Source of the DNA: a virus
IMG/VR virus record: IMGVR_UViG_3300028374_000504
Span: 1-50,730 of that record
Length of the DNA: 50,730 bases
Direction: 5' to 3' (one strand)
The translations under genes were made by a program, and so were the position numbers. This document shows positions 1 to 50,730 of the stretch, piece by piece. The number at the start of each line of letters is the position of its first letter. Position 1 is the stretch's first letter. Below the pieces are notes generated by a model. It worked only from the letters and a program-made list of their open reading frames with translations, ran no database searches and was not told the origin of the DNA.

Positions 1-108
1 GACAAATCTCTAGTTTTGTATTGTAACACTACATGTATAGTTTTCCCATCCGGAGGAAATGTTGTTCACACATATTTCTATGATCCAAAAAACGGTTTGT
101 ACAGTTGA
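1..108 (+). CDS. C-terminal end of a small ORF (partial, open at left edge)
   Basis: The first 108 bases read without a stop in the frame that matches the last 35 residues of the ORF at 1086-1358, ending with the same tyrosine-serine and TGA. It lies wholly inside repeat copy A, so it is either the tail of a second, upstream copy of that ORF or an artefact of the contig end. Nothing about its N-terminus can be seen. The Cys-rich, aromatic composition is that of the small RHC-type ORFs found elsewhere in the window. Confidence 0.4.
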   Translation, partial: DKSLVLYCNTTCIVFPSGGNVVHTYFYDPKNGLYS

Positions 109-127
109 TGCTGATAAATCTGAACAA
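1..127. repeat. 127-bp exact direct repeat, copy A
   Basis: Bases 1-127 are identical to 1251-1377; the identity ends sharply at the sequence tgaacaa, followed by cgcc here and tctt in copy B. A perfect repeat of 127 bases at a sequence end equals a common maximum k-mer length in short-read assembly, so this copy may be a graph-overlap artefact. The alternative is a real duplication flanking a 1.1-kb cassette. Confidence 0.95.
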
Positions 128-1105
128 CGCCAATTAAGCAACAAGCAACAAGCAACAAGCTTTCAATTACATTGCAGACTTGGGTATTGTTGTATTAACA
201 CAGAATTAAGAAAAAAAGGTGTTTTCACTTCTAGGGGAATGCGCAAAAAGACATTTCGAGAGAAGGGTTTAAGTTATGTTTCCGAACTGGCATTACAGAA
301 TATTAAAGATGTTGAAGCACACTTAAAGTGGAACCAACAAAACGATATTCGTTTATTTCGATTTTCATCCGGGTTTTTTCCGTGGATGAGTGAATACAAA
401 ATAAACGAATTGCCAAATTACGATCAAATGCTTTTTGAAGCTCAGCGCATTGGTCAAAAATACTTTTTTCTAACAGATTGTCCACAACGCCCAACAATGC
501 ATCCTGATCATTTCAATGTTTTGGCGTCGAAGAATCCCAGAGTTGTTGAAAAGACAATTAAAGAATTAAATCAACATGCAGAAACTCTTGACATGTTTGG
601 CCTGCCCGCAGGTTATTCGAACCCCATTAACATTCACGTTAATACAACACAGGGCGGCAAAAAGGAATCATTGCAACGTTTTCGAGAGAATTTCAAATAT
701 CTTTCCGATAGTTGTCAAAAGCGATTGGTCGTAGAAAACGATGATAAGCCAAAACAATATACTGTAGAAGATCTATATGAGGAATTATATACGAAAATAG
801 ATATTCCGATTACATTTGACTATCATCATCACCGGCTGAATCCCGGGAAGCTTAACGAAGAAAAAGCAATTAAACTGGCTTCGAAAACGATCCCTAGCTG
901 GAAAAGGCAACTTGTTCATTATTCTTCGTCCAGAATGTTAAACGAGGATAAAACATCTCGGAGTCAGGCACACGCTGACTATATTCATGAACGAATTAAC
1001 ACATATGACCTATACTTAGATATAGAGTTGGAAGCTAAGGCCAAAGAGCAATCTCTTTTGAAATACAGAAAGGATTATTTGCAAAATGAGACATTGTATG
1101 TTTGA
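59..1105 (+). CDS. uvsE: UV damage endonuclease (UvdE/UvsE family), N-terminus probably chimeric
   Basis: UV-damage endonucleases nick DNA 5' of UV photoproducts and start an alternative excision repair pathway; they are TIM-barrel metalloenzymes. From about residue 38 the protein follows the family pattern: LGYCCIN, then LRKKGVFTSRGMR, then a block ending FFPWMSEY, a VVENDDK segment and a DYHHHRLNPG segment carrying likely metal-binding acidic and His residues. The first 23 residues come from the 127-bp repeat and are shared with the unrelated ORF at 1309. The next dozen come from an AAGCAAC heptamer tandem repeat. No in-frame ATG lies between the repeat and the conserved domain, so the annotated start is probably not the natural one. 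The catalytic domain looks intact. Its stop overlaps the next small ORF. Confidence 0.88.
   Translation: MLFTHISMIQKTVCTVDADKSEQRQLSNKQQATSFQLHCRLGYCCINTELRKKGVFTSRGMRKKTFREKGLSYVSELALQNIKDVEAHLKWNQQNDIRLFRFSSGFFPWMSEYKINELPNYDQMLFEAQRIGQKYFFLTDCPQRPTMHPDHFNVLASKNPRVVEKTIKELNQHAETLDMFGLPAGYSNPINIHVNTTQGGKKESLQRFRENFKYLSDSCQKRLVVENDDKPKQYTVEDLYEELYTKIDIPITFDYHHHRLNPGKLNEEKAIKLASKTIPSWKRQLVHYSSSRMLNEDKTSRSQAHADYIHERINTYDLYLDIELEAKAKEQSLLKYRKDYLQNETLYV
136..160 (+). repeat. AAGCAAC heptamer tandem repeat
   Basis: Three full copies and a partial fourth copy of the 7-mer AAGCAAC lie in tandem directly after the end of direct-repeat copy A and directly before the conserved UV-endonuclease domain. 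A 7-bp unit shifts the frame with every copy gained or lost, so slippage here would switch the reading frame at the gene's N-terminus. Confidence 0.85.
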
Positions 1106-1358
1106 TCATGAGCGTGCTTGTTACTTCGCGACAAGTGGAAAAACTTACGAGGACATTTATTGGATTGATTTCACGGTTAAGATGGCTGACTGCCAGAAAA
1201 TAATCATATTCTGGGATCAAGGCCAAATAGAAATGGCGAAATTAGAACAGGACAAATCTCTAGTTTTGTATTGTAACACTACATGTATAGTTTTCCCATC
1301 CGGAGGAAATGTTGTTCACACATATTTCTATGATCCAAAAAACGGTTTGTACAGTTGA
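1086..1358 (+). CDS. small RHC-motif protein (unknown function)
   Basis: A 90-residue protein starting M-RHC, the clearest form of the Arg-His-Cys N-terminal motif that recurs in about a dozen small ORFs of this window. It is Cys- and aromatic-rich (Cys at 4, 11 and 35 and a CNTTC segment near residue 65) and strand-rich by eye, with no membrane segment or known catalytic motif. The start overlaps the end of the UV endonuclease gene by 20 bases. Its last 36 codons lie in copy B of the 127-bp repeat and overlap the next ORF in another frame. I do not recognise a described family. Confidence 0.6.
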   Translation: MRHCMFDHERACYFATSGKTYEDIYWIDFTVKMADCQKIIIFWDQGQIEMAKLEQDKSLVLYCNTTCIVFPSGGNVVHTYFYDPKNGLYS

Positions 1359-1377
1359 TGCTGATAAATCTGAACAA
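1251..1377. repeat. 127-bp exact direct repeat, copy B
   Basis: Identical base for base to positions 1-127, at an offset of 1250. It holds the end of the RHC-motif ORF and the presumed start of the ORF at 1309, then leads into sequence continuous with thymidylate synthase. This copy is therefore the likely genuine context, with copy A the duplicate or alternative branch. Confidence 0.95.
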
Positions 1378-1551
1378 TCTTATGAAACATATTTGTCCGG
1401 TATTTGTTTTGGAAGAAATCCTCGAAGTTGGGGAGGTAGAGGAGACTTTGTGATATCTTATCAAGATGAGGTAATAGAATTTACCAATAAATCTAGAAAA
1501 ATGTACAAATATCTTGTGAAGCCCGGAGACATCGATGAAACAATACCTTAA
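1309..1551 (+). CDS. small hypothetical protein upstream of thymidylate synthase
   Basis: An 80-residue ORF with a glycine/arginine-rich middle ([11 protein letters not shown]) followed by strand-like sequence and a charged C-terminus. It overlaps the preceding RHC-motif ORF by 50 bases and the thymidylate synthase start by 17, which suggests translational coupling. A GGAGG lies only 2 bases before the chosen ATG, too close for a normal ribosome site, so a downstream start may be the real one; the convincing protein-like part begins around residue 24. I do not recognise a family. Confidence 0.5.
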
Positions 1552-2362
1552 CATGTTACAACATGTGTTAGATAATGGAGAAGAACGCGAAGATAGAACC
1601 GGTACTGGAACACTTAGCGTTTTTGGTTATCAAAATGAATATGATTTGCAACAAGGTTTTCCGGCCGTCACAACAAAAAAACTGTATTGGCACGGAGTAG
1701 TAACAGAATTACTGTGGTTTTTGACTGGAGATACAAATATTAAATATCTCCAAGATCACAATGTTAATATTTGGAACGAATGGGCAGATGGGAAACGAAA
1801 TCTGGGCCCCGTGTACGGCAAACAATGGAGAGCATGGCAAACGAAAGAAAGTTGGGTCAATAATTTTTCTTGGGGTACTGCCGAAACGACCGATCAAATT
1901 GTTAATGTAATTAAATCCATTAAAGAGAATCCCACGTCTCGTCGACATATCGTCAGTGCATGGAATGTTACTGATTTGTATGAAATGGCGTTACCCCCGT
2001 GTCACATCCTGTTTCAATTCTATGTTAGAAAAGGAGAATATTTAGATTGTCAGTTGTACCAGCGCTCCGCAGACGCTTTCTTAGGAGTCCCGTTCAACAT
2101 TGCGTCATACAGTTTATTAACTTATATGATCGCTCAAATTTGTGACCTAAGACCGGGCCGTTTCATCCATTCATTCGGTGATTTGCATATTTACAAGAAT
2201 CACTTGGATCAAGTGAATGAACAACTATCAAGAGAACCGAAAGAATTGCCAAAGCTTTGGGCAAATAAAGAAATTGAACGAATCGACGATTTTAAACATG
2301 AGGATATCAAATTAATAGACTATGAGTCACATCCGGCCATTTCAGCGCCGATAGCAGTATAA
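1535..2362 (+). CDS. thyA: thymidylate synthase
   Basis: Converts dUMP and 5,10-methylenetetrahydrofolate to dTMP and dihydrofolate, supplying thymidine for phage replication. The 275-residue length is normal for bacterial and phage ThyA. Visible motifs are an N-terminal [13 protein letters not shown], the catalytic LPPCHI with the nucleophile at Cys156, the dUMP-binding [17 protein letters not shown] and a HIYKNH near the C-terminus, ending in the usual hydrophobic AV. It pairs functionally with the DHFR encoded at 6428, which recycles the dihydrofolate formed. It ends six bases before a tRNA gene. There is no sign of an intron, unlike T4 td. Confidence 0.98.
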
Positions 2363-2368
2363 AAGTTT

Positions 2369-2460
2369 GCCCCTATAGCTTAACGGTAAAGCAGCGTGCT
2401 TATATCACGTATTTAGCTCCAGATTAGAGCAAGATCTAGGTTCGAATCCTAGTAGGGGTA
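2369..2460 (+). tRNA. tRNA-like gene, anticodon TAT, with an unusually long variable arm
   Basis: The acceptor stem pairs 2369-2375 with 2453-2459 (one G-U), the D stem is GCTT/AAGC, the anticodon stem GCGTG/CACGT closes a 7-base loop CTTATAT with anticodon TAT (Ile, AUA codons), and the T arm is CTAGG-TTCGAAT-CCTAG. Between anticodon and T stems lie about 25 bases with their own hairpin (GCTC/GAGC). Long variable arms belong to Leu, Ser and bacterial Tyr tRNAs, not Ile, so identity and function are uncertain even though every helix pairs well. Confidence 0.8.
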
Positions 2461-2491
2461 CTATGTATTAACTAAAAAGGAGAATAATCTC

Positions 2492-2707
2492 TTGAGTAAA
2501 ATGGAAGAGAAACGAAACTTAGAGAAGATTGGATACCCTGACCGTTACAAAAAAACCATCAGATACTATGAAAAGTATTCTCTGCGCGCCGAGCGCGCCC
2601 GGGTGAAACGAAGGCTAAACGAAATGACAAAACAAACCTCGTTTTATGATTGCGACATTTATAGTAAATCATCTACTAAAAAATTTACACCGTGGGATGT
2701 CATTTAA
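2492..2707 (+). CDS. small basic hypothetical protein
   Basis: A 71-residue, strongly basic, probably helical protein lying between two tRNA genes. An AGGAG sequence sits 9 bases upstream of the TTG used here as start; an ATG three codons later is the alternative but lies far from the ribosome site. The N-terminal half is rich in Lys, Arg, Glu and Tyr (for example RAERARVKRRL), which could suit nucleic-acid binding, but no domain is recognisable. Its stop overlaps the first bases of the next tRNA-like region. Confidence 0.65.
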   Translation: MSKMEEKRNLEKIGYPDRYKKTIRYYEKYSLRAERARVKRRLNEMTKQTSFYDCDIYSKSSTKKFTPWDVI

Positions 2708-2748
2708 CCCTTGACTCTCTGACTCACGTGACTACATTCTAATTGTTC

Positions 2749-2825
2749 GCCTCCGTATCCCCTGTGGCTTCTAACCACTTGAAAGGGTAACTGGACGCAT
2801 GCAGGTTCGACTCCTGCCGGGGGTG
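2749..2825 (+). tRNA. aberrant tRNA-like gene, probable tRNA-Arg(TCT) lacking a normal D arm
   Basis: The T arm GCAGG-TTCGACT-CCTGC is perfect and the acceptor stem pairs 2749-2755 with 2818-2824. The hairpin GTGG-CTTCTAA-CCAC has the typical loop of tRNA-Arg with anticodon TCT. Only 8 bases separate acceptor and anticodon stems, too few for a D arm, while 22 bases fill the variable region. The total of 77 bases is normal. It may be a decayed gene or a minimal tRNA; a weak CCC/GGG pairing could enclose the anticodon hairpin. Confidence 0.5.
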
Positions 2826-2848
2826 CTAACTTTAACTTCGGAGAAACA

Positions 2849-3034
2849 ATGAAATACAAGATCAAGATTAAAGACGGGATTCCATACTCAATCTTCGCCG
2901 GACAAGAGATTAATCTCAAAACGGTGAAATCTGTTAGCTTTGTTGGCAAAAAAGATTGCCATGTTCGAATCACTTACATGGATGATACAGAAAAGTGTTT
3001 ATTGGAGGATGAAGTGGAAATGAAATATACCTGA
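2849..3034 (+). CDS. small hypothetical protein
   Basis: A 61-residue ORF with a clear ribosome site (CGGAGAAACA before ATG). The sequence alternates charged and hydrophobic residues in short stretches (MKYKIKIKDGIPYSIF, then VKSVSFVGKKDCHVRITYMDD), suggesting a small beta-barrel or beta-sheet fold. It sits between two tRNA genes, as expected for the accessory interspersed genes of phage tRNA clusters. No family is recognised and there is no membrane segment. Confidence 0.65.
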   Translation: MKYKIKIKDGIPYSIFAGQEINLKTVKSVSFVGKKDCHVRITYMDDTEKCLLEDEVEMKYT

Positions 3035-3047
3035 GAATGGTGTATAC

Positions 3048-3120
3048 GCCTCTTTGGCAGAGTTGGTCAATGCGCCGGCCTCATAAGTCGGATATTCTGG
3101 TTCGATTCCAGAAAGAGGTA
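3048..3120 (+). tRNA. tRNA with CAT anticodon (elongator Met or Ile2)
   Basis: A complete 73-base cloverleaf: acceptor GCCTCTT/AAGAGGT, short D stem GCA/TGC, anticodon stem CCGGC/GTCGG with loop CTCATAA, and T arm TCTGG-TTCGATT-CCAGA. The paired 1-72 end argues against an initiator tRNA. Whether the wobble C is modified to lysidine, giving Ile, cannot be read from sequence. Confidence 0.93.
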
Positions 3121-3130
3121 TTAAATGTAA

Positions 3131-3277
3131 ATGTATCGTGGAAGACACTGCACATTATATCACAGAATCACACTAAATTCAATTCATATTGAGATTGCTA
3201 GTAGAAAAAGTTTTACTATGTTTCGAATTGAAGGAACAAACAATTTACTTATTACGCTAAAGATACCTTTAGACTAA
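3131..3277 (+). CDS. 48-residue RHC-motif ORF
   Basis: A short ORF starting MYRGRHCTLYHR, 10 bases after the CAT tRNA. The Arg-His-Cys tripeptide at residues 5-7 and the following alternation of polar and hydrophobic residues match the other small RHC ORFs in this window. Upstream sequence is A-rich without a good Shine-Dalgarno. On its own it would be dismissed as too short; membership of the recurrent set is the main support. Function unknown. Confidence 0.5.
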   Translation: MYRGRHCTLYHRITLNSIHIEIASRKSFTMFRIEGTNNLLITLKIPLD

Positions 3278-3336
3278 AATACATTCCTTCTATGGACATG
3301 AAATATCTAGAAAAAAACTTTAAATCTTAGCAGTAT

Positions 3337-3414
3337 GCGACTATCTTATAATGGTTATTACCTCGGTCTGCTAATCTTGTTCCGAAGACCTCGGTTCACA
3401 CCCGCGTGGTCGCT
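3337..3414 (+). tRNA. degenerate tRNA-like gene, GCT (Ser-type) anticodon loop
   Basis: The acceptor stem GCGACTA/TGGTCGC pairs fully, and the sequence CTGCTAA is the typical anticodon loop of tRNA-Ser(GCT). The flanking stem does not form in the normal register: TCGG and CCGA pair only if the loop is 15 bases. The T stem CTCGG/CCGCG has a mismatch and its loop reads TTCACAC instead of TTCRANY. At 78 bases it is too short for a standard class II serine tRNA. Probably a decayed or unusual tRNA. Confidence 0.5.
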
Positions 3415-3454
3415 TTGAGGAAAAATGAAAAATTCCATTGTTTTTATAAACTGT

Positions 3455-3528
3455 GGGTCGGTAGCATAAATAGGTAATGCGCTGGACTCTTAATCCGGTA
3501 GATGTGGGATCGAGGCCCACCCGACCCT
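3455..3528 (+). tRNA. tRNA-Lys(CTT)
   Basis: A complete 74-base cloverleaf: acceptor GGGTCGG/CCGACCC, D stem GCAT/ATGC, anticodon stem CTGGA/TCCGG with loop CTCTTAA giving anticodon CTT, and T arm GTGGG-ATCGAGG-CCCAC. The T loop starts with A instead of T, a small departure from consensus; all helices pair. It ends 19 bases before the phosphoesterase gene. Confidence 0.9.
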
Positions 3529-3547
3529 TAACTCACTAGGAGATATC

Positions 3548-4228
3548 ATGAAAATTGTATGTATTTCTGATACTCATTCGAAGCATGAACATATAGATAT
3601 GCCTGAAGGTGATATTTTAATCCATTCAGGTGATATTTGTTTTGCTAACAAAGGTGACCAACAAAGTGAATTAGTTCATTTGAACAAATTTAATGATTGG
3701 CTCGCAACCTTAAATTACAAACACAAGATTGTGATCGCTGGAAATCATGATATGATTCTCGAAGATTCTGGCAAAGAAAAAGCCAAAGAACTTCTGTCTA
3801 ACGCAATCTACTTGGATCAAGAATTAGTCGAAGTTGAAGGGTTTCGAATCTATGGAGAACCTCGACAACCCGAGTTCTTTGATTGGGGGTTTAATGTCTC
3901 AAGAAAAAGAATGAAAGACGTCTGGGAGCTAGTTCCAGAGAATGTTGATATTCTGGTAACTCATGGCCCGCCACATGGTCATGGGGACATCGCCCGGGAT
4001 ATGCATGGCGGCGGCTGGGGGCCCCCTAGAATGATCCGCGCGGGTTGCAAGTACCAACGCGCCTTAATCGACAGTCGATTGGCTGAGGGTGCCTTCAAAT
4101 TGGTTGTGTGCGGTCATATTCATTCGGGTTACGGTCGGCATGTAGTTGGGCCAACTCAAATTGTGAACGCATCAGTTGTGAATGAAAGATATCATCCGGT
4201 AAATAAACCCATTGTCATAGAATTATGA
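3548..4228 (+). CDS. calcineurin-like metallophosphoesterase
   Basis: A 226-residue member of the calcineurin-like phosphoesterase superfamily, closest in layout to the small MPPED-type enzymes with phosphodiesterase activity. The metal-binding blocks appear in order: ISDTH at residues 7-11, HSGDI near 26-30, AGNHD near 64-68, THGPPHG near 138 and CGHIHSG near 188. An AGGAG lies 7 bases before the ATG. It could hydrolyse cyclic nucleotides or nucleic-acid ends; the substrate is unknown. Its stop overlaps the start of the next ORF (ATGA). Confidence 0.92.
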   Translation: MKIVCISDTHSKHEHIDMPEGDILIHSGDICFANKGDQQSELVHLNKFNDWLATLNYKHKIVIAGNHDMILEDSGKEKAKELLSNAIYLDQELVEVEGFRIYGEPRQPEFFDWGFNVSRKRMKDVWELVPENVDILVTHGPPHGHGDIARDMHGGGWGPPRMIRAGCKYQRALIDSRLAEGAFKLVVCGHIHSGYGRHVVGPTQIVNASVVNERYHPVNKPIVIEL

Positions 4229-4431
4229 ACGAAAGATTTTGTTATGTTGAAACAACGTACAAGAAATACAGTTTGTCTGGTGCACACCGCCCCGACACCA
4301 TCGGTTTTTTTGGGTTAGCATTTTGTTTGTATGAGAAAGATGCTCCAATATTTAGAGGTTATGCTAACGATACTTGCATACTATTTGATGGTGAATTTTT
4401 GGGACGCTATAAAGGAAGATTTAATCATTAA
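4225..4431 (+). CDS. small protein with RFC variant of the RHC motif
   Basis: A 68-residue ORF coupled to the phosphoesterase by an ATGA overlap. It begins MNERFCYVE, where Arg-Phe-Cys stands in the place of the Arg-His-Cys tripeptide of the window's small-ORF set. The rest is aromatic and glycine-containing (TIGFFGLAFCLYEK, then ANDTCILFDGEFLG), with two further cysteines and no membrane helix. It converges on the - strand lipoprotein gene, whose 3' end it overlaps by 11 bases. No family is recognised. Confidence 0.6.
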   Translation: MNERFCYVETTYKKYSLSGAHRPDTIGFFGLAFCLYEKDAPIFRGYANDTCILFDGEFLGRYKGRFNH

Positions 4432-4687
4432 CACACACATAACCCCAATGAGGTCCGGTTTTGCACCACATCGGACTATCATTGGGGCAGATTACAGCTT
4501 CTTTTAATTTGCTAGCACATTTTGCAGAATATGTGATTTGTTTGTCAATAGGGTACGATCGTAGTTGACATAAACAAGTTGTTTCCCAATAGCCATTGGT
4601 TAAACCATCGGGTGTTGGTTGCAATTTAGAATCAACGTTTGGCCCACAACACATAACAAAGATAAATAAGAATAAGAATTTGTTCAT
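4421..4687 (-). CDS. small Cys-rich predicted lipoprotein (- strand)
   Basis: Read from the ATG at 4687, this is an 88-residue protein beginning MNKFLFLFIFVMCCGPN: a short basic start, a hydrophobic stretch and a Cys pair, as in a lipoprotein signal peptide. The mature part has six more cysteines (including CLC and a final WGYVC) and could form disulfides in the periplasm or outer membrane. It is one of only two - strand genes in the window. No Shine-Dalgarno is visible upstream. Longer readings run through the tRNA-Cys gene and are unlikely. Function unknown; an envelope or superinfection-exclusion role would be speculation. Confidence 0.6.
   Translation of the reverse strand: MNKFLFLFIFVMCCGPNVDSKLQPTPDGLTNGYWETTCLCQLRSYPIDKQITYSAKCASKLKEAVICPNDSPMWCKTGPHWGYVCVND
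4443..4487. terminator. inverted repeat at the convergent gene ends
   Basis: CCCCAATGA (4443-4451) and TCATTGGGG (4479-4487) are perfect 9-bp inverted repeats, with an inner GTCCG/CGGAC pair. The hairpin lies inside the 3' coding end of the - strand lipoprotein gene, just beyond the stop of the + strand ORF. It has no T run, so Rho-independent termination is doubtful; protection of mRNA 3' ends is another option. Confidence 0.4.
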
Positions 4688-4710
4688 TATATAATAACTA
4701 GTGAATAGAC

Positions 4711-4782
4711 GGGAATGTGGTCTAATGGTTATGACGCAGGTTTGCAAGTCCTGAGATCGTGGTTCGATCCCACGTTTTCCCT
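4711..4782 (+). tRNA. tRNA-Cys(GCA)
   Basis: A 72-base cloverleaf: acceptor GGGAATG/TTTTCCC (one T-T mismatch and one G-U), D stem GTC/GAC, anticodon stem CAGG/CCTG with loop region TTGCAAG giving GCA, and a perfect T arm CGTGG-TTCGATC-CCACG. Cys-tRNA supply may suit the many Cys-containing small phage proteins, though that link is inference. Confidence 0.85.
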
Positions 4783-4794
4783 TTGGAGAAAAAA

Positions 4795-4995
4795 ATGCTT
4801 GAAAACAATAGATATTGCTACTTTTATATTGATTCTGATCCGTCGCGCAGCCCACTCGCCGAACCTAGTGCTAAAGAATGTTTGTTGTTTGATTTGAACA
4901 ATCATCGTTGGTCTTCCGAAGAACAGTATATATTTTTTAATATTGCAGGCGATATCTCATTGAAAATGAAAACAACCTGCTTAGACCTGCAATAA
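4795..4995 (+). CDS. small protein with RYC variant of the RHC motif
   Basis: A 66-residue ORF with a good ribosome site (GGAG, then an A-rich spacer before ATG at 4795). The start MLENNRYCYFYID places Arg-Tyr-Cys where sister ORFs have Arg-His-Cys. It continues with a KECLLFDLNNH segment, an aromatic YIFFNIAGD and a final TTCLDLQ. It lies directly after tRNA-Cys. Upstream in-frame starts would read into the tRNA and are rejected. Function unknown. Confidence 0.6.
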   Translation: MLENNRYCYFYIDSDPSRSPLAEPSAKECLLFDLNNHRWSSEEQYIFFNIAGDISLKMKTTCLDLQ

Positions 4996-5028
4996 ATGTA
5001 AAATTTACGATTTAATGGAGTAACAATA

Positions 5029-5205
5029 ATGTTTTTTAAAAAAAGAGTAGAAATACAAAAAGAATTTGAAAACCTTGAATTTGCCAAAGGTTTCGCCGCT
5101 GGCTTAGAATTTTCTGGTAATCGAGACTTCCGTATAAAAGAAGTTAAAGACGACGATGACAAAATTGTCGTAATTATGGAAAAATTGGAACGTTCAAAGG
5201 TTTAA
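5029..5205 (+). CDS. 58-residue hypothetical protein
   Basis: A short ORF with GGAG 8 bases before the ATG. The protein starts MFFKKRVEIQKEFENLEF, has a glycine-containing middle (FAAGLEFSGN) and a run of acidic residues (KDDDDK) before a hydrophobic strand and a charged end. It is predicted soluble, helical then strand-like. Its TAA is one base from the next possible ATG, which suggests co-translation. No family is recognised. Confidence 0.55.
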   Translation: MFFKKRVEIQKEFENLEFAKGFAAGLEFSGNRDFRIKEVKDDDDKIVVIMEKLERSKV

Positions 5206-5225
5206 AATGAAGATGAGAGTTAACC

Positions 5226-5305
5226 CCCCGAATGAGGGCTTTTACTTACCACAGTCGTATTATTTGTGGTATGGTACACAGGCCACATGTTCGGGGTTTT
5301 TTTTT
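5226..5305 (+). terminator. stem-loop with T9 tract upstream of an RHC ORF
   Basis: CCCCGAA (5226-5232) pairs perfectly with TTCGGGG (5290-5296), an inner CCACA/TGTGG hairpin lies between, and nine T follow at 5297-5305. This has the form of an intrinsic terminator or attenuator. It lies within an open frame, so it could instead be coding sequence; the RHC start at 5309 is three bases after the T run. Confidence 0.5.
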
Positions 5306-5308
5306 ATC

Positions 5309-5518
5309 ATGAGACATTGCGTTTTTCGTCACCTACCTTTAGATTACCGAACACCTCGATACCCAGCTAATATTTTAAACTATGATAAGCGTGGTTGGAT
5401 CACATTCGCCGGCACTGTTCGCTCTGATAAAGATCCCTACGGTTATCAACGGTTTTATCAGGATCGAATCCGCTTCAGTAACAGAACCAATTTAATGAAA
5501 GATATGAACAGAAAATGA
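5309..5518 (+). CDS. small RHC-motif protein
   Basis: Read from ATG 5309 this is a 69-residue basic protein starting MRHCVFRHLPLDYR, nearly the same opening as the ORF at 1086. The frame is open back to an ATG at 5207, which would add 34 residues; I favour 5309 because the family motif then sits at the N-terminus and a terminator-like stem-loop fills the upstream part. Neither start has a strong Shine-Dalgarno. It overlaps the DUF3310 gene start by an ATGA. Function unknown. Confidence 0.6.
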   Translation: MRHCVFRHLPLDYRTPRYPANILNYDKRGWITFAGTVRSDKDPYGYQRFYQDRIRFSNRTNLMKDMNRK

Positions 5519-5733
5519 GTAATAAAAAAGAAGAAATAGATCATCCATCACATTACAACGCTGGCCAATACGAAGCTATCGATGTAATTGAGGATCAAGG
5601 TTTTGGAGAAGGATTCTGTTATGGCAACGCTATCAAATACTTACTTAGAGCTAAACACAAAGGTAACGAACTAAAAGATCTCAAAAAAACTCAATGGTAT
5701 CTGGATCGATTGATACAAAACTTGGAAAAGTAA
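5515..5733 (+). CDS. DUF3310 protein
   Basis: A 72-residue protein with the DUF3310 signature common in phages: HPSHYN near residue 10, then YEAIDVIE, a YGNAIKYLLRAKHKG block and LKKTQWYLDRLI. The family's function is unknown; it is often encoded near nucleotide-metabolism genes, as here (ThyA, DHFR). Start and stop overlap both neighbours, indicating an operon. Confidence 0.9.
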   Translation: MSNKKEEIDHPSHYNAGQYEAIDVIEDQGFGEGFCYGNAIKYLLRAKHKGNELKDLKKTQWYLDRLIQNLEK

Positions 5734-5915
5734 TGAAAAATCAAGATATAAGAATTGACTCGTATTCGAACAATCGAACTTTTAGTATCAAAACGACTCA
5801 TATGCCAACTCATACTATAGTAACTGCAAAAGGTACTTACGGCAAAGATTCAGAATATAAAACTCGCGAAAGACTACTTGGTGAATTAAAGAAAAAGGTA
5901 CAAAAACATGAGTAA
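5733..5915 (+). CDS. 60-residue hypothetical protein
   Basis: Starts at an ATG overlapping the DUF3310 stop (TAATG) and encodes MKNQDIRIDSYSNNRTFSIK, then a Thr/His-rich middle and a Lys/Arg/Glu-rich helical C-terminus. A longer upstream start would overlap DUF3310 by 40 bases and is less likely. Probably a small soluble protein; no family is recognised. Confidence 0.55.
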   Translation: MKNQDIRIDSYSNNRTFSIKTTHMPTHTIVTAKGTYGKDSEYKTRERLLGELKKKVQKHE

Positions 5916-6219
5916 AATTAAAGAATTAGTCAAAGGTAACACAGTCCAATTTCAACGCGTCGAGTTTGACGAACAGTGTGATGCTTATTGGGAGTTAGAG
6001 GAAGCAGGAGACGATTTTGTCTTCACTGAGTGGTTTGATTCAGCCCTACATGGAGAAACGCATTACGTGCCCGTAGAAACGTTCAAGGGGCGGCTTGTGT
6101 ACTCTGTTGGTGGCTTCGAATTCCCGATTCCATTTCGCGAACTCAAAGGTGGACGTTTCAAAGCAGAAGACAAAGCAATTTACTTTATGCGATGGATCAG
6201 AAAGGCTCTGTCACAATGA
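5908..6219 (+). CDS. hypothetical acidic protein
   Basis: A 103-residue ORF, acidic in its first half (FDEQCDAYWELEEAGDDFVF) and basic at the end (MRWIRKALSQ). A proline-rich strand segment (GGFEFPIPFRELKGG) lies in the middle. It overlaps both neighbours by a few bases, fitting the surrounding operon. No catalytic motif, membrane segment or known family is evident. Confidence 0.65.
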   Translation: MSKIKELVKGNTVQFQRVEFDEQCDAYWELEEAGDDFVFTEWFDSALHGETHYVPVETFKGRLVYSVGGFEFPIPFRELKGGRFKAEDKAIYFMRWIRKALSQ

Positions 6220-6431
6220 CTCGTAAACGGCATTGTGGAATAGCAATATCCACAAAACACAGAGCCGACCCATACATATCTTTCTTCGGCACGTCACATC
6301 ATGGCAAAAATCTTGTTATCGATCTCACGCGAAACTCCTGCAACGTTCGCAGAAATATTATATATGGTTTTGACGACCAACGAAAACAATTCGAACATTT
6401 TTTTACAAAATATTTTAAGGTATTTGAATGA
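6216..6431 (+). CDS. small RHC-motif protein upstream of DHFR
   Basis: A 71-residue ORF starting MTRKRHCGIAIS at an ATGA overlap with the previous gene and ending in an ATGA overlap with DHFR. Arg-His-Cys occupies residues 5-7. The middle is His/Gly-containing (FFGTSHHGKNLVIDL) with one more Cys, and the end is basic and aromatic (FEHFFTKYFKVFE). It is embedded in the nucleotide-metabolism operon but shows no enzyme motif. Confidence 0.62.
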   Translation: MTRKRHCGIAISTKHRADPYISFFGTSHHGKNLVIDLTRNSCNVRRNIIYGFDDQRKQFEHFFTKYFKVFE

Positions 6432-6937
6432 AGATTTTTCATATAGTTGCTGTTTCTAAAAACAATGTTATTGGAAACAAAGGTTCGATCCCGTGGAAAA
6501 ACAGTCATGATATGAAAAGGTTTAAAGAACTAACCTTAAACCATGCGGTTTTGATGGGTCGAAAAACATGGGAATCATTACCTAAGAAATATAGACCATT
6601 GCTAAACAGATATAATGCAATTTTATCAAGAACGAAAAAGGAGTCTGGTTCCCCTGATTATGACTTTTATACCGATATCGATGCATCTATTCAAGCTTGC
6701 AAAGGTAAGGGGTACAGTGAATTATATGTGATTGGTGGTGAAGAAATTTATAGGCAAACAAAAGAGATTGTTGATGAAATCAGAATGACAGTTATCGAGG
6801 AATTACATGAAGGAGACGCCTTTTATCCGCAAATTAAAGAAATGGGCCTACCACCGGGCAACACGTTTCGATGCTCGTATATCGAGGATTATGATGGGTA
6901 CCATTTTAAAGATTATACAAAGGATGTTCCCTTCTAA
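6428..6937 (+). CDS. folA: dihydrofolate reductase
   Basis: Reduces dihydrofolate to tetrahydrofolate with NADPH, regenerating the cofactor used by ThyA (1535) and by any PanB-type hydroxymethyltransferase (21445). The 169-residue length is normal. Family landmarks: IVAVSKNNVIGNKGSIPW at the N-terminus, MGRKTWESLP near residue 43, and the dinucleotide-binding YVIGGEEIY near residue 100. It starts in an ATGA overlap. The C-terminus (GYHFKDYTKD) is complete. Confidence 0.97.
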   Translation: MKIFHIVAVSKNNVIGNKGSIPWKNSHDMKRFKELTLNHAVLMGRKTWESLPKKYRPLLNRYNAILSRTKKESGSPDYDFYTDIDASIQACKGKGYSELYVIGGEEIYRQTKEIVDEIRMTVIEELHEGDAFYPQIKEMGLPPGNTFRCSYIEDYDGYHFKDYTKDVPF

Positions 6938-6956
6938 AAGTGTATCGTTTCCAAGA

Positions 6957-7043
6957 GTGAAGAGAATTCTTCCCTCACTGGTAGCGAATGATTTAATAAC
7001 AATTCAACCAATGACCAGTGGTTTCTGGTTTCTATATGATTAG
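6957..7043 (+). pseudogene. 28-residue fragment resembling the T4 gp23 capsid N-terminal segment
   Basis: After DHFR, a GTG-started reading of 28 codons contains VKRILPSLVANDLITIQPM, then TSGFWFLYD and a stop. As I recall T4 gp23, its segment VRRAIPNLIAFDICGVQPM matches at 9 of 19 positions without gaps, with PTGQVFALRA following. No ribosome site is visible. It looks like a detached piece of a major capsid gene, or a tiny protein mimicking it; the full capsid gene is not in this window. Confidence 0.4.
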
Positions 7044-7251
7044 ATGGTCAGAAATTGCCGACCAACTTATTCACTGGTCGAACGAAAACACGAAATATTT
7101 TTCACAAAGAGCATGTGTTTTTAAACATCACAAATACAACCTAGTTAATATGTTCGTATTTCGTGATTCGGATGGAGTAAAAAATCCTGATATGATCTTC
7201 ACTGACGTAGAAAACGAAAACATCGTTAGAAAAAATCTATTTAAGCTTTAA
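7036..7251 (+). CDS. small hypothetical protein (possible divergent RHC-set member)
   Basis: A 71-residue ORF, MIRWSEIADQLIHW..., overlapping the gp23-like fragment's stop. It contains QRACVFKHHKYN, in which Arg-Ala-Cys-Val-Phe resembles the RHCVF of sister ORFs but lies 30 residues in. No Shine-Dalgarno is visible, and the 3' end overlaps the convergent protease gene by 15 bases. Function unknown. Confidence 0.45.
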   Translation: MIRWSEIADQLIHWSNENTKYFSQRACVFKHHKYNLVNMFVFRDSDGVKNPDMIFTDVENENIVRKNLFKL

Positions 7252-8067
7252 ATAAATATCAATAAAGTTTTTAGTATCTTCGAATGTTGTACCGAATGTT
7301 ATTTCGTCAAAAGTAGTAAAATGACTATGTACAACACCGATGAGCCTTCCTTTTTTATCGAATACAGCGCTACCTGAATTCCCCGGAGCAATTCTGAGTG
7401 AATATACAGCCATTACATCTTGTGATGAATGCCAATTTTCGTCATATCCATTAAAAATTCCCCTCAATATTGGTACCATATTAAATTTATAAGAGTAGTA
7501 CCCTTTAGGTGCGCCAACAACGTACACTTCATCACCGCGAATCGGCGCGTTTGGAGCCAATTTGACCGCTGGTCTATGAAAATCTTTCGCAAATACCACA
7601 CACATATCATCATATGTATTTCTTTTTAAAATCTTCACTTGTGAGGTTTCGCCATCTAATGCACGTACAACATTTTTAAGTGACCCAACGTGACCTTCTA
7701 AAGCTAGTTTAATGATTGTTTTCGGAGAAATGGAACACACATGTTCGTTAGTCAATATATAAGATCCACTACTTGTTTCACGAATCACTGCTGCTGAACC
7801 AGTGCCTATAACCGTTTCTTTTTTTGTTATCGAATCTACAAAGGTTTGTTCGAATCTTACAAAACTTCTTGTATCAATCTTTTTCGCTGCTGTTGTATGT
7901 TTGTATGGGCCTGCCTCCGGTAAGACTGCAATACTATCAGCTTTGATGGTCGTTTTGAGTACACTATTACGATCACTTATGAGGTGTGTGGCACCCCACA
8001 TAAACATGAAAAGGGTAAAAGTTATTACCGTTATGGACAAAGTTGGGTTATCTTTAAAGTAGAACAT
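7237..8067 (-). CDS. membrane-anchored trypsin-like serine protease
   Basis: A 276-residue protein on the - strand with a strong ribosome site (GGAGGAATAATAG before ATG at 8067). A hydrophobic segment at about residues 9-30 should anchor it in the inner membrane with the rest in the periplasm. The chymotrypsin-fold triad is visible: His109 in ILTNEHVC, Asp153 or Asp154 in TYDDMCVVFA, Ser231 in APGNSGSAVF. No PDZ domain follows, unlike DegP or DegS. It lies alone against the direction of the surrounding operons, sharing an upstream region with phoH. It might process host envelope or phage proteins; the target is unknown. Confidence 0.85.
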   Translation of the reverse strand: MFYFKDNPTLSITVITFTLFMFMWGATHLISDRNSVLKTTIKADSIAVLPEAGPYKHTTAAKKIDTRSFVRFEQTFVDSITKKETVIGTGSAAVIRETSSGSYILTNEHVCSISPKTIIKLALEGHVGSLKNVVRALDGETSQVKILKRNTYDDMCVVFAKDFHRPAVKLAPNAPIRGDEVYVVGAPKGYYSYKFNMVPILRGIFNGYDENWHSSQDVMAVYSLRIAPGNSGSAVFDKKGRLIGVVHSHFTTFDEITFGTTFEDTKNFIDIYLKLK

Positions 8068-8195
8068 CTATTATTCCTCCGCTAAGATTAATTAGCATTC
8101 TTGGACGAGTAAACGGTAAAAAAAGAATTATGTGCTCAAATGTGAACGTGTGTAGATAATTAGTATGAATTAATAACCCTTGGAGGTTCTTGTAA
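8068..8195. promoter_or_regulatory. divergent intergenic region between protease and phoH
   Basis: The only divergent gene pair in the window. Toward phoH, a -10-like GATAAT at 8155-8160 lies 35 bases before the ATG, with TTGGAGG as ribosome site; its -35 region is poor. Toward the protease, GGAGG lies just inside this region. No T4-type late element (TATAAATA) is seen. Confidence 0.35.
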
Positions 8196-9428
8196 ATGAG
8201 CAAGATTTTGTTTGACACCAACGTTTTAATTGACAATCCTGAATTACTGGAGACTTACGATTTTGATAAAGATGAAGTATTAATACCAATGGCAGTGCTG
8301 GAAGAGATCGATCGCCTTAAAAGTAAGAAGGGAATTGCTGGCTACAATGCCCGAAGATTGATTGAAAATTTGTTGGGTTATGAAGAAAACATTGAATATC
8401 TCAAGTCAGACAAAAGAGATAGTGTAGACAACATTGTTGTAGATCTTGCTTCGGCTCACGAAGCCGCGTTAATTACACAAGATAAACTGCTTAAAATTAA
8501 AGCTAATTCAGCGAAGGTTCTCACATTAGAACCTAATCCATTTCAAGATTCAACACGTGTATACACTGGCCATGAGGAAATATACGCTCATAGTGAAATA
8601 ATCGATTCGTTGTATAGGGATGGTTATGTGCTGCCGGACGAAATTCCAGAGGATGTAGAATATATCGAAAATAAGTATATTGTATTTAAAAATATTGATG
8701 GGACAAAACAATCGGCCATCGGCAGATGTAAAAATCAACGTATCGTTAAAATATTTGCTGATTATGTTGGAAAAAAGAGTGTGTGGGGGTTGAATCCACG
8801 TAACATTGAGCAAACCTTGGCTATGGATGCATTGTTGGATCCTGATATCAAAGTGGTATCTTTGGTAGGCATTGCAGGCAGCGGTAAAACACTCCTAGCA
8901 CTTGCCGCCGGTTTAACTCAAATTTTTGGCAGAGGAAATAGAGAAAAGATATATAGAAAGATGATTGTTGCTCGACCAATTCAAACACTAGGTCAAGATG
9001 TAGGTTACCTCCCCGGCGAGTTATCAGAAAAACTAGATCCGTGGTTAGGTCCAATTTATGACAACTTGGAATTTCTCGCCGGAAATAACCCCCAACGTGT
9101 AGACGGGTGGTTTGAAAAGCAAAAGATTGAAGTTGAGGCAATTGCCTATATTCGCGGTCGATCGATCAATAACAGTTTTATTTTGATTGACGAGGCACAA
9201 AATTTGTCTCCTCATGAAATGAAAACGATCTTAACAAGAGTTGGAAATAACACTAAGATAATCTTAACCGGTGATGTTGAACAGATTGACAATAGAAGCT
9301 TATGCGAGTATTCTAATGGTTTAACACACATGGTTCAACGAATGAAAAACTTTAGTGTATTTTCGCACATAACATTAACAAAAGGAGAGCGGTCCGAAGT
9401 GGCTTCATTGGCAGCTAAACATTTATGA
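8196..9428 (+). CDS. phoH: PhoH-like ATPase with N-terminal PIN domain
   Basis: A 410-residue PhoH2-type protein. Residues 1-130 form a PIN nuclease domain (FDTNVLID with Asp7, a VLEEIDRLK acidic pair, then DNIVVDLA and LITQDKLL). The PhoH ATPase follows with Walker A GIAGSGKT near residue 230, ARPIQTLGQDVGYLPG and Walker B ILIDEAQN. PIN-PhoH proteins in bacteria are linked to RNA unwinding and cleavage; phoH is a frequent auxiliary gene in marine phages, with an unsettled role. The ATG follows GGAGG, and the stop overlaps the next gene. Confidence 0.95.
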   Translation: MSKILFDTNVLIDNPELLETYDFDKDEVLIPMAVLEEIDRLKSKKGIAGYNARRLIENLLGYEENIEYLKSDKRDSVDNIVVDLASAHEAALITQDKLLKIKANSAKVLTLEPNPFQDSTRVYTGHEEIYAHSEIIDSLYRDGYVLPDEIPEDVEYIENKYIVFKNIDGTKQSAIGRCKNQRIVKIFADYVGKKSVWGLNPRNIEQTLAMDALLDPDIKVVSLVGIAGSGKTLLALAAGLTQIFGRGNREKIYRKMIVARPIQTLGQDVGYLPGELSEKLDPWLGPIYDNLEFLAGNNPQRVDGWFEKQKIEVEAIAYIRGRSINNSFILIDEAQNLSPHEMKTILTRVGNNTKIILTGDVEQIDNRSLCEYSNGLTHMVQRMKNFSVFSHITLTKGERSEVASLAAKHL

Positions 9429-10096
9429 GCATCAAGTTTGTCAAATATATACAAGAAAACTATTATAAATCAGGTCAGACTAAAATGTTCGGGACTATCC
9501 CAATTGTAGTGAAAGACGATTTCGTTGAAGACATTAATATTGAAAATATTAAGGAAAAAGTAGAGTCTCTTTTACCTGCACATTTAGTTAACGGGATAGA
9601 TATAATCTACATCGGCGAATTTCAAGAGTTGCATGATAAGGAAGTGAATGCATTGTACCTTGATGGAGCTATATATATTACTAATGTTCAAACTTCTGAG
9701 CAAGATTTGATCGATGATTTAGTTCATGAAACAGCTCATTTTGTGGAAGAAAAATATACAGCCGATATTTATGGAGATTCAGATATGGAGTGGGAGTTTT
9801 TGCGCAAGCGAAAGAAATTAAATTCCATTCTAAGACAGGAAGGTTACCACACACCGGATAACTTTCACAAAGAACTGGAGTATAATCTAAATATTGATAA
9901 TTTTTTGTATAGAGAAGTGGGATATCCGAAACTTAGAGAATTGACAAATGGGATATTTTTGTCAGCATACTCCATTACAAATGTGAGAGAATATTTTGCC
10001 ATTGGGTTTGAATATTATTTTCTAAGAGATAAAAATGACGTAGCATCTTGTTGTCCGGGCATATTTAGGATACTACAAAAATTAACCGAGGGATAA
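9425..10096 (+). CDS. putative zinc metallopeptidase (lethal-factor/PPEP-like)
   Basis: A 223-residue protein with a zincin motif HETAH at residues 101-105, inside DDLVHETAHFVEE, and a later REYFAIGFEYYF segment whose Glu residues could give the third zinc ligand. This arrangement recalls anthrax lethal-factor-like and Pro-Pro endopeptidase folds, but the assignment rests on motif layout only. No signal peptide, so it should act in the cytoplasm or on the virion. It is coupled to phoH by an ATGA overlap. Confidence 0.6.
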   Translation: MSIKFVKYIQENYYKSGQTKMFGTIPIVVKDDFVEDINIENIKEKVESLLPAHLVNGIDIIYIGEFQELHDKEVNALYLDGAIYITNVQTSEQDLIDDLVHETAHFVEEKYTADIYGDSDMEWEFLRKRKKLNSILRQEGYHTPDNFHKELEYNLNIDNFLYREVGYPKLRELTNGIFLSAYSITNVREYFAIGFEYYFLRDKNDVASCCPGIFRILQKLTEG

Positions 10097-10099
10097 AAG

Positions 10100-10393
10100 A
10101 TGAATTACAAAATTAAAAAATCAAAACGCGGGGATACTTTAACAGTTGTCGTAACTCTACCGAAGCTAGAAAGTTATGATAAAAGTTACAAGATAGATGC
10201 CATGCGTATACTACGTGAATTGGATGAGGTCACTAAAATAGTAAGAATTTTGTCTAATAAAACAGTCGAAGCTTCTGTAGAAGAAGATGTTGTTGTAGAA
10301 TATGAATATCTTTTGCAAAAAGAAAAGAAAAAGACTACGACTAAAAAGACTACGACTAAAACCAAGAAAGAAGAAACGACGAGTGATGAATGA
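10100..10393 (+). CDS. hypothetical protein with Lys/Thr repeat tail
   Basis: A 97-residue protein: an N-terminal strand-rich basic part (MNYKIKKSKRGDTLTVVVTL), a helical middle and a low-complexity tail of KKTTTKKTTTKTKKE. The tail is encoded by a perfect 15-bp tandem repeat. Such tails are likely disordered and may bind nucleic acid. The end overlaps the nuclease gene start by an ATGA, so the two are probably co-translated; partnership is inference. Confidence 0.6.
   Translation: MNYKIKKSKRGDTLTVVVTLPKLESYDKSYKIDAMRILRELDEVTKIVRILSNKTVEASVEEDVVVEYEYLLQKEKKKTTTKKTTTKTKKEETTSDE
10330..10359 (+). repeat. 15-bp perfect tandem duplication in the KTTT tail
   Basis: AAAGACTACGACTAA occurs twice in tandem (10330-10344 and 10345-10359), encoding the repeated Lys-Thr-Thr-Thr-Lys of the preceding ORF's tail. 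Being a multiple of three, copy-number change keeps the frame and only changes tail length. Confidence 0.85.
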
Positions 10394-11265
10394 GTGAAAA
10401 ATTCAACAAAATACTAAAGTATTGGAATAAATCACAAAAGCGCCCATTCGCAGATAAAACGGTCAAAAAGATATCGTTTTCACAATTCAGCAATTGGACA
10501 ACCTGTCCACATTTGCATTATTTAATTTCTATAGCTAAGAAGCTGGGGTACCGGGATACTGATTATACAGCTTTTGGATACCCCATGCATGAAGCTCTCC
10601 AGTTGATGATGTTATCGAAACAATTGGACGAAGAAATGTCGCCCGAAGAAATTTATAACTTCTTTATCAAACGATATGAAGCCAATATTCAAAAGATTGT
10701 TGCAAATGACAATATAAACAAAACAGAATTATCACATGACAAAGTGATAGAATTTGCTACAGCAGCGAAGGCATACCTACCAAAAATCTACGGTTTTATG
10801 ACTGACACATTTGGTAATTATCAAGTTATCGAGACCGAGCGGTCCATAAAACAATTTCTTGATCATTCGACAGAAAATTATCAATATCAGTTTCGTGGTG
10901 AAATCGATTTAGTTCTTGAGAATAATAAAACTCACATTATTGATTGGAAAACTTCCAATCGTGGTTGGAGTGATTGGAAAAAAGAACAAGAAGTGATCGG
11001 TGATCAAATTAGGTTTTATGCACACTTTTATTCAAAAGCTACTAATATACCTCTGGAAGACATTGAAGCTCATTATATCATTCTTAATACACAAACAGAA
11101 GAAATAGAAAAGTTTACGCCAGAGTTAACTCAGGAAAAGGTAGATGGTATGTTTCAACGTCTTCATTCTATGTTGTTCAATGCCTTTGAGCGTGAATATT
11201 ATCCAAAGGGTTCATGTGGTTTATATTGCGAGTGTAAAAAATACTATGATAGCTTAACAGAATAA
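10390..11265 (+). CDS. PD-(D/E)XK nuclease, RecB/Cas4-like
   Basis: A 291-residue nuclease of the PD-(D/E)XK superfamily. The core is GEID (Glu171, Asp173) followed by HIIDWKTS (Asp185, Lys187) and a QIRFYAHFYSKA motif. One Cys near the N-terminus (Cys39, in TTCPHLHY) and a C-terminal cluster Cys276-X3-Cys280-X-Cys282 resemble the iron-sulfur staple of AddB, Cas4 and related exonucleases. No Cas genes are present, so a phage recombination or DNA-processing role is more likely. It starts in an ATGA overlap. Confidence 0.85.
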   Translation: MSEKFNKILKYWNKSQKRPFADKTVKKISFSQFSNWTTCPHLHYLISIAKKLGYRDTDYTAFGYPMHEALQLMMLSKQLDEEMSPEEIYNFFIKRYEANIQKIVANDNINKTELSHDKVIEFATAAKAYLPKIYGFMTDTFGNYQVIETERSIKQFLDHSTENYQYQFRGEIDLVLENNKTHIIDWKTSNRGWSDWKKEQEVIGDQIRFYAHFYSKATNIPLEDIEAHYIILNTQTEEIEKFTPELTQEKVDGMFQRLHSMLFNAFEREYYPKGSCGLYCECKKYYDSLTE

Positions 11266-11276
11266 CGTAGAAGTGG

Positions 11277-11313
11277 TATAAATGTCTTATGTGTTAACTT
11301 CTTACATAAGACA
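11277..11313 (+). promoter_or_regulatory. late-promoter-like box overlapping a perfect hairpin
   Basis: TATAAATG at 11277-11284 differs by one base from the T4 late promoter consensus TATAAATA. It overlaps a perfect 10-bp inverted repeat, TGTCTTATGT (11283-11292) and ACATAAGACA (11304-11313), with an 11-base loop. The hairpin ends directly at AGGA before the glycosyltransferase ATG at 11319. This could be a promoter with a 5' hairpin or a translation-control element at the head of the glycan operon. Confidence 0.4.
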
Positions 11314-11318
11314 GGATT

Positions 11319-12632
11319 ATGACTCGACGAGCTTTAAAGAAAAAAAAGAAACAACTACCTAAAAAAAAGATCAAGGTTTTTGCAATCGGTGATCATCCTT
11401 TCATGCCTTCTGGCGTAGGACACCAATGCAAAATTATCTACAATGCACTACTGGAATCTGGTGATTTTGAAATCCTCGCTCTTGGCGGTGCAACAAAACA
11501 TGAAAATTATGCTATGCAGCAATCGCCGGAATACGGTGAAGAATTTCGGATTCTTCCTATTAACGGTTATGGTGAGCCTAATTTAATTCGTTCTATTCTG
11601 CATCAAGAAAAACCTGATATACTCTGGTTTATGACTGACCCTCGTTTTTATACGTGGTTGTGGGAAATGGAAGACGAAATCCGAGCGCATATTCCAATGG
11701 TTTATTATCACGTGTGGGACAATTACCCATACCCATACTATAACAAAAATTATTATGACTCAACTGACGCAATTATGTGCATTTCAAAATTAACGCATGA
11801 TATTGTTAAGGAAGTTGGTACAGATAAGATTTATTCTGAATATGTTCCGCATTCTGTTGATTCCAACATCTTTCGTCCGCTCAATGACGCTGAAATGGAT
11901 GACGTAATGCATAACGGGATTCAACTTCCTGAAGAATTGATGAACAAACCATTTAAAGTTTTTTGGAATAACAGAAACGCGCGAAGAAAGCAATCTGGCT
12001 CGCTTGTATACTGGTTCGGTAAATTTGTAGAAAAAGTAGGAAAAGAAAATGCATTATTGATCATGCATACAGACCCACGTGACCCTCACGGTCAGGATTT
12101 GGTGAAAGTAATCAAACGATGGGGCTTGGAGAAAAATGTTGTTCTTTCTACACAGAAATATGAGCCACAACATTTGAATGTATTATACAACTTGGCCGAT
12201 TGTGTTATTTCTGTTTCAGACGCCGAAGGTTGGGGATTATCGATTACTGAGTCCCTTTCATCGGCCACACCAGTCATTGTGACGCTCACAGGCGGCATGC
12301 AAGACCAAGTTCGCGACGATGAGGGTGAGTGGTACGGCATCGGCATAGAACCTTCCTCGAAGGCCGTAATTGGCTCTCAGGAGGTGCCATATATTTACGA
12401 AGACCGTCTTAACGGAGACGATGTTGTTGACGCACTCATGGAAATGTATAATATGAGTGATGAAGAACGTAAAACATTAGGTCAGAAAGGTCGCGACCGT
12501 GCCCTGCGAGATTACAACTTTGAAGGTTTTTGTCAGCAATGGGTTGACATACTGACAAAAGTTCACGAAGACCACTCATCATGGCCAAACAAAAAATATG
12601 ACACTGCTTGGGAAATAAAGGAAATTGAATGA
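11319..12632 (+). CDS. glycosyltransferase, GT4-like (GT-B fold)
   Basis: A 437-residue retaining-type glycosyltransferase. After a basic N-terminus (RRALKKKKKQLPKKK) comes a Rossmann strand and a glycine-containing loop (FAIGDHPFMPSGVGHQ). The C-terminal donor-binding half holds the E-X7-E motif in AEGWGLSITESLSSATPVI near residue 306. First gene of the glycan operon, immediately downstream of a promoter-like box and hairpin. Its stop overlaps the next glycosyltransferase by ATGA. Donor and acceptor sugars cannot be told from sequence. Confidence 0.9.
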   Translation: MTRRALKKKKKQLPKKKIKVFAIGDHPFMPSGVGHQCKIIYNALLESGDFEILALGGATKHENYAMQQSPEYGEEFRILPINGYGEPNLIRSILHQEKPDILWFMTDPRFYTWLWEMEDEIRAHIPMVYYHVWDNYPYPYYNKNYYDSTDAIMCISKLTHDIVKEVGTDKIYSEYVPHSVDSNIFRPLNDAEMDDVMHNGIQLPEELMNKPFKVFWNNRNARRKQSGSLVYWFGKFVEKVGKENALLIMHTDPRDPHGQDLVKVIKRWGLEKNVVLSTQKYEPQHLNVLYNLADCVISVSDAEGWGLSITESLSSATPVIVTLTGGMQDQVRDDEGEWYGIGIEPSSKAVIGSQEVPYIYEDRLNGDDVVDALMEMYNMSDEERKTLGQKGRDRALRDYNFEGFCQQWVDILTKVHEDHSSWPNKKYDTAWEIKEIE

Positions 12633-13897
12633 AACATAGAATACTATTGAAGGGACCGTTCTTGTCGCTTAGTGGATACGGATATCAAGCAAGATTTGCT
12701 TTAGAAGCTATTCGCTCACGCGCAGATTTGTTCGACATTTATATTCAAAATGTTGGTTGGGGCCAAACAAGTTGGCTAACTGATGACAAACAACGCCAAT
12801 GGATTGAAGAAAAGATTCGCAAAACGATCGCGTATTCACAGAGCGGCGGTAAATTTGATGTTAACTTACAGATCACAATTCCTAATGAGATTGAGCAGAA
12901 TGCCCCAGTAAATATTCTTTACACAGCAGGTATTGAAACAACACAAGTTGCACCAGCTTGGTTGCAGGCTATTCAAAATATTGATAAGATGATTGTTGTA
13001 TCTAGTCATTCAAAACAGATTTTTGAAAACACTACTTATGAAATTAAAAATCAACATGAACAAACAGTAGGAAATTTAAAATGCGAGACACCGATTGATG
13101 TTGTAAACTATTGTGTAGGTGACACGAAGGTTGCAAACCCAAAGCTTAGCTTAGATTATGAATTTAATTTTCTTACTATGGCTCAATGGGGTCCGCGGAA
13201 AGACGTGGAAACATTAATCAACTCATTCTTACGAGAATTTTGGAATGAAGAGGTCGGCCTTGTTATTAAAACGTTTATTAAAAACACATCTTTATCAGAC
13301 CGACGCCGTACACAGCAGCGATTGGAAAATATGATCGCGAATATTGATTTACCGAAAGACGAGAAAAAGTGTAAGGTGCATTTAGTTCACGGAGCTATGT
13401 CAAGAGAGGAATTAGATGGATTATATCAAAACCCAAATATTGGAGCCTTTATTACAACTACTCATGGTGAAGGTTTTGGACTTTCTATGTTCGAAAGCGC
13501 TTATAATGCTGTTCCGGTTGTAGCCCCGGGTTGGAGCGGCCATATGGACTTTTTATGCATCGGTTCAAACAAGAAATTCACGGATGTGGAATTCCACCTT
13601 CAGCCAATTCAGAAAGAAGCTGTTTGGGAAGGGGTGTTACAAGAGGGAGCAATGTGGTCGTATGTAAATCCTAGCGATTTCCGTAAGAAGATTCGCTATG
13701 TCTACAATAATCAAGAAGAATGTAACACTCAGGCAAAAGTATTGCAAGAGCACTTATTAGAAAACTTTACACCTGAAAAGAAATATGGCGAGTTTGTTGA
13801 TTCTGTTTTATCAGTTTTGGACGATTTAAATTTGTCTAACGAAGATATTGATAGCTGGCTAGATGACATGGGTGTAGATTTAATAGAAGCTGATTAA
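12629..13897 (+). CDS. glycosyltransferase, GT4-like (GT-B fold)
   Basis: A 422-residue glycosyltransferase. The N-terminal domain begins RILLKGPFLSLSGYGYQAR, the acceptor-side glycine loop. The C-terminal domain has TMAQWGPRKDVETLI and the nucleotide-sugar motif HGEGFGLSMFESAYNAVPVV, where two Glu are spaced as in GT4 enzymes. It resembles its upstream neighbour in layout, and the two may have arisen by duplication; an alignment would be needed to show it. Translationally coupled to the gene before it. Confidence 0.9.
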   Translation: MKHRILLKGPFLSLSGYGYQARFALEAIRSRADLFDIYIQNVGWGQTSWLTDDKQRQWIEEKIRKTIAYSQSGGKFDVNLQITIPNEIEQNAPVNILYTAGIETTQVAPAWLQAIQNIDKMIVVSSHSKQIFENTTYEIKNQHEQTVGNLKCETPIDVVNYCVGDTKVANPKLSLDYEFNFLTMAQWGPRKDVETLINSFLREFWNEEVGLVIKTFIKNTSLSDRRRTQQRLENMIANIDLPKDEKKCKVHLVHGAMSREELDGLYQNPNIGAFITTTHGEGFGLSMFESAYNAVPVVAPGWSGHMDFLCIGSNKKFTDVEFHLQPIQKEAVWEGVLQEGAMWSYVNPSDFRKKIRYVYNNQEECNTQAKVLQEHLLENFTPEKKYGEFVDSVLSVLDDLNLSNEDIDSWLDDMGVDLIEAD

Positions 13898-13920
13898 TTA
13901 AAACCAACAAAGGAAAAAAA

Positions 13921-14385
13921 ATGACTGAACAACGACCACTACCTGAAAATGTCGGTGCCCTGATGCACCCTGTAAATCGCAATTATATCATGTTTTCTAC
14001 GTTCGATGGTTCAAACGTAGAGAAAGCTGAGTACATTATGGATTTACCTGAGTATCAAGAATGTATCAAGAAACTTGTAACAGTGATGGAATACGAAAAT
14101 TTTCAAGCTATTGCTGAGGCTGCTTCGGATGATTTTGTTGACCGGAAGCCAATTCACTTGCCACAGACGATTCGCCGTATGGATGACATTCCAGAAGATT
14201 TCGCAGATATTATCACGGAGAATTGTGAAACTTATGGCGAAGACACTTATGCAATCCTACGATTTTTTGAATTTCAAACAGACGACGATGGTGAAGCTGC
14301 ATACTTCCCTGTCCATGTTAATTTGACCAAAGAAGGATTTCAAAATCAAAAGGCTGCGATGGCCCAGGTCCAAGAGGAAGAATAA
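13921..14385 (+). CDS. acidic hypothetical protein
   Basis: A 154-residue, strongly acidic protein with a good ribosome site (AAAGGA) before ATG. No catalytic motif is evident; hydrophobic and acidic segments alternate (FSTFDGSNVEKAEYIMDLPE, later FFEFQTDDDGEAAYFPVHV). It ends directly before a glycosyltransferase ATG, so it is part of the glycan operon. It may be a phage conserved protein unrelated to sugars. No family is recognised. Confidence 0.7.
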   Translation: MTEQRPLPENVGALMHPVNRNYIMFSTFDGSNVEKAEYIMDLPEYQECIKKLVTVMEYENFQAIAEAASDDFVDRKPIHLPQTIRRMDDIPEDFADIITENCETYGEDTYAILRFFEFQTDDDGEAAYFPVHVNLTKEGFQNQKAAMAQVQEEE

Positions 14386-15240
14386 ATGAATTTTGTTTAT
14401 GTATCTGACTTCTTTTTGGGCGAAACGAATGGTGGCGCTGAACAAAATGACGATGAACTTTTGGCTATTTTAGAGTCACGGGGCCACACTGTTGAAAAGC
14501 AAAAGAGCGACAGCGTAACACAAAAATGGTTAGAAGAAAATAAAGATAAAAAGTTTTTGATTTCGAATTTTATTTTCATGTTTAACAGAATGAAAGATAA
14601 GATTATCGAGCTGGGCTTGGATTATACGATTATCGAGCACGACCACAAATATCTTGTTACAAGAGATCCATCTTATTATCGAGAAACTGATTATGTTGCT
14701 CCCGAAGGTGATCTGAGAAATGTGAATTTTTACAATAATGCCAATGCTATTCTTTGTCAGTCTGCTTTACATGCAGAGATTATCTTTTCTAACTTAAAAT
14801 TGGACACCATTTTTAATGTCGGTGGTAATTTGTGGAAAAAAGAAACATTAGATTTGCTAGAGACATTGATTGATTCTGCCAAAAAGGAAAATACAGCTTC
14901 AATTATGCGTTCAGATACAATACACAAAAACACAAAGGGTGCCATAGAATTTTGTCAGAAAAAAGATATCGATTTTGTTCTGTTGGAACCTCAATCACAT
15001 GAATCTTTTCTAAAAGAGATGTCTGAGAATGACACATTTGTCTTTTTTCCTCTCACGGTGGAAACATTATCACGCATTGTTGTAGAAGCAAGGATGATGG
15101 GTTGCAAAGTGAAGACAAATACTAACATAGGAGCGGCAACAGAACCGTGGTTTCAACTGAACGGAAAGGAGTTGATCGATGCTATGAGGGAAAAGCGGAA
15201 TTTTATCCCCGAAATGATCGAAAATATCTTTAGCGAGTAA
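14386..15240 (+). CDS. putative glycosyltransferase, GT-B type
   Basis: A 284-residue protein shorter than its GT4-like neighbours but with the same logic: NFVYVSDFFLGETNGGAEQ at the N-terminus, as in GT4 enzymes with a GGAE loop, and FFPLTVETLSRIVVEARMMG near residue 220, in which Glu residues 8 apart fit the E-X7-E donor motif. It starts one base after the previous stop. The middle is short, so the acceptor domain may be reduced. Glycosyltransferase is the best call; sugar unknown. Confidence 0.75.
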   Translation: MNFVYVSDFFLGETNGGAEQNDDELLAILESRGHTVEKQKSDSVTQKWLEENKDKKFLISNFIFMFNRMKDKIIELGLDYTIIEHDHKYLVTRDPSYYRETDYVAPEGDLRNVNFYNNANAILCQSALHAEIIFSNLKLDTIFNVGGNLWKKETLDLLETLIDSAKKENTASIMRSDTIHKNTKGAIEFCQKKDIDFVLLEPQSHESFLKEMSENDTFVFFPLTVETLSRIVVEARMMGCKVKTNTNIGAATEPWFQLNGKELIDAMREKRNFIPEMIENIFSE

Positions 15241-15241
15241 T

Positions 15242-16165
15242 ATGATGAAAATAGTTTTAGTAGGTCCGAAGACAAATTCTTCTAATCACTATGATGGCAT
15301 CGTTTGGAACTATTATCTCCCACTTAAAAGCCTCGGACACGAGGTTTTTTTGTTGAACACTTTGGTAGGAGATAATAATACAAGATTACAAACAATTATA
15401 GATGAAAAAGAACCTGATTTAATCTTTACCATTTTAACTGGAGAAGGGATAACGGCAGAACCACTTAGAACCATCAAACATTGCACTGATAATACGGAAA
15501 TAGTAACTTTTAACCTGTTTTGTGACGATAGTTGGAGATTTGAACAATATTCATCAAAAAAATGTCATAATTTCAACTTTGTCGGAACTACAGAACCCAA
15601 TTGTCTCGAAAAGTACAAAAATATAGGTTATAACAACGTTATTTTAACTCAATGGCATGCAAACGATGATTTATATAGCATTGAACCGAATAAAAACAAG
15701 ATTATTGATGTGGCACATATCGGAGCACTCTATCCCGACCGCGAGAAACAGGTTAAGTATCTAAAAGCTAATGACATCGACGTTCAAGTGTTTTCGGGCG
15801 TCTCATTCGACCATATGATTGATATTATGTCCCAGTCTTTGATTGTTTTAAGTTTCTCAAGAAATCCTAATGATAAGGAAGGCAAAACACAGATGAAACA
15901 GCGTCCTTTTGAGATCGCTGCAACGGGTGCGCTCGCCCTTATCGAATATCACAATGGTATGGAAAATTACTTTGAATCCAACAGAGAAGCAGTGTACTTT
16001 GAAAATGAGGCCAGTCTGCTCCTCAAATTAAAAAAACTCCTTGACAGGCCCGCCGTAGCGCTTAACTTATCTAAGCGAGGTCATGAGAAGTACAGAGCGA
16101 AACACACTTCTCGCCTAGTTCTAGAAAGTCTTTTGTCACGGATTATGAATGGCGACAATCAATAA
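15242..16165 (+). CDS. CgeB-like glycosyltransferase
   Basis: A 307-residue GT-B protein of the CgeB type. It begins KIVLVGPKTNSSNHYDGIVW with LKSLGHEVFLLNT, typical of these N-terminal domains. The C-terminal part carries QMKQRPFEIAATGALALIEY, the E-containing donor motif of the Glyco_trans_1_2 family, followed by FENEASLLLKLKKLL. It follows the previous transferase with one base between. Bacterial CgeB relatives act in spore or surface glycosylation; the phage substrate is unknown. Confidence 0.85.
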   Translation: MMKIVLVGPKTNSSNHYDGIVWNYYLPLKSLGHEVFLLNTLVGDNNTRLQTIIDEKEPDLIFTILTGEGITAEPLRTIKHCTDNTEIVTFNLFCDDSWRFEQYSSKKCHNFNFVGTTEPNCLEKYKNIGYNNVILTQWHANDDLYSIEPNKNKIIDVAHIGALYPDREKQVKYLKANDIDVQVFSGVSFDHMIDIMSQSLIVLSFSRNPNDKEGKTQMKQRPFEIAATGALALIEYHNGMENYFESNREAVYFENEASLLLKLKKLLDRPAVALNLSKRGHEKYRAKHTSRLVLESLLSRIMNGDNQ

Positions 16166-16370
16166 ACGTCATTGTGTGTTTGAGTATGATAACTTAAACA
16201 CACTTCTTTATTTAAAGAAGCAAACAGCGGTGACGGGATTCGATAGAATTGTTACCTTTCGTCATCCCAAAGAAATTAAAGTGAAATACAGCTTCTTTTC
16301 AGACGGTGTAATGGTATACACTTCGCGTGAAAAGAACGATAAAGAAAAACAAAAGGACTTTAAATGGTAA
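16149..16370 (+). CDS. small RHC-motif protein
   Basis: A 73-residue ORF, MATINKRHCVFEYDNLNTL..., with Arg-His-Cys at residues 7-9 followed by Val-Phe as in the ORF at 5309. The remaining sequence alternates strands and charged turns (IVTFRHPKEIKVKYSFFSDGVMVY) and ends in a Lys/Glu-rich tail. It overlaps the upstream glycosyltransferase by 17 bases and the next gene by 7. It shows that the RHC set is not confined to the tRNA region. Function unknown. Confidence 0.65.
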   Translation: MATINKRHCVFEYDNLNTLLYLKKQTAVTGFDRIVTFRHPKEIKVKYSFFSDGVMVYTSREKNDKEKQKDFKW

Positions 16371-16687
16371 TCAAAGAAGAAACATTTTTTACAATTAAAT
16401 ATCGTGATTTCTTAGACTTCGTGAAGGAAACATTTGATATTTCCGAGGAAGAACTGATTCAATGTAATGGTAACTTTTATGGAAACGCCGCCAAGAACAT
16501 TATCGTAGAGGTCGCGCTTGATCACGATCACGCGCCTGTAACTAAAATGTATCAACAACTTAATAAATGGGATTCTTTAAAGAACCGTCTGCCCACAAAA
16601 GCTTCAGTACAAGAAGTTATGCAGTTTTGTTGCGATACTGGTGATATCAAACCGGGCAAGTATCTTCTCCGTCGAGGGCTAGGATAG
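16364..16687 (+). CDS. hypothetical protein
   Basis: A 107-residue protein starting in an overlap with the RHC ORF. It has a mixed helical and strand pattern (FLDFVKETFDISEEELIQ, then GNFYGNAAKNIIVEVALDH) and a CC pair near residue 89. The C-terminus is basic (YLLRRGLG). The last codons and the stop lie inside a GC-rich hairpin at 16670-16699, which may mark the end of this transcription unit. No family is recognised. Confidence 0.65.
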   Translation: MVIKEETFFTIKYRDFLDFVKETFDISEEELIQCNGNFYGNAAKNIIVEVALDHDHAPVTKMYQQLNKWDSLKNRLPTKASVQEVMQFCCDTGDIKPGKYLLRRGLG

Positions 16688-16914
16688 CCCCCGTCGACGC
16701 AGACTTCAGCCTGCTCGCCGCAACTAGGCCTGTATACAGGAAATACATTTAGTACGAGCGTGTTATCCTAATTTCTATTGCAAATGTATCACGTTTTTCT
16801 TGCGAACGCGAACAATAGATGGCGAACATTTTAGTTACAGTAGTTTTATTGCAATCGGCAGAGAGGAAATAGAATTGGTTCATCGATCAGAACCCTCGTT
16901 AACTTTGGGTAATT
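16670..16914. other. structured non-coding gap in the glycan operon
   Basis: The longest gap between glycan genes. A GC-rich hairpin comes first (CGTCGA-GGGCT, loop AGGAT, AGCCC-TCGACG with a 3-base bulge, 16670-16699). Then come a 12-bp palindrome CCTGTATACAGG (16729-16740), an 8-bp inverted repeat ATACATTT/AAATGTAT (16743-16750 and 16782-16789) and GGTTC/GAACC flanking ATCGATCA near 16878. It could be a terminator plus new promoter, an operator or a small RNA. No convincing ORF; a 16-codon TTG-started leader overlapping the next gene is possible. Confidence 0.4.
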
Positions 16915-17841
16915 ATGTCAGATAAGAAAACAATTTTAGTAAGAGATTACCCAAATTTTGCGGGGTCTTGGATTTATAACGCCTACGCCCGCGCGTGGGA
17001 ATCTCTGGGATATGACGTAGAAAGGTGGACATCACTTGATGAACATTATGTTGATGGTAAACAACTCATGATTACTACGTCTGACATTATGTTGCATCGC
17101 CGCTCAGAGGGTTTTTTAGATTTTCTACACAGATTTGAAAAAGTGTATATGTGGGTTACTCCTACAAAATTTCCACAACCGTGGGCACGTCACCCAAATT
17201 TCATCGATTCTGTTGGTCGAAATATTGAATTTGTTAGACAACTTAACGGAATTGAGAATGTTGTAAAGTGGACATTCTGTAATGTAAATAAACGACCAGA
17301 GTTTTGGAAAGCATGGGATAAAGTTCATTATGTTCCACTAGCTTACGACCACTTGGGTTACGAAGTAATCGAAGATGAAAAATGGACTTTCGACGCGGCC
17401 TATGTTGGGTCATGGGCAGACAACGGATTCAATACGAAAAAGAAAATAATGAAAGTCCATTTTTCCGCATTCAAAAATTCAGATCTCAAATGCGGCTTTT
17501 TTATTAACAAGAATTTGACCCATGAACAAGAATGTAAACTGTTATCTAATAGCAAAGTTTGTATTAATATTCATGACGATTACCAGCGTGAACTACACCT
17601 CGATACCAATGAAAGAACCTTTAAAACTTTGGGCTTGAACGGTCTCTTGGTTTCTGATACAGTAGGAGAAGTGATTCCCGATTACCCCGGCGTCTGGCAA
17701 ACAGACTCGCCCGAAGAAATGGTTGCAATGGTAAAACATGTTATTGGCAATCTTGAAGCGATCGATCGTGAGACGACAAAGAAACGCATTCTAGAAAATG
17801 ACACGTACGTCAATCGATGTAAACAATTAGAAAAACTATAG
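16915..17841 (+). CDS. CgeB-like glycosyltransferase
   Basis: A 308-residue GT-B-type protein of CgeB-like layout. It has a glycine-poor N-terminal domain (ILVRDYPNFAGSWIYNAYAR) and a C-terminal segment NERTFKTLGLNGLLVSDTVG with the acidic donor motif, followed by TDSPEEMVAMVKHVI as in families that share the Glyco_trans_1_2 domain. It follows the structured intergenic gap, so it may begin a new transcript. No strong Shine-Dalgarno precedes the ATG. Substrate unknown. Confidence 0.8.
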   Translation: MSDKKTILVRDYPNFAGSWIYNAYARAWESLGYDVERWTSLDEHYVDGKQLMITTSDIMLHRRSEGFLDFLHRFEKVYMWVTPTKFPQPWARHPNFIDSVGRNIEFVRQLNGIENVVKWTFCNVNKRPEFWKAWDKVHYVPLAYDHLGYEVIEDEKWTFDAAYVGSWADNGFNTKKKIMKVHFSAFKNSDLKCGFFINKNLTHEQECKLLSNSKVCINIHDDYQRELHLDTNERTFKTLGLNGLLVSDTVGEVIPDYPGVWQTDSPEEMVAMVKHVIGNLEAIDRETTKKRILENDTYVNRCKQLEKL

Positions 17842-17853
17842 AAGAGGCGCATT

Positions 17854-18174
17854 ATGTGGGCAAACAATTTGTTTGAAGCTATCATGGTTCTAGGTTCTCT
17901 ATCAACAGAAGAAAGAGAATATTTACAAGAGAAATTCGATTCATCATATTATTATCTTGAAGAAGACGAGCGATACAGCAGTGAATATGATGAAGTTGAT
18001 ATCAATATGATTGAAAAGACTTTAATGGATAAAGGCGTAATTAAACGTCCTAAAATTGAAAGAGCTTATCGCAGTGTTTGTTTTGAGAAAAGAGTTGATC
18101 TTGAAGATCTCTATTATTTTTTAACTTTGATTGAATCTCGCAATGTGGAAAAAATTAGTGGATTTATCAAATGA
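17854..18174 (+). CDS. hypothetical protein
   Basis: A 106-residue acidic, mostly helical protein with AGAGGCGC before its ATG. A tyrosine-rich acidic stretch (SSYYYLEEDERYSSEYDE) lies near residues 30-47. It overlaps the next small ORF by an ATGA and sits between two glycosyltransferases. No enzyme motif or membrane segment; no family is recognised. Confidence 0.6.
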   Translation: MWANNLFEAIMVLGSLSTEEREYLQEKFDSSYYYLEEDERYSSEYDEVDINMIEKTLMDKGVIKRPKIERAYRSVCFEKRVDLEDLYYFLTLIESRNVEKISGFIK

Positions 18175-18377
18175 AAGATTCAAAATTTGACAAATACAAA
18201 GAGCTTTTTCAAAAATATTATGATTTATTAGATGAAGGAATGCTTCCTCAATCTTCTGAATTGTCAATTATAAGCAAAAAGCTTGACAAGTTGTGGGATT
18301 CATTTGGATACCGAGACTCGGAGATTATGAGGAATTGGTGTCAGTTCGCGTTGACGGAAAGATATGAAGAATCCTAA
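18171..18377 (+). CDS. small hypothetical helical protein
   Basis: A 68-residue, Lys- and Leu-rich protein that should be mainly alpha-helical (DKYKELFQKYYDLLDEG, then LSIISKKLDKLWDSF). Coupled to both neighbours: ATGA overlap at the start and a 14-base overlap with the GT2 gene at the end. No family is recognised and no functional motif is visible. Confidence 0.6.
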   Translation: MKDSKFDKYKELFQKYYDLLDEGMLPQSSELSIISKKLDKLWDSFGYRDSEIMRNWCQFALTERYEES

Positions 18378-19116
18378 AATTAGTGTTATTATACCCGTTT
18401 ATAACGCCAAAAGCTATATACTGGAAGCAATCGAATCCGTTCGCAAACAGGATTACGAGGGCGAAATACAGCTCATGGTTATTGACAATGAATCAACGGA
18501 TGGAACTTATGAGTTGCTGGTTGATAAAATTGGTGGTCAGTACGACATTATCTTTTTAACTGCCGAAAATAAATATAAATATTCATGGGATGAGCCAACG
18601 CGCTTGGGGCTTCAATATATGGAAGGTTCTGAATACTTCATGTTTATGGCCGCTGATGACTTGTTGCAACCAAATTTCATTTCAAATTGTATGAAGATCA
18701 TCATGAAAGCCCCAGAAAAGATTAAGGCTCTACAAAGTCCTGTTCAATTCTTTGGCGGTTGGAATCATCAACAAAAATATGAATACAAAAATTTAGATGA
18801 ATTTAAGAAACAGATGTTGCAACGAAGCGTTGTAAACACACCAACAATTATCTGGCACCGATCGTTCTATGACGATGGTTTGATGGAACTTACGGAACCA
18901 GAAGAATACTATGGCGCAGATGATTATGCATTATACTGTGCACTCGCCACTCGCGGTCATTTCATTTGGCCCGCACCAAAGTATCTAGGTTACAAATATC
19001 GCATTCATGATAATAACGCCTCTTGGGGTATGCACAAAGAATTGGACGGCCCAAATGTCATTGATAAAAAAATTCAAGAACGTTATCGCAAGATTTGGAA
19101 AGAAGAAACAACCTGA
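18364..19116 (+). CDS. GT2-family glycosyltransferase (GT-A fold)
   Basis: A 250-residue inverting-type glycosyltransferase. The N-terminus ISVIIPVYNAKSYILEAIES is the GT2 hallmark, followed by VIDNESTDGTYELL and the metal-binding FMAADDLLQPNF (a DD in place of DXD) near residue 97. A later EEYYGADDYALYCALA segment fits the catalytic acidic region. No membrane helices, so it acts on a lipid-linked or soluble acceptor at the cytoplasmic face. The 3' end overlaps the RHC ORF in another frame. Confidence 0.9.
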   Translation: MKNPKISVIIPVYNAKSYILEAIESVRKQDYEGEIQLMVIDNESTDGTYELLVDKIGGQYDIIFLTAENKYKYSWDEPTRLGLQYMEGSEYFMFMAADDLLQPNFISNCMKIIMKAPEKIKALQSPVQFFGGWNHQQKYEYKNLDEFKKQMLQRSVVNTPTIIWHRSFYDDGLMELTEPEEYYGADDYALYCALATRGHFIWPAPKYLGYKYRIHDNNASWGMHKELDGPNVIDKKIQERYRKIWKEETT

Positions 19117-19417
19117 ATCCGCAGCCAGACATTGCGAATATCTCAATCATTATTTTCAACCTGTCCCTACTTGTGTCCAAACGCGCCAAAGGGTGCATCA
19201 CCGACCAGCAGGACGATCGTACCCTCCGACGCGCGACCTTGCTCATTCTAAAAAATTAATAATGTTCAGAGTAACAAGGGCCAATGGCTTTGTGGCTAAT
19301 AAAGATGGTTATATTGGCGATTGTAAATTTCTCAAAAAAATTGAAGAAGTTGATTTAGCTTCTGCTTCCGGACTAAAACGACATAAAACAAACAGGAGAA
19401 AAAATGAATCTAGCTGA
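19055..19417 (+). CDS. RHC-motif protein between GT2 and the ThDP enzyme
   Basis: A 120-residue reading overlapping the GT2 gene by 62 bases and the next gene by 14. Its Arg-His-Cys occurs at about residues 25-27 (ESAARHCEYLNHYF) after a basic leader, deeper than in sister ORFs, so the true start may lie downstream at a non-ATG codon. The middle is Arg/Pro/His-rich; the end (FRVTRANGFVANKDGYIGDC) is strand-like. Without the motif it would be hard to support, though it fills an otherwise empty 290-base gap. Confidence 0.5.
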   Translation: MSLIKKFKNVIARFGKKKQPESAARHCEYLNHYFQPVPTCVQTRQRVHHRPAGRSYPPTRDLAHSKKLIMFRVTRANGFVANKDGYIGDCKFLKKIEEVDLASASGLKRHKTNRRKNESS

Positions 19418-21224
19418 TAAAATTGTATCTGTTCTTGTAAAAGATGGAGTTGATCGTTTTTTCATGGTTACCGGTGGCGGTGCCATGTTCTTGAATGATG
19501 CCGTTGCGAAGAGTTCTGATGCAAAAGCGACCTTTATGCACCACGAACAGTCATGCGCCATGGCAGCGGTCGCATATGCTCGACAAACAGGGAATCCTTG
19601 TTGTTGCATTGTAACGACTGGTTGTGGTGTGACAAACGCAATGACCGGTTTGCTTGACGCATGGCAGGATAGTGTTCCTGTCATTTTCATTTCTGGCGCA
19701 GTGGGTGCACAGTATACGACACAGCCTCATATTGCAACAGTTCACGGAGATGCAAAGAAAGTTCGCCATCTGGGTGTACAAGAAGCAAATTGTCAAGATA
19801 TTGTTACTCCATACACAAAACATTACCAGTTTTTGACTAGACTTAGCGGTCTCGGCGACGGGCTCAGGGAATTATACAGTGGTCGACCCGGCCCTATATG
19901 GATTGAAATTCCTCTTGATAGTCAATCTACGCCGGCATCTGAACATGCTTACTACAATACGCCTAATCTAAGACCAAATAGGAGTTATCTTTCTCCTTGG
20001 TCTGCAAAAATGCTTCATAAAAGATTGAAATTAGCTCGGAGACCACTCATTCTCGCCGGTGCGGGAATTAGACAAGGCAGAGCAGTTAAATCATTCAATG
20101 ATTTTATCAAAAAGCATCATATTCCGTTTGTAACAACATACGGCGCAGTTGATATTGCGCAATCAAGAGATGTGCAGCAAAAGAATATTGGCGTTGTCGG
20201 AATCAAAGGTTCTCGCGCAGGTAACTTTGCAATGCAAAACTGTGATTTGCTGCTAGTCCTTGGTTCCTCACTATCTACGCCGGTGGTTGGTTACGATTTA
20301 AATAAATGGGTACCCGAAGCTAACGTGGTAATCATAGACATCGATAAAGAGGAGCACAAAAAGTATGGTGATTTTGATCAACTTTTTATCGAGATAAGTA
20401 TCAATTCTTTCTTTAGAGAATTTGATAAAAAAGGAATGTCATTTCGCGATGAATTGAACAAGTGGAGCGCCAAAACGCTGGCTTGGAAATTCAATTGGAA
20501 AGTATCTGATGAACCTCGACGCTCCGAAGGTGGTCATGATTTCTACAAATTCATGGGTGCGCTCAATAACACTCTAGCAAACGAAGACGAAAAATATACG
20601 GTAATTGGTGATGCAGGGTCGGCTTATTACGTTCCATCACAAATGTTTGAAGCGCCAACGCACAGACTTATTACACCATTGGCACAGGCCGAAATGGGCG
20701 CAACAATCCCATATATGGTCGGCGCAGCGCAAGCTGGTGTAAACGTATTGGGCATTACTGGTGATGGTTCTTTTATGACAAATCTTCAGGAACTTCAAGT
20801 CATTGAACAGTTGCAGTTACCTGTGGTATTATTTGTTTGGAACAACGATGGGTACTTGTCAATCCGAAATACACAAGAGAATTACTTCGACAATAGATTG
20901 TTTGGAACAAATGCCGAATCAGGCCTTAAAATCTCGAATATTGAGAAGATTACGAAAGCATTTAATCTTTCATACTTATGCGTTTCCGCAGAGGATGATC
21001 TGAAAGAATCAATGGCTAATGTTTTTCAAGATTTGAAACAGGTGCGCCCACTAGTTGTTGAAGTAATGTGTGCACCTGTGCAGGATGTGTTCCCTACAAT
21101 TGGAGCGAAAGAAGTCAATGGAGACTTTATTTCTAGACGCTTGGAGGATATGAAACCTTTCATCGATCGTGAAACATTCGCAAAACACATGATTATTGAC
21201 ATGGATCCATCAAGTGAAGAATAA
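19404..21224 (+). CDS. acetolactate-synthase-like ThDP enzyme (YerE-like candidate)
   Basis: A 606-residue thiamine-diphosphate enzyme with the three-domain layout of acetohydroxyacid synthases. The catalytic Glu48 lies in MHHEQSCAMAAVAYAR, and the ThDP motif starts with GDG at 453-455 and ends with WNND near 480. AHAS-like enzymes move a two-carbon unit from pyruvate. The yersiniose enzyme YerE is of this family and attaches that unit to C4 of a CDP-3,6-dideoxy-4-ketohexose. The E1-type dehydratase and SDR genes nearby make this reading attractive. A simple acetolactate synthase or another decarboxylase is the alternative. AGGAG precedes the ATG. Confidence 0.85.
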   Translation: MNLADKIVSVLVKDGVDRFFMVTGGGAMFLNDAVAKSSDAKATFMHHEQSCAMAAVAYARQTGNPCCCIVTTGCGVTNAMTGLLDAWQDSVPVIFISGAVGAQYTTQPHIATVHGDAKKVRHLGVQEANCQDIVTPYTKHYQFLTRLSGLGDGLRELYSGRPGPIWIEIPLDSQSTPASEHAYYNTPNLRPNRSYLSPWSAKMLHKRLKLARRPLILAGAGIRQGRAVKSFNDFIKKHHIPFVTTYGAVDIAQSRDVQQKNIGVVGIKGSRAGNFAMQNCDLLLVLGSSLSTPVVGYDLNKWVPEANVVIIDIDKEEHKKYGDFDQLFIEISINSFFREFDKKGMSFRDELNKWSAKTLAWKFNWKVSDEPRRSEGGHDFYKFMGALNNTLANEDEKYTVIGDAGSAYYVPSQMFEAPTHRLITPLAQAEMGATIPYMVGAAQAGVNVLGITGDGSFMTNLQELQVIEQLQLPVVLFVWNNDGYLSIRNTQENYFDNRLFGTNAESGLKISNIEKITKAFNLSYLCVSAEDDLKESMANVFQDLKQVRPLVVEVMCAPVQDVFPTIGAKEVNGDFISRRLEDMKPFIDRETFAKHMIIDMDPSSEE

Positions 21225-21438
21225 AAGACACTGTTTTGTACATTTGTCGGACATTTCTGAAAGGCGAGCGAAGTTGAATAATGATTATGAAGTTAGAACA
21301 ATCGAGTTTTATGAGAATTTTAGAGAAAGAAGGTTAAAATTCATAAAATGTAATTATTCGGTTTCTTGTCCTAGTCAATTTAAAGTAAAAATGTACATCC
21401 CTAAATATCAATCAGAAAATAGCATATTCGAATGGTGA
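21214..21438 (+). CDS. small RHC-motif protein
   Basis: From the GTG at 21214 this is a 74-residue basic protein beginning (M)KNKRHCFVHLSD, with Arg-His-Cys at residues 5-7. A TTG six codons upstream is an alternative start. The protein is rich in Arg, Lys and aromatic residues (YEVRTIEFYENFRERRLKF) and has two further Cys. It overlaps the end of the ThDP enzyme gene by 11 bases, so the pair is probably co-translated. Function unknown. Confidence 0.6.
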   Translation: MKNKRHCFVHLSDISERRAKLNNDYEVRTIEFYENFRERRLKFIKCNYSVSCPSQFKVKMYIPKYQSENSIFEW

Positions 21439-21444
21439 GGCAAA

Positions 21445-22407
21445 ATGGCTAAGAAAAAAACAATATTAAATCTTCAAAAGATGAAATTTGAAGGACCACA
21501 AGTTACTTGGATTACAGCGTATGATTATCCGACAGCTGTCGCCGCCGAACGAGCAGAGGTTGATCTAATTTTGGTAGGCGATAGTGGTGGAATGTGTTTG
21601 TTAGGTTACGAAAACACACATCCTGTTACAATGGATGAAATGATCACAATGACCAAAGCTGTCCGCCGCGGCGCCCCTAATACATTTATTATCGGGGACA
21701 TGCCACAAGGTTCATATGAGGTATGCGCAGAAGACGCTGTACGCAACGCTATGCGCTTCGTTAAAGAATGCGGAGTAGATGCTGTGAAACTTGAAGGATG
21801 CCATGAGAAGGTTGTACGCGCGCTCACAAAGGCTGGTATCAACGTTGTCGGCCACTTGGGGTTAACTCCACAGTCAAGTGAAACATTTGGTGGTTACAGA
21901 GTGCAAGGAAAGACCGTTGTATCGTTTTGCAGTATTATGGAAGATGCGTATGATTTAGAAAGAGCAGGTATTTGTTTTCTCTTACTAGAAGGTATGCCCA
22001 CATACTCCGCTGGCAAAGTAAAAGATTTATTGAATATCCCAGTTTACGGAGTTGGAGCAGGAGCGAAACAAGATGGTCAGCTTTTGATTATTTCAGATAT
22101 TTTAGGAAATTATCCAAACTTTAAACCAAGATTCGCTCACAACTTTGTTAATGATGTGTTAACGTCAGACTTTGTGGAAAGTGGTGAAACAGGTTTTTTG
22201 ACAATTGCAGAAGAAGCAATTAAGTTGTTTATGTCAGAAGTGAAAAGTGGAGCTTTTCCATATCCTGACAACATTTATCCTCTGGGCAAGGATCAAGTCG
22301 AATTTGAAAAAGAAATTGTTCGTCAATGGAAATTATTACATTTCAGGGGAAAAAGCAGAATGGCTAGAGTTTTTCCTGATTTAGTTGCAGGAGGCAAAAT
22401 TGATTAA
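21445..22407 (+). CDS. panB: ketopantoate hydroxymethyltransferase-like enzyme (PanB type)
   Basis: A 320-residue PanB-family TIM barrel. PanB adds a hydroxymethyl group from methylenetetrahydrofolate to 2-ketoisovalerate. The family signature is complete: ITAYDYPTA, metal-binding LVGDSGGM and IGDMPQGS, VKLEG with the conserved Lys, GHLGLTPQSSETFGGY, a catalytic-type Glu in LLLEGMP, and GVGAG. The C-terminus is about 50 residues longer than in E. coli PanB. No other pantothenate gene is present; the neighbours are sugar enzymes, so it may hydroxymethylate another ketoacid or ketosugar. TAATG-type spacing and AGG precede the start. Confidence 0.88.
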   Translation: MAKKKTILNLQKMKFEGPQVTWITAYDYPTAVAAERAEVDLILVGDSGGMCLLGYENTHPVTMDEMITMTKAVRRGAPNTFIIGDMPQGSYEVCAEDAVRNAMRFVKECGVDAVKLEGCHEKVVRALTKAGINVVGHLGLTPQSSETFGGYRVQGKTVVSFCSIMEDAYDLERAGICFLLLEGMPTYSAGKVKDLLNIPVYGVGAGAKQDGQLLIISDILGNYPNFKPRFAHNFVNDVLTSDFVESGETGFLTIAEEAIKLFMSEVKSGAFPYPDNIYPLGKDQVEFEKEIVRQWKLLHFRGKSRMARVFPDLVAGGKID

Positions 22408-22585
22408 GAAAACTATCGAGATTCAATGTAATTCAATTCAATTGCGAGAAGTATTTTTATCATGGTTTGAGGATGAAGGTCATCAACATTTTGAAGATTG
22501 GGTGATTAACTATGTGTATGATATTGAAGTTTTAGAATTTGATTTCAAAGATGTTGACCAGTTTATTATCTCAATTGACGAGTAA
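22400..22585 (+). CDS. small acidic hypothetical protein
   Basis: From a TTG at 22400, preceded by AGGAGG with a 6-base gap, this encodes 61 residues: a Lys-rich start then an acidic, aromatic body (WFEDEGHQHFEDWVINYVYD). The strong ribosome site within the end of panB selects this TTG over upstream codons. Strongly acidic and probably soluble. No family is recognised. Confidence 0.6.
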   Translation: MIKKTIEIQCNSIQLREVFLSWFEDEGHQHFEDWVINYVYDIEVLEFDFKDVDQFIISIDE

Positions 22586-22590
22586 TAATA

Positions 22591-22923
22591 GTGAATCGTT
22601 ACAAGGAAGATACGCAATCTGCTATGGTAGTTGTGAGCAAACGTCACACGCGCTCAAAGCGTCGTTGTTTTTTCATGTTTAACAGAGAAAACAAACCTGA
22701 TGGTGTCAAAAGCATTTTTAAGTTTGTAGAGTTTGTGAGCCAGGATCATATTAAAAGAAACGAAATGTACGATTGTTGGGATGCACAACTTTGCAGCTAT
22801 CCAATGATGTATTTTGAGTATGATCCAAAGACTGGACCCTGTTCAATACACTATTTTAAAGGGCCCCCCGAGAATAAATACGAATCCCCGAACAGTACGC
22901 TGTGGCTTAGTGACAATATTTAG
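22591..22923 (+). CDS. RHC-set protein with RRC variant
   Basis: A 110-residue ORF from GTG 22591 (ATG at 22624 is an alternative). It has KRHTRSKRRCFFMFNREN at about residues 18-35, where both a Lys-Arg-His and an Arg-Arg-Cys-Phe-Phe occur, so it is a plausible diverged member of the RHC set. The rest contains FKFVEFVSQDH, a CWDAQLC Cys pair and IHYFKGPPENKY. It lies between panB and the SDR gene. Function unknown. Confidence 0.55.
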   Translation: MNRYKEDTQSAMVVVSKRHTRSKRRCFFMFNRENKPDGVKSIFKFVEFVSQDHIKRNEMYDCWDAQLCSYPMMYFEYDPKTGPCSIHYFKGPPENKYESPNSTLWLSDNI

Positions 22924-22943
22924 TTTTATATTCCGAGTTTAAT

Positions 22944-23822
22944 ATGAACGTCTTAATAACAGGAGCCAGTGGTTTTATCGGCAAGAATATCAAGAAATAT
23001 CTTGAATCTCTTGATACAGTTAGTCGTATATTTACACCCTCTTCGAAAGAATTAGATTTAACGAACCTTCATTCGGTGCGTAAATATTTTCATCTTCGTA
23101 GTGGCCAAATCAATGCCATTGTTCATTGTGCAGCAGTTGGCGGCCGCCGTTTAAATGTGGACGATTCAAGCTGTTTGTACAACAACATTGTTATGCACAG
23201 TAATTTGATTCACTGGTTTGATTCTGAGCCTAACACGCGTGTCTTTATTAATATTGGTTCCGGCGCTGAATTCGACCGCTCGAAGGGAATCACGAACGGT
23301 CTTCCAAAATTCCTACCGAAAGACTTTTATGGTCTTTCGAAGAGAACTATTACTGACAAACTTTTGGAAGTTAAAGATAATAATAAAAGATATATCAACT
23401 TGCGAGCCTTCGGTGTTTTTGGCCCCGGCGAAGAAAAACAACGTTTTGTTCGATCAGCATTAACACGTTACAAAAACAAAAGATCAATTACTATCCACAA
23501 AGAAAAAAGAATGGATTTCTTTTATGTCGAGGATATCGCCCGAATAATTGAGACAATTTTGAAAGGATATGGTTCTAAGATTGAAACAATAGATTTATCG
23601 TATCCTGATAGAAAACTTTTTCTTGGGGATATAGCGGGAAGTATTAATGCGCTGGATGAACACAATGTGCCTATTAGATATGAATTCAAAAGTATGGATA
23701 GAGATTATTTTGGAAGCATATACGAATTAAGTAAAATGATAGCAGAAACCGACCTAAAACTCGTTGGTTTGAATGAAGGAATAAAAGAAACATATGAAAT
23801 TATACAGCAGGAGCTTGAATGA
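22944..23822 (+). CDS. NAD(P)-dependent SDR epimerase/reductase
   Basis: A 292-residue extended SDR. The nucleotide-binding GASGFIGKNI is at residues 7-16, followed by IVHCAAVGG, an INIGSG with the catalytic-type Ser, and YGLSKR with the Tyr-X3-Lys pair. It acts on nucleotide sugars. Its size and position with the ThDP enzyme and E1-type dehydratase fit a YerF-like ketosugar reductase, but UDP- or GDP-sugar epimerase/reductase is equally possible on sequence alone. The stop overlaps the lipoprotein start by ATGA. Confidence 0.85.
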   Translation: MNVLITGASGFIGKNIKKYLESLDTVSRIFTPSSKELDLTNLHSVRKYFHLRSGQINAIVHCAAVGGRRLNVDDSSCLYNNIVMHSNLIHWFDSEPNTRVFINIGSGAEFDRSKGITNGLPKFLPKDFYGLSKRTITDKLLEVKDNNKRYINLRAFGVFGPGEEKQRFVRSALTRYKNKRSITIHKEKRMDFFYVEDIARIIETILKGYGSKIETIDLSYPDRKLFLGDIAGSINALDEHNVPIRYEFKSMDRDYFGSIYELSKMIAETDLKLVGLNEGIKETYEIIQQELE

Positions 23823-24253
23823 AGAAGATATTTTTATTGTCACTAGTATTTTTGGTAAGTTGTAGTATTTTTGTTGGTTCACGACACAATATCGGAGCAG
23901 CGAAATTTCAATGCAATGCATTTTCTGCATGTCCTGACTTTAACGAAGTTGATCGATTTTTTGCAGAAGAAAAGATTATCTGGGAAACTGAATGTGGGAT
24001 TCGAGATTTTGATGAAGCAATAAAAAATATACACGGCCGCTTAGAAATACACTTTAGTGAGGATTTAGCAGAAGAAGTTGGTGCGCTAGGGAGATATTGG
24101 CCTCGTGAACACATCATTGAAGTACAGTACCCACATCCTAAATGGCTCGGTATTTTGAGACATGAATTAGGATTAGCTATTGCACAGACACAATTAGGTT
24201 ATGTTGGTGAGGCAAAGAAAATAGAATGGTATCAATGTCATCCAAAACTATGA
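23819..24253 (+). CDS. predicted lipoprotein with degenerate HExxH motif
   Basis: A 144-residue protein with a lipoprotein signal (MKKIFLLSLVFLVSCSIF, lipobox Cys15). Near the C-terminus LRHELGLAIAQ looks like a zinc-peptidase HELGHAI whose second His has become Leu, so catalysis is unlikely unless another residue binds metal. Several Cys could form disulfides after export. It is encoded between sugar-enzyme genes and coupled to the SDR by ATGA. It may be an envelope protein exposed at the host periplasm. Confidence 0.65.
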   Translation: MKKIFLLSLVFLVSCSIFVGSRHNIGAAKFQCNAFSACPDFNEVDRFFAEEKIIWETECGIRDFDEAIKNIHGRLEIHFSEDLAEEVGALGRYWPREHIIEVQYPHPKWLGILRHELGLAIAQTQLGYVGEAKKIEWYQCHPKL

Positions 24254-24264
24254 ATGGAGGAAAT

Positions 24265-24669
24265 ATGAGCAATTATGTTGAAGAAAGACCTTGGGGTAAA
24301 TTTGAGATTCTTTATGATGGAGACGACTGTAAAGTTAAGAAAATCACAGTCAATCCCGGTGGAAGATTAAGTTTGCAAAGTCATACACAACGTCAAGAGA
24401 TTTGGACTGTTGTTTCTGGCCAATTGGGCGTCGATTTAGGCGTTCCCGCCAATGATGAAAAAGGTAATTTTTCATTAGAAAATACAATGGGCATGTTAAA
24501 AAAAAGTTATCATACTTTTGATGGTCATTTGCGCATCCCACAAGGGTGGGTGCATCGTGCCTTTAACGTAGGCTCAGAGCCGGCCATATTCATTGAGGTG
24601 CAAACCGGCACATACTTCGGTGAAGACGATATTACTCGTTACGAAGATGATTACGGGAGAGTCGAATGA
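24265..24669 (+). CDS. cupin, mannose-6-phosphate isomerase type II-like
   Basis: A 134-residue single-domain cupin: RPWGKFEILYDGDDCKVKKI, then PGGRLSLQSHTQRQEIWTVVSGQLGV with metal-binding His/Gln/Glu, and RIPQGWVHRAFN as the second motif. This is the pattern of the isomerase domain of ManC/type II phosphomannose isomerases, which turns fructose-6-P into mannose-6-P. It would feed GDP-mannose to the Gmd enzyme at 31718. GGAGG precedes the chosen ATG; a longer start is possible but lacks a site. Confidence 0.88.
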   Translation: MSNYVEERPWGKFEILYDGDDCKVKKITVNPGGRLSLQSHTQRQEIWTVVSGQLGVDLGVPANDEKGNFSLENTMGMLKKSYHTFDGHLRIPQGWVHRAFNVGSEPAIFIEVQTGTYFGEDDITRYEDDYGRVE

Positions 24670-24959
24670 GAAGGAATGACGAATTGTATTTGGAATTTGA
24701 TTCAATTTCTAAAGAAACTGAAAAGGCATATCGTGTTAGCAAAGATGGTCACGAAGTTTGGTTTCCAAAATCACAAGTTAAACGTAGCCGCCCACCTCAC
24801 AGGTGTGAAAACCAGATGAATTGGCTCTGCGTTACACAGTGGATTGTGGACCAGAAAACTGCTCAAATTCCAAAAGAATGGAAGTTTTATACTGACTGGG
24901 AATTGGTTGGAGATTACCCGGATGATGACATGGATATGGCTTGGTGGGAAATGCAATGA
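24666..24959 (+). CDS. hypothetical protein
   Basis: A 97-residue protein coupled to its neighbours by ATGA overlaps on both sides. It contains a KDGHEVWFPKSQVKRSR segment resembling a small beta domain, then a Trp-rich C-terminal half (NWLCVTQWIVDQKTAQIPKEW, MDMAWWEM). No membrane segment. Its tight coupling to the cupin and the 3-dehydratase suggests co-expression, but no family is recognised. Confidence 0.65.
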   Translation: MRRNDELYLEFDSISKETEKAYRVSKDGHEVWFPKSQVKRSRPPHRCENQMNWLCVTQWIVDQKTAQIPKEWKFYTDWELVGDYPDDDMDMAWWEMQ

Positions 24960-26446
24960 CAAATAAATGTGAAAATTGCGATTGTGCAACGGCAACTAGT
25001 GAGAAATTCAAAGAAGCAACAGAGAAAATAACAAAAAAATATGGAGCAGTTTTACAGAAACTTGCTGATTCGGAACTTGAAGATAAACGACAAGAAGTTT
25101 TAAAGTCTGTTTCTGAATTCATCATGATGAAAAAAGGAAGAGAATCATGGACGGCCGGCGAAGATTGGGTAAAATATTCCGGGCCCCACTTCAATGATGA
25201 GGAATATGTTGCAGCCGTTGATTCACTTTTAACTGAATGGCTGATCTTTGGAGAAAAAGCTAGAGAGTTTGAACATAAATTCTCACCATTAATGGGAACA
25301 AAGACTGGCGTTCTCACAAACAGTGGATCCTCAGCTAATTTGCTGATGGTTTCATCACTCACAAGTAAGAGAAAAACAAACAAGTGGTACCTTCCTAAAG
25401 GAAGTAAAATCATTACCCCAGTCGTTTGTTTTCCTACAACATTGAATCCAATTATTCAGAACGGCTTTGAACCAATATTCGTTGATGTGGAAATTCCTTC
25501 TCTTAACATCGATTTGGACAAAGTAGAAAAATTACTGAAGGACACAAAGGCACTCGGTTATGAAATGCCTAAAGCAATTATGTTTGCGCATGTTTTGGGG
25601 AATCCTCCTGACATGGACCGTCTTATGGCTCTGTGCGATGAATATGATCTTCTTTTTCTTGAAGATGCATGTGATGCTCTAGGTTCAACTTATGATGGGA
25701 AAAAGCTGGGTTCATTTGGACTCATGAGTACATGTTCATTTTTCCCTGCTCATCACATGACAATGGGAGAAGGTGGTTTCATTGCAACGAACGAGCACCG
25801 CCTAGACCGTATCCTAAGAGCATTTAGGGATTGGGGTAGGGCATGCTATTGCAATGAGCGTAAACCCGGTGACGTGACCGAGGAGACAGCCTGTGGGGGA
25901 CGTTTCAACACATGGTTGCCCGGCGCCCCCGATGCCATCTATGATCACCGATATGTTTTTGATGAGATTGGTTATAATATCAAACCATTAGAACATCAAG
26001 CTGCAATGGGTTTGGCGCAGATCAAGAAACTACCTGAAATGGAACAAGCCCGCCGCCATAACTTTGATCGTATGAAAAAGATTTTTGAACCATATCAAAA
26101 GTACCTTCATCTTCCGGTTGCAACAGAAAAGGCAGATCCGTGTTGGTTTGGGTTTTTATTGACAGTGAAAGATGATGCTCCGTTCACGAAACAAGATCTC
26201 GTCGACCACTTAGAGGCAAATAAAATTCAAACTAGATCCTATTTCACCGGGAATGTTCTTGCTCATCCCGGCTACATGCATTTGCATAATTTTAATGCAA
26301 CCGGTCTTGCTCAAATGTATCCTGTGGCCACAAAAGTAACAAAAGATACGTTCTTTATGGGGACGTTTATCGGTTTAACTGATGATAAGATGCGATATAT
26401 TTGTACGAAAGTTGACGAATTCTTTGAACCAGTTTTACACGGATAA
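24956..26446 (+). CDS. E1/RfbH-type CDP-4-keto-6-deoxyhexose 3-dehydratase
   Basis: A 496-residue DegT-fold PLP/PMP enzyme of the E1 class, which removes the C3 hydroxyl of CDP-4-keto-6-deoxyglucose on the way to 3,6-dideoxyhexoses. His266 in SFFPAHHMTMGEGG takes the place of the PLP lysine of aminotransferases, as in E1. Cys239, Cys297, Cys299 and Cys313 give C-X57-C-X1-C-X13-C; E1 has C-X57-C-X1-C-X7-C for its [2Fe-2S] cluster, so only the last gap differs. An extra N-terminal Cys set (5, 8 and 10) is unusual. GDP-sugar ColD-type enzymes also use His but lack these cysteines. A thioredoxin gene lies just downstream. Confidence 0.9.
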   Translation: MTNKCENCDCATATSEKFKEATEKITKKYGAVLQKLADSELEDKRQEVLKSVSEFIMMKKGRESWTAGEDWVKYSGPHFNDEEYVAAVDSLLTEWLIFGEKAREFEHKFSPLMGTKTGVLTNSGSSANLLMVSSLTSKRKTNKWYLPKGSKIITPVVCFPTTLNPIIQNGFEPIFVDVEIPSLNIDLDKVEKLLKDTKALGYEMPKAIMFAHVLGNPPDMDRLMALCDEYDLLFLEDACDALGSTYDGKKLGSFGLMSTCSFFPAHHMTMGEGGFIATNEHRLDRILRAFRDWGRACYCNERKPGDVTEETACGGRFNTWLPGAPDAIYDHRYVFDEIGYNIKPLEHQAAMGLAQIKKLPEMEQARRHNFDRMKKIFEPYQKYLHLPVATEKADPCWFGFLLTVKDDAPFTKQDLVDHLEANKIQTRSYFTGNVLAHPGYMHLHNFNATGLAQMYPVATKVTKDTFFMGTFIGLTDDKMRYICTKVDEFFEPVLHG

Positions 26447-26449
26447 GAA

Positions 26450-26740
26450 ATGGCTCATTCACCCAAGGATTTGAAAAGACTTGAGAAGGCTAACAAAAAC
26501 AAAGAGAAAGTGAAAGTTTTAGATTTCGCTGAAAACTACATCGATTATATGCTTTCAATTGGTTGGAGAAACATGATTCTTTCCAAGAAAGTAGATTCGA
26601 GCTTGAAAATTGATGTGGCTGGCTTATTTGTAGAACATGAAGACTTGGCAAAACGAATCAAAAATGTATACGAAGTTGCTGGTTGGGATGTAGAATATGG
26701 AGAATATTACGCTTATATTAAACTAAAGGAGAAAACATGA
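26450..26740 (+). CDS. hypothetical protein
   Basis: A 96-residue basic protein starting three bases after the dehydratase stop: a Lys-rich helical N-terminus (MAHSPKDLKRLEKANKNKEK), a mixed middle (AENYIDYMLSIGWRN) and a strand-like end (WDVEYGEYYAYIKL). It overlaps the thioredoxin start by an ATGA. No motif or known family is evident; it is probably co-expressed with the dehydratase and thioredoxin. Confidence 0.65.
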   Translation: MAHSPKDLKRLEKANKNKEKVKVLDFAENYIDYMLSIGWRNMILSKKVDSSLKIDVAGLFVEHEDLAKRIKNVYEVAGWDVEYGEYYAYIKLKEKT

Positions 26741-27051
26741 AAGAAATAACGAGCACAGGAGAATTTGACGCCGATGTGAAACATTCAGATAAGCCATTAT
26801 TAGTAGATTTTTATGCCGATTGGTGTGTACCTTGTCAGAGTGTTAGATACCTCTTAGATGATTTTAAAGATGAGATAACAGAAGGCTTTATTCTTGTCAA
26901 GGTAAATGTAGATACAGAAGCAAACGCTGAATTATTGAAACGTTTTTACGTTAATTCAATTCCAACATTGGTCCGCGTCGAAAACGGCGCGGAAACAAAA
27001 AGGTTTATCGGCCTTCCATCACACAAACAATTTAAGGAGCTAATCGGATGA
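26737..27051 (+). CDS. trxA: thioredoxin
   Basis: A 104-residue thioredoxin with the redox motif WCVPC at residues 29-33, preceded by LLVDFYADW and followed by the cis-Pro region SIPTLVRVENG. Trp-Cys-Val-Pro-Cys has Val where the usual motif has Gly. Phage thioredoxins can serve ribonucleotide reductase or polymerase processivity. Here the gene is one ORF away from an Fe-S dehydratase that needs electrons, and the usual E3 reductase gene is not visible; a link is inference. Coupled by ATGA to both neighbours. Confidence 0.95.
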   Translation: MKEITSTGEFDADVKHSDKPLLVDFYADWCVPCQSVRYLLDDFKDEITEGFILVKVNVDTEANAELLKRFYVNSIPTLVRVENGAETKRFIGLPSHKQFKELIG

Positions 27052-27458
27052 AAAAGTTAATACTATTAATTGTCGCACTTTTCGCAATGTCGTGTCTTAC
27101 ACATAAAGATATCGCACAAGCAAAAGCTGACATGTACGAACAAATCGTTGAACATCACGAGCAACAACGCACTGAATTATACATCAAAGATCGAGTTAAT
27201 GATTTCTTACTGTTGTTGCAATTTCAACGAGGATACCCATACGCCAATCTTACTGATGTAAGAATTGTGGAATCACAATCGATCGACCGGTCAATGACAC
27301 GTTATTTATGCGATGTTGGGATGCAAACATCATTTGCCCCCTTTATGGTGAATAGAATGACAGTTGACGTACTTAATAATTTGTCAGGAATTAGGCAGCT
27401 TTCATTTGAGTTGAATCCGTTTGTGGCTCCCGAAGGTGGTGTCAAGGCAAAAGAATGA
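27048..27458 (+). CDS. predicted lipoprotein
   Basis: A 136-residue protein with a lipoprotein signal: MKKLILLIVALFAMSCLTH with the lipobox Cys at residue 16. The mature part is helical and charged (AKADMYEQIVEHHEQQRTELY), ending in a proline/glycine-containing tail. It is the second lipoprotein in the sugar region and overlaps both neighbours. A surface or periplasmic role is likely; the specific function is unknown. Confidence 0.65.
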   Translation: MKKLILLIVALFAMSCLTHKDIAQAKADMYEQIVEHHEQQRTELYIKDRVNDFLLLLQFQRGYPYANLTDVRIVESQSIDRSMTRYLCDVGMQTSFAPFMVNRMTVDVLNNLSGIRQLSFELNPFVAPEGGVKAKE

Positions 27459-28429
27459 AAATTGCCGTAATTACAGGATGTTTGGGTTTTCTAGGTAAGC
27501 ATTTAACACGTCGTGCTCTCAAAAAGGGTTGGCGCGTTTTTGGGATTGATAAAATCAATTATTGTTCCGATTTGGAAATGCTAAATCACTTCGAATCTCA
27601 AGAAAGATTTAAGTTTCTTCAGGCCGATATCGCTGATCTTGATAGATTACCCAGATGCGATTATGTTATCAACACGGCAGCCGAATCTCACGTGGCTCAT
27701 TCTATTGCCGATAGTGAACCTTTTATTGTTGCTAACGTTGATGGAGTTCGCAATCTGCTGGAGTTAATACGAGAGAAACCTGATAATAGTCAGCCGCTTT
27801 TAATGCATATTAGCACTGATGAGGTTTATGGAGATATTGATGATGGTTTCTTCACAGAAGAATCATTGCCTAACCCTTCTAATCCTTATTCAGCGTCAAA
27901 AGCAGCTGGTGACATGCTTGTCATGGCGTGGGCTAGAACCTACGGTGTAAAATATAACATCATGCGTCCAACGAACTTTTATGGCGTTGGACAGTATCCT
28001 GAGAAATTGGTCCCATTGGTAATCGATAATTTGGATAGGGGTATAAAAATTCCTTTGCATAATAGCGGCGAACCGATTCGAACATGGCTTCATGTTGAAG
28101 ATGCAATAAAAGCAATCTTTACGATCTTAGAAAAGGGTCAACGAAATGAAGTTTATAACTGTTCTGGAGGATATGAACAAAAAAATTGGGAAACAGTTGC
28201 TTACATTTTGCAATTATACTGTGACGATTTTGAGTTTGATTCCGCCGAACCATTACTATCAATGAGAAACTATATTGATCTATCTTATGATCGAGAAGGA
28301 CAAGATATTCGATATGCATTAGACGATGAAAAACTCAGAAAACTTGGCTGGAAACCAGAAAGGATTTTTGAAGAAGAAATTGTAAAGATAGTCAAGTTTC
28401 ATAAAGGTAAATTCATAGGAGAATTTTAA
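27455..28429 (+). CDS. NDP-glucose 4,6-dehydratase (RmlB-like)
   Basis: A 324-residue extended SDR close to dTDP- and CDP-glucose 4,6-dehydratases. GCLGFLGKHL binds NAD, STDEVYGD holds the Asp-Glu pair used for dehydration, NPYSASKAAGD has Tyr-X3-Lys, and YPEKLVPLVIDN plus DIRYALDDEKLRKLGW match the substrate side. The product, a 4-keto-6-deoxyglucose nucleotide, is the substrate of the E1-type enzyme if the nucleotide is CDP; sequence alone does not fix CDP versus dTDP. It starts in an ATGA overlap. Confidence 0.9.
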   Translation: MKIAVITGCLGFLGKHLTRRALKKGWRVFGIDKINYCSDLEMLNHFESQERFKFLQADIADLDRLPRCDYVINTAAESHVAHSIADSEPFIVANVDGVRNLLELIREKPDNSQPLLMHISTDEVYGDIDDGFFTEESLPNPSNPYSASKAAGDMLVMAWARTYGVKYNIMRPTNFYGVGQYPEKLVPLVIDNLDRGIKIPLHNSGEPIRTWLHVEDAIKAIFTILEKGQRNEVYNCSGGYEQKNWETVAYILQLYCDDFEFDSAEPLLSMRNYIDLSYDREGQDIRYALDDEKLRKLGWKPERIFEEEIVKIVKFHKGKFIGEF

Positions 28430-29259
28430 TGTCAAAAGCGGCATGTTGTTTTTATTGGGATGACGAAAAATATGATCAAATAGGCAAAGATGCGATCGAT
28501 TCTTTTCGAACGTGGCATTCTGATGTTGATATTTATCGTTTTGATAGCAAAATGGAGAGTATCTTTCGGAAGTTATACGATGAGGAATTTGCAGATTTGA
28601 TGGTTTTTTCTCCCGGTGTATTCAAATATGCTTGCGCGCTGTTTTTGATGGAATATAAGAATTATGATAAAGTTATTTGTTTAGGTGCAGACACAATTAC
28701 GTGTGCGCGATTAGGTGAATTTCTTGACAATGACGAAGACGGATTTATAACGACATTAGATTATTCTGCTCGTATGTGCCGGAGCACTCACCTTAACGAT
28801 CATAAAACTTATTTTATGGTAAATGCTGATGTGATCTGCTTTAACGAACCAATCAGTATACGAAAAATTATTCTTAAAACACCATCCTTTAGCCATGGTG
28901 ACGATGCTATGTTTGAGCAAGGGGCTTTAAACAATGTAATGCTAGGTAAAAGATTTAGAACTAGCATTGCAGACCATCCTGAGAATCGTGTTTATTATAA
29001 TGTTAGGGGTAAAGGTATAAAACTTATCGATATGCATAAACCAACACAAGAATGGATGAAGAAATGGATTGTTGTTGGTGACAACCTCTTCGCTGGCGAT
29101 GGTAACCAGATAAAAGTCTGGCATTACTGCGCCGGCTTCGGAAACAAAAGTAAGGAAGAGATTGACGATATCATTTCTTTTTATAGAAACAGTTTTAACG
29201 AAGAAACAATTAACTTCTTGAGTAAAATTAACGCTAAATATGTGAGTTCAATATGTTAA
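28429..29259 (+). CDS. putative GT8-like glycosyltransferase
   Basis: A 276-residue protein of GT-A type. An N-terminal nucleotide-binding strand (AACCFYWDDEKY) leads to KVICLGADTITCARL, which resembles the strand before the metal-binding DXD of GT8 enzymes but carries Asp-Thr instead of DXD. Other features are GALNNVMLGK and a late KVWHYCAGFG, where GT8 proteins have a conserved His. It begins in the TAATG overlap with the RmlB-like gene and is followed by a sulfotransferase. Substrate unknown. Confidence 0.7.
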   Translation: MSKAACCFYWDDEKYDQIGKDAIDSFRTWHSDVDIYRFDSKMESIFRKLYDEEFADLMVFSPGVFKYACALFLMEYKNYDKVICLGADTITCARLGEFLDNDEDGFITTLDYSARMCRSTHLNDHKTYFMVNADVICFNEPISIRKIILKTPSFSHGDDAMFEQGALNNVMLGKRFRTSIADHPENRVYYNVRGKGIKLIDMHKPTQEWMKKWIVVGDNLFAGDGNQIKVWHYCAGFGNKSKEEIDDIISFYRNSFNEETINFLSKINAKYVSSIC

Positions 29260-29912
29260 AAACAAAACTTTTATCTTATCCTCGTTCGGGCAACACATGG
29301 CTTCGATACTGTATCGAGTTTTTGACAAAAAGACCCACTATTGGTGTTTCTGGTTCAAACGCGTTCATCGCGCGCCCCATCGGCGCGCTTTATGATATGG
29401 GGGTCGATATGGGGGCAGAACCTATATGCCAAAAAAGTCATGATATCGCAAATTTGACTGGATCGGTTTTGTTTCTTGTTAGAAATTACAAAGAATGTGT
29501 TCCGCGTCATCAGCGAACTATAGGTTCGCGTGCCGATACAGATATTTTGTTAAGAGATTATTCCCAAATGATCAAGGAGTTTGATTCTTTTTCTGGCCCC
29601 AAGAAAATATTATATTATGAAGATTTAATCAAAGGGAAAAAGTCTTTTTTCAAAGATGTGTTAGATTTTTTCGAATGTGATGATGGCTATTTACAGGAAT
29701 TCATTTTTGACATAGAAAAACACAGAAATATGTCAATACAATTTTATAATCGTAATGGACAACCGTCTATAACCAAAGGTCAGATGGAAATATTCCATAG
29801 TTTTCGACTTGATGATGAGATTTGGGACATAAAAATGAAGAACAACCTAGGTGAAGAATTATACTATAAATATCTGGATAGGTACGAATACAAAAGAGGC
29901 GATAATGGATAA
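29253..29912 (+). CDS. sulfotransferase
   Basis: A 219-residue member of the PAPS-dependent sulfotransferase fold. The 5'-phosphosulfate loop is SYPRSGNTWLRYCIE at residues 8-22, and LVRNYKECVPRHQR near 75-88 fits the 3'-phosphate-binding segment. Most likely it sulfates a sugar or another hydroxyl on the glycan built by the neighbouring transferases. PAPS must come from the host, since no sulfate-activation genes are in this window. It overlaps both neighbours, so it belongs to the same transcript. Confidence 0.85.
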   Translation: MLKTKLLSYPRSGNTWLRYCIEFLTKRPTIGVSGSNAFIARPIGALYDMGVDMGAEPICQKSHDIANLTGSVLFLVRNYKECVPRHQRTIGSRADTDILLRDYSQMIKEFDSFSGPKKILYYEDLIKGKKSFFKDVLDFFECDDGYLQEFIFDIEKHRNMSIQFYNRNGQPSITKGQMEIFHSFRLDDEIWDIKMKNNLGEELYYKYLDRYEYKRGDNG

Positions 29913-30846
29913 ATATAAAAACGTATTAGTTCTCGGCGGCACAGGTTTCGTCGGGAAAAATTTGCAAGATATAGAACCCGAATGGGATTATATAGGCACT
30001 TGTGGAGGTAAAATTGATTACAGAGTATACGATCATGTACATGCTTTAATCGAACATTACGAACCTGATGCTATCGTTAACCTCGCCGCTACTGTCGGAG
30101 GAATCAAATTCAATGACGAGAACAAAATCTCCCAGTATGAGGATAACATTCTTATCAATACAAATATCTTAATGGCCGCGAGAGGATTAAACGTTCCTCG
30201 TGTGTTGTCGGCGTTGAGTACATGTGTTTTTCCTAATGCTATGGAATCTTGTTACCCCCTCGATGAATTCGATTTGTTTTATGTTCAAAATGATTTCCAT
30301 AAGGAATTAGTTTTTACTGAACCATTTGAAGGCCATAAAGGATATGCATGGTCAAAAAGAATGTTGCAAATTCATACTGAATTATGTCGTCAATTAGGAT
30401 ATAATTATTCAACATTTTGTCCATCCAACATATATGGCGTTTATGACAAGATAGGAGAAGATTCACATTTTGTATCAGCATTAATAAACAAAGTTGATAA
30501 TGCTAAAGATGGTGATACACTGAAGTTTTGGGGAACTGGTCTAGAAAAACGACAGCAATTATATGTTAGAGATTTAGCAGAGATGATTCCAACATTGTTA
30601 GAAAAACACGACAGTGATCGACCCGTCATTATCGCTCCAAACGAAAACTTAACAATCAGTGAGATGGTTGGTATAATGGTTGAGATCTCCGGTAAAAATT
30701 TAACAGTCGAATTTACCGGACAACGCGCCGGACAAGTGAGAAAAGATTGTGTCAATAGAGGAGGCGCTTTTCAAGACTTATTTGGAGATTATCAATATAC
30801 ATCATTCAGAGATGGTTTAAAGGAAACCTATGAGTGGTTTGTATGA
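29905..30846 (+). CDS. fcl: GDP-L-fucose synthase-like epimerase/reductase
   Basis: A 313-residue SDR of the GDP-fucose synthase type, converting GDP-4-keto-6-deoxymannose to GDP-L-fucose. VLGGTGFVGKNL binds NADP, VNLAATVGGI follows, STCVFP carries the catalytic Ser and a conserved Cys, and GYAWSKRM supplies Tyr-X3-Lys. NIYGVYD lies in the substrate region. The ATG at 29905 follows AGAGG and overlaps the sulfotransferase stop. A TATAAATA lies 40 bases upstream but inside coding sequence. It pairs with the Gmd at 31718. Confidence 0.9.
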   Translation: MDKYKNVLVLGGTGFVGKNLQDIEPEWDYIGTCGGKIDYRVYDHVHALIEHYEPDAIVNLAATVGGIKFNDENKISQYEDNILINTNILMAARGLNVPRVLSALSTCVFPNAMESCYPLDEFDLFYVQNDFHKELVFTEPFEGHKGYAWSKRMLQIHTELCRQLGYNYSTFCPSNIYGVYDKIGEDSHFVSALINKVDNAKDGDTLKFWGTGLEKRQQLYVRDLAEMIPTLLEKHDSDRPVIIAPNENLTISEMVGIMVEISGKNLTVEFTGQRAGQVRKDCVNRGGAFQDLFGDYQYTSFRDGLKETYEWFV

Positions 30847-31061
30847 ATGGGGGAGGGAGACACTGTATAATAGACGAATGTTTCACTTCCGGCGAGCCTA
30901 GAAGAGACCGTCAAGTAATTGGATATCACGGAATTGTATATTCTTTTGATCCAAATAAGCTTAAATTCGCATCAAAAGAATATACCACCCTTTTTCGAAA
31001 TCAGAATATAATATATAAAAAAACACAATACATAAAAATTAGAGGTCATTCAGTGTCATGA
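30843..31061 (+). CDS. small RHC-motif protein
   Basis: A 72-residue ORF beginning MNGGGRHCIIDECF at an ATGA overlap with the fucose-synthase gene and ending in an ATGA overlap with the next ORF. Arg-His-Cys is at residues 6-8 with a second Cys five residues on. The body is basic and aromatic (RQVIGYHGIVYSFDPNKL, then NIIYKKTQYIKIRG). Together with the ORFs at 16149 and 21214 it shows RHC genes interleaved with the sugar genes. Function unknown. Confidence 0.65.
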   Translation: MNGGGRHCIIDECFTSGEPRRDRQVIGYHGIVYSFDPNKLKFASKEYTTLFRNQNIIYKKTQYIKIRGHSVS

Positions 31062-31267
31062 AGTATATTTTTTTATATTTTCAAATTTGGGGTGGTGCCA
31101 CTGAGGGCCATCATCGTTTTTTTGATTCTCTGGAAGAATTTAAAGAATGGTTAAAAGCAGTAAATTTTCAATGGGATCCGAAATATCAATATAGAATGTT
31201 TAAATTAGGCGAAGAAATCGAAATCAAACTTAACGAAGTACCGTTTAAAGGATTAACAAGTGACTGA
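31058..31267 (+). CDS. small hypothetical protein
   Basis: A 69-residue protein, MKYIFLYFQIWGGATEGHHRFFDS..., with an aromatic strand at the start, a charged amphipathic helix (LEEFKEWLKAV) and an end rich in Glu and Lys. The hydrophobic start is too short and aromatic for a typical signal peptide. It overlaps both neighbours. No family is recognised. Confidence 0.6.
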   Translation: MKYIFLYFQIWGGATEGHHRFFDSLEEFKEWLKAVNFQWDPKYQYRMFKLGEEIEIKLNEVPFKGLTSD

Positions 31268-31721
31268 AAAGCAATACGATATTATTATTCTAAGTGGTGG
31301 TTTTGACCCGCCTCATGTTGGGCATATTCGCATGGTGCAAGCTGCCGCCAAGCAAGCAGATTTTGTTTTTGTCGGATGCAACACTGACGACTGGTTAACT
31401 CGAAAGAAAGGTTATGTATTCATGTCTCTCGAAGATCGTTCCGAGATTATGAAATCTGTAAAAGGTGTCCATGCAGTTATTCCTTTCTCTGACGATGACG
31501 ACACTGCCATTCATCTGATTAAAAAAGTTTGCGCTCTGTATGATCCGCGCGGCTTCAAGGTTGCGTTCGGGAATGGCGGCGATCGCAAAGAAGGGAACAC
31601 ACCAGAGCAAAGGTATTGTGAGAATAACAACATCGATATGGTCTGGAATCTCGGCGGCGGCAAAATCCGCTCAAGTTCAGATTTGGTGGAAAGATACAAA
31701 AAACAAACAGGAAAAGAATGA
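31260..31721 (+). CDS. HxGH nucleotidyltransferase (cytidylyltransferase-like)
   Basis: From GTG 31260, a 153-residue protein of the HxGH nucleotidyltransferase family (TagD, RfaE C-domain, CoaD relatives). GGFDPPHVGHIRM gives His19-X2-His22, and GGGKIRSSSDLV near the end is the counterpart of the ISST motif. These enzymes join CTP or ATP to a sugar or polyol phosphate. It could activate glycerol-, heptose- or another sugar-phosphate for the glycan, but is not the large glucose-1-P cytidylyltransferase expected for CDP-glucose. It overlaps both neighbours. Confidence 0.85.
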   Translation: MTEKQYDIIILSGGFDPPHVGHIRMVQAAAKQADFVFVGCNTDDWLTRKKGYVFMSLEDRSEIMKSVKGVHAVIPFSDDDDTAIHLIKKVCALYDPRGFKVAFGNGGDRKEGNTPEQRYCENNNIDMVWNLGGGKIRSSSDLVERYKKQTGKE

Positions 31722-32764
31722 AAAAGACAGCTATCATATCAGGTGTAACCGGCCAAGACGGAAGTTATCTAGCTGAAATACTTTTGGAAAAAGGGTATAA
31801 AGTTGTAGGTTTAAAACGAAGAACATCCGTTATATCGACAAGTAGGATTGATCATCTTTTTGCAAACCGAGATTTCGAGCTTAGATATTATTCACTCTTT
31901 GATCCAACATGTCATTACAAGTTGATTCAAGATTGCCAACCTGATGAAGTATACAACATGGCGGCGCAAAGTCATGTCAAGGTCAGTTTTGAAACGCCAC
32001 AAGAAACTATGGATTCTATTATTCATGGTTGTTTATATTGGCTGGAAGCAATTCGCACGCTAAAACCTGACACAAAATTTTATCAAGCTTCAAGTAGTGA
32101 GATGTTTGGGAGAAACACAACAGTCCCGCTGAATGAAAATTCCGAAATGCTCCCAGCATCACCGTATGCTTGCGCGAAGCTTTGTTCTCATCATTTGGTT
32201 CAGAATTATCGAGAATCGTACAACCTATTCGCATGTTCTGGCATTCTGTTTAATCATGAATCCCCTCGACGCGGCGAAACCTTTGTTACAAGAAAGGTGA
32301 CACAAGCAGTAGCAAATATTAAATTAGGATTACAGGACGTATTAGAACTTGGTAATCTATACGCAAAACGTGATTGGGGTCACGCACGCGACTACATGGA
32401 GTGCGTTCACGTTATGTTACAGGCTCCACAAGCCGACGACTACGCTATCGCGACCGGGGAGACGCATACGGTGAAGGAATGGGTAACAGAGGCGTTCAGG
32501 GTCGCTCAGATGGGGGCGCTAACGTGGCATGGCACCGGAAAAAGCGAAGTTGCATTCATCGATGGAAAAAAGGTTGTGAAAATTAACCCGAAATACTTCC
32601 GTCCACAAGAGGTTCCGGTATTGCTCGGGGATTCTTCGAAGGCTAGAGAAAAACTTGGATGGAAACCGAAAATTAACTTTAATCAATTAGCTAAAATCAT
32701 GTATCAATATGATTACGGCATGGCTATCGAAAAACAAGGCGGTTATGTCGAAGGAATTTTTTAA
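31718..32764 (+). CDS. gmd: GDP-mannose 4,6-dehydratase
   Basis: A 348-residue extended SDR that dehydrates GDP-D-mannose to GDP-4-keto-6-deoxymannose. Diagnostic features are GVTGQDGSYLAEILLEKGY at the N-terminus, a RRTSVISTSRIDHL segment, SSSEMFG with the catalytic Ser/Thr-Asp/Glu region, SPYACAKL with Tyr-X3-Lys and FNHESPRRGETFVTRK, typical of Gmd. Together with the fucose-synthase gene and the isomerase cupin it forms a near-complete GDP-fucose branch. It starts in ATGA overlap and its stop overlaps the start of a broken gene. Confidence 0.96.
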   Translation: MKKTAIISGVTGQDGSYLAEILLEKGYKVVGLKRRTSVISTSRIDHLFANRDFELRYYSLFDPTCHYKLIQDCQPDEVYNMAAQSHVKVSFETPQETMDSIIHGCLYWLEAIRTLKPDTKFYQASSSEMFGRNTTVPLNENSEMLPASPYACAKLCSHHLVQNYRESYNLFACSGILFNHESPRRGETFVTRKVTQAVANIKLGLQDVLELGNLYAKRDWGHARDYMECVHVMLQAPQADDYAIATGETHTVKEWVTEAFRVAQMGALTWHGTGKSEVAFIDGKKVVKINPKYFRPQEVPVLLGDSSKAREKLGWKPKINFNQLAKIMYQYDYGMAIEKQGGYVEGIF

Positions 32765-33013
32765 TGCCTAAAGAAAATAAAGATTTGGTTTTTTCTAGTC
32801 ATAACTTACTATAAATTTAGAAAAGCAACGTTTCGCGACTTTTCTTTTGTGGAGACGTATTTTCTAGATCGCAAAAATATGGTAAATAAAAGTACACAAG
32901 AGTATACTCTCTATGATACAATAATAACTAAGGTTGTTGGTAAAGAGATAACATTGGACAAAATGCCGTCTATCAGTAGTGAATTCATTTTGAAAGCAGT
33001 TAGGGAACTTTAA
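32764..33013 (+). pseudogene. small gene with apparent frameshift in a T6 run
   Basis: An ATG overlapping the Gmd stop opens 16 codons (MPKENKDLVF...) and stops. The +1 frame then stays open to 33013, encoding FLVITYYKFRKATFRDFS, a VETYFLDRKN stretch and a strand-like end (LYDTIITKVVGKEITL). Removing one T from the run at 32789-32794 would fuse both into about 82 residues. It may be a sequencing or assembly error, a true pseudogene or programmed shifting. The downstream frame has no good start of its own. Function unknown. Confidence 0.55.
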
Positions 33014-33025
33014 AAAGGAGAAGAA

Positions 33026-33214
33026 ATGTACAAATTATCGACACAAGGTGTGTCAACAATTATGATGTGTTTGCAAGTAGGTATCTTGGAAGAAAAAGAC
33101 ATGACCGAAATTTTTCAAGGGCTTTCATGGTCTGTGAATGATGAAGAAGAATTGGTTTGTCTTAATCCACCGATTGTAAATTTCGCTTCACTCAAAACGG
33201 ATGAAGAAGAGTAA
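33026..33214 (+). CDS. small acidic hypothetical protein
   Basis: A 62-residue acidic ORF with a strong ribosome site (AAGGAGAAGAA before ATG). It starts MYKLSTQGVSTIMMCLQVG and ends in a Glu-rich tail. TAATG overlap with the next gene suggests co-translation. It begins the block that leads to the late sigma factor. No family is recognised. Confidence 0.65.
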   Translation: MYKLSTQGVSTIMMCLQVGILEEKDMTEIFQGLSWSVNDEEELVCLNPPIVNFASLKTDEEE

Positions 33215-33585
33215 TGGCGATTTATAACTATGAATGCACAAAGTGCAAGAAGGTTTTTGTTGTTCAAAAACTGATGGGTCAGGCCGACCCGGAGACCTGT
33301 TGCGATATTGAAAACTTTCAGCACGATCAAAGTGCCGAATTGAAAGATACAATCAGCGCGATAGGTTCTGAAAAAAAGACATTTTGTGAGTATGATGCAC
33401 CGGTGGTGCGTCTTATGGAAAAACCAGCCGTTAATATGCGTAAAAGCGCCGCTGAATTGGACGGCAAAGACCTTGAATATAGAATTCGAGAGCATCTGGA
33501 AGCTGCTCAAGAAGGTGTCAAGAAGGATAAAAAATCTGGAATCGGAATTGATTTTGGAGAACTAGAGGATAAATTTAAGAAATGA
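33214..33585 (+). CDS. FmdB-like zinc-ribbon protein
   Basis: A 123-residue protein beginning MAIYNYECTKCKKVFVV, the opening of FmdB-type zinc ribbons with Cys-X2-Cys at residues 8-11. The usual second Cys pair appears as a CC (ETCCDIENF) near 29-30, so the ribbon may be altered. The C-terminal half is charged and helical. Such proteins occur in T4-like phages near morphogenesis genes; the function is unproven. It overlaps both neighbours. Confidence 0.75.
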   Translation: MAIYNYECTKCKKVFVVQKLMGQADPETCCDIENFQHDQSAELKDTISAIGSEKKTFCEYDAPVVRLMEKPAVNMRKSAAELDGKDLEYRIREHLEAAQEGVKKDKKSGIGIDFGELEDKFKK

Positions 33586-33959
33586 ATACTACCATGATTG
33601 TAAGCTTAATTGTTTCATTCTTTTTCAGTTTTTCAGTATTGCTGAATTTAGTTTTAGTTTGTGTTTGCGGATTATCTATATGGTATGTGCGCAAATCTAT
33701 AGCATCCACTCAGCAGTTAGAACTTGAATTAGTAGAGGCAAGTTCAAAGCTGTTTATTAGTGAAAGTATCGAAGAAATTATCAATTATATTCTTGAATTG
33801 GAAGAATTGTTGTTTGAAGTTTCTGAATTACAAGTATATAGTCAAGAGCCTGTAGTACAACAATTATCAGAACAGGTTCAAAAAACATTAGAAGGAATCC
33901 GTAATTCTGTGGTTGCACAAGAATACGAAAAAGCCCTAGAAGATATAAATGAGCGATAA
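33582..33959 (+). CDS. single-pass membrane protein with acidic coiled-coil-like domain
   Basis: A 125-residue protein with one long hydrophobic segment at about residues 5-36 (VSLIVSFFFSFSVLLNLVLV and on) followed by a Glu/Leu/Gln-rich cytoplasmic or periplasmic part that should be helical, with heptad-like spacing (EIINYILELEELLFEVSEL). It overlaps the sigma factor gene by 11 bases. Several T4-like phages carry small membrane proteins at such positions; no specific family is recognised. Confidence 0.65.
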   Translation: MNTTMIVSLIVSFFFSFSVLLNLVLVCVCGLSIWYVRKSIASTQQLELELVEASSKLFISESIEEIINYILELEELLFEVSELQVYSQEPVVQQLSEQVQKTLEGIRNSVVAQEYEKALEDINER

Positions 33960-34638
33960 AAAGAATTATTATTTTACCAAGGTTCATGAAAACGCAATTG
34001 TCAAATTTGCACAATCAGATGATTTTGACGAACGTGAGGAATTATATAGAGGTTTTATCGAGCCCGTGTTTGACGAGTTGGTTGACAAGATCGTATACAC
34101 ATATAAATTCACTGAACTACCCAACATTGATTATCTCAAAAAAGATTGTAAAAACTGGCTCGTCACAGTTTTAAACAAATTCGATCCTGATAATGGCTCG
34201 AAAGCCTTCAGTTATTTTACTATTGTTGTTAAGAACTGGTTCATTCAAAAAACCAAGAAACGTAGTAAAAAACTTAGGAAGGAAACTTCATACGAAGAAG
34301 AAATTAATAAGTATGATAAAGATTTATTTGTCTTTGAACCAAAGTATGACAAAGAACGAGAACAACGCGAATTTTTAGAGAACTTTTACGGTGAACTCGA
34401 CGATTGGGTGGACGGCCGTCTGGGACGTTTGCTCGGCAAGAATGATTTTGTTGTTATTGATGCAGTAAAGGAACTATTTGAATCCCGCGATGAATTGGAA
34501 ATTCTCAACAAGAAAGCAATATACTTCTATTTACGAGAAATCACTGGCTTGAACACAAAACAAATTACGAGATCATTGAAAAAGATAAGACCACGATATA
34601 GTAAGTTTAGGAGAAAGTGGGAAGATGGCGAAATTTGA
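33949..34638 (+). CDS. 55: late-transcription sigma factor, gp55-like
   Basis: A 229-residue sigma-70-superfamily protein. The core sequence LVTVLNKFDPDNGSKAFSYFTIVVKNWFIQKTKK corresponds to sigma region 2 as in T4 gp55, which directs RNA polymerase to late promoters with a TATAAATA box. The C-terminal helical part (LREITGLNTKQITRSLKKIR) may be a short region-4-like or coactivator-binding element, longer than in T4. Its position just before the tail genes agrees with late control of virion genes. Confidence 0.82.
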   Translation: MSDKKNYYFTKVHENAIVKFAQSDDFDEREELYRGFIEPVFDELVDKIVYTYKFTELPNIDYLKKDCKNWLVTVLNKFDPDNGSKAFSYFTIVVKNWFIQKTKKRSKKLRKETSYEEEINKYDKDLFVFEPKYDKEREQREFLENFYGELDDWVDGRLGRLLGKNDFVVIDAVKELFESRDELEILNKKAIYFYLREITGLNTKQITRSLKKIRPRYSKFRRKWEDGEI

Positions 34639-34924
34639 TCCCGATGAGGCATTGACAAGGGTTATAAAATCAATTAAAGATGATTTAGGTGTTATTGACA
34701 CGACCATTGAAGAATTGTTAAATGAAGCAATTTCAAAGAAAGGTATTGCAGCAGGAACAAAAATACATGATGTTACACCTCCCCTCACAAAACTATTATC
34801 CACGAAACAGAAGAACATTGATCAACTACTGAAAATAATTAGTTCACAAAAAAAGACAATCGACCCCGAAGAAGAAGTACAATTAGATTTAGAAACTATG
34901 TATTCTGAATTTGAACACGACTAA
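34625..34924 (+). CDS. hypothetical protein between sigma factor and tail genes
   Basis: A 99-residue protein, mostly helical, with a Lys-rich middle and an acidic end (DPEEEVQLDLETMYSEFEHD). It begins 14 bases inside the end of the sigma factor gene and is followed by the tail block. Conserved small proteins at this position in T4-like phages include terminase small subunits and chaperones, but I see no defining motif for either. Function unknown. Confidence 0.65.
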   Translation: MAKFDPDEALTRVIKSIKDDLGVIDTTIEELLNEAISKKGIAAGTKIHDVTPPLTKLLSTKQKNIDQLLKIISSQKKTIDPEEEVQLDLETMYSEFEHD

Positions 34925-34945
34925 GAAGAGTGAGGCGCTTATGAT

Positions 34946-36235
34946 ATGGCAGACACAAAATGGAAATATGGAGCGCTAAACGCTATAGAATATGACAAAT
35001 TCGCAAGACGCCTAGAAGTAAATTCGAACAATTCCCTAGCATACATCCGTGATGCAGTTCGAACTTCCCTTTTTGAAAAGAATCTAGATTTAACCGGTGA
35101 ATTTCACGGTATAGTTCTACAAAAAATTCCTGATACGCAATTTGGTAACGTAAGTGACAGTTTGTCATTTTATGACAGCATCATGGGTTATTTTGATTCG
35201 GAAAGTAAATCTACAGATAAAAAAGAAATAATAAGAGTGAAAGTAAGAGTCCCTGAGTTAGATGCAATGATACCGGAACCTGATTCGTTAAACGATTCAA
35301 AACAAATCGGTATGCATCAAACATTTCGAGCACTCGTTTCAGACGAAGTACCTAGTACATTAGAATGGGGACAGCCAGTTATTGTTTCACTTTACACTAG
35401 TGCAGGTGTATTTGAACCGACAATTAAGAAAACAATTACTGGCGCAAATAGAGTGGTATCTCAAGGGCCTAGGATTTCACCAGCGGCCGCCTATGGTGAC
35501 AGTTTTGTTGGACCGATCCCACCGGGCGATCCCGGTTGGTTGCCTGCTAATCACGTAAGTAAAACAACGGTTGAAGTATCTCCCGGCGTTGCATATAAGC
35601 CAAACCGAGTAAGGGTTCACGAAGGAATAACGCCGTTGCCACCAGCGAGTTCATTGTTGGTGCCCGTCGCATCCCGACCCGGCTATCGTCAGCAAAAAAT
35701 ACATACTCTAGTAAAACAAAGATTTGATGCAATGGCTACTGCCATATCTAATGCAATCGGGGCACAGCTATATGTTCAATCAGGTTGGCGAAAACATGCA
35801 TGGAATTCTAGATCAGAATATGAAAGTGCAATGATTGAGAGGTATGGTTCGGTAGAGGAGGGGGAACTCTTAAAAGCTTATGTGTCTCCTCATGAAACCG
35901 GTCTAGCGGTTGACTTTTATATAGCTGCAACAAACAGTAATGAGGTAGATATCGCGCCTTCACAACGAGGAAAACCGAAATACGGTAGTAACACGCTGGC
36001 ACAACAAAAGCAGACCAAAGCATTTAAATGGTTGAAAGAAAATGCACATCGTTTTGGTTTTACACCATATAGAAAAGAAGCGTGGCACTGGGAAGTATTA
36101 TTACCTATTGAATCTTGGAAAACAGGGCGTGAAAGAACGGAAGAATATGATGTATCTGACTATAACACAAGAATTACAGAGAAGTCAGTTGCAAATGGCA
36201 AAGTAACATCTAATCGAGACTTTACTTTTGAATAA
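34946..36235 (+). CDS. baseplate-hub-like protein with D-Ala-D-Ala carboxypeptidase (M15) domain
   Basis: A 429-residue protein. The C-terminal third is a VanY/M15-type peptidase: SGWRKHAWNS, then SPHETGLAVD with zinc ligands His316 and Asp323, and EAWHWE with His381. The N-terminal half (strand-rich, with a proline/glycine linker PIPPGDPGW) is likely virion-associated. In T4 the hub protein gp5 carries a lysozyme to pierce the cell wall; here a peptide-cleaving domain seems to take that role. It starts an ordered tail cluster ahead of gp25 and gp6. The stop overlaps the next gene. Confidence 0.8.
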   Translation: MADTKWKYGALNAIEYDKFARRLEVNSNNSLAYIRDAVRTSLFEKNLDLTGEFHGIVLQKIPDTQFGNVSDSLSFYDSIMGYFDSESKSTDKKEIIRVKVRVPELDAMIPEPDSLNDSKQIGMHQTFRALVSDEVPSTLEWGQPVIVSLYTSAGVFEPTIKKTITGANRVVSQGPRISPAAAYGDSFVGPIPPGDPGWLPANHVSKTTVEVSPGVAYKPNRVRVHEGITPLPPASSLLVPVASRPGYRQQKIHTLVKQRFDAMATAISNAIGAQLYVQSGWRKHAWNSRSEYESAMIERYGSVEEGELLKAYVSPHETGLAVDFYIAATNSNEVDIAPSQRGKPKYGSNTLAQQKQTKAFKWLKENAHRFGFTPYRKEAWHWEVLLPIESWKTGRERTEEYDVSDYNTRITEKSVANGKVTSNRDFTFE

Positions 36236-37154
36236 AAAATCCAAAGATCTTAAAAATTCTAGTATAAAAACTATTGAAACAATTTCTAATTCTAGAGAAT
36301 ATCAAGAGTTTGATATCAACAGAGGATTTTCCAACACTTCTCTGTTGGAGCCGTTGCCAAAATATATACATAGTGGCTGTGAAAGAGTATTCGAAGGAGA
36401 AAATAATACTTATATTATATTGGGTCGTGACCGCCCATCGTCTCGGGCATCAGGTTATGGTGGTAGAGGAGATACACAGGCAGGGGCCATTGATATTGTA
36501 ACTGGTTTGATGGGTCGTCATGTTGCCGCCACCGATGATGAAAATCAAGAACTTTTTGTTGATAAGAATTTTCGTGACGATGCATCAAGAATCTATTTGT
36601 CACAAAAGAGTGACATTGACCGCTACTTAAACTTAGCAACAGGACGAGTTGGCAACTCCACGGCCCGCGCCTCAATAGCGATCAAATCAGACGCGGTACG
36701 AATCGTCGGCCGCGAAGGAATAAAATTAGTTACGAAGACTGATACTCACAATTCACAAGGCGGGAAGATTGATTCAGTTTATGGTATTGACTTGATCGCC
36801 GGTAATAACGATGAAGACCTCCAGCCTATGTTAAAAGGTGATAATACCGTAGAAGCTTTGGATCGCATTGTTGAACACATAAAAACATTGACTGGTGTGG
36901 TTGAGACTTTACTTGGCAACCAAATGAAGATGAACACTGTTCTAACCAGTCACGTGCATATAGGTAATTTAGGATATCCTACAACACCATCAATAGAAAC
37001 GGCTGTAGCAGGCGTGACAACGACTATATCACATGTTGCACAAGATATGTTACAGATTCCGCTCTATCGAACTAATTTAGAAATGTTTAAGATGAACTAT
37101 CTTAATCCAATTGGTTCAAAATACATTAACAGCAGGCACAATAACACAAATTAA
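36228..37154 (+). CDS. putative baseplate or spike structural protein
   Basis: A 308-residue protein from TTG 36228, overlapping the hub-like gene by 8 bases. A glycine/arginine-rich segment (GRDRPSSRASGYGGRGD) is followed by strand-rich sequence. The C-terminal region has TSHVHIGNLGYPTTPS, reminiscent of the His-containing motif seen at the C-terminus of baseplate assembly and spike proteins. The position between the peptidase hub and the giant structural gene supports a virion role; the exact part is not identified. Confidence 0.65.
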   Translation: MNKKSKDLKNSSIKTIETISNSREYQEFDINRGFSNTSLLEPLPKYIHSGCERVFEGENNTYIILGRDRPSSRASGYGGRGDTQAGAIDIVTGLMGRHVAATDDENQELFVDKNFRDDASRIYLSQKSDIDRYLNLATGRVGNSTARASIAIKSDAVRIVGREGIKLVTKTDTHNSQGGKIDSVYGIDLIAGNNDEDLQPMLKGDNTVEALDRIVEHIKTLTGVVETLLGNQMKMNTVLTSHVHIGNLGYPTTPSIETAVAGVTTTISHVAQDMLQIPLYRTNLEMFKMNYLNPIGSKYINSRHNNTN

Positions 37155-37155
37155 T

Positions 37156-40100
37156 ATGGTTAACTTTGATTGGACAAAAATAGAACGACCGCGCTTTGAT
37201 GACGGAAAAATCTTTTGGGCTTATGAAGTTGTCAACCTAAACAGCGCAACAATTTCTCAAGATCAAAAGAATAGTTTTATCGAATCTGGCCTGATGGAAT
37301 TATTGGATTATTACGGTAAAACGCCTCCCTCTAGTATGAGGCGCTTAACTACAGTGTCAGATCGTTTTTACGAGATATACTTTAATCCCTCATCCGCATG
37401 CTATTCGGCGAAAGTTTTGATAGCTATTCGAAAAGACGATTTAGACGCTCTTTCGGATCGTGGTTATAACACTGCTGCCCTTCAAATAGTCAATACTACG
37501 GTAAAAGAGTTTGAAGACAATGTTAACTCAATAACACAGTTTTTAGACCAAGCTAAATTATATACAGAATTACAAGATGAATATCTTCATATTGACGGTT
37601 TCATTCAACGTTTAACGAATCCAATTAAAGAATTCAAAACATATCCCGGTTCGATATCAGATCGAGCTTTGGAAAATGATGTGTTATATCTACCACAAAG
37701 TCAACAATCATTAAAAATTCTATACAACAATGATAACCAGTTTGTTGGAGTTGTTTTAGATAATGAATCGTTAATTGTTGGTTTCGATGGTGCGTATAAC
37801 AGACGAAGAATTTCATTTAATAGCAAATTCGCAAACAATTTCGTTTTACAACATCAGAACGCATCTGCCGACGCCCGCGCCCGCGTCTCTTCACGTGCCC
37901 GTGATGACTGGCAACAATACTTTTTTGATTATATCAAATATGGAGATGTCTCTTTTGCTCCGTCGGATACTAATAATATTAAGTTCAAAGATGTTGCATT
38001 GGGTACGGCAAAAGCAGTATACGAATCATCTGATTTACCATATCTTATTAATAGCAAAAGAAACTTCGTTATATCAGAAATAGATAGATTCAAAAGTATA
38101 CCTGAAAATGCATTTACTTTAAAATGCAGCCCTCTTACAGCGGGTGAAATAAAAGACGAAGCTTATCGAATTGCGAAGATTAGATCTAAAAAAGATGCAG
38201 AAGACGCAATCTTGGGTAGTAATTTGTACAGAGCTACACTTAGAGATTTTGATGTTGTAGATTATGTTGGAGATGCTATCTTCGATGATCTGGACAATTT
38301 GTTAGGCTCTGCTCCAACCAGCATCGAAGGCGCATTTACAAATGTTTTAAATTATGTTGGTGTAGATACATTGGTTAATGCAGCGCTTCGATGTCTTTTG
38401 GTGCAAGGTGAAGTTCCTGAACTGTGGAAAATATGTATCGATATATATAAACCCCCTACGATCAAGTTTCCTGATGGTATAAAAATCCCAAACCTTTTCG
38501 ATTTTATATCGAAATTGATTGTTAAGGTACTGCTATTGGCGCTTCAAGCAGTGTTATTGGCAATTTTAAAGCTTATTTTACAAAAGTTGCGAGATTGTAT
38601 TAACGGTACTTTGGAAGATTTCAATGAAAGAAAGACGGCATCTGACTATTTTGGAGATGGCTTGTCTGATGCTGATGCGTATATTGCAGAGAAAGTTTTC
38701 GGAAATGCTGACTCATTGGGAGCGGCTGGCCCATTGACCGGCGACGACGCAGGTAATTTGTTAGATGACATAGCTAATGCTTTGACACCTCAAGAATTCT
38801 GCGCGCTAATCACAGGATCGGCATCAGATGAAGTATACAAAATCGTACTATGTCTAATAGCAACGCGTTACCCAACCATTTATGAGAGTGTTAATACATT
38901 TGAGAAAATCCAAGCTGTATTTGAGGCGTTGTCGGGTCTACTCAACACTGATGCCTGCGTTATAAAAAATGTGATTCCAATTCCCGCGGATGCTAGCTTG
39001 TGTCTCACGAGTGATCACCAAACCCTACGCAAAAATCTGTTGCAAGATAAATTTAGTGATATTAACGAAGCCACTTTACAAGAGCAGTTAGACGCAGCAG
39101 AAGATCGTCGACAACATGAAATGAATACATTAAAAAGTCTTCTAGAATCAGATTCGCCTTTTGAAGATGCATTATTGGATGGCCAAAGCATGGAAGATTA
39201 TATTCAAGATTTGATTCCGTGCGCGAAAGACAACGAACCGATGAAACATATTATTAAGATGTCAATTGATACTACACTTAATCCTATGTCAACCTTTTTT
39301 AATCAAGCTATGTTAAACAAAGATCTTGGTTTTCAAAGATCAATGATGAATCCCGAGAGAGAAGAGATACGAAATGAGATGAATAATTCCGGGTTTATCG
39401 ATATTAAAGAAAACGGATTCGATTTGTCGGGTGGAGCGTCTGGCGTAAGATATCGGTTTTTGGGAAATAGTGTAGAAACCGGTATATTTGCAGATCAAAT
39501 TGAAGTTACGAAAACTGATAATCTTCCCGCAGAAGCAGTTCAAAATTCTATCTCAAATGTTAGAAAACAATTGATGCTGGATTTGTTCGAGGATCCTATC
39601 AACATTTCTGAATATGACGATATTATGCGAATAATGATTGAATCAATAATAGATGATATTACACGGTCAAGTTTTAATACAGTAAATTCAGAACAAATAG
39701 CTGGCATATTTGGAAATATAGTCACAGATGACGGCAAATCTCTTCTATACGAAAACTGTTGGGTCAATTCTGAAAGCGTTCGGAAAGGAATGTTGGAACT
39801 ATATTTGGACGAAGATTGTAAAAAGAAAGATTCAAAATTATATGATAAAGTTTTGCTAGCAGGAATGGTTAGGTTGTATATCCGGACATTGATGGTGGAG
39901 TATTATTTCAAAAACTATGCTATTGTATCCCAGTTTTTCTCAGAGGATTTTCAAGATTCCTTTATAAAAGACTTCTTGTCACAAAAAGTGGGTTTTCTTC
40001 TTTCGACGATTGATGCAAATGATTATATAGAAGATTTAGATTCCCTTATTAGCGAACAAATGAATTCGGTTTTTGTAGCTTTTAGAGGTTACTTCCAAGG

Positions 40101-40680
40101 ATTCCTTAATCCTGACATGGATCTTGATGGTAACAATATTAAAAATTACTTTTTTGACAAATTGCAGGTTTTTCAGAGCGACCCAGATATTATAGATTCT
40201 AAGATGTTTTATCTTAAAATAGATCAGCAAAATGACACCTCGATATCGGGTCTAAACCAAGTAACTATGAAATTATCATTAAAGTATATAACAGTCCCCG
40301 GCCAATTCCCTAGTAGTATCACATTCGAATCGGCGCAGCGAACTGTTAATTTAATAGATTTTGATCTAGATGCTTTTCAAAGTGTTTTGGAAGATTTGAC
40401 AGAAACGCTGAAACAACGTCGCAAAACTGAGTTATTGTTTGATTTTGCTTTTCCTACAAAGGATGCTCTCGCCGCCCTGAGTTTATTTATTTTCATAAGA
40501 ATACGAAATAATCTATTCGATCAACTATTTAATCTGAATAAAAATGTGATCGTTAACATTGAAAATATTGATGATTTCACTTTTGAAAACAAAGACTTTC
40601 AAGAGTCTGCGACAAAAGACAATATTAAATCATTAAAGAAAGACGATCGAAAAAGCAGTATTGAGAGGATACTTAACTAA
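37156..40680 (+). CDS. very large virion structural protein (tail or baseplate)
   Basis: A 1174-residue protein starting at an ATG just after the preceding stop. An N-terminal part with coiled-coil-like and mixed segments is followed by a strongly hydrophobic helical stretch near residues 450-485 (KVLLLALQAVLLAILKLI). Such stretches in big virion proteins can be buried or inserted in the host membrane during DNA entry. It ends one base before the gp25-like gene. No catalytic motif. It could be a baseplate or tape-like component; the identity is not resolved. Confidence 0.75.
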   Translation: MVNFDWTKIERPRFDDGKIFWAYEVVNLNSATISQDQKNSFIESGLMELLDYYGKTPPSSMRRLTTVSDRFYEIYFNPSSACYSAKVLIAIRKDDLDALSDRGYNTAALQIVNTTVKEFEDNVNSITQFLDQAKLYTELQDEYLHIDGFIQRLTNPIKEFKTYPGSISDRALENDVLYLPQSQQSLKILYNNDNQFVGVVLDNESLIVGFDGAYNRRRISFNSKFANNFVLQHQNASADARARVSSRARDDWQQYFFDYIKYGDVSFAPSDTNNIKFKDVALGTAKAVYESSDLPYLINSKRNFVISEIDRFKSIPENAFTLKCSPLTAGEIKDEAYRIAKIRSKKDAEDAILGSNLYRATLRDFDVVDYVGDAIFDDLDNLLGSAPTSIEGAFTNVLNYVGVDTLVNAALRCLLVQGEVPELWKICIDIYKPPTIKFPDGIKIPNLFDFISKLIVKVLLLALQAVLLAILKLILQKLRDCINGTLEDFNERKTASDYFGDGLSDADAYIAEKVFGNADSLGAAGPLTGDDAGNLLDDIANALTPQEFCALITGSASDEVYKIVLCLIATRYPTIYESVNTFEKIQAVFEALSGLLNTDACVIKNVIPIPADASLCLTSDHQTLRKNLLQDKFSDINEATLQEQLDAAEDRRQHEMNTLKSLLESDSPFEDALLDGQSMEDYIQDLIPCAKDNEPMKHIIKMSIDTTLNPMSTFFNQAMLNKDLGFQRSMMNPEREEIRNEMNNSGFIDIKENGFDLSGGASGVRYRFLGNSVETGIFADQIEVTKTDNLPAEAVQNSISNVRKQLMLDLFEDPINISEYDDIMRIMIESIIDDITRSSFNTVNSEQIAGIFGNIVTDDGKSLLYENCWVNSESVRKGMLELYLDEDCKKKDSKLYDKVLLAGMVRLYIRTLMVEYYFKNYAIVSQFFSEDFQDSFIKDFLSQKVGFLLSTIDANDYIEDLDSLISEQMNSVFVAFRGYFQGFLNPDMDLDGNNIKNYFFDKLQVFQSDPDIIDSKMFYLKIDQQNDTSISGLNQVTMKLSLKYITVPGQFPSSITFESAQRTVNLIDFDLDAFQSVLEDLTETLKQRRKTELLFDFAFPTKDALAALSLFIFIRIRNNLFDQLFNLNKNVIVNIENIDDFTFENKDFQESATKDNIKSLKKDDRKSSIERILN

Positions 40681-41075
40681 TGTCAGGACTAGCACCACGC
40701 TTACCACTAACGATAGACGAGACAGATGGCGCATATTCATTGATCAAAGAATATGTAACTCTTGTTAAACAAAATTTTAAGATGTTAATGTTAACATCGC
40801 CCGGTGAAAAGATAATGAATCCCAATTACGGCGTAGGCTTGAAACGATATTTGTTTGAAAATATGATATCCCAAGGTGGGACACAATCAAACGTAAAAGC
40901 AAGAATATACTCACAAGTTGAAAGATATATGTCATATTTGGATATCAAGTTTATCGATTTTGTGCAACCTGATAATTCTCCAAATACATTAGAAGTTTAT
41001 ATAGAATATAATATAGTACCACTTAATGTGGACAATGTTTTTGACGTTACACTGGATTTAGCTACTATATTTTAA
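40680..41075 (+). CDS. 25: baseplate wedge protein, gp25-like
   Basis: A 131-residue protein of the GPW/gp25 family, the conserved baseplate wedge core of contractile tails. The hallmark is LTSPGEKIMNPNYGVGLKRYLFEN at residues 39-62. In T4 gp25 joins gp6 and gp53 at the wedge centre and starts sheath assembly. Its neighbour downstream is gp6-like, preserving the order of related phages. The start overlaps the upstream stop. Confidence 0.94.
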   Translation: MSGLAPRLPLTIDETDGAYSLIKEYVTLVKQNFKMLMLTSPGEKIMNPNYGVGLKRYLFENMISQGGTQSNVKARIYSQVERYMSYLDIKFIDFVQPDNSPNTLEVYIEYNIVPLNVDNVFDVTLDLATIF

Positions 41076-41087
41076 GAGGATTAGAAC

Positions 41088-42881
41088 GTGTCCAAGAAAA
41101 GACCACCAATTAACTATACAAGTCGGGAATTCGATACAATCTTGCAAGATCTGTTATCGCATTCTAAAAGGTATTATGCTGATACATTCAGGGATTTTTC
41201 TGAAAACAGTTTTGGATTACAAGTTCTAGAATCAGTGTCTTACATTGGTGACCAATTATCATTTTACTTGGATTACGCCTCATCAGAAGCATTTCAAGAT
41301 ACGGCAATTGAATATAATAATGTTGTCCGTCACGCGAGAGATAAGGGATTCAAGATCAATACGAACCCCTCATCATTCGGGTTTTTAACATTTTATATCT
41401 TAGTTCCTGCTCTGTCTACTGGTCTCGGTCCTAATTATCGGTATGCTCCAACACTTCGACGTGGAAGTCAATTCTCTACAACCGGTGGTAACTTATTCTT
41501 ATTGATGGAAGATCTGGATTTTGCTAATAGTGATAATGAGGTAGTCATCGCGCGAGTTAATGAAGTTACAGGTGTGCCTACATATTACGCCATTAAAGTT
41601 AAAGGTCGAGCTATCTCTGGCGAGTTGCAGCAAGTAACAAAAACCGTGGGTAGCTTTCAAAAGTTTCTTAAACTCCCGATTGGAGATGAGCGAGTTTCGG
41701 AGGTTATTTCGGTTTTTGACAACGAAGGACATGAATATTTTGAGGTTCCTTTTTTGGCACAAGATATTGTGTACAGAGCAATCGCGAATAGAGATAGTAA
41801 TAAATCTAGTGTGCCAAGAATTTTGAAACCTACGCCCGTCCCACGTCGTTTTGTGGTAGAAAGAGAGTTAGGTAATACATTCTTGCAGTTTGGTTCCGGC
41901 ACTGACTCTTCCATTTCTGCTGTCGATGTTCTTGATCCGTCTAACACTACATTACAAATCAACGGGAAAAATTATCTGTCTTCTACATCATTCGACCCCA
42001 CAAAGTTGATTGAATCAGACAAAATGGGAATCGCGCCTGCAAATACTCAATTGACAATCATTTTAAGAAAGAATACAGCTAGCAATGTGAATGCCTCCGT
42101 TGATACAATTACGAGAACAGTGAAAACAAACTTTAAGTTTTCCGAACCAGCTTCGCTCCAAGATTCGGAAATGAGTTTTATTGTGAGTTCTTTGGAAGTT
42201 ACTAATGAAGAACGTTTCGTTGGCGACGTTTCTATACCAACTGTAGACGAAATCAAAATGCGCTCAAAAAGTTATTTTGCAACACAAGATCGCGCCGTCT
42301 CAACGGAAGATTATAAAGCTATGGTGTATGCTATGCCTCCAGAATTCGGAGCCGTTAAACGCGTCAACCTATACCGAGACACTGATGCATTTCGAAGAAA
42401 CCTCAATTTATACATTGTTTCGGAAAATGCAGATGGAGAATTGACAGAACCTAACTCCACATTAAAAACAAATTTGAGATCGTGGGTAGGTACCCATAAG
42501 ATGATTAATGATTCGGTAGATATTTTGGATGCCAGAATTGTTAACTTCGGCATAGACTTTGAAATCGTGGCCGAACAAGAGAAAAATAAACATGATGTAT
42601 TGGCTAATGCAATCTCTGTCTTACAAGATATGTTTTTTAATAAAATGGATATCGGTGAGTCAATACTAATTTCTAAAATTTACAACAAATTGAACGAAGC
42701 AGATGGTGTAGAAGATGTTGTGGATGTTCGCGTAGTTCCTAAAATTGGAACAAATTATGCTACAACAAGATACAATTTTGATAAACATTTATCACCGGAC
42801 GGTCGCGTGATAGAAGGGTACCAAAATCTAATTTTCGAACTGAAATATCCATTTACTGATATCAAAGGAACAGTGCTGTGA
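41088..42881 (+). CDS. 6: baseplate wedge protein, gp6-like (Baseplate_J)
   Basis: A 597-residue protein. The start INYTSREFDTILQDLLSH, then DFSENSFGLQVLESVSYIGDQL and the AFQDTAIEYNNVVRHARDKGFK segment, is typical of the T4 gp6 / phage J family. T4 gp6 forms the ring of the baseplate that controls sheath contraction. The middle (AVSTEDYKAMVYAMPPEFGAVKR) and C-terminal regions match too. GTG start with AGAGGA upstream. Its stop overlaps the next gene. Confidence 0.95.
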   Translation: MSKKRPPINYTSREFDTILQDLLSHSKRYYADTFRDFSENSFGLQVLESVSYIGDQLSFYLDYASSEAFQDTAIEYNNVVRHARDKGFKINTNPSSFGFLTFYILVPALSTGLGPNYRYAPTLRRGSQFSTTGGNLFLLMEDLDFANSDNEVVIARVNEVTGVPTYYAIKVKGRAISGELQQVTKTVGSFQKFLKLPIGDERVSEVISVFDNEGHEYFEVPFLAQDIVYRAIANRDSNKSSVPRILKPTPVPRRFVVERELGNTFLQFGSGTDSSISAVDVLDPSNTTLQINGKNYLSSTSFDPTKLIESDKMGIAPANTQLTIILRKNTASNVNASVDTITRTVKTNFKFSEPASLQDSEMSFIVSSLEVTNEERFVGDVSIPTVDEIKMRSKSYFATQDRAVSTEDYKAMVYAMPPEFGAVKRVNLYRDTDAFRRNLNLYIVSENADGELTEPNSTLKTNLRSWVGTHKMINDSVDILDARIVNFGIDFEIVAEQEKNKHDVLANAISVLQDMFFNKMDIGESILISKIYNKLNEADGVEDVVDVRVVPKIGTNYATTRYNFDKHLSPDGRVIEGYQNLIFELKYPFTDIKGTVL

Positions 42882-44356
42882 TTAAACGTTATGTCGCCTC
42901 GAAAGATACAACAATAACAAATGCCTTTAAATCCGGGTTTTTGCAGGGTCGAGCTACCGGTTCCAACACTGGTCGAGCTGATTCACTTGAGGTATTCGTA
43001 TTATATGACAACCACCCTACGGCATCAGCGGCAACAATCGAAAAATCAAGAATTTTAGTAGATTTTCCAATTTCGACGATAGCAGCAGATCGAACAAATG
43101 GTGATATTCCTGTAAGTGGAAACGTGAACTTTTATCTGTATCTTGGAAATGTAAATCATCATGAAACATTGCCTTCAAATATGGTGTTAGAAATAGCAGC
43201 AGTATCACAGAGTTGGGATGAAGGCCATGGAAAAGACTTAGATAATTATAAAGACCCGGGAATAGGTTCTCTTGGATTAGGAGCGAATTGGTTAAATGCA
43301 TCAAGTGCTTCTGCTGGACCGGTCTCTTGGACCATTCAGGGAGGAGATTTTTTGACTGGTTCTTCGGATCCGGTCTTTTCGTATACAATCGTAACTGGCC
43401 CAGAAGATGTCAGTATTGATGTAACTCCTCTGGTGGAACATTGGTTAGCCGAAACAATTGATAGAAATGGATTGGCCGTGTATGTTACAGGTTCTCAAGA
43501 AAATCAGTCATCATCTTCTATATCTTATTATACTAAGAAATTTTCAGCTAGAAATTCTGAATATTTTTTCAATCGCCCTTTGCTAGAAGCAAAATGGGAT
43601 GACAGCAAAAAAGATCAAAGAAATACGTTCTTGCCATCAGCTTCTAATTTGTCGTCTAATGACAACCTGAACACAGTATATTTTTATAACTATGTTCGTG
43701 GACAATTAACAAATATCCCCGGAACAACGGATAACTTGTTATACGTGAGACCGTACGAGAGCGCCTCTAACGGATCCGAACTCACGACCGCAGTGTCATC
43801 CCCGATCACCGGAGGATTGGTTGAGACTGGCGTGTACTCGGCCTCAATGGCCGTTCAAGTCAGTGCATCAACATTCTATGACAGATGGTACACAACAACC
43901 TCTGGTTCAACGGCAGTTCACACGGGAACAGTATGCGTTCTTTCAACACATTATCCTTCGAACGTTGCGACACAAAATCAGTATGAGGTGAATGTTACGA
44001 ATCTTAAAAGTAGATATTCTATCGATGAAGAACCTAGATTTAGAGTATATTCTCGTTTAAGAGGTTGGAGTCCTACAATTTATAATGTAGCAATTCAACA
44101 ACCAATATTAAATATTGTTGAAGATATGTATTGGCAGGTTCGCCGATTGTCGGATAATTGTGAAGTAATACCGTTCGGTACCGGCTCATTGCAAGAAACG
44201 AGAGTTTCATATGATATATCTGGTTCCTATTTTGATTTAGATATGGCGATGTTAGAACCACATTACACATATCAATTGGAATTTGCCATCAAGGAAGGTT
44301 CTCAATATGTTGAACATCCAAATAAATTTAAATTCAAAGTTGTGAATGAATACTAA
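42878..44356 (+). CDS. putative baseplate or tail structural protein (beta-rich)
   Basis: A 492-residue protein from GTG 42878 overlapping gp6. Its first half (TITNAFKSGFLQGRATGSN, then KSRILVDFPISTI) resembles a DNRLRE-type beta-sandwich repeat; Ser/Thr-rich loops dominate the centre. It contains YYTKKFSARNSEYFFNRPLLEAKW, like DUF-type carbohydrate-binding sandwiches, and a long Tyr/Asp-rich end. The position after gp6 suggests a wedge or fibre-connecting role. No exact match is recognised. Confidence 0.7.
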   Translation: MIKRYVASKDTTITNAFKSGFLQGRATGSNTGRADSLEVFVLYDNHPTASAATIEKSRILVDFPISTIAADRTNGDIPVSGNVNFYLYLGNVNHHETLPSNMVLEIAAVSQSWDEGHGKDLDNYKDPGIGSLGLGANWLNASSASAGPVSWTIQGGDFLTGSSDPVFSYTIVTGPEDVSIDVTPLVEHWLAETIDRNGLAVYVTGSQENQSSSSISYYTKKFSARNSEYFFNRPLLEAKWDDSKKDQRNTFLPSASNLSSNDNLNTVYFYNYVRGQLTNIPGTTDNLLYVRPYESASNGSELTTAVSSPITGGLVETGVYSASMAVQVSASTFYDRWYTTTSGSTAVHTGTVCVLSTHYPSNVATQNQYEVNVTNLKSRYSIDEEPRFRVYSRLRGWSPTIYNVAIQQPILNIVEDMYWQVRRLSDNCEVIPFGTGSLQETRVSYDISGSYFDLDMAMLEPHYTYQLEFAIKEGSQYVEHPNKFKFKVVNEY

Positions 44357-47300
44357 TGAGTATTAAAAACCTATTTGCCAATAACAAGGCATTAACATCC
44401 GAAAAATTACAAGATTCTACGCTGGATTACGAAGATTCAGAGTATAATTATGTACATGTTACTGAGCGAGAGAAATTTGAACCGTATGTGGACTATTCAG
44501 ACCCACGTAATTTTTGTTTCTATGGCTTAGCTTCGATGTATTATGAGGATGCATTCAATAGAATTTCCAATTCTTATCCTTATGACGGCTCAACAACTGA
44601 GAAAAAGTTATGGCATCTTAGTTCATCAAATTTTGATAACTATATATTTGAAGATGTTTATCCAAGAACAACAGGGTATATTCATCTTGGTCTGGGAATT
44701 GATGAGGGATCGACAGCAACATACAATTCTAAGAATTATGCGTCGGCTTCGAGCCCTGAATACATCAATGTAAGACAACTGATGAACACCGGATCATATT
44801 ATGATGGAGGAATGTCTTCACTAAAGACTGGTTTTTCTGGATCTAATAAGTATAAAGTAGGCAAAAACCGCGACTCGAATTTAGAGTTTAATCTCAATGA
44901 CGGAATTACTTTAGAGTTTTGGTTTAAGCATGGTGCACAAATTGTATCACCAACTGAAACATTGTTCGACCTCTGGAATGGTGAAACATCAGGCACATTC
45001 GCTGAAGCTAACGCCGATTATGGTCGCTTTACTTTAGAAACAACCGGTTCTATTTCTGGAACAGTTAACTTCCTATTAACAGCACAATCTGGTACAACTG
45101 GAATATATCAGACTTCGGCTGGCTCATCGACAGATATACAAAATTGGCATCATTATGCTCTCCGCGCGCACAATACGGGCTCGGATCTCCGATATGAATT
45201 ATATATTGATGGTGAGCTTAATAGTACACAGACGGCTACTAGTCAAGCAATTAACAATGTAACTGGTTCGCTTAAAGCTACAATTGGTGCTTTACAAGAA
45301 TCACCATCTGGTTCAACAAATCTAGGATTAGGTTGGGGATCTATTTCAGGTTCTTTAGATGAGTTCAGATTTTGGAAAAACAAAAGAACACATCAAGATA
45401 TAGGAAGATTCTATTTCACCAATATTGAAGCCGGAACAAACAAATATGATGCTGAAACAAATCTAGGATTTTATTACAAGTTTAATGAAGGCGTGACACA
45501 ACGACCAACTATTGATTCTATTGTATTGGATTATTCGGGCCGCACAACGAATGGCGATTGGGTCAATTATGTTTCTGGTTCTAGAAACACAGGTTCCGCT
45601 ATTGTATCAGCATCCGCAGCCGAACAAGAATTTCAAGACCCAATTATCTGGAATTTTCATCCGACAGTTGAAGCTTCAAAAACATTCCACATTCAAAGTG
45701 GCTCATCATATGATTTCCAGAACAATGCATCACTGTTCAATTCAATACCAAATTGGATTTTGGAAGAAGATCAAGGTCAATGGAAAAAGTTGTCGCAAAT
45801 TGTTGGTTCATATTTTGACAATGTGCAATTACTAACGAAAGAAGTTCCAAAATTAAGAAATATTCAATACACTTCTGGTAGTGATAAACCGTACACATTA
45901 GCTCCGAATTTGTTATCAAATATTGGTGTTGATCCGGTCAATTTGTTTAACGATGCCAGTCGACTAGAATTATTATACAATCGTGATGAAGATCGAGAAT
46001 TCGAAGAAACGTTATCCGACATTAAGAATAAGATTTTCTTAAATATTTATAACAATATTGCCGACCTTTATAAACAAAAAGGTACAATTAAAGCGCTTCG
46101 AAACGTTTTTCATTGTTTTGGTATCGATGAAAATCTAATCAACATTAATGTTTATGCTGATAACCAGAAATATGATATTCGCAAAACATATCGTATTGAA
46201 TCTATAAAGAAGAAATTTGTTGATTTTAACAATATTGACAGATTTAACGCTACCATTTTTCAACAAACGAGTTCTGCAAATCCGTATTCTACCGGATATA
46301 TCTATGGTTCTGGAGTAAATAAGCAAGAAAAATCTGTACCTATTACTATAGAATCATTGGTATTGTTTCCGAAGAAACCTGACCGAAGTTTGAATTCGTG
46401 GGCATCTTCTAGTTTTACACGATTAACTTCATCATTGTTTGGTTTTCATACACCAATTACGGGATCAGACATTGACGATACCGCATGGGAAACCGGATCA
46501 ATTGCAGACATGCAAGTATATGCTGTCAGGGATTTACAAGAATCAGACAATATTCGTTTCGTTCTTCGATCTTCAACCGAGGGGAACCCTTTACCAACGC
46601 TAACTTCATCTTTCTTTGAAGAAGTATACGATAATCAAAAATGGAATGTTGCTGTTCGTGTTTCTCCTTCAAAACGGGAAAATGCCGGCCTCGCGCTTGG
46701 GGCCACATCTGGTTCAAACACATATAACGTGGAATTTTATGGTGTTTCAACAGTGTTAGGCGCAGTTCTAAACGAATTCAGTGTTACAGGTACAATGGAT
46801 TATGACAACGGAAGTGCTTTCGTTTCGGCTCCCAAAAGAATGTATGCCGGTGCATATAAAACTAATTTCACTGGTTCGACGATTCAATCGAGTGATGTAA
46901 AAATTGGATCATTGCGTTACTGGAATACATATCTCACAGATACTACAATCAAAGAACATAACATTGATCCTGAGAATTACGGAAATAATGCTTCGTTTAC
47001 AGATCTTTACCGTACAATTGACAGCTTGTCATTCAAAGAAATAAACGATTCTGAATTGCTGGCTCTTGATTGGTCTTTCGATACAATTACGGGATCCACG
47101 AGTGATGGTGACTTCATTATTGAAGATATCACATCTGGATCCGCAGATTTCGAAAATCGTTATGATTGGATCGGAAATATAGTCGGTAAAGAGTACACCG
47201 GGCAAGGTTACGGATTTCCTTCAAGTGATACAACAGTTGTAGACAATTCTTTCCTAGATTCCGGCAAGTATCGAACATTCGAGAATTTGAATTCTGAAGA

Positions 47301-49014
47301 TATGGTCACGATTCTTGAATCCGATCGCGTGGAACAAATCCAAGATGCACGCCCAGTAAACTACGTTATATCATTGGAAAAGAGTCTGTATAACTCAATT
47401 TCGGAAGAAATGATAGAGTGGCTTGGCACAGTTGAGGAATACAACAATTTATTGGGTGAACCGATCGCTCAGTATCATATGGAATACAAAGGCTTAGAAC
47501 AACTTCGTAAATTGTTCTTCGAACACGTTGAAAATACACCGTCGTTCGAGCGCTTTGTTGAATTATATAAATGGATTGATACCTCACTATCCTCATTGGT
47601 ATCACAATTTGTCCCGGCCTCGGCAGCAGGTGAAGGAAGAATTCGAACAGTTATTGAATCACACGCATTTGAACGTTCAAAAATATGGAACAAGCTTCCG
47701 ACTACACAATATGTTAATGAACAACTAGAAGGAACTTTTAATACTGTTAATAGCCTACTGAATCGTTGGTCAATTAACCATCACCCAATTTCGAATAACG
47801 AAGCAGACCACCAAAATTACTGGAAATTTAGAGCATCAAGAACTTCTGGCCAACTATCTTCCGGTGATACTGAAGTCGACGCGTCGCGAGCAACAATTTA
47901 TTCTGCTTCACTGTCTGCACTGAATAGAAGTTATTCGACTGTTTATAACCTTGACGCAGAGCGAGACATTCTGGATGGCGAAAACACAAAATACCAATTG
48001 TATCGTAATGTTAATAGCGATTCTGGCAAGAGCTACATCTGGACTACCAATAATAGTACCTTTGATGAAAGAATTTATGGTCTGAAAGATGTTAACGATG
48101 TTTTAGATCCCACTGTTCGTGAAAGATACCAATTCAGAGTTAATTCTGGTAAACAAGGTGAAGAATTAATAAGCGCTGATTTAGCATTTCCATTCAAAAT
48201 CTACAGCGCTTCGGTTAGCGGTGGAGTTCATGATTACATTATCACGCAACTCGCTCTGTCAGCAGATTTCGGGAACAATTTGCATAACGAATATTATGGG
48301 AACTTTAATCAGAATCCAGCGCAAGGACCATTTACACAACATGTCGCCGGAGGTTTTGCGACACACCGCCAACAACTTAACGACGGAACTGATAACGTTC
48401 TCACTCGCACAGAGAATAAATATGTTATCCTCGAACCTGATAACAAGCGCCTCGCTGTGTACTCTCCAGAAACAGAGCAAGTTGAAAGCGATGCAGCAGG
48501 TAATGCTGATATTGATGTAGCAACGTGGCCTAAAGAAAGATATACACGAGATTTAGGATATAAATCTGTCCATAATGTTAGAAATGTGCAACAAACCACA
48601 TCAAGTCGTGGTACAATTATAGGTAATTACTCAAATACATACGAGTATTTGCAAGTTGGTTCACGACGAGATAACAACTATTGGTTAAGAGATCAGACTG
48701 GTTCAGTCCAAGCAACGCCAGAAGTTTCAACTCTCCGGAGAACTGAAGAAGAACAATATGAAAACTTTGAATTGCCAGATCGCTCACAAGAAGACGGCAA
48801 CAATCAGAAGACGGCAATGGTAACTAGATTCTCGTCCCCCGGGGAGCACTCACAGATATCTCGCGGTTTCTTGGATACGACATCTGAGACGATCAGTATT
48901 TACTCAACATTGAATTATCGAAATTTAAATGTCAAAAAATACATCCAAGACGTTATTTATAACAATCGCTCTGGTTCTGTAGTATCAGACATCGGCTCTG
49001 GCATAAGAGAATAG
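44356..49014 (+). CDS. giant structural protein with LamG/concanavalin-like domain
   Basis: A 1552-residue virion protein. Around residues 175-345 lies a LamG-type jellyroll (ITLEFWFKHG, NWHHYALRAHN, GSLDEFRFWKNKRTHQDI), a fold that binds sugars or proteins in many large marine phages. The rest is repetitive beta-strand with Ser/Gly/Thr-rich stretches and a final coil-like segment. The location directly after the wedge genes suggests a gp7-like wedge or long-fibre attachment protein that contacts the host surface. Its stop is two bases from the next start. Confidence 0.78.
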   Translation: MSIKNLFANNKALTSEKLQDSTLDYEDSEYNYVHVTEREKFEPYVDYSDPRNFCFYGLASMYYEDAFNRISNSYPYDGSTTEKKLWHLSSSNFDNYIFEDVYPRTTGYIHLGLGIDEGSTATYNSKNYASASSPEYINVRQLMNTGSYYDGGMSSLKTGFSGSNKYKVGKNRDSNLEFNLNDGITLEFWFKHGAQIVSPTETLFDLWNGETSGTFAEANADYGRFTLETTGSISGTVNFLLTAQSGTTGIYQTSAGSSTDIQNWHHYALRAHNTGSDLRYELYIDGELNSTQTATSQAINNVTGSLKATIGALQESPSGSTNLGLGWGSISGSLDEFRFWKNKRTHQDIGRFYFTNIEAGTNKYDAETNLGFYYKFNEGVTQRPTIDSIVLDYSGRTTNGDWVNYVSGSRNTGSAIVSASAAEQEFQDPIIWNFHPTVEASKTFHIQSGSSYDFQNNASLFNSIPNWILEEDQGQWKKLSQIVGSYFDNVQLLTKEVPKLRNIQYTSGSDKPYTLAPNLLSNIGVDPVNLFNDASRLELLYNRDEDREFEETLSDIKNKIFLNIYNNIADLYKQKGTIKALRNVFHCFGIDENLININVYADNQKYDIRKTYRIESIKKKFVDFNNIDRFNATIFQQTSSANPYSTGYIYGSGVNKQEKSVPITIESLVLFPKKPDRSLNSWASSSFTRLTSSLFGFHTPITGSDIDDTAWETGSIADMQVYAVRDLQESDNIRFVLRSSTEGNPLPTLTSSFFEEVYDNQKWNVAVRVSPSKRENAGLALGATSGSNTYNVEFYGVSTVLGAVLNEFSVTGTMDYDNGSAFVSAPKRMYAGAYKTNFTGSTIQSSDVKIGSLRYWNTYLTDTTIKEHNIDPENYGNNASFTDLYRTIDSLSFKEINDSELLALDWSFDTITGSTSDGDFIIEDITSGSADFENRYDWIGNIVGKEYTGQGYGFPSSDTTVVDNSFLDSGKYRTFENLNSEDMVTILESDRVEQIQDARPVNYVISLEKSLYNSISEEMIEWLGTVEEYNNLLGEPIAQYHMEYKGLEQLRKLFFEHVENTPSFERFVELYKWIDTSLSSLVSQFVPASAAGEGRIRTVIESHAFERSKIWNKLPTTQYVNEQLEGTFNTVNSLLNRWSINHHPISNNEADHQNYWKFRASRTSGQLSSGDTEVDASRATIYSASLSALNRSYSTVYNLDAERDILDGENTKYQLYRNVNSDSGKSYIWTTNNSTFDERIYGLKDVNDVLDPTVRERYQFRVNSGKQGEELISADLAFPFKIYSASVSGGVHDYIITQLALSADFGNNLHNEYYGNFNQNPAQGPFTQHVAGGFATHRQQLNDGTDNVLTRTENKYVILEPDNKRLAVYSPETEQVESDAAGNADIDVATWPKERYTRDLGYKSVHNVRNVQQTTSSRGTIIGNYSNTYEYLQVGSRRDNNYWLRDQTGSVQATPEVSTLRRTEEEQYENFELPDRSQEDGNNQKTAMVTRFSSPGEHSQISRGFLDTTSETISIYSTLNYRNLNVKKYIQDVIYNNRSGSVVSDIGSGIRE

Positions 49015-49015
49015 A

Positions 49016-50302
49016 ATGGCATTATTAAATAATCAAACAAATCGAAATGTAAAGAAACGCGTCAAGTTTAGTGGATCCCTTGGGTACGCTTCTGACAATA
49101 ATGAATCAATAACGGAAATTTATCTTATTGATTCGGTTGCTGATAACTTTTATATTTCTACTCCTATCCCCGGTTCTGACCACCAATATCGATGGATAAC
49201 CGCATCGATCCTTATAGATGATAGAGAATTATTCCCGTATAGTTATGCAACTAGTTCGACAGACTTGGTAATAGTTTCGAGCAGTGTTTGGTTCGACGGA
49301 ACTCATGAAAATTATTTGTCACCCATTGGGTCACCGACTTTAATATCATTTGATCCAAATTCTCCATCGACAATTGAAACTACTCCTGCATACTATGATG
49401 TGAATACATCATCTTATACGGTATCATTGGTTGGTGACGGTGTGATAACAATCGAAGAAGAAGCACAGCGAAAATACATTTCTTTGTTAAACGGACCATA
49501 CCAGTATCCGACGTGGAAGCAAGTTCGACCGAAAGATCATCCAGTTTGGCGATCATTGCTCAAGGAATCTTTCATGCTTATTTCGAAAGATTCACCAACA
49601 ACTTACAACGGCGTTAAACAAATTAAAGCGAAACGAAATCCTGAACAAGATTATTATCATGTTCCTTTTATAACGAACAGATTTAATAGAATGCGTTTCG
49701 CTTTTGAAGAATTGGAGAAATTTGCAAATTCAGAGATTGTTAAGCCAACATATATTGAATTTGATTATGGTTCAGTGATAACTTACTTTACAAACCAACA
49801 AATAGATGATAAACTTAACGTGCCACAAAAAAGATCTCTAGTGTTTGATGCGATATACCAGAACTACAACAAAAATTTAGATTCAAATATCGGTAATTTC
49901 ATAAGTATTGTTTATAAAGAAAAGATTTGGCCTAAAGAAGATAACACATTTTTACAGAGAACGAGAGACAGGAAACTTTTTGCATTTAACTGGAAAGATA
50001 AAAGGGTAGACAGACGAACATTAGATTCACAAACAACTTTTGGTGGAACAAACGTAACATCATCCCTCTGGCCTCTGGATGCTCGACCTGATTACGATAC
50101 AAATTCACTAGTGACAACAGCTTCAACAATAATGCCGGGCGATGTTGGTGAATTATCCAGTGTTACTAATTATTTTCACAACGGAGATGTAACACGTTTG
50201 ACTGCAAGTGCTTGTTTTACATACCCCGCTTTTGCCGGAACTTTAAACGCTTCAAATGATGTTGGCATCTTTTGGACAAATGATACGAAATTTAAACCAT
50301 GA
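49016..50302 (+). CDS. virion structural protein downstream of the LamG protein
   Basis: A 428-residue protein with a basic N-terminus (NNQTNRNVKKRVKFSG), a strand-rich first half with Ser/Thr-rich loops, then a helical, charged middle (FNRMRFAFEELEKFANSE) and a Thr/Gly-rich end. No known motif is recognised. Its position and amino acid pattern match the preceding giant proteins, so it is probably another tail or baseplate component. The stop overlaps the start of the next gene. Confidence 0.7.
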   Translation: MALLNNQTNRNVKKRVKFSGSLGYASDNNESITEIYLIDSVADNFYISTPIPGSDHQYRWITASILIDDRELFPYSYATSSTDLVIVSSSVWFDGTHENYLSPIGSPTLISFDPNSPSTIETTPAYYDVNTSSYTVSLVGDGVITIEEEAQRKYISLLNGPYQYPTWKQVRPKDHPVWRSLLKESFMLISKDSPTTYNGVKQIKAKRNPEQDYYHVPFITNRFNRMRFAFEELEKFANSEIVKPTYIEFDYGSVITYFTNQQIDDKLNVPQKRSLVFDAIYQNYNKNLDSNIGNFISIVYKEKIWPKEDNTFLQRTRDRKLFAFNWKDKRVDRRTLDSQTTFGGTNVTSSLWPLDARPDYDTNSLVTTASTIMPGDVGELSSVTNYFHNGDVTRLTASACFTYPAFAGTLNASNDVGIFWTNDTKFKP

Positions 50303-50730
50303 CAATTAAAAAACCTTTTGAAGAAACATATCAAATATTTACGAATGATGCTCGTTATTCTGCAAAGGACTATTCGTTAGTTCCTGAATTTCGTATATCG
50401 GAACATATCGGAACATATCTTGATAATAGCAATTTCTTATCTCAAAATGATAATATTTTTACTGTGACAGGTAGTGCCGTATCTGCTTCTGGTGATGTTA
50501 ATTTTGTACAAAACTTTTTGGTATCAGAGAAACTAAAATATTATGACAAACTTCGCGAAGAACATAAAGAAATTGCAAAACCGTCCAAAATCGACTTAAC
50601 GTGTCATGCAACAATTAAGTTGATCCCGTATGAGGGATTTTATCCTGTAGAAAGAACATTGCAATTGACACAGCTTTTCAGTCAAAGTTATGGTCCCGGC
50701 ATAAATTCTTCAATTGATGCGGGGTCTCCA
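50299..50730 (+). CDS. hypothetical structural protein (partial, runs off right edge)
   Basis: Begins at an ATGA overlap with the previous gene and stays open for the 144 codons to the window end. It starts MTIKKPFEETYQIFTND and contains YSLVPEFRISEHIGTYLDNS and FYPVERTLQLTQLF. The same style as upstream structural proteins and the tight coupling point to a tail or fibre component. Its C-terminus and true length are unknown. Confidence 0.65.
   Translation, partial: MTIKKPFEETYQIFTNDARYSAKDYSLVPEFRISEHIGTYLDNSNFLSQNDNIFTVTGSAVSASGDVNFVQNFLVSEKLKYYDKLREEHKEIAKPSKIDLTCHATIKLIPYEGFYPVERTLQLTQLFSQSYGPGINSSIDAGSP

Follow-up and report, generated by a model that had tools for sequence, protein, structure and literature searches.

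A phage PanB-family gene beside a ThDP enzyme: a proposed role in nucleotide-sugar branching

The gene discussed here occupies positions 21445–22407 (plus strand) of a linear viral contig, IMG/VR record IMGVR_UViG_3300028374_000504, whose full 50,730 nucleotides we call the window. It encodes a PanB-family 2-oxoacid hydroxymethyltransferase, and we consider it probable that it belongs to a PanB sublineage that serves nucleotide-sugar branching and not pantothenate synthesis, acting by the steps proposed below, for which we infer the substrates, the order, the product and the final acceptor. Phage genes lie at 36–50 kb of the window, including one for a baseplate protein that resembles Flavobacterium phage immuto, and four tRNA genes lie at its left end (2369–4782).

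The gene is real and intact: an ATG-initiated reading frame of 320 aa runs unbroken, and stops occur throughout the opposite strand. Its product clears the cut-offs (in parentheses) of three family models, with 292 bits for PF02548 (28.7), 258 bits for the panB equivalog TIGR00222 (207.6) and 284 bits for NF001452 (272). The predicted fold, an AlphaFold model that reaches pLDDT 87 with a 43-sequence alignment and 40 without it, matches the ketopantoate-bound structure 1m3u of E. coli ketopantoate hydroxymethyltransferase (KPHMT) at a TM-score of 0.92, normalised by target length. As the preliminary description had noted, all the signature residues of the family are present (D46, S47, D85, K115, E117, H137 and E182); they align with the metal and substrate ligands of the E. 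coli enzyme, whose ligand and catalytic roles they presumably keep, and the same seven are invariant across 70 viral relatives. The observation that no other pantothenate gene is nearby was also borne out, in that no PanC, PanE (ApbA) or SHMT family member occurs in the 50.7 kb of this linear viral fragment, the span for which the absence is valid. High similarity to a host panB had been named as the result that would speak against a special role; that comparison, run in part, gives about 39–41% identity to canonical PanBs and 41–57% to the PanBs linked to a ThDP gene, on whose branch of the tree the window protein sits.

A single-sequence query with the window PanB in IMG/VR returned no relative and an alignment query returned 91; the BFVD library held no PanB-like viral protein. 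Our set of 81 viral loci comprises the best 80 of these 91 profile-scan relatives plus one locus from a control scan (L185), and is thus not a random sample; thinning to <95% identity leaves 47 distinct PanBs. An acetolactate-synthase-like ThDP gene lies within 3 kb of PanB in all 81 loci, with a median gap of 34 bp, and beside PanB in 47/47 of the thinned set. RfbH-like genes accompany the pair in 71 loci and RmlB-like genes in 36, while an SDR homologue follows PanB within 300 bp in 60. No panC or panD came to light in the locus DNA available around these PanBs, so that the 81 loci, like the window, lack the gene company that would suggest a role in pantothenate synthesis. The ThDP gene may stand upstream or downstream of PanB and is of several types, with at least nine changes of order and at least 11 of type on the best tree, many nodes of which are weak; the pairing seems to outlast rearrangement. 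The ThDP gene adjoining PanB is short (335–340 aa) in L011, L015, L016, L019, L087 and L185; in L185 an overlapping ORF of ~249 aa comes after it and holds the remainder, which suggests a two-subunit form.

A control scan of IMG/VR with canonical PanBs produced two non-sugar viral loci, a panB-panC-panD operon (L168) and a gene at a contig edge (L169). Candidates from other sources were set aside as sugar-cluster examples. PanB matches in isolate phages all had ≤44% identity, several of them in bacterial contigs or unannotated assemblies; the panB of Microcystis phage MaAM05 lies two genes from panC; and plasmid matches were all below 60% identity (best 45% among the matches listed) and mostly annotated as panB.

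The preliminary description had also connected PanB with the ThyA (1535–2362) and DHFR (6428–6937) genes of the window through their common folate cofactor. Both genes are indeed encoded there, but the link found no support: the 81 other PanB loci, surveyed over as much as 10 kb on either side, contain neither of them, and since PanB releases THF and not DHF, it needs no DHFR.

In a tree of 81 proteins, the ThDP-linked PanBs group on a single branch with the bacterial proteins of L088 and L090 (SH-aLRT 88). A single clade that also includes a PanB of the bacterial genome G570 is not rejected (p-AU 0.88), and nearly all panC-adjacent PanBs fall outside the 53-row branch that holds the ThDP-linked ones. 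The two groups also differ in the substrate pocket. Positions 180, 213 and 215 are Leu, Leu and Ile in 35/35 ThDP-linked or near-linked PanBs, as against Val/Ile, Val/Ile and Val in 18/18 panC-adjacent ones. Positions 213 and 215 of the window protein align with I212 and V214 of E. coli PanB, mutation of which alters substrate range (PMC7610986); two of the three published E. coli pocket positions are thus changed in every ThDP-linked protein and in none of the panC-adjacent ones. Residues of the Leu, Leu, Ile type are also found in some other bacterial PanBs. The pocket hints at a changed substrate without naming which. A third PanB lineage (L091–L118, about 16 bacterial loci, and L195) comes mostly from anaerobes and has neither panC nearby nor a detected sugar cluster; L195 (G112) matched the profile but was rejected as a sugar-type locus, its neighbours being non-sugar genes.

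Strong matches to the ThDP-linked PanB profile are rare in bacteria, with one or two per search of 369, 386, 396 and 286 genomes. One of them is G570, which has its phylum in common with a Prochlorococcus single-cell genome. Its cluster holds RfbF and RfbH above their cut-offs, RfbG in two pieces, an SDR, and ThDP and PanB genes side by side; close by are further ThDP genes, one of which stands beside those for 4-hydroxy-2-oxovalerate aldolase and acetaldehyde dehydrogenase. A separate panB-panC pair lies on another contig of the same genome. PanB also adjoins a ThDP gene in L089 (Bacteriovoracales), in whose draft genome PanC was not found, and the available locus DNA of the relatives L088 and L090 contains no ThDP gene. 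In L088 (Bacteroidetes, 7793–10927), the sugar-type PanB lies beside two CitE/RipC-like lyases and a MaoC-like protein, with a DegT-type aminotransferase further upstream. In the bacterial locus L194 (1877–5596), acetaldehyde dehydrogenase, 4-hydroxy-2-oxovalerate aldolase and a ThDP enzyme are consecutive within a CDP-dideoxysugar cluster, a row that likely represents an erwiniose-like route.

The ThDP neighbour in the window (19404–21224, plus strand) is an acetolactate-synthase-like protein of 606 aa that we propose to be a C-branching ligase. Its best PDB match, and that of three of its relatives, is JanthE (8rph), at 255 bits compared with 183 for AHAS II (5ahk), and NCBIfam acetolactate synthase models score it at 138–255 bits against cut-offs of 500–1084. 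JanthE is a YerE-like lyase from Janthinobacterium that takes 4-hydroxy-2-oxovalerate, with benzaldehyde as acceptor; two residues close to its active site, P293 and Y297, are hotspots for mutagenesis (PMC12188165). STPVVGYD of the window enzyme aligns with AIPQIGYD of JanthE, where acetolactate synthases have FDDRVTG; within the PxxGY hotspot the P and Y are conserved, whereas the CDG motif of JanthE is an ordinary GDG in the window protein. Judged through JanthE, with YerE and ErwE compared by description alone, the enzyme is nearer by sequence to YerE-like enzymes than to AHAS, and by analogy it would join an acyl carbanion to a ketosugar. An 80-aa ORF (21196–21438) overlaps the end of the ThDP gene and separates it from PanB, a spacing that contrasts with the tight coupling in most relatives.

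The surrounding sugar-enzyme and cupin genes, all on the plus strand, fit a sugar cluster. Directly upstream of the ThDP gene is a family 2 glycosyltransferase (18364–19116; PF00535), a homologue of which stands in the equivalent place in several viral PanB loci. Downstream of PanB, an SDR/NAD-dependent epimerase-like protein (22944–23822; PF01370) has 32% identity to the SDR of the G570 cluster and may, in a YerF-like role, reduce the branched ketosugar. The RfbH-type PLP/[2Fe-2S] NDP-4-keto-6-deoxyhexose 3-dehydrase (24941–26446; NF011936, 467 bits, cut-off 423) carries SFFPAHHMTMGEGG (PAHH; the PLP lysine is replaced by His) and the iron–sulfur cysteine pattern C244-X57-C302-X-C304. An RmlB-like NDP-hexose 4,6-dehydratase (27455–28429) scores 296 bits with TIGR01181, under the cut-off of 365, and only 62 bits with the CDP-glucose 4,6-dehydratase model. 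Among the window genes scanned, no RfbF nucleotidyltransferase, RfbG or RfbI-type reductase was identified; since the dehydratase is RmlB-like and RfbF and RfbG were not identified, the nucleotide may be dTDP or host-supplied. A cupin related to the C-terminal domain of mannose-6-phosphate isomerase (24226–24669; PF01050, 84.7 bits) lies among these genes and may belong to the pathway. A thioredoxin gene (26737–27051) lies within the cluster. GDP-mannose 4,6-dehydratase Gmd (31718–32764; TIGR01472, 439 bits, cut-off 415) and a GDP-L-fucose-synthase-like (Fcl-like) SDR (29851–30846; NF047922, 110.6 bits, cut-off 500) probably form a separate GDP-sugar branch.

We hypothesize that an RmlB-like enzyme would dehydrate NDP-glucose and RfbH would 3-deoxygenate the product, giving an NDP-4-keto-3,6-dideoxyhexose. 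PanB would hydroxymethylate a small 2-oxoacid, be it pyruvate, 2-oxobutanoate or 2-oxoisovalerate, with 5,10-methylene-THF as the one-carbon donor. The YerE/ErwE-like ThDP enzyme would decarboxylate the resulting 4-hydroxy-2-oxoacid and attach it, as a hydroxyacyl carbanion, to C4 of the ketosugar; the product would be a branched sugar that bears a tertiary alcohol. The side-chain ketone formed in this step may be reduced by the SDR that adjoins PanB, and phage or host glycosyltransferases would then put the branched sugar on a surface glycan or a phage product. ErwE prefers 4-hydroxy-2-oxoacids, its natural acceptor being CDP-4-keto-3,6-dideoxyglucose (PMC12247030), and E. coli PanB has made varied 4-hydroxy-2-oxoacids in vitro (PMC10127515, PMC7610986). 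As the window PanB passes the panB equivalog cut-off, ketopantoate itself may be the product. The earlier suggestion that the two enzymes together make a C-branched building block is probably right, in view of their adjacency in all 81 viral loci and of the G570 cluster, which includes RfbF/G/H in a genome that has panB-panC elsewhere. A supply of branched ketoacids from the ThDP enzyme to PanB is not needed for this. By analogy with ErwE, PanB acting first, to make the 4-hydroxy-2-oxoacid, and the ThDP enzyme second, to transfer it to the ketosugar, is likelier than the reverse order.

Other genes sometimes appear in the place of PanB. Of 80 viral loci from a scan for the ThDP family, 55 contain PanB and 25, some of them truncated, lack it. 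An HpcH/HpaI-family homologue directly follows the ThDP gene in six PanB-less phage loci; that of L281 is clearly HpaI-like, and the other five are weak members (26–32 bits in those scored) that may do something else. HpcH/HpaI aldolases and PanB both yield 4-hydroxy-2-oxoacids. Most of the six loci also have a homologue of LdpA, a 4Fe-4S cyanobacterial clock protein; in L248 (8768–10728), L259, L262 and L281 it occurs with the HpcH/HpaI-family protein after the ThDP gene. Six further PanB-less loci (L278, L279, L280, L283, L284 and L256) have a DJ-1/PfpI module, with DJ-1/PfpI, cupin and HAD-like genes near the ThDP gene; L279 and L280 each contain one ORF of ~790 aa, an apparent fusion of cupin and ThDP enzyme. 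None of the HpcH/HpaI, LdpA-like and DJ-1/PfpI modules was found in 136 PanB locus records, a number from two overlapping scans that exceeds that of distinct contigs. Twelve PanB-less loci, several of them incomplete, have no alternative donor module. We lean, by a little, towards a broader view in which donor modules (PanB, HpcH/HpaI aldolase, 4-hydroxy-2-oxovalerate aldolase) are exchangeable, folate-borne formaldehyde enters a sugar branch, PanB feeds ErwE-like ThDP enzymes for the most part in phages and at times in bacteria, and a group of the reported viral vitamin-B5 genes are surface-sugar genes. Among the papers we searched, none linked phage PanB to branched sugars.

The ordinary alternative, also named in the preliminary description, is an auxiliary metabolic gene whose product raises host pantothenate and CoA during infection. 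The equivalog score and the full set of catalytic residues agree with it, and passages of an oxygen minimum zone virome study interpret viral pantoate transferases in this way (PMC8940887). It is nevertheless disfavoured, and we regard it as improbable: a ThDP neighbour is universal and panC and panD are absent in the 81 best-relative loci, the ThDP-linked PanBs branch separately from nearly all panC-adjacent ones and differ from every one of them at the two E. coli pocket positions, and G570 retains its own panB-panC besides the sugar-linked gene.

An enzyme that worked after the ThDP step, or directly on the sugar, would hydroxymethylate a branched ketosugar or ketosugar nucleotide. PanB, however, requires a 2-oxoacid enolate, which counts against this order, and the residues aligned to those that hold the free 2-oxoacid and the metal are invariant, whereas a ketosugar has no carboxylate. 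The shared gene neighbourhood would suit such a reaction, as would the bulky partners accepted by variants of E. coli KPHMT (PMC7610986), yet we give it a similarly small chance. Least probable is that the ThDP enzyme acts simply as an acetolactate synthase for valine precursors and, with host IlvC and IlvD, supplies 2-oxoisovalerate to PanB. Family membership allows this, and valine and CoA synthesis is the heading that KEGG-style annotation gives to phage genes of this kind (PMC8226683), but the scores far below the model cut-offs, JanthE as nearest structure, TPVVGYD in place of FDDRVTG and the recurring RfbH and RmlB neighbours all argue against it.

If the sugar-branching role is true, a vitamin enzyme family has taken on a further biosynthetic role, that of bringing one-carbon units into sugar branches, and a class of virus annotations taken as CoA boosting would be corrected. 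Viral acetolactate synthases, too, have been filed under CoA synthesis (PMC8226683), a placing that the gene neighbourhoods speak against for this clade. The PanB–ThDP pair would be at hand for enzymologists who wish to make tertiary alcohols or branched sugars. The role also suggests an elaborate, swappable branched-sugar chemistry in phages, which perhaps serves to alter glycans on the host or phage surface.

Canonical PanB (EC 2.1.2.11, TIGR00222, PF02548) has its fold and catalytic residues in common with the window protein, and presumably its chemistry of methylene-THF and a 2-oxoacid; the phage proteins, at their ~39–41% identity, form their own clade, lie in sugar clusters and never with panC in the loci seen, and all members tested have Leu and Ile in place of E. 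coli I212 and V214. The same protein family appears as a viral "pantoate transferase" auxiliary gene in ETNP oxygen minimum zone viromes, read as CoA boosting in passages that do not take up the gene neighbourhood (PMC8940887). For the clade of the window PanB, the vitamin-boosting reading is, to judge from the neighbourhoods, probably wrong. In the yersiniose A pathway of Yersinia pseudotuberculosis, the 3,6-dideoxy-4-ketohexose acceptor and the ThDP C-branching enzyme are as proposed here, but YerE takes pyruvate directly, with no donor-making enzyme, and the phage system adds PanB. The erwiniose pathway of Pectobacterium atrosepticum, likened by description, likewise combines a YerE-like ThDP enzyme, ErwE, with a 4-keto-3,6-dideoxyhexose acceptor; here, the donor would instead come from a PanB-type hydroxymethyltransferase, and in a phage.
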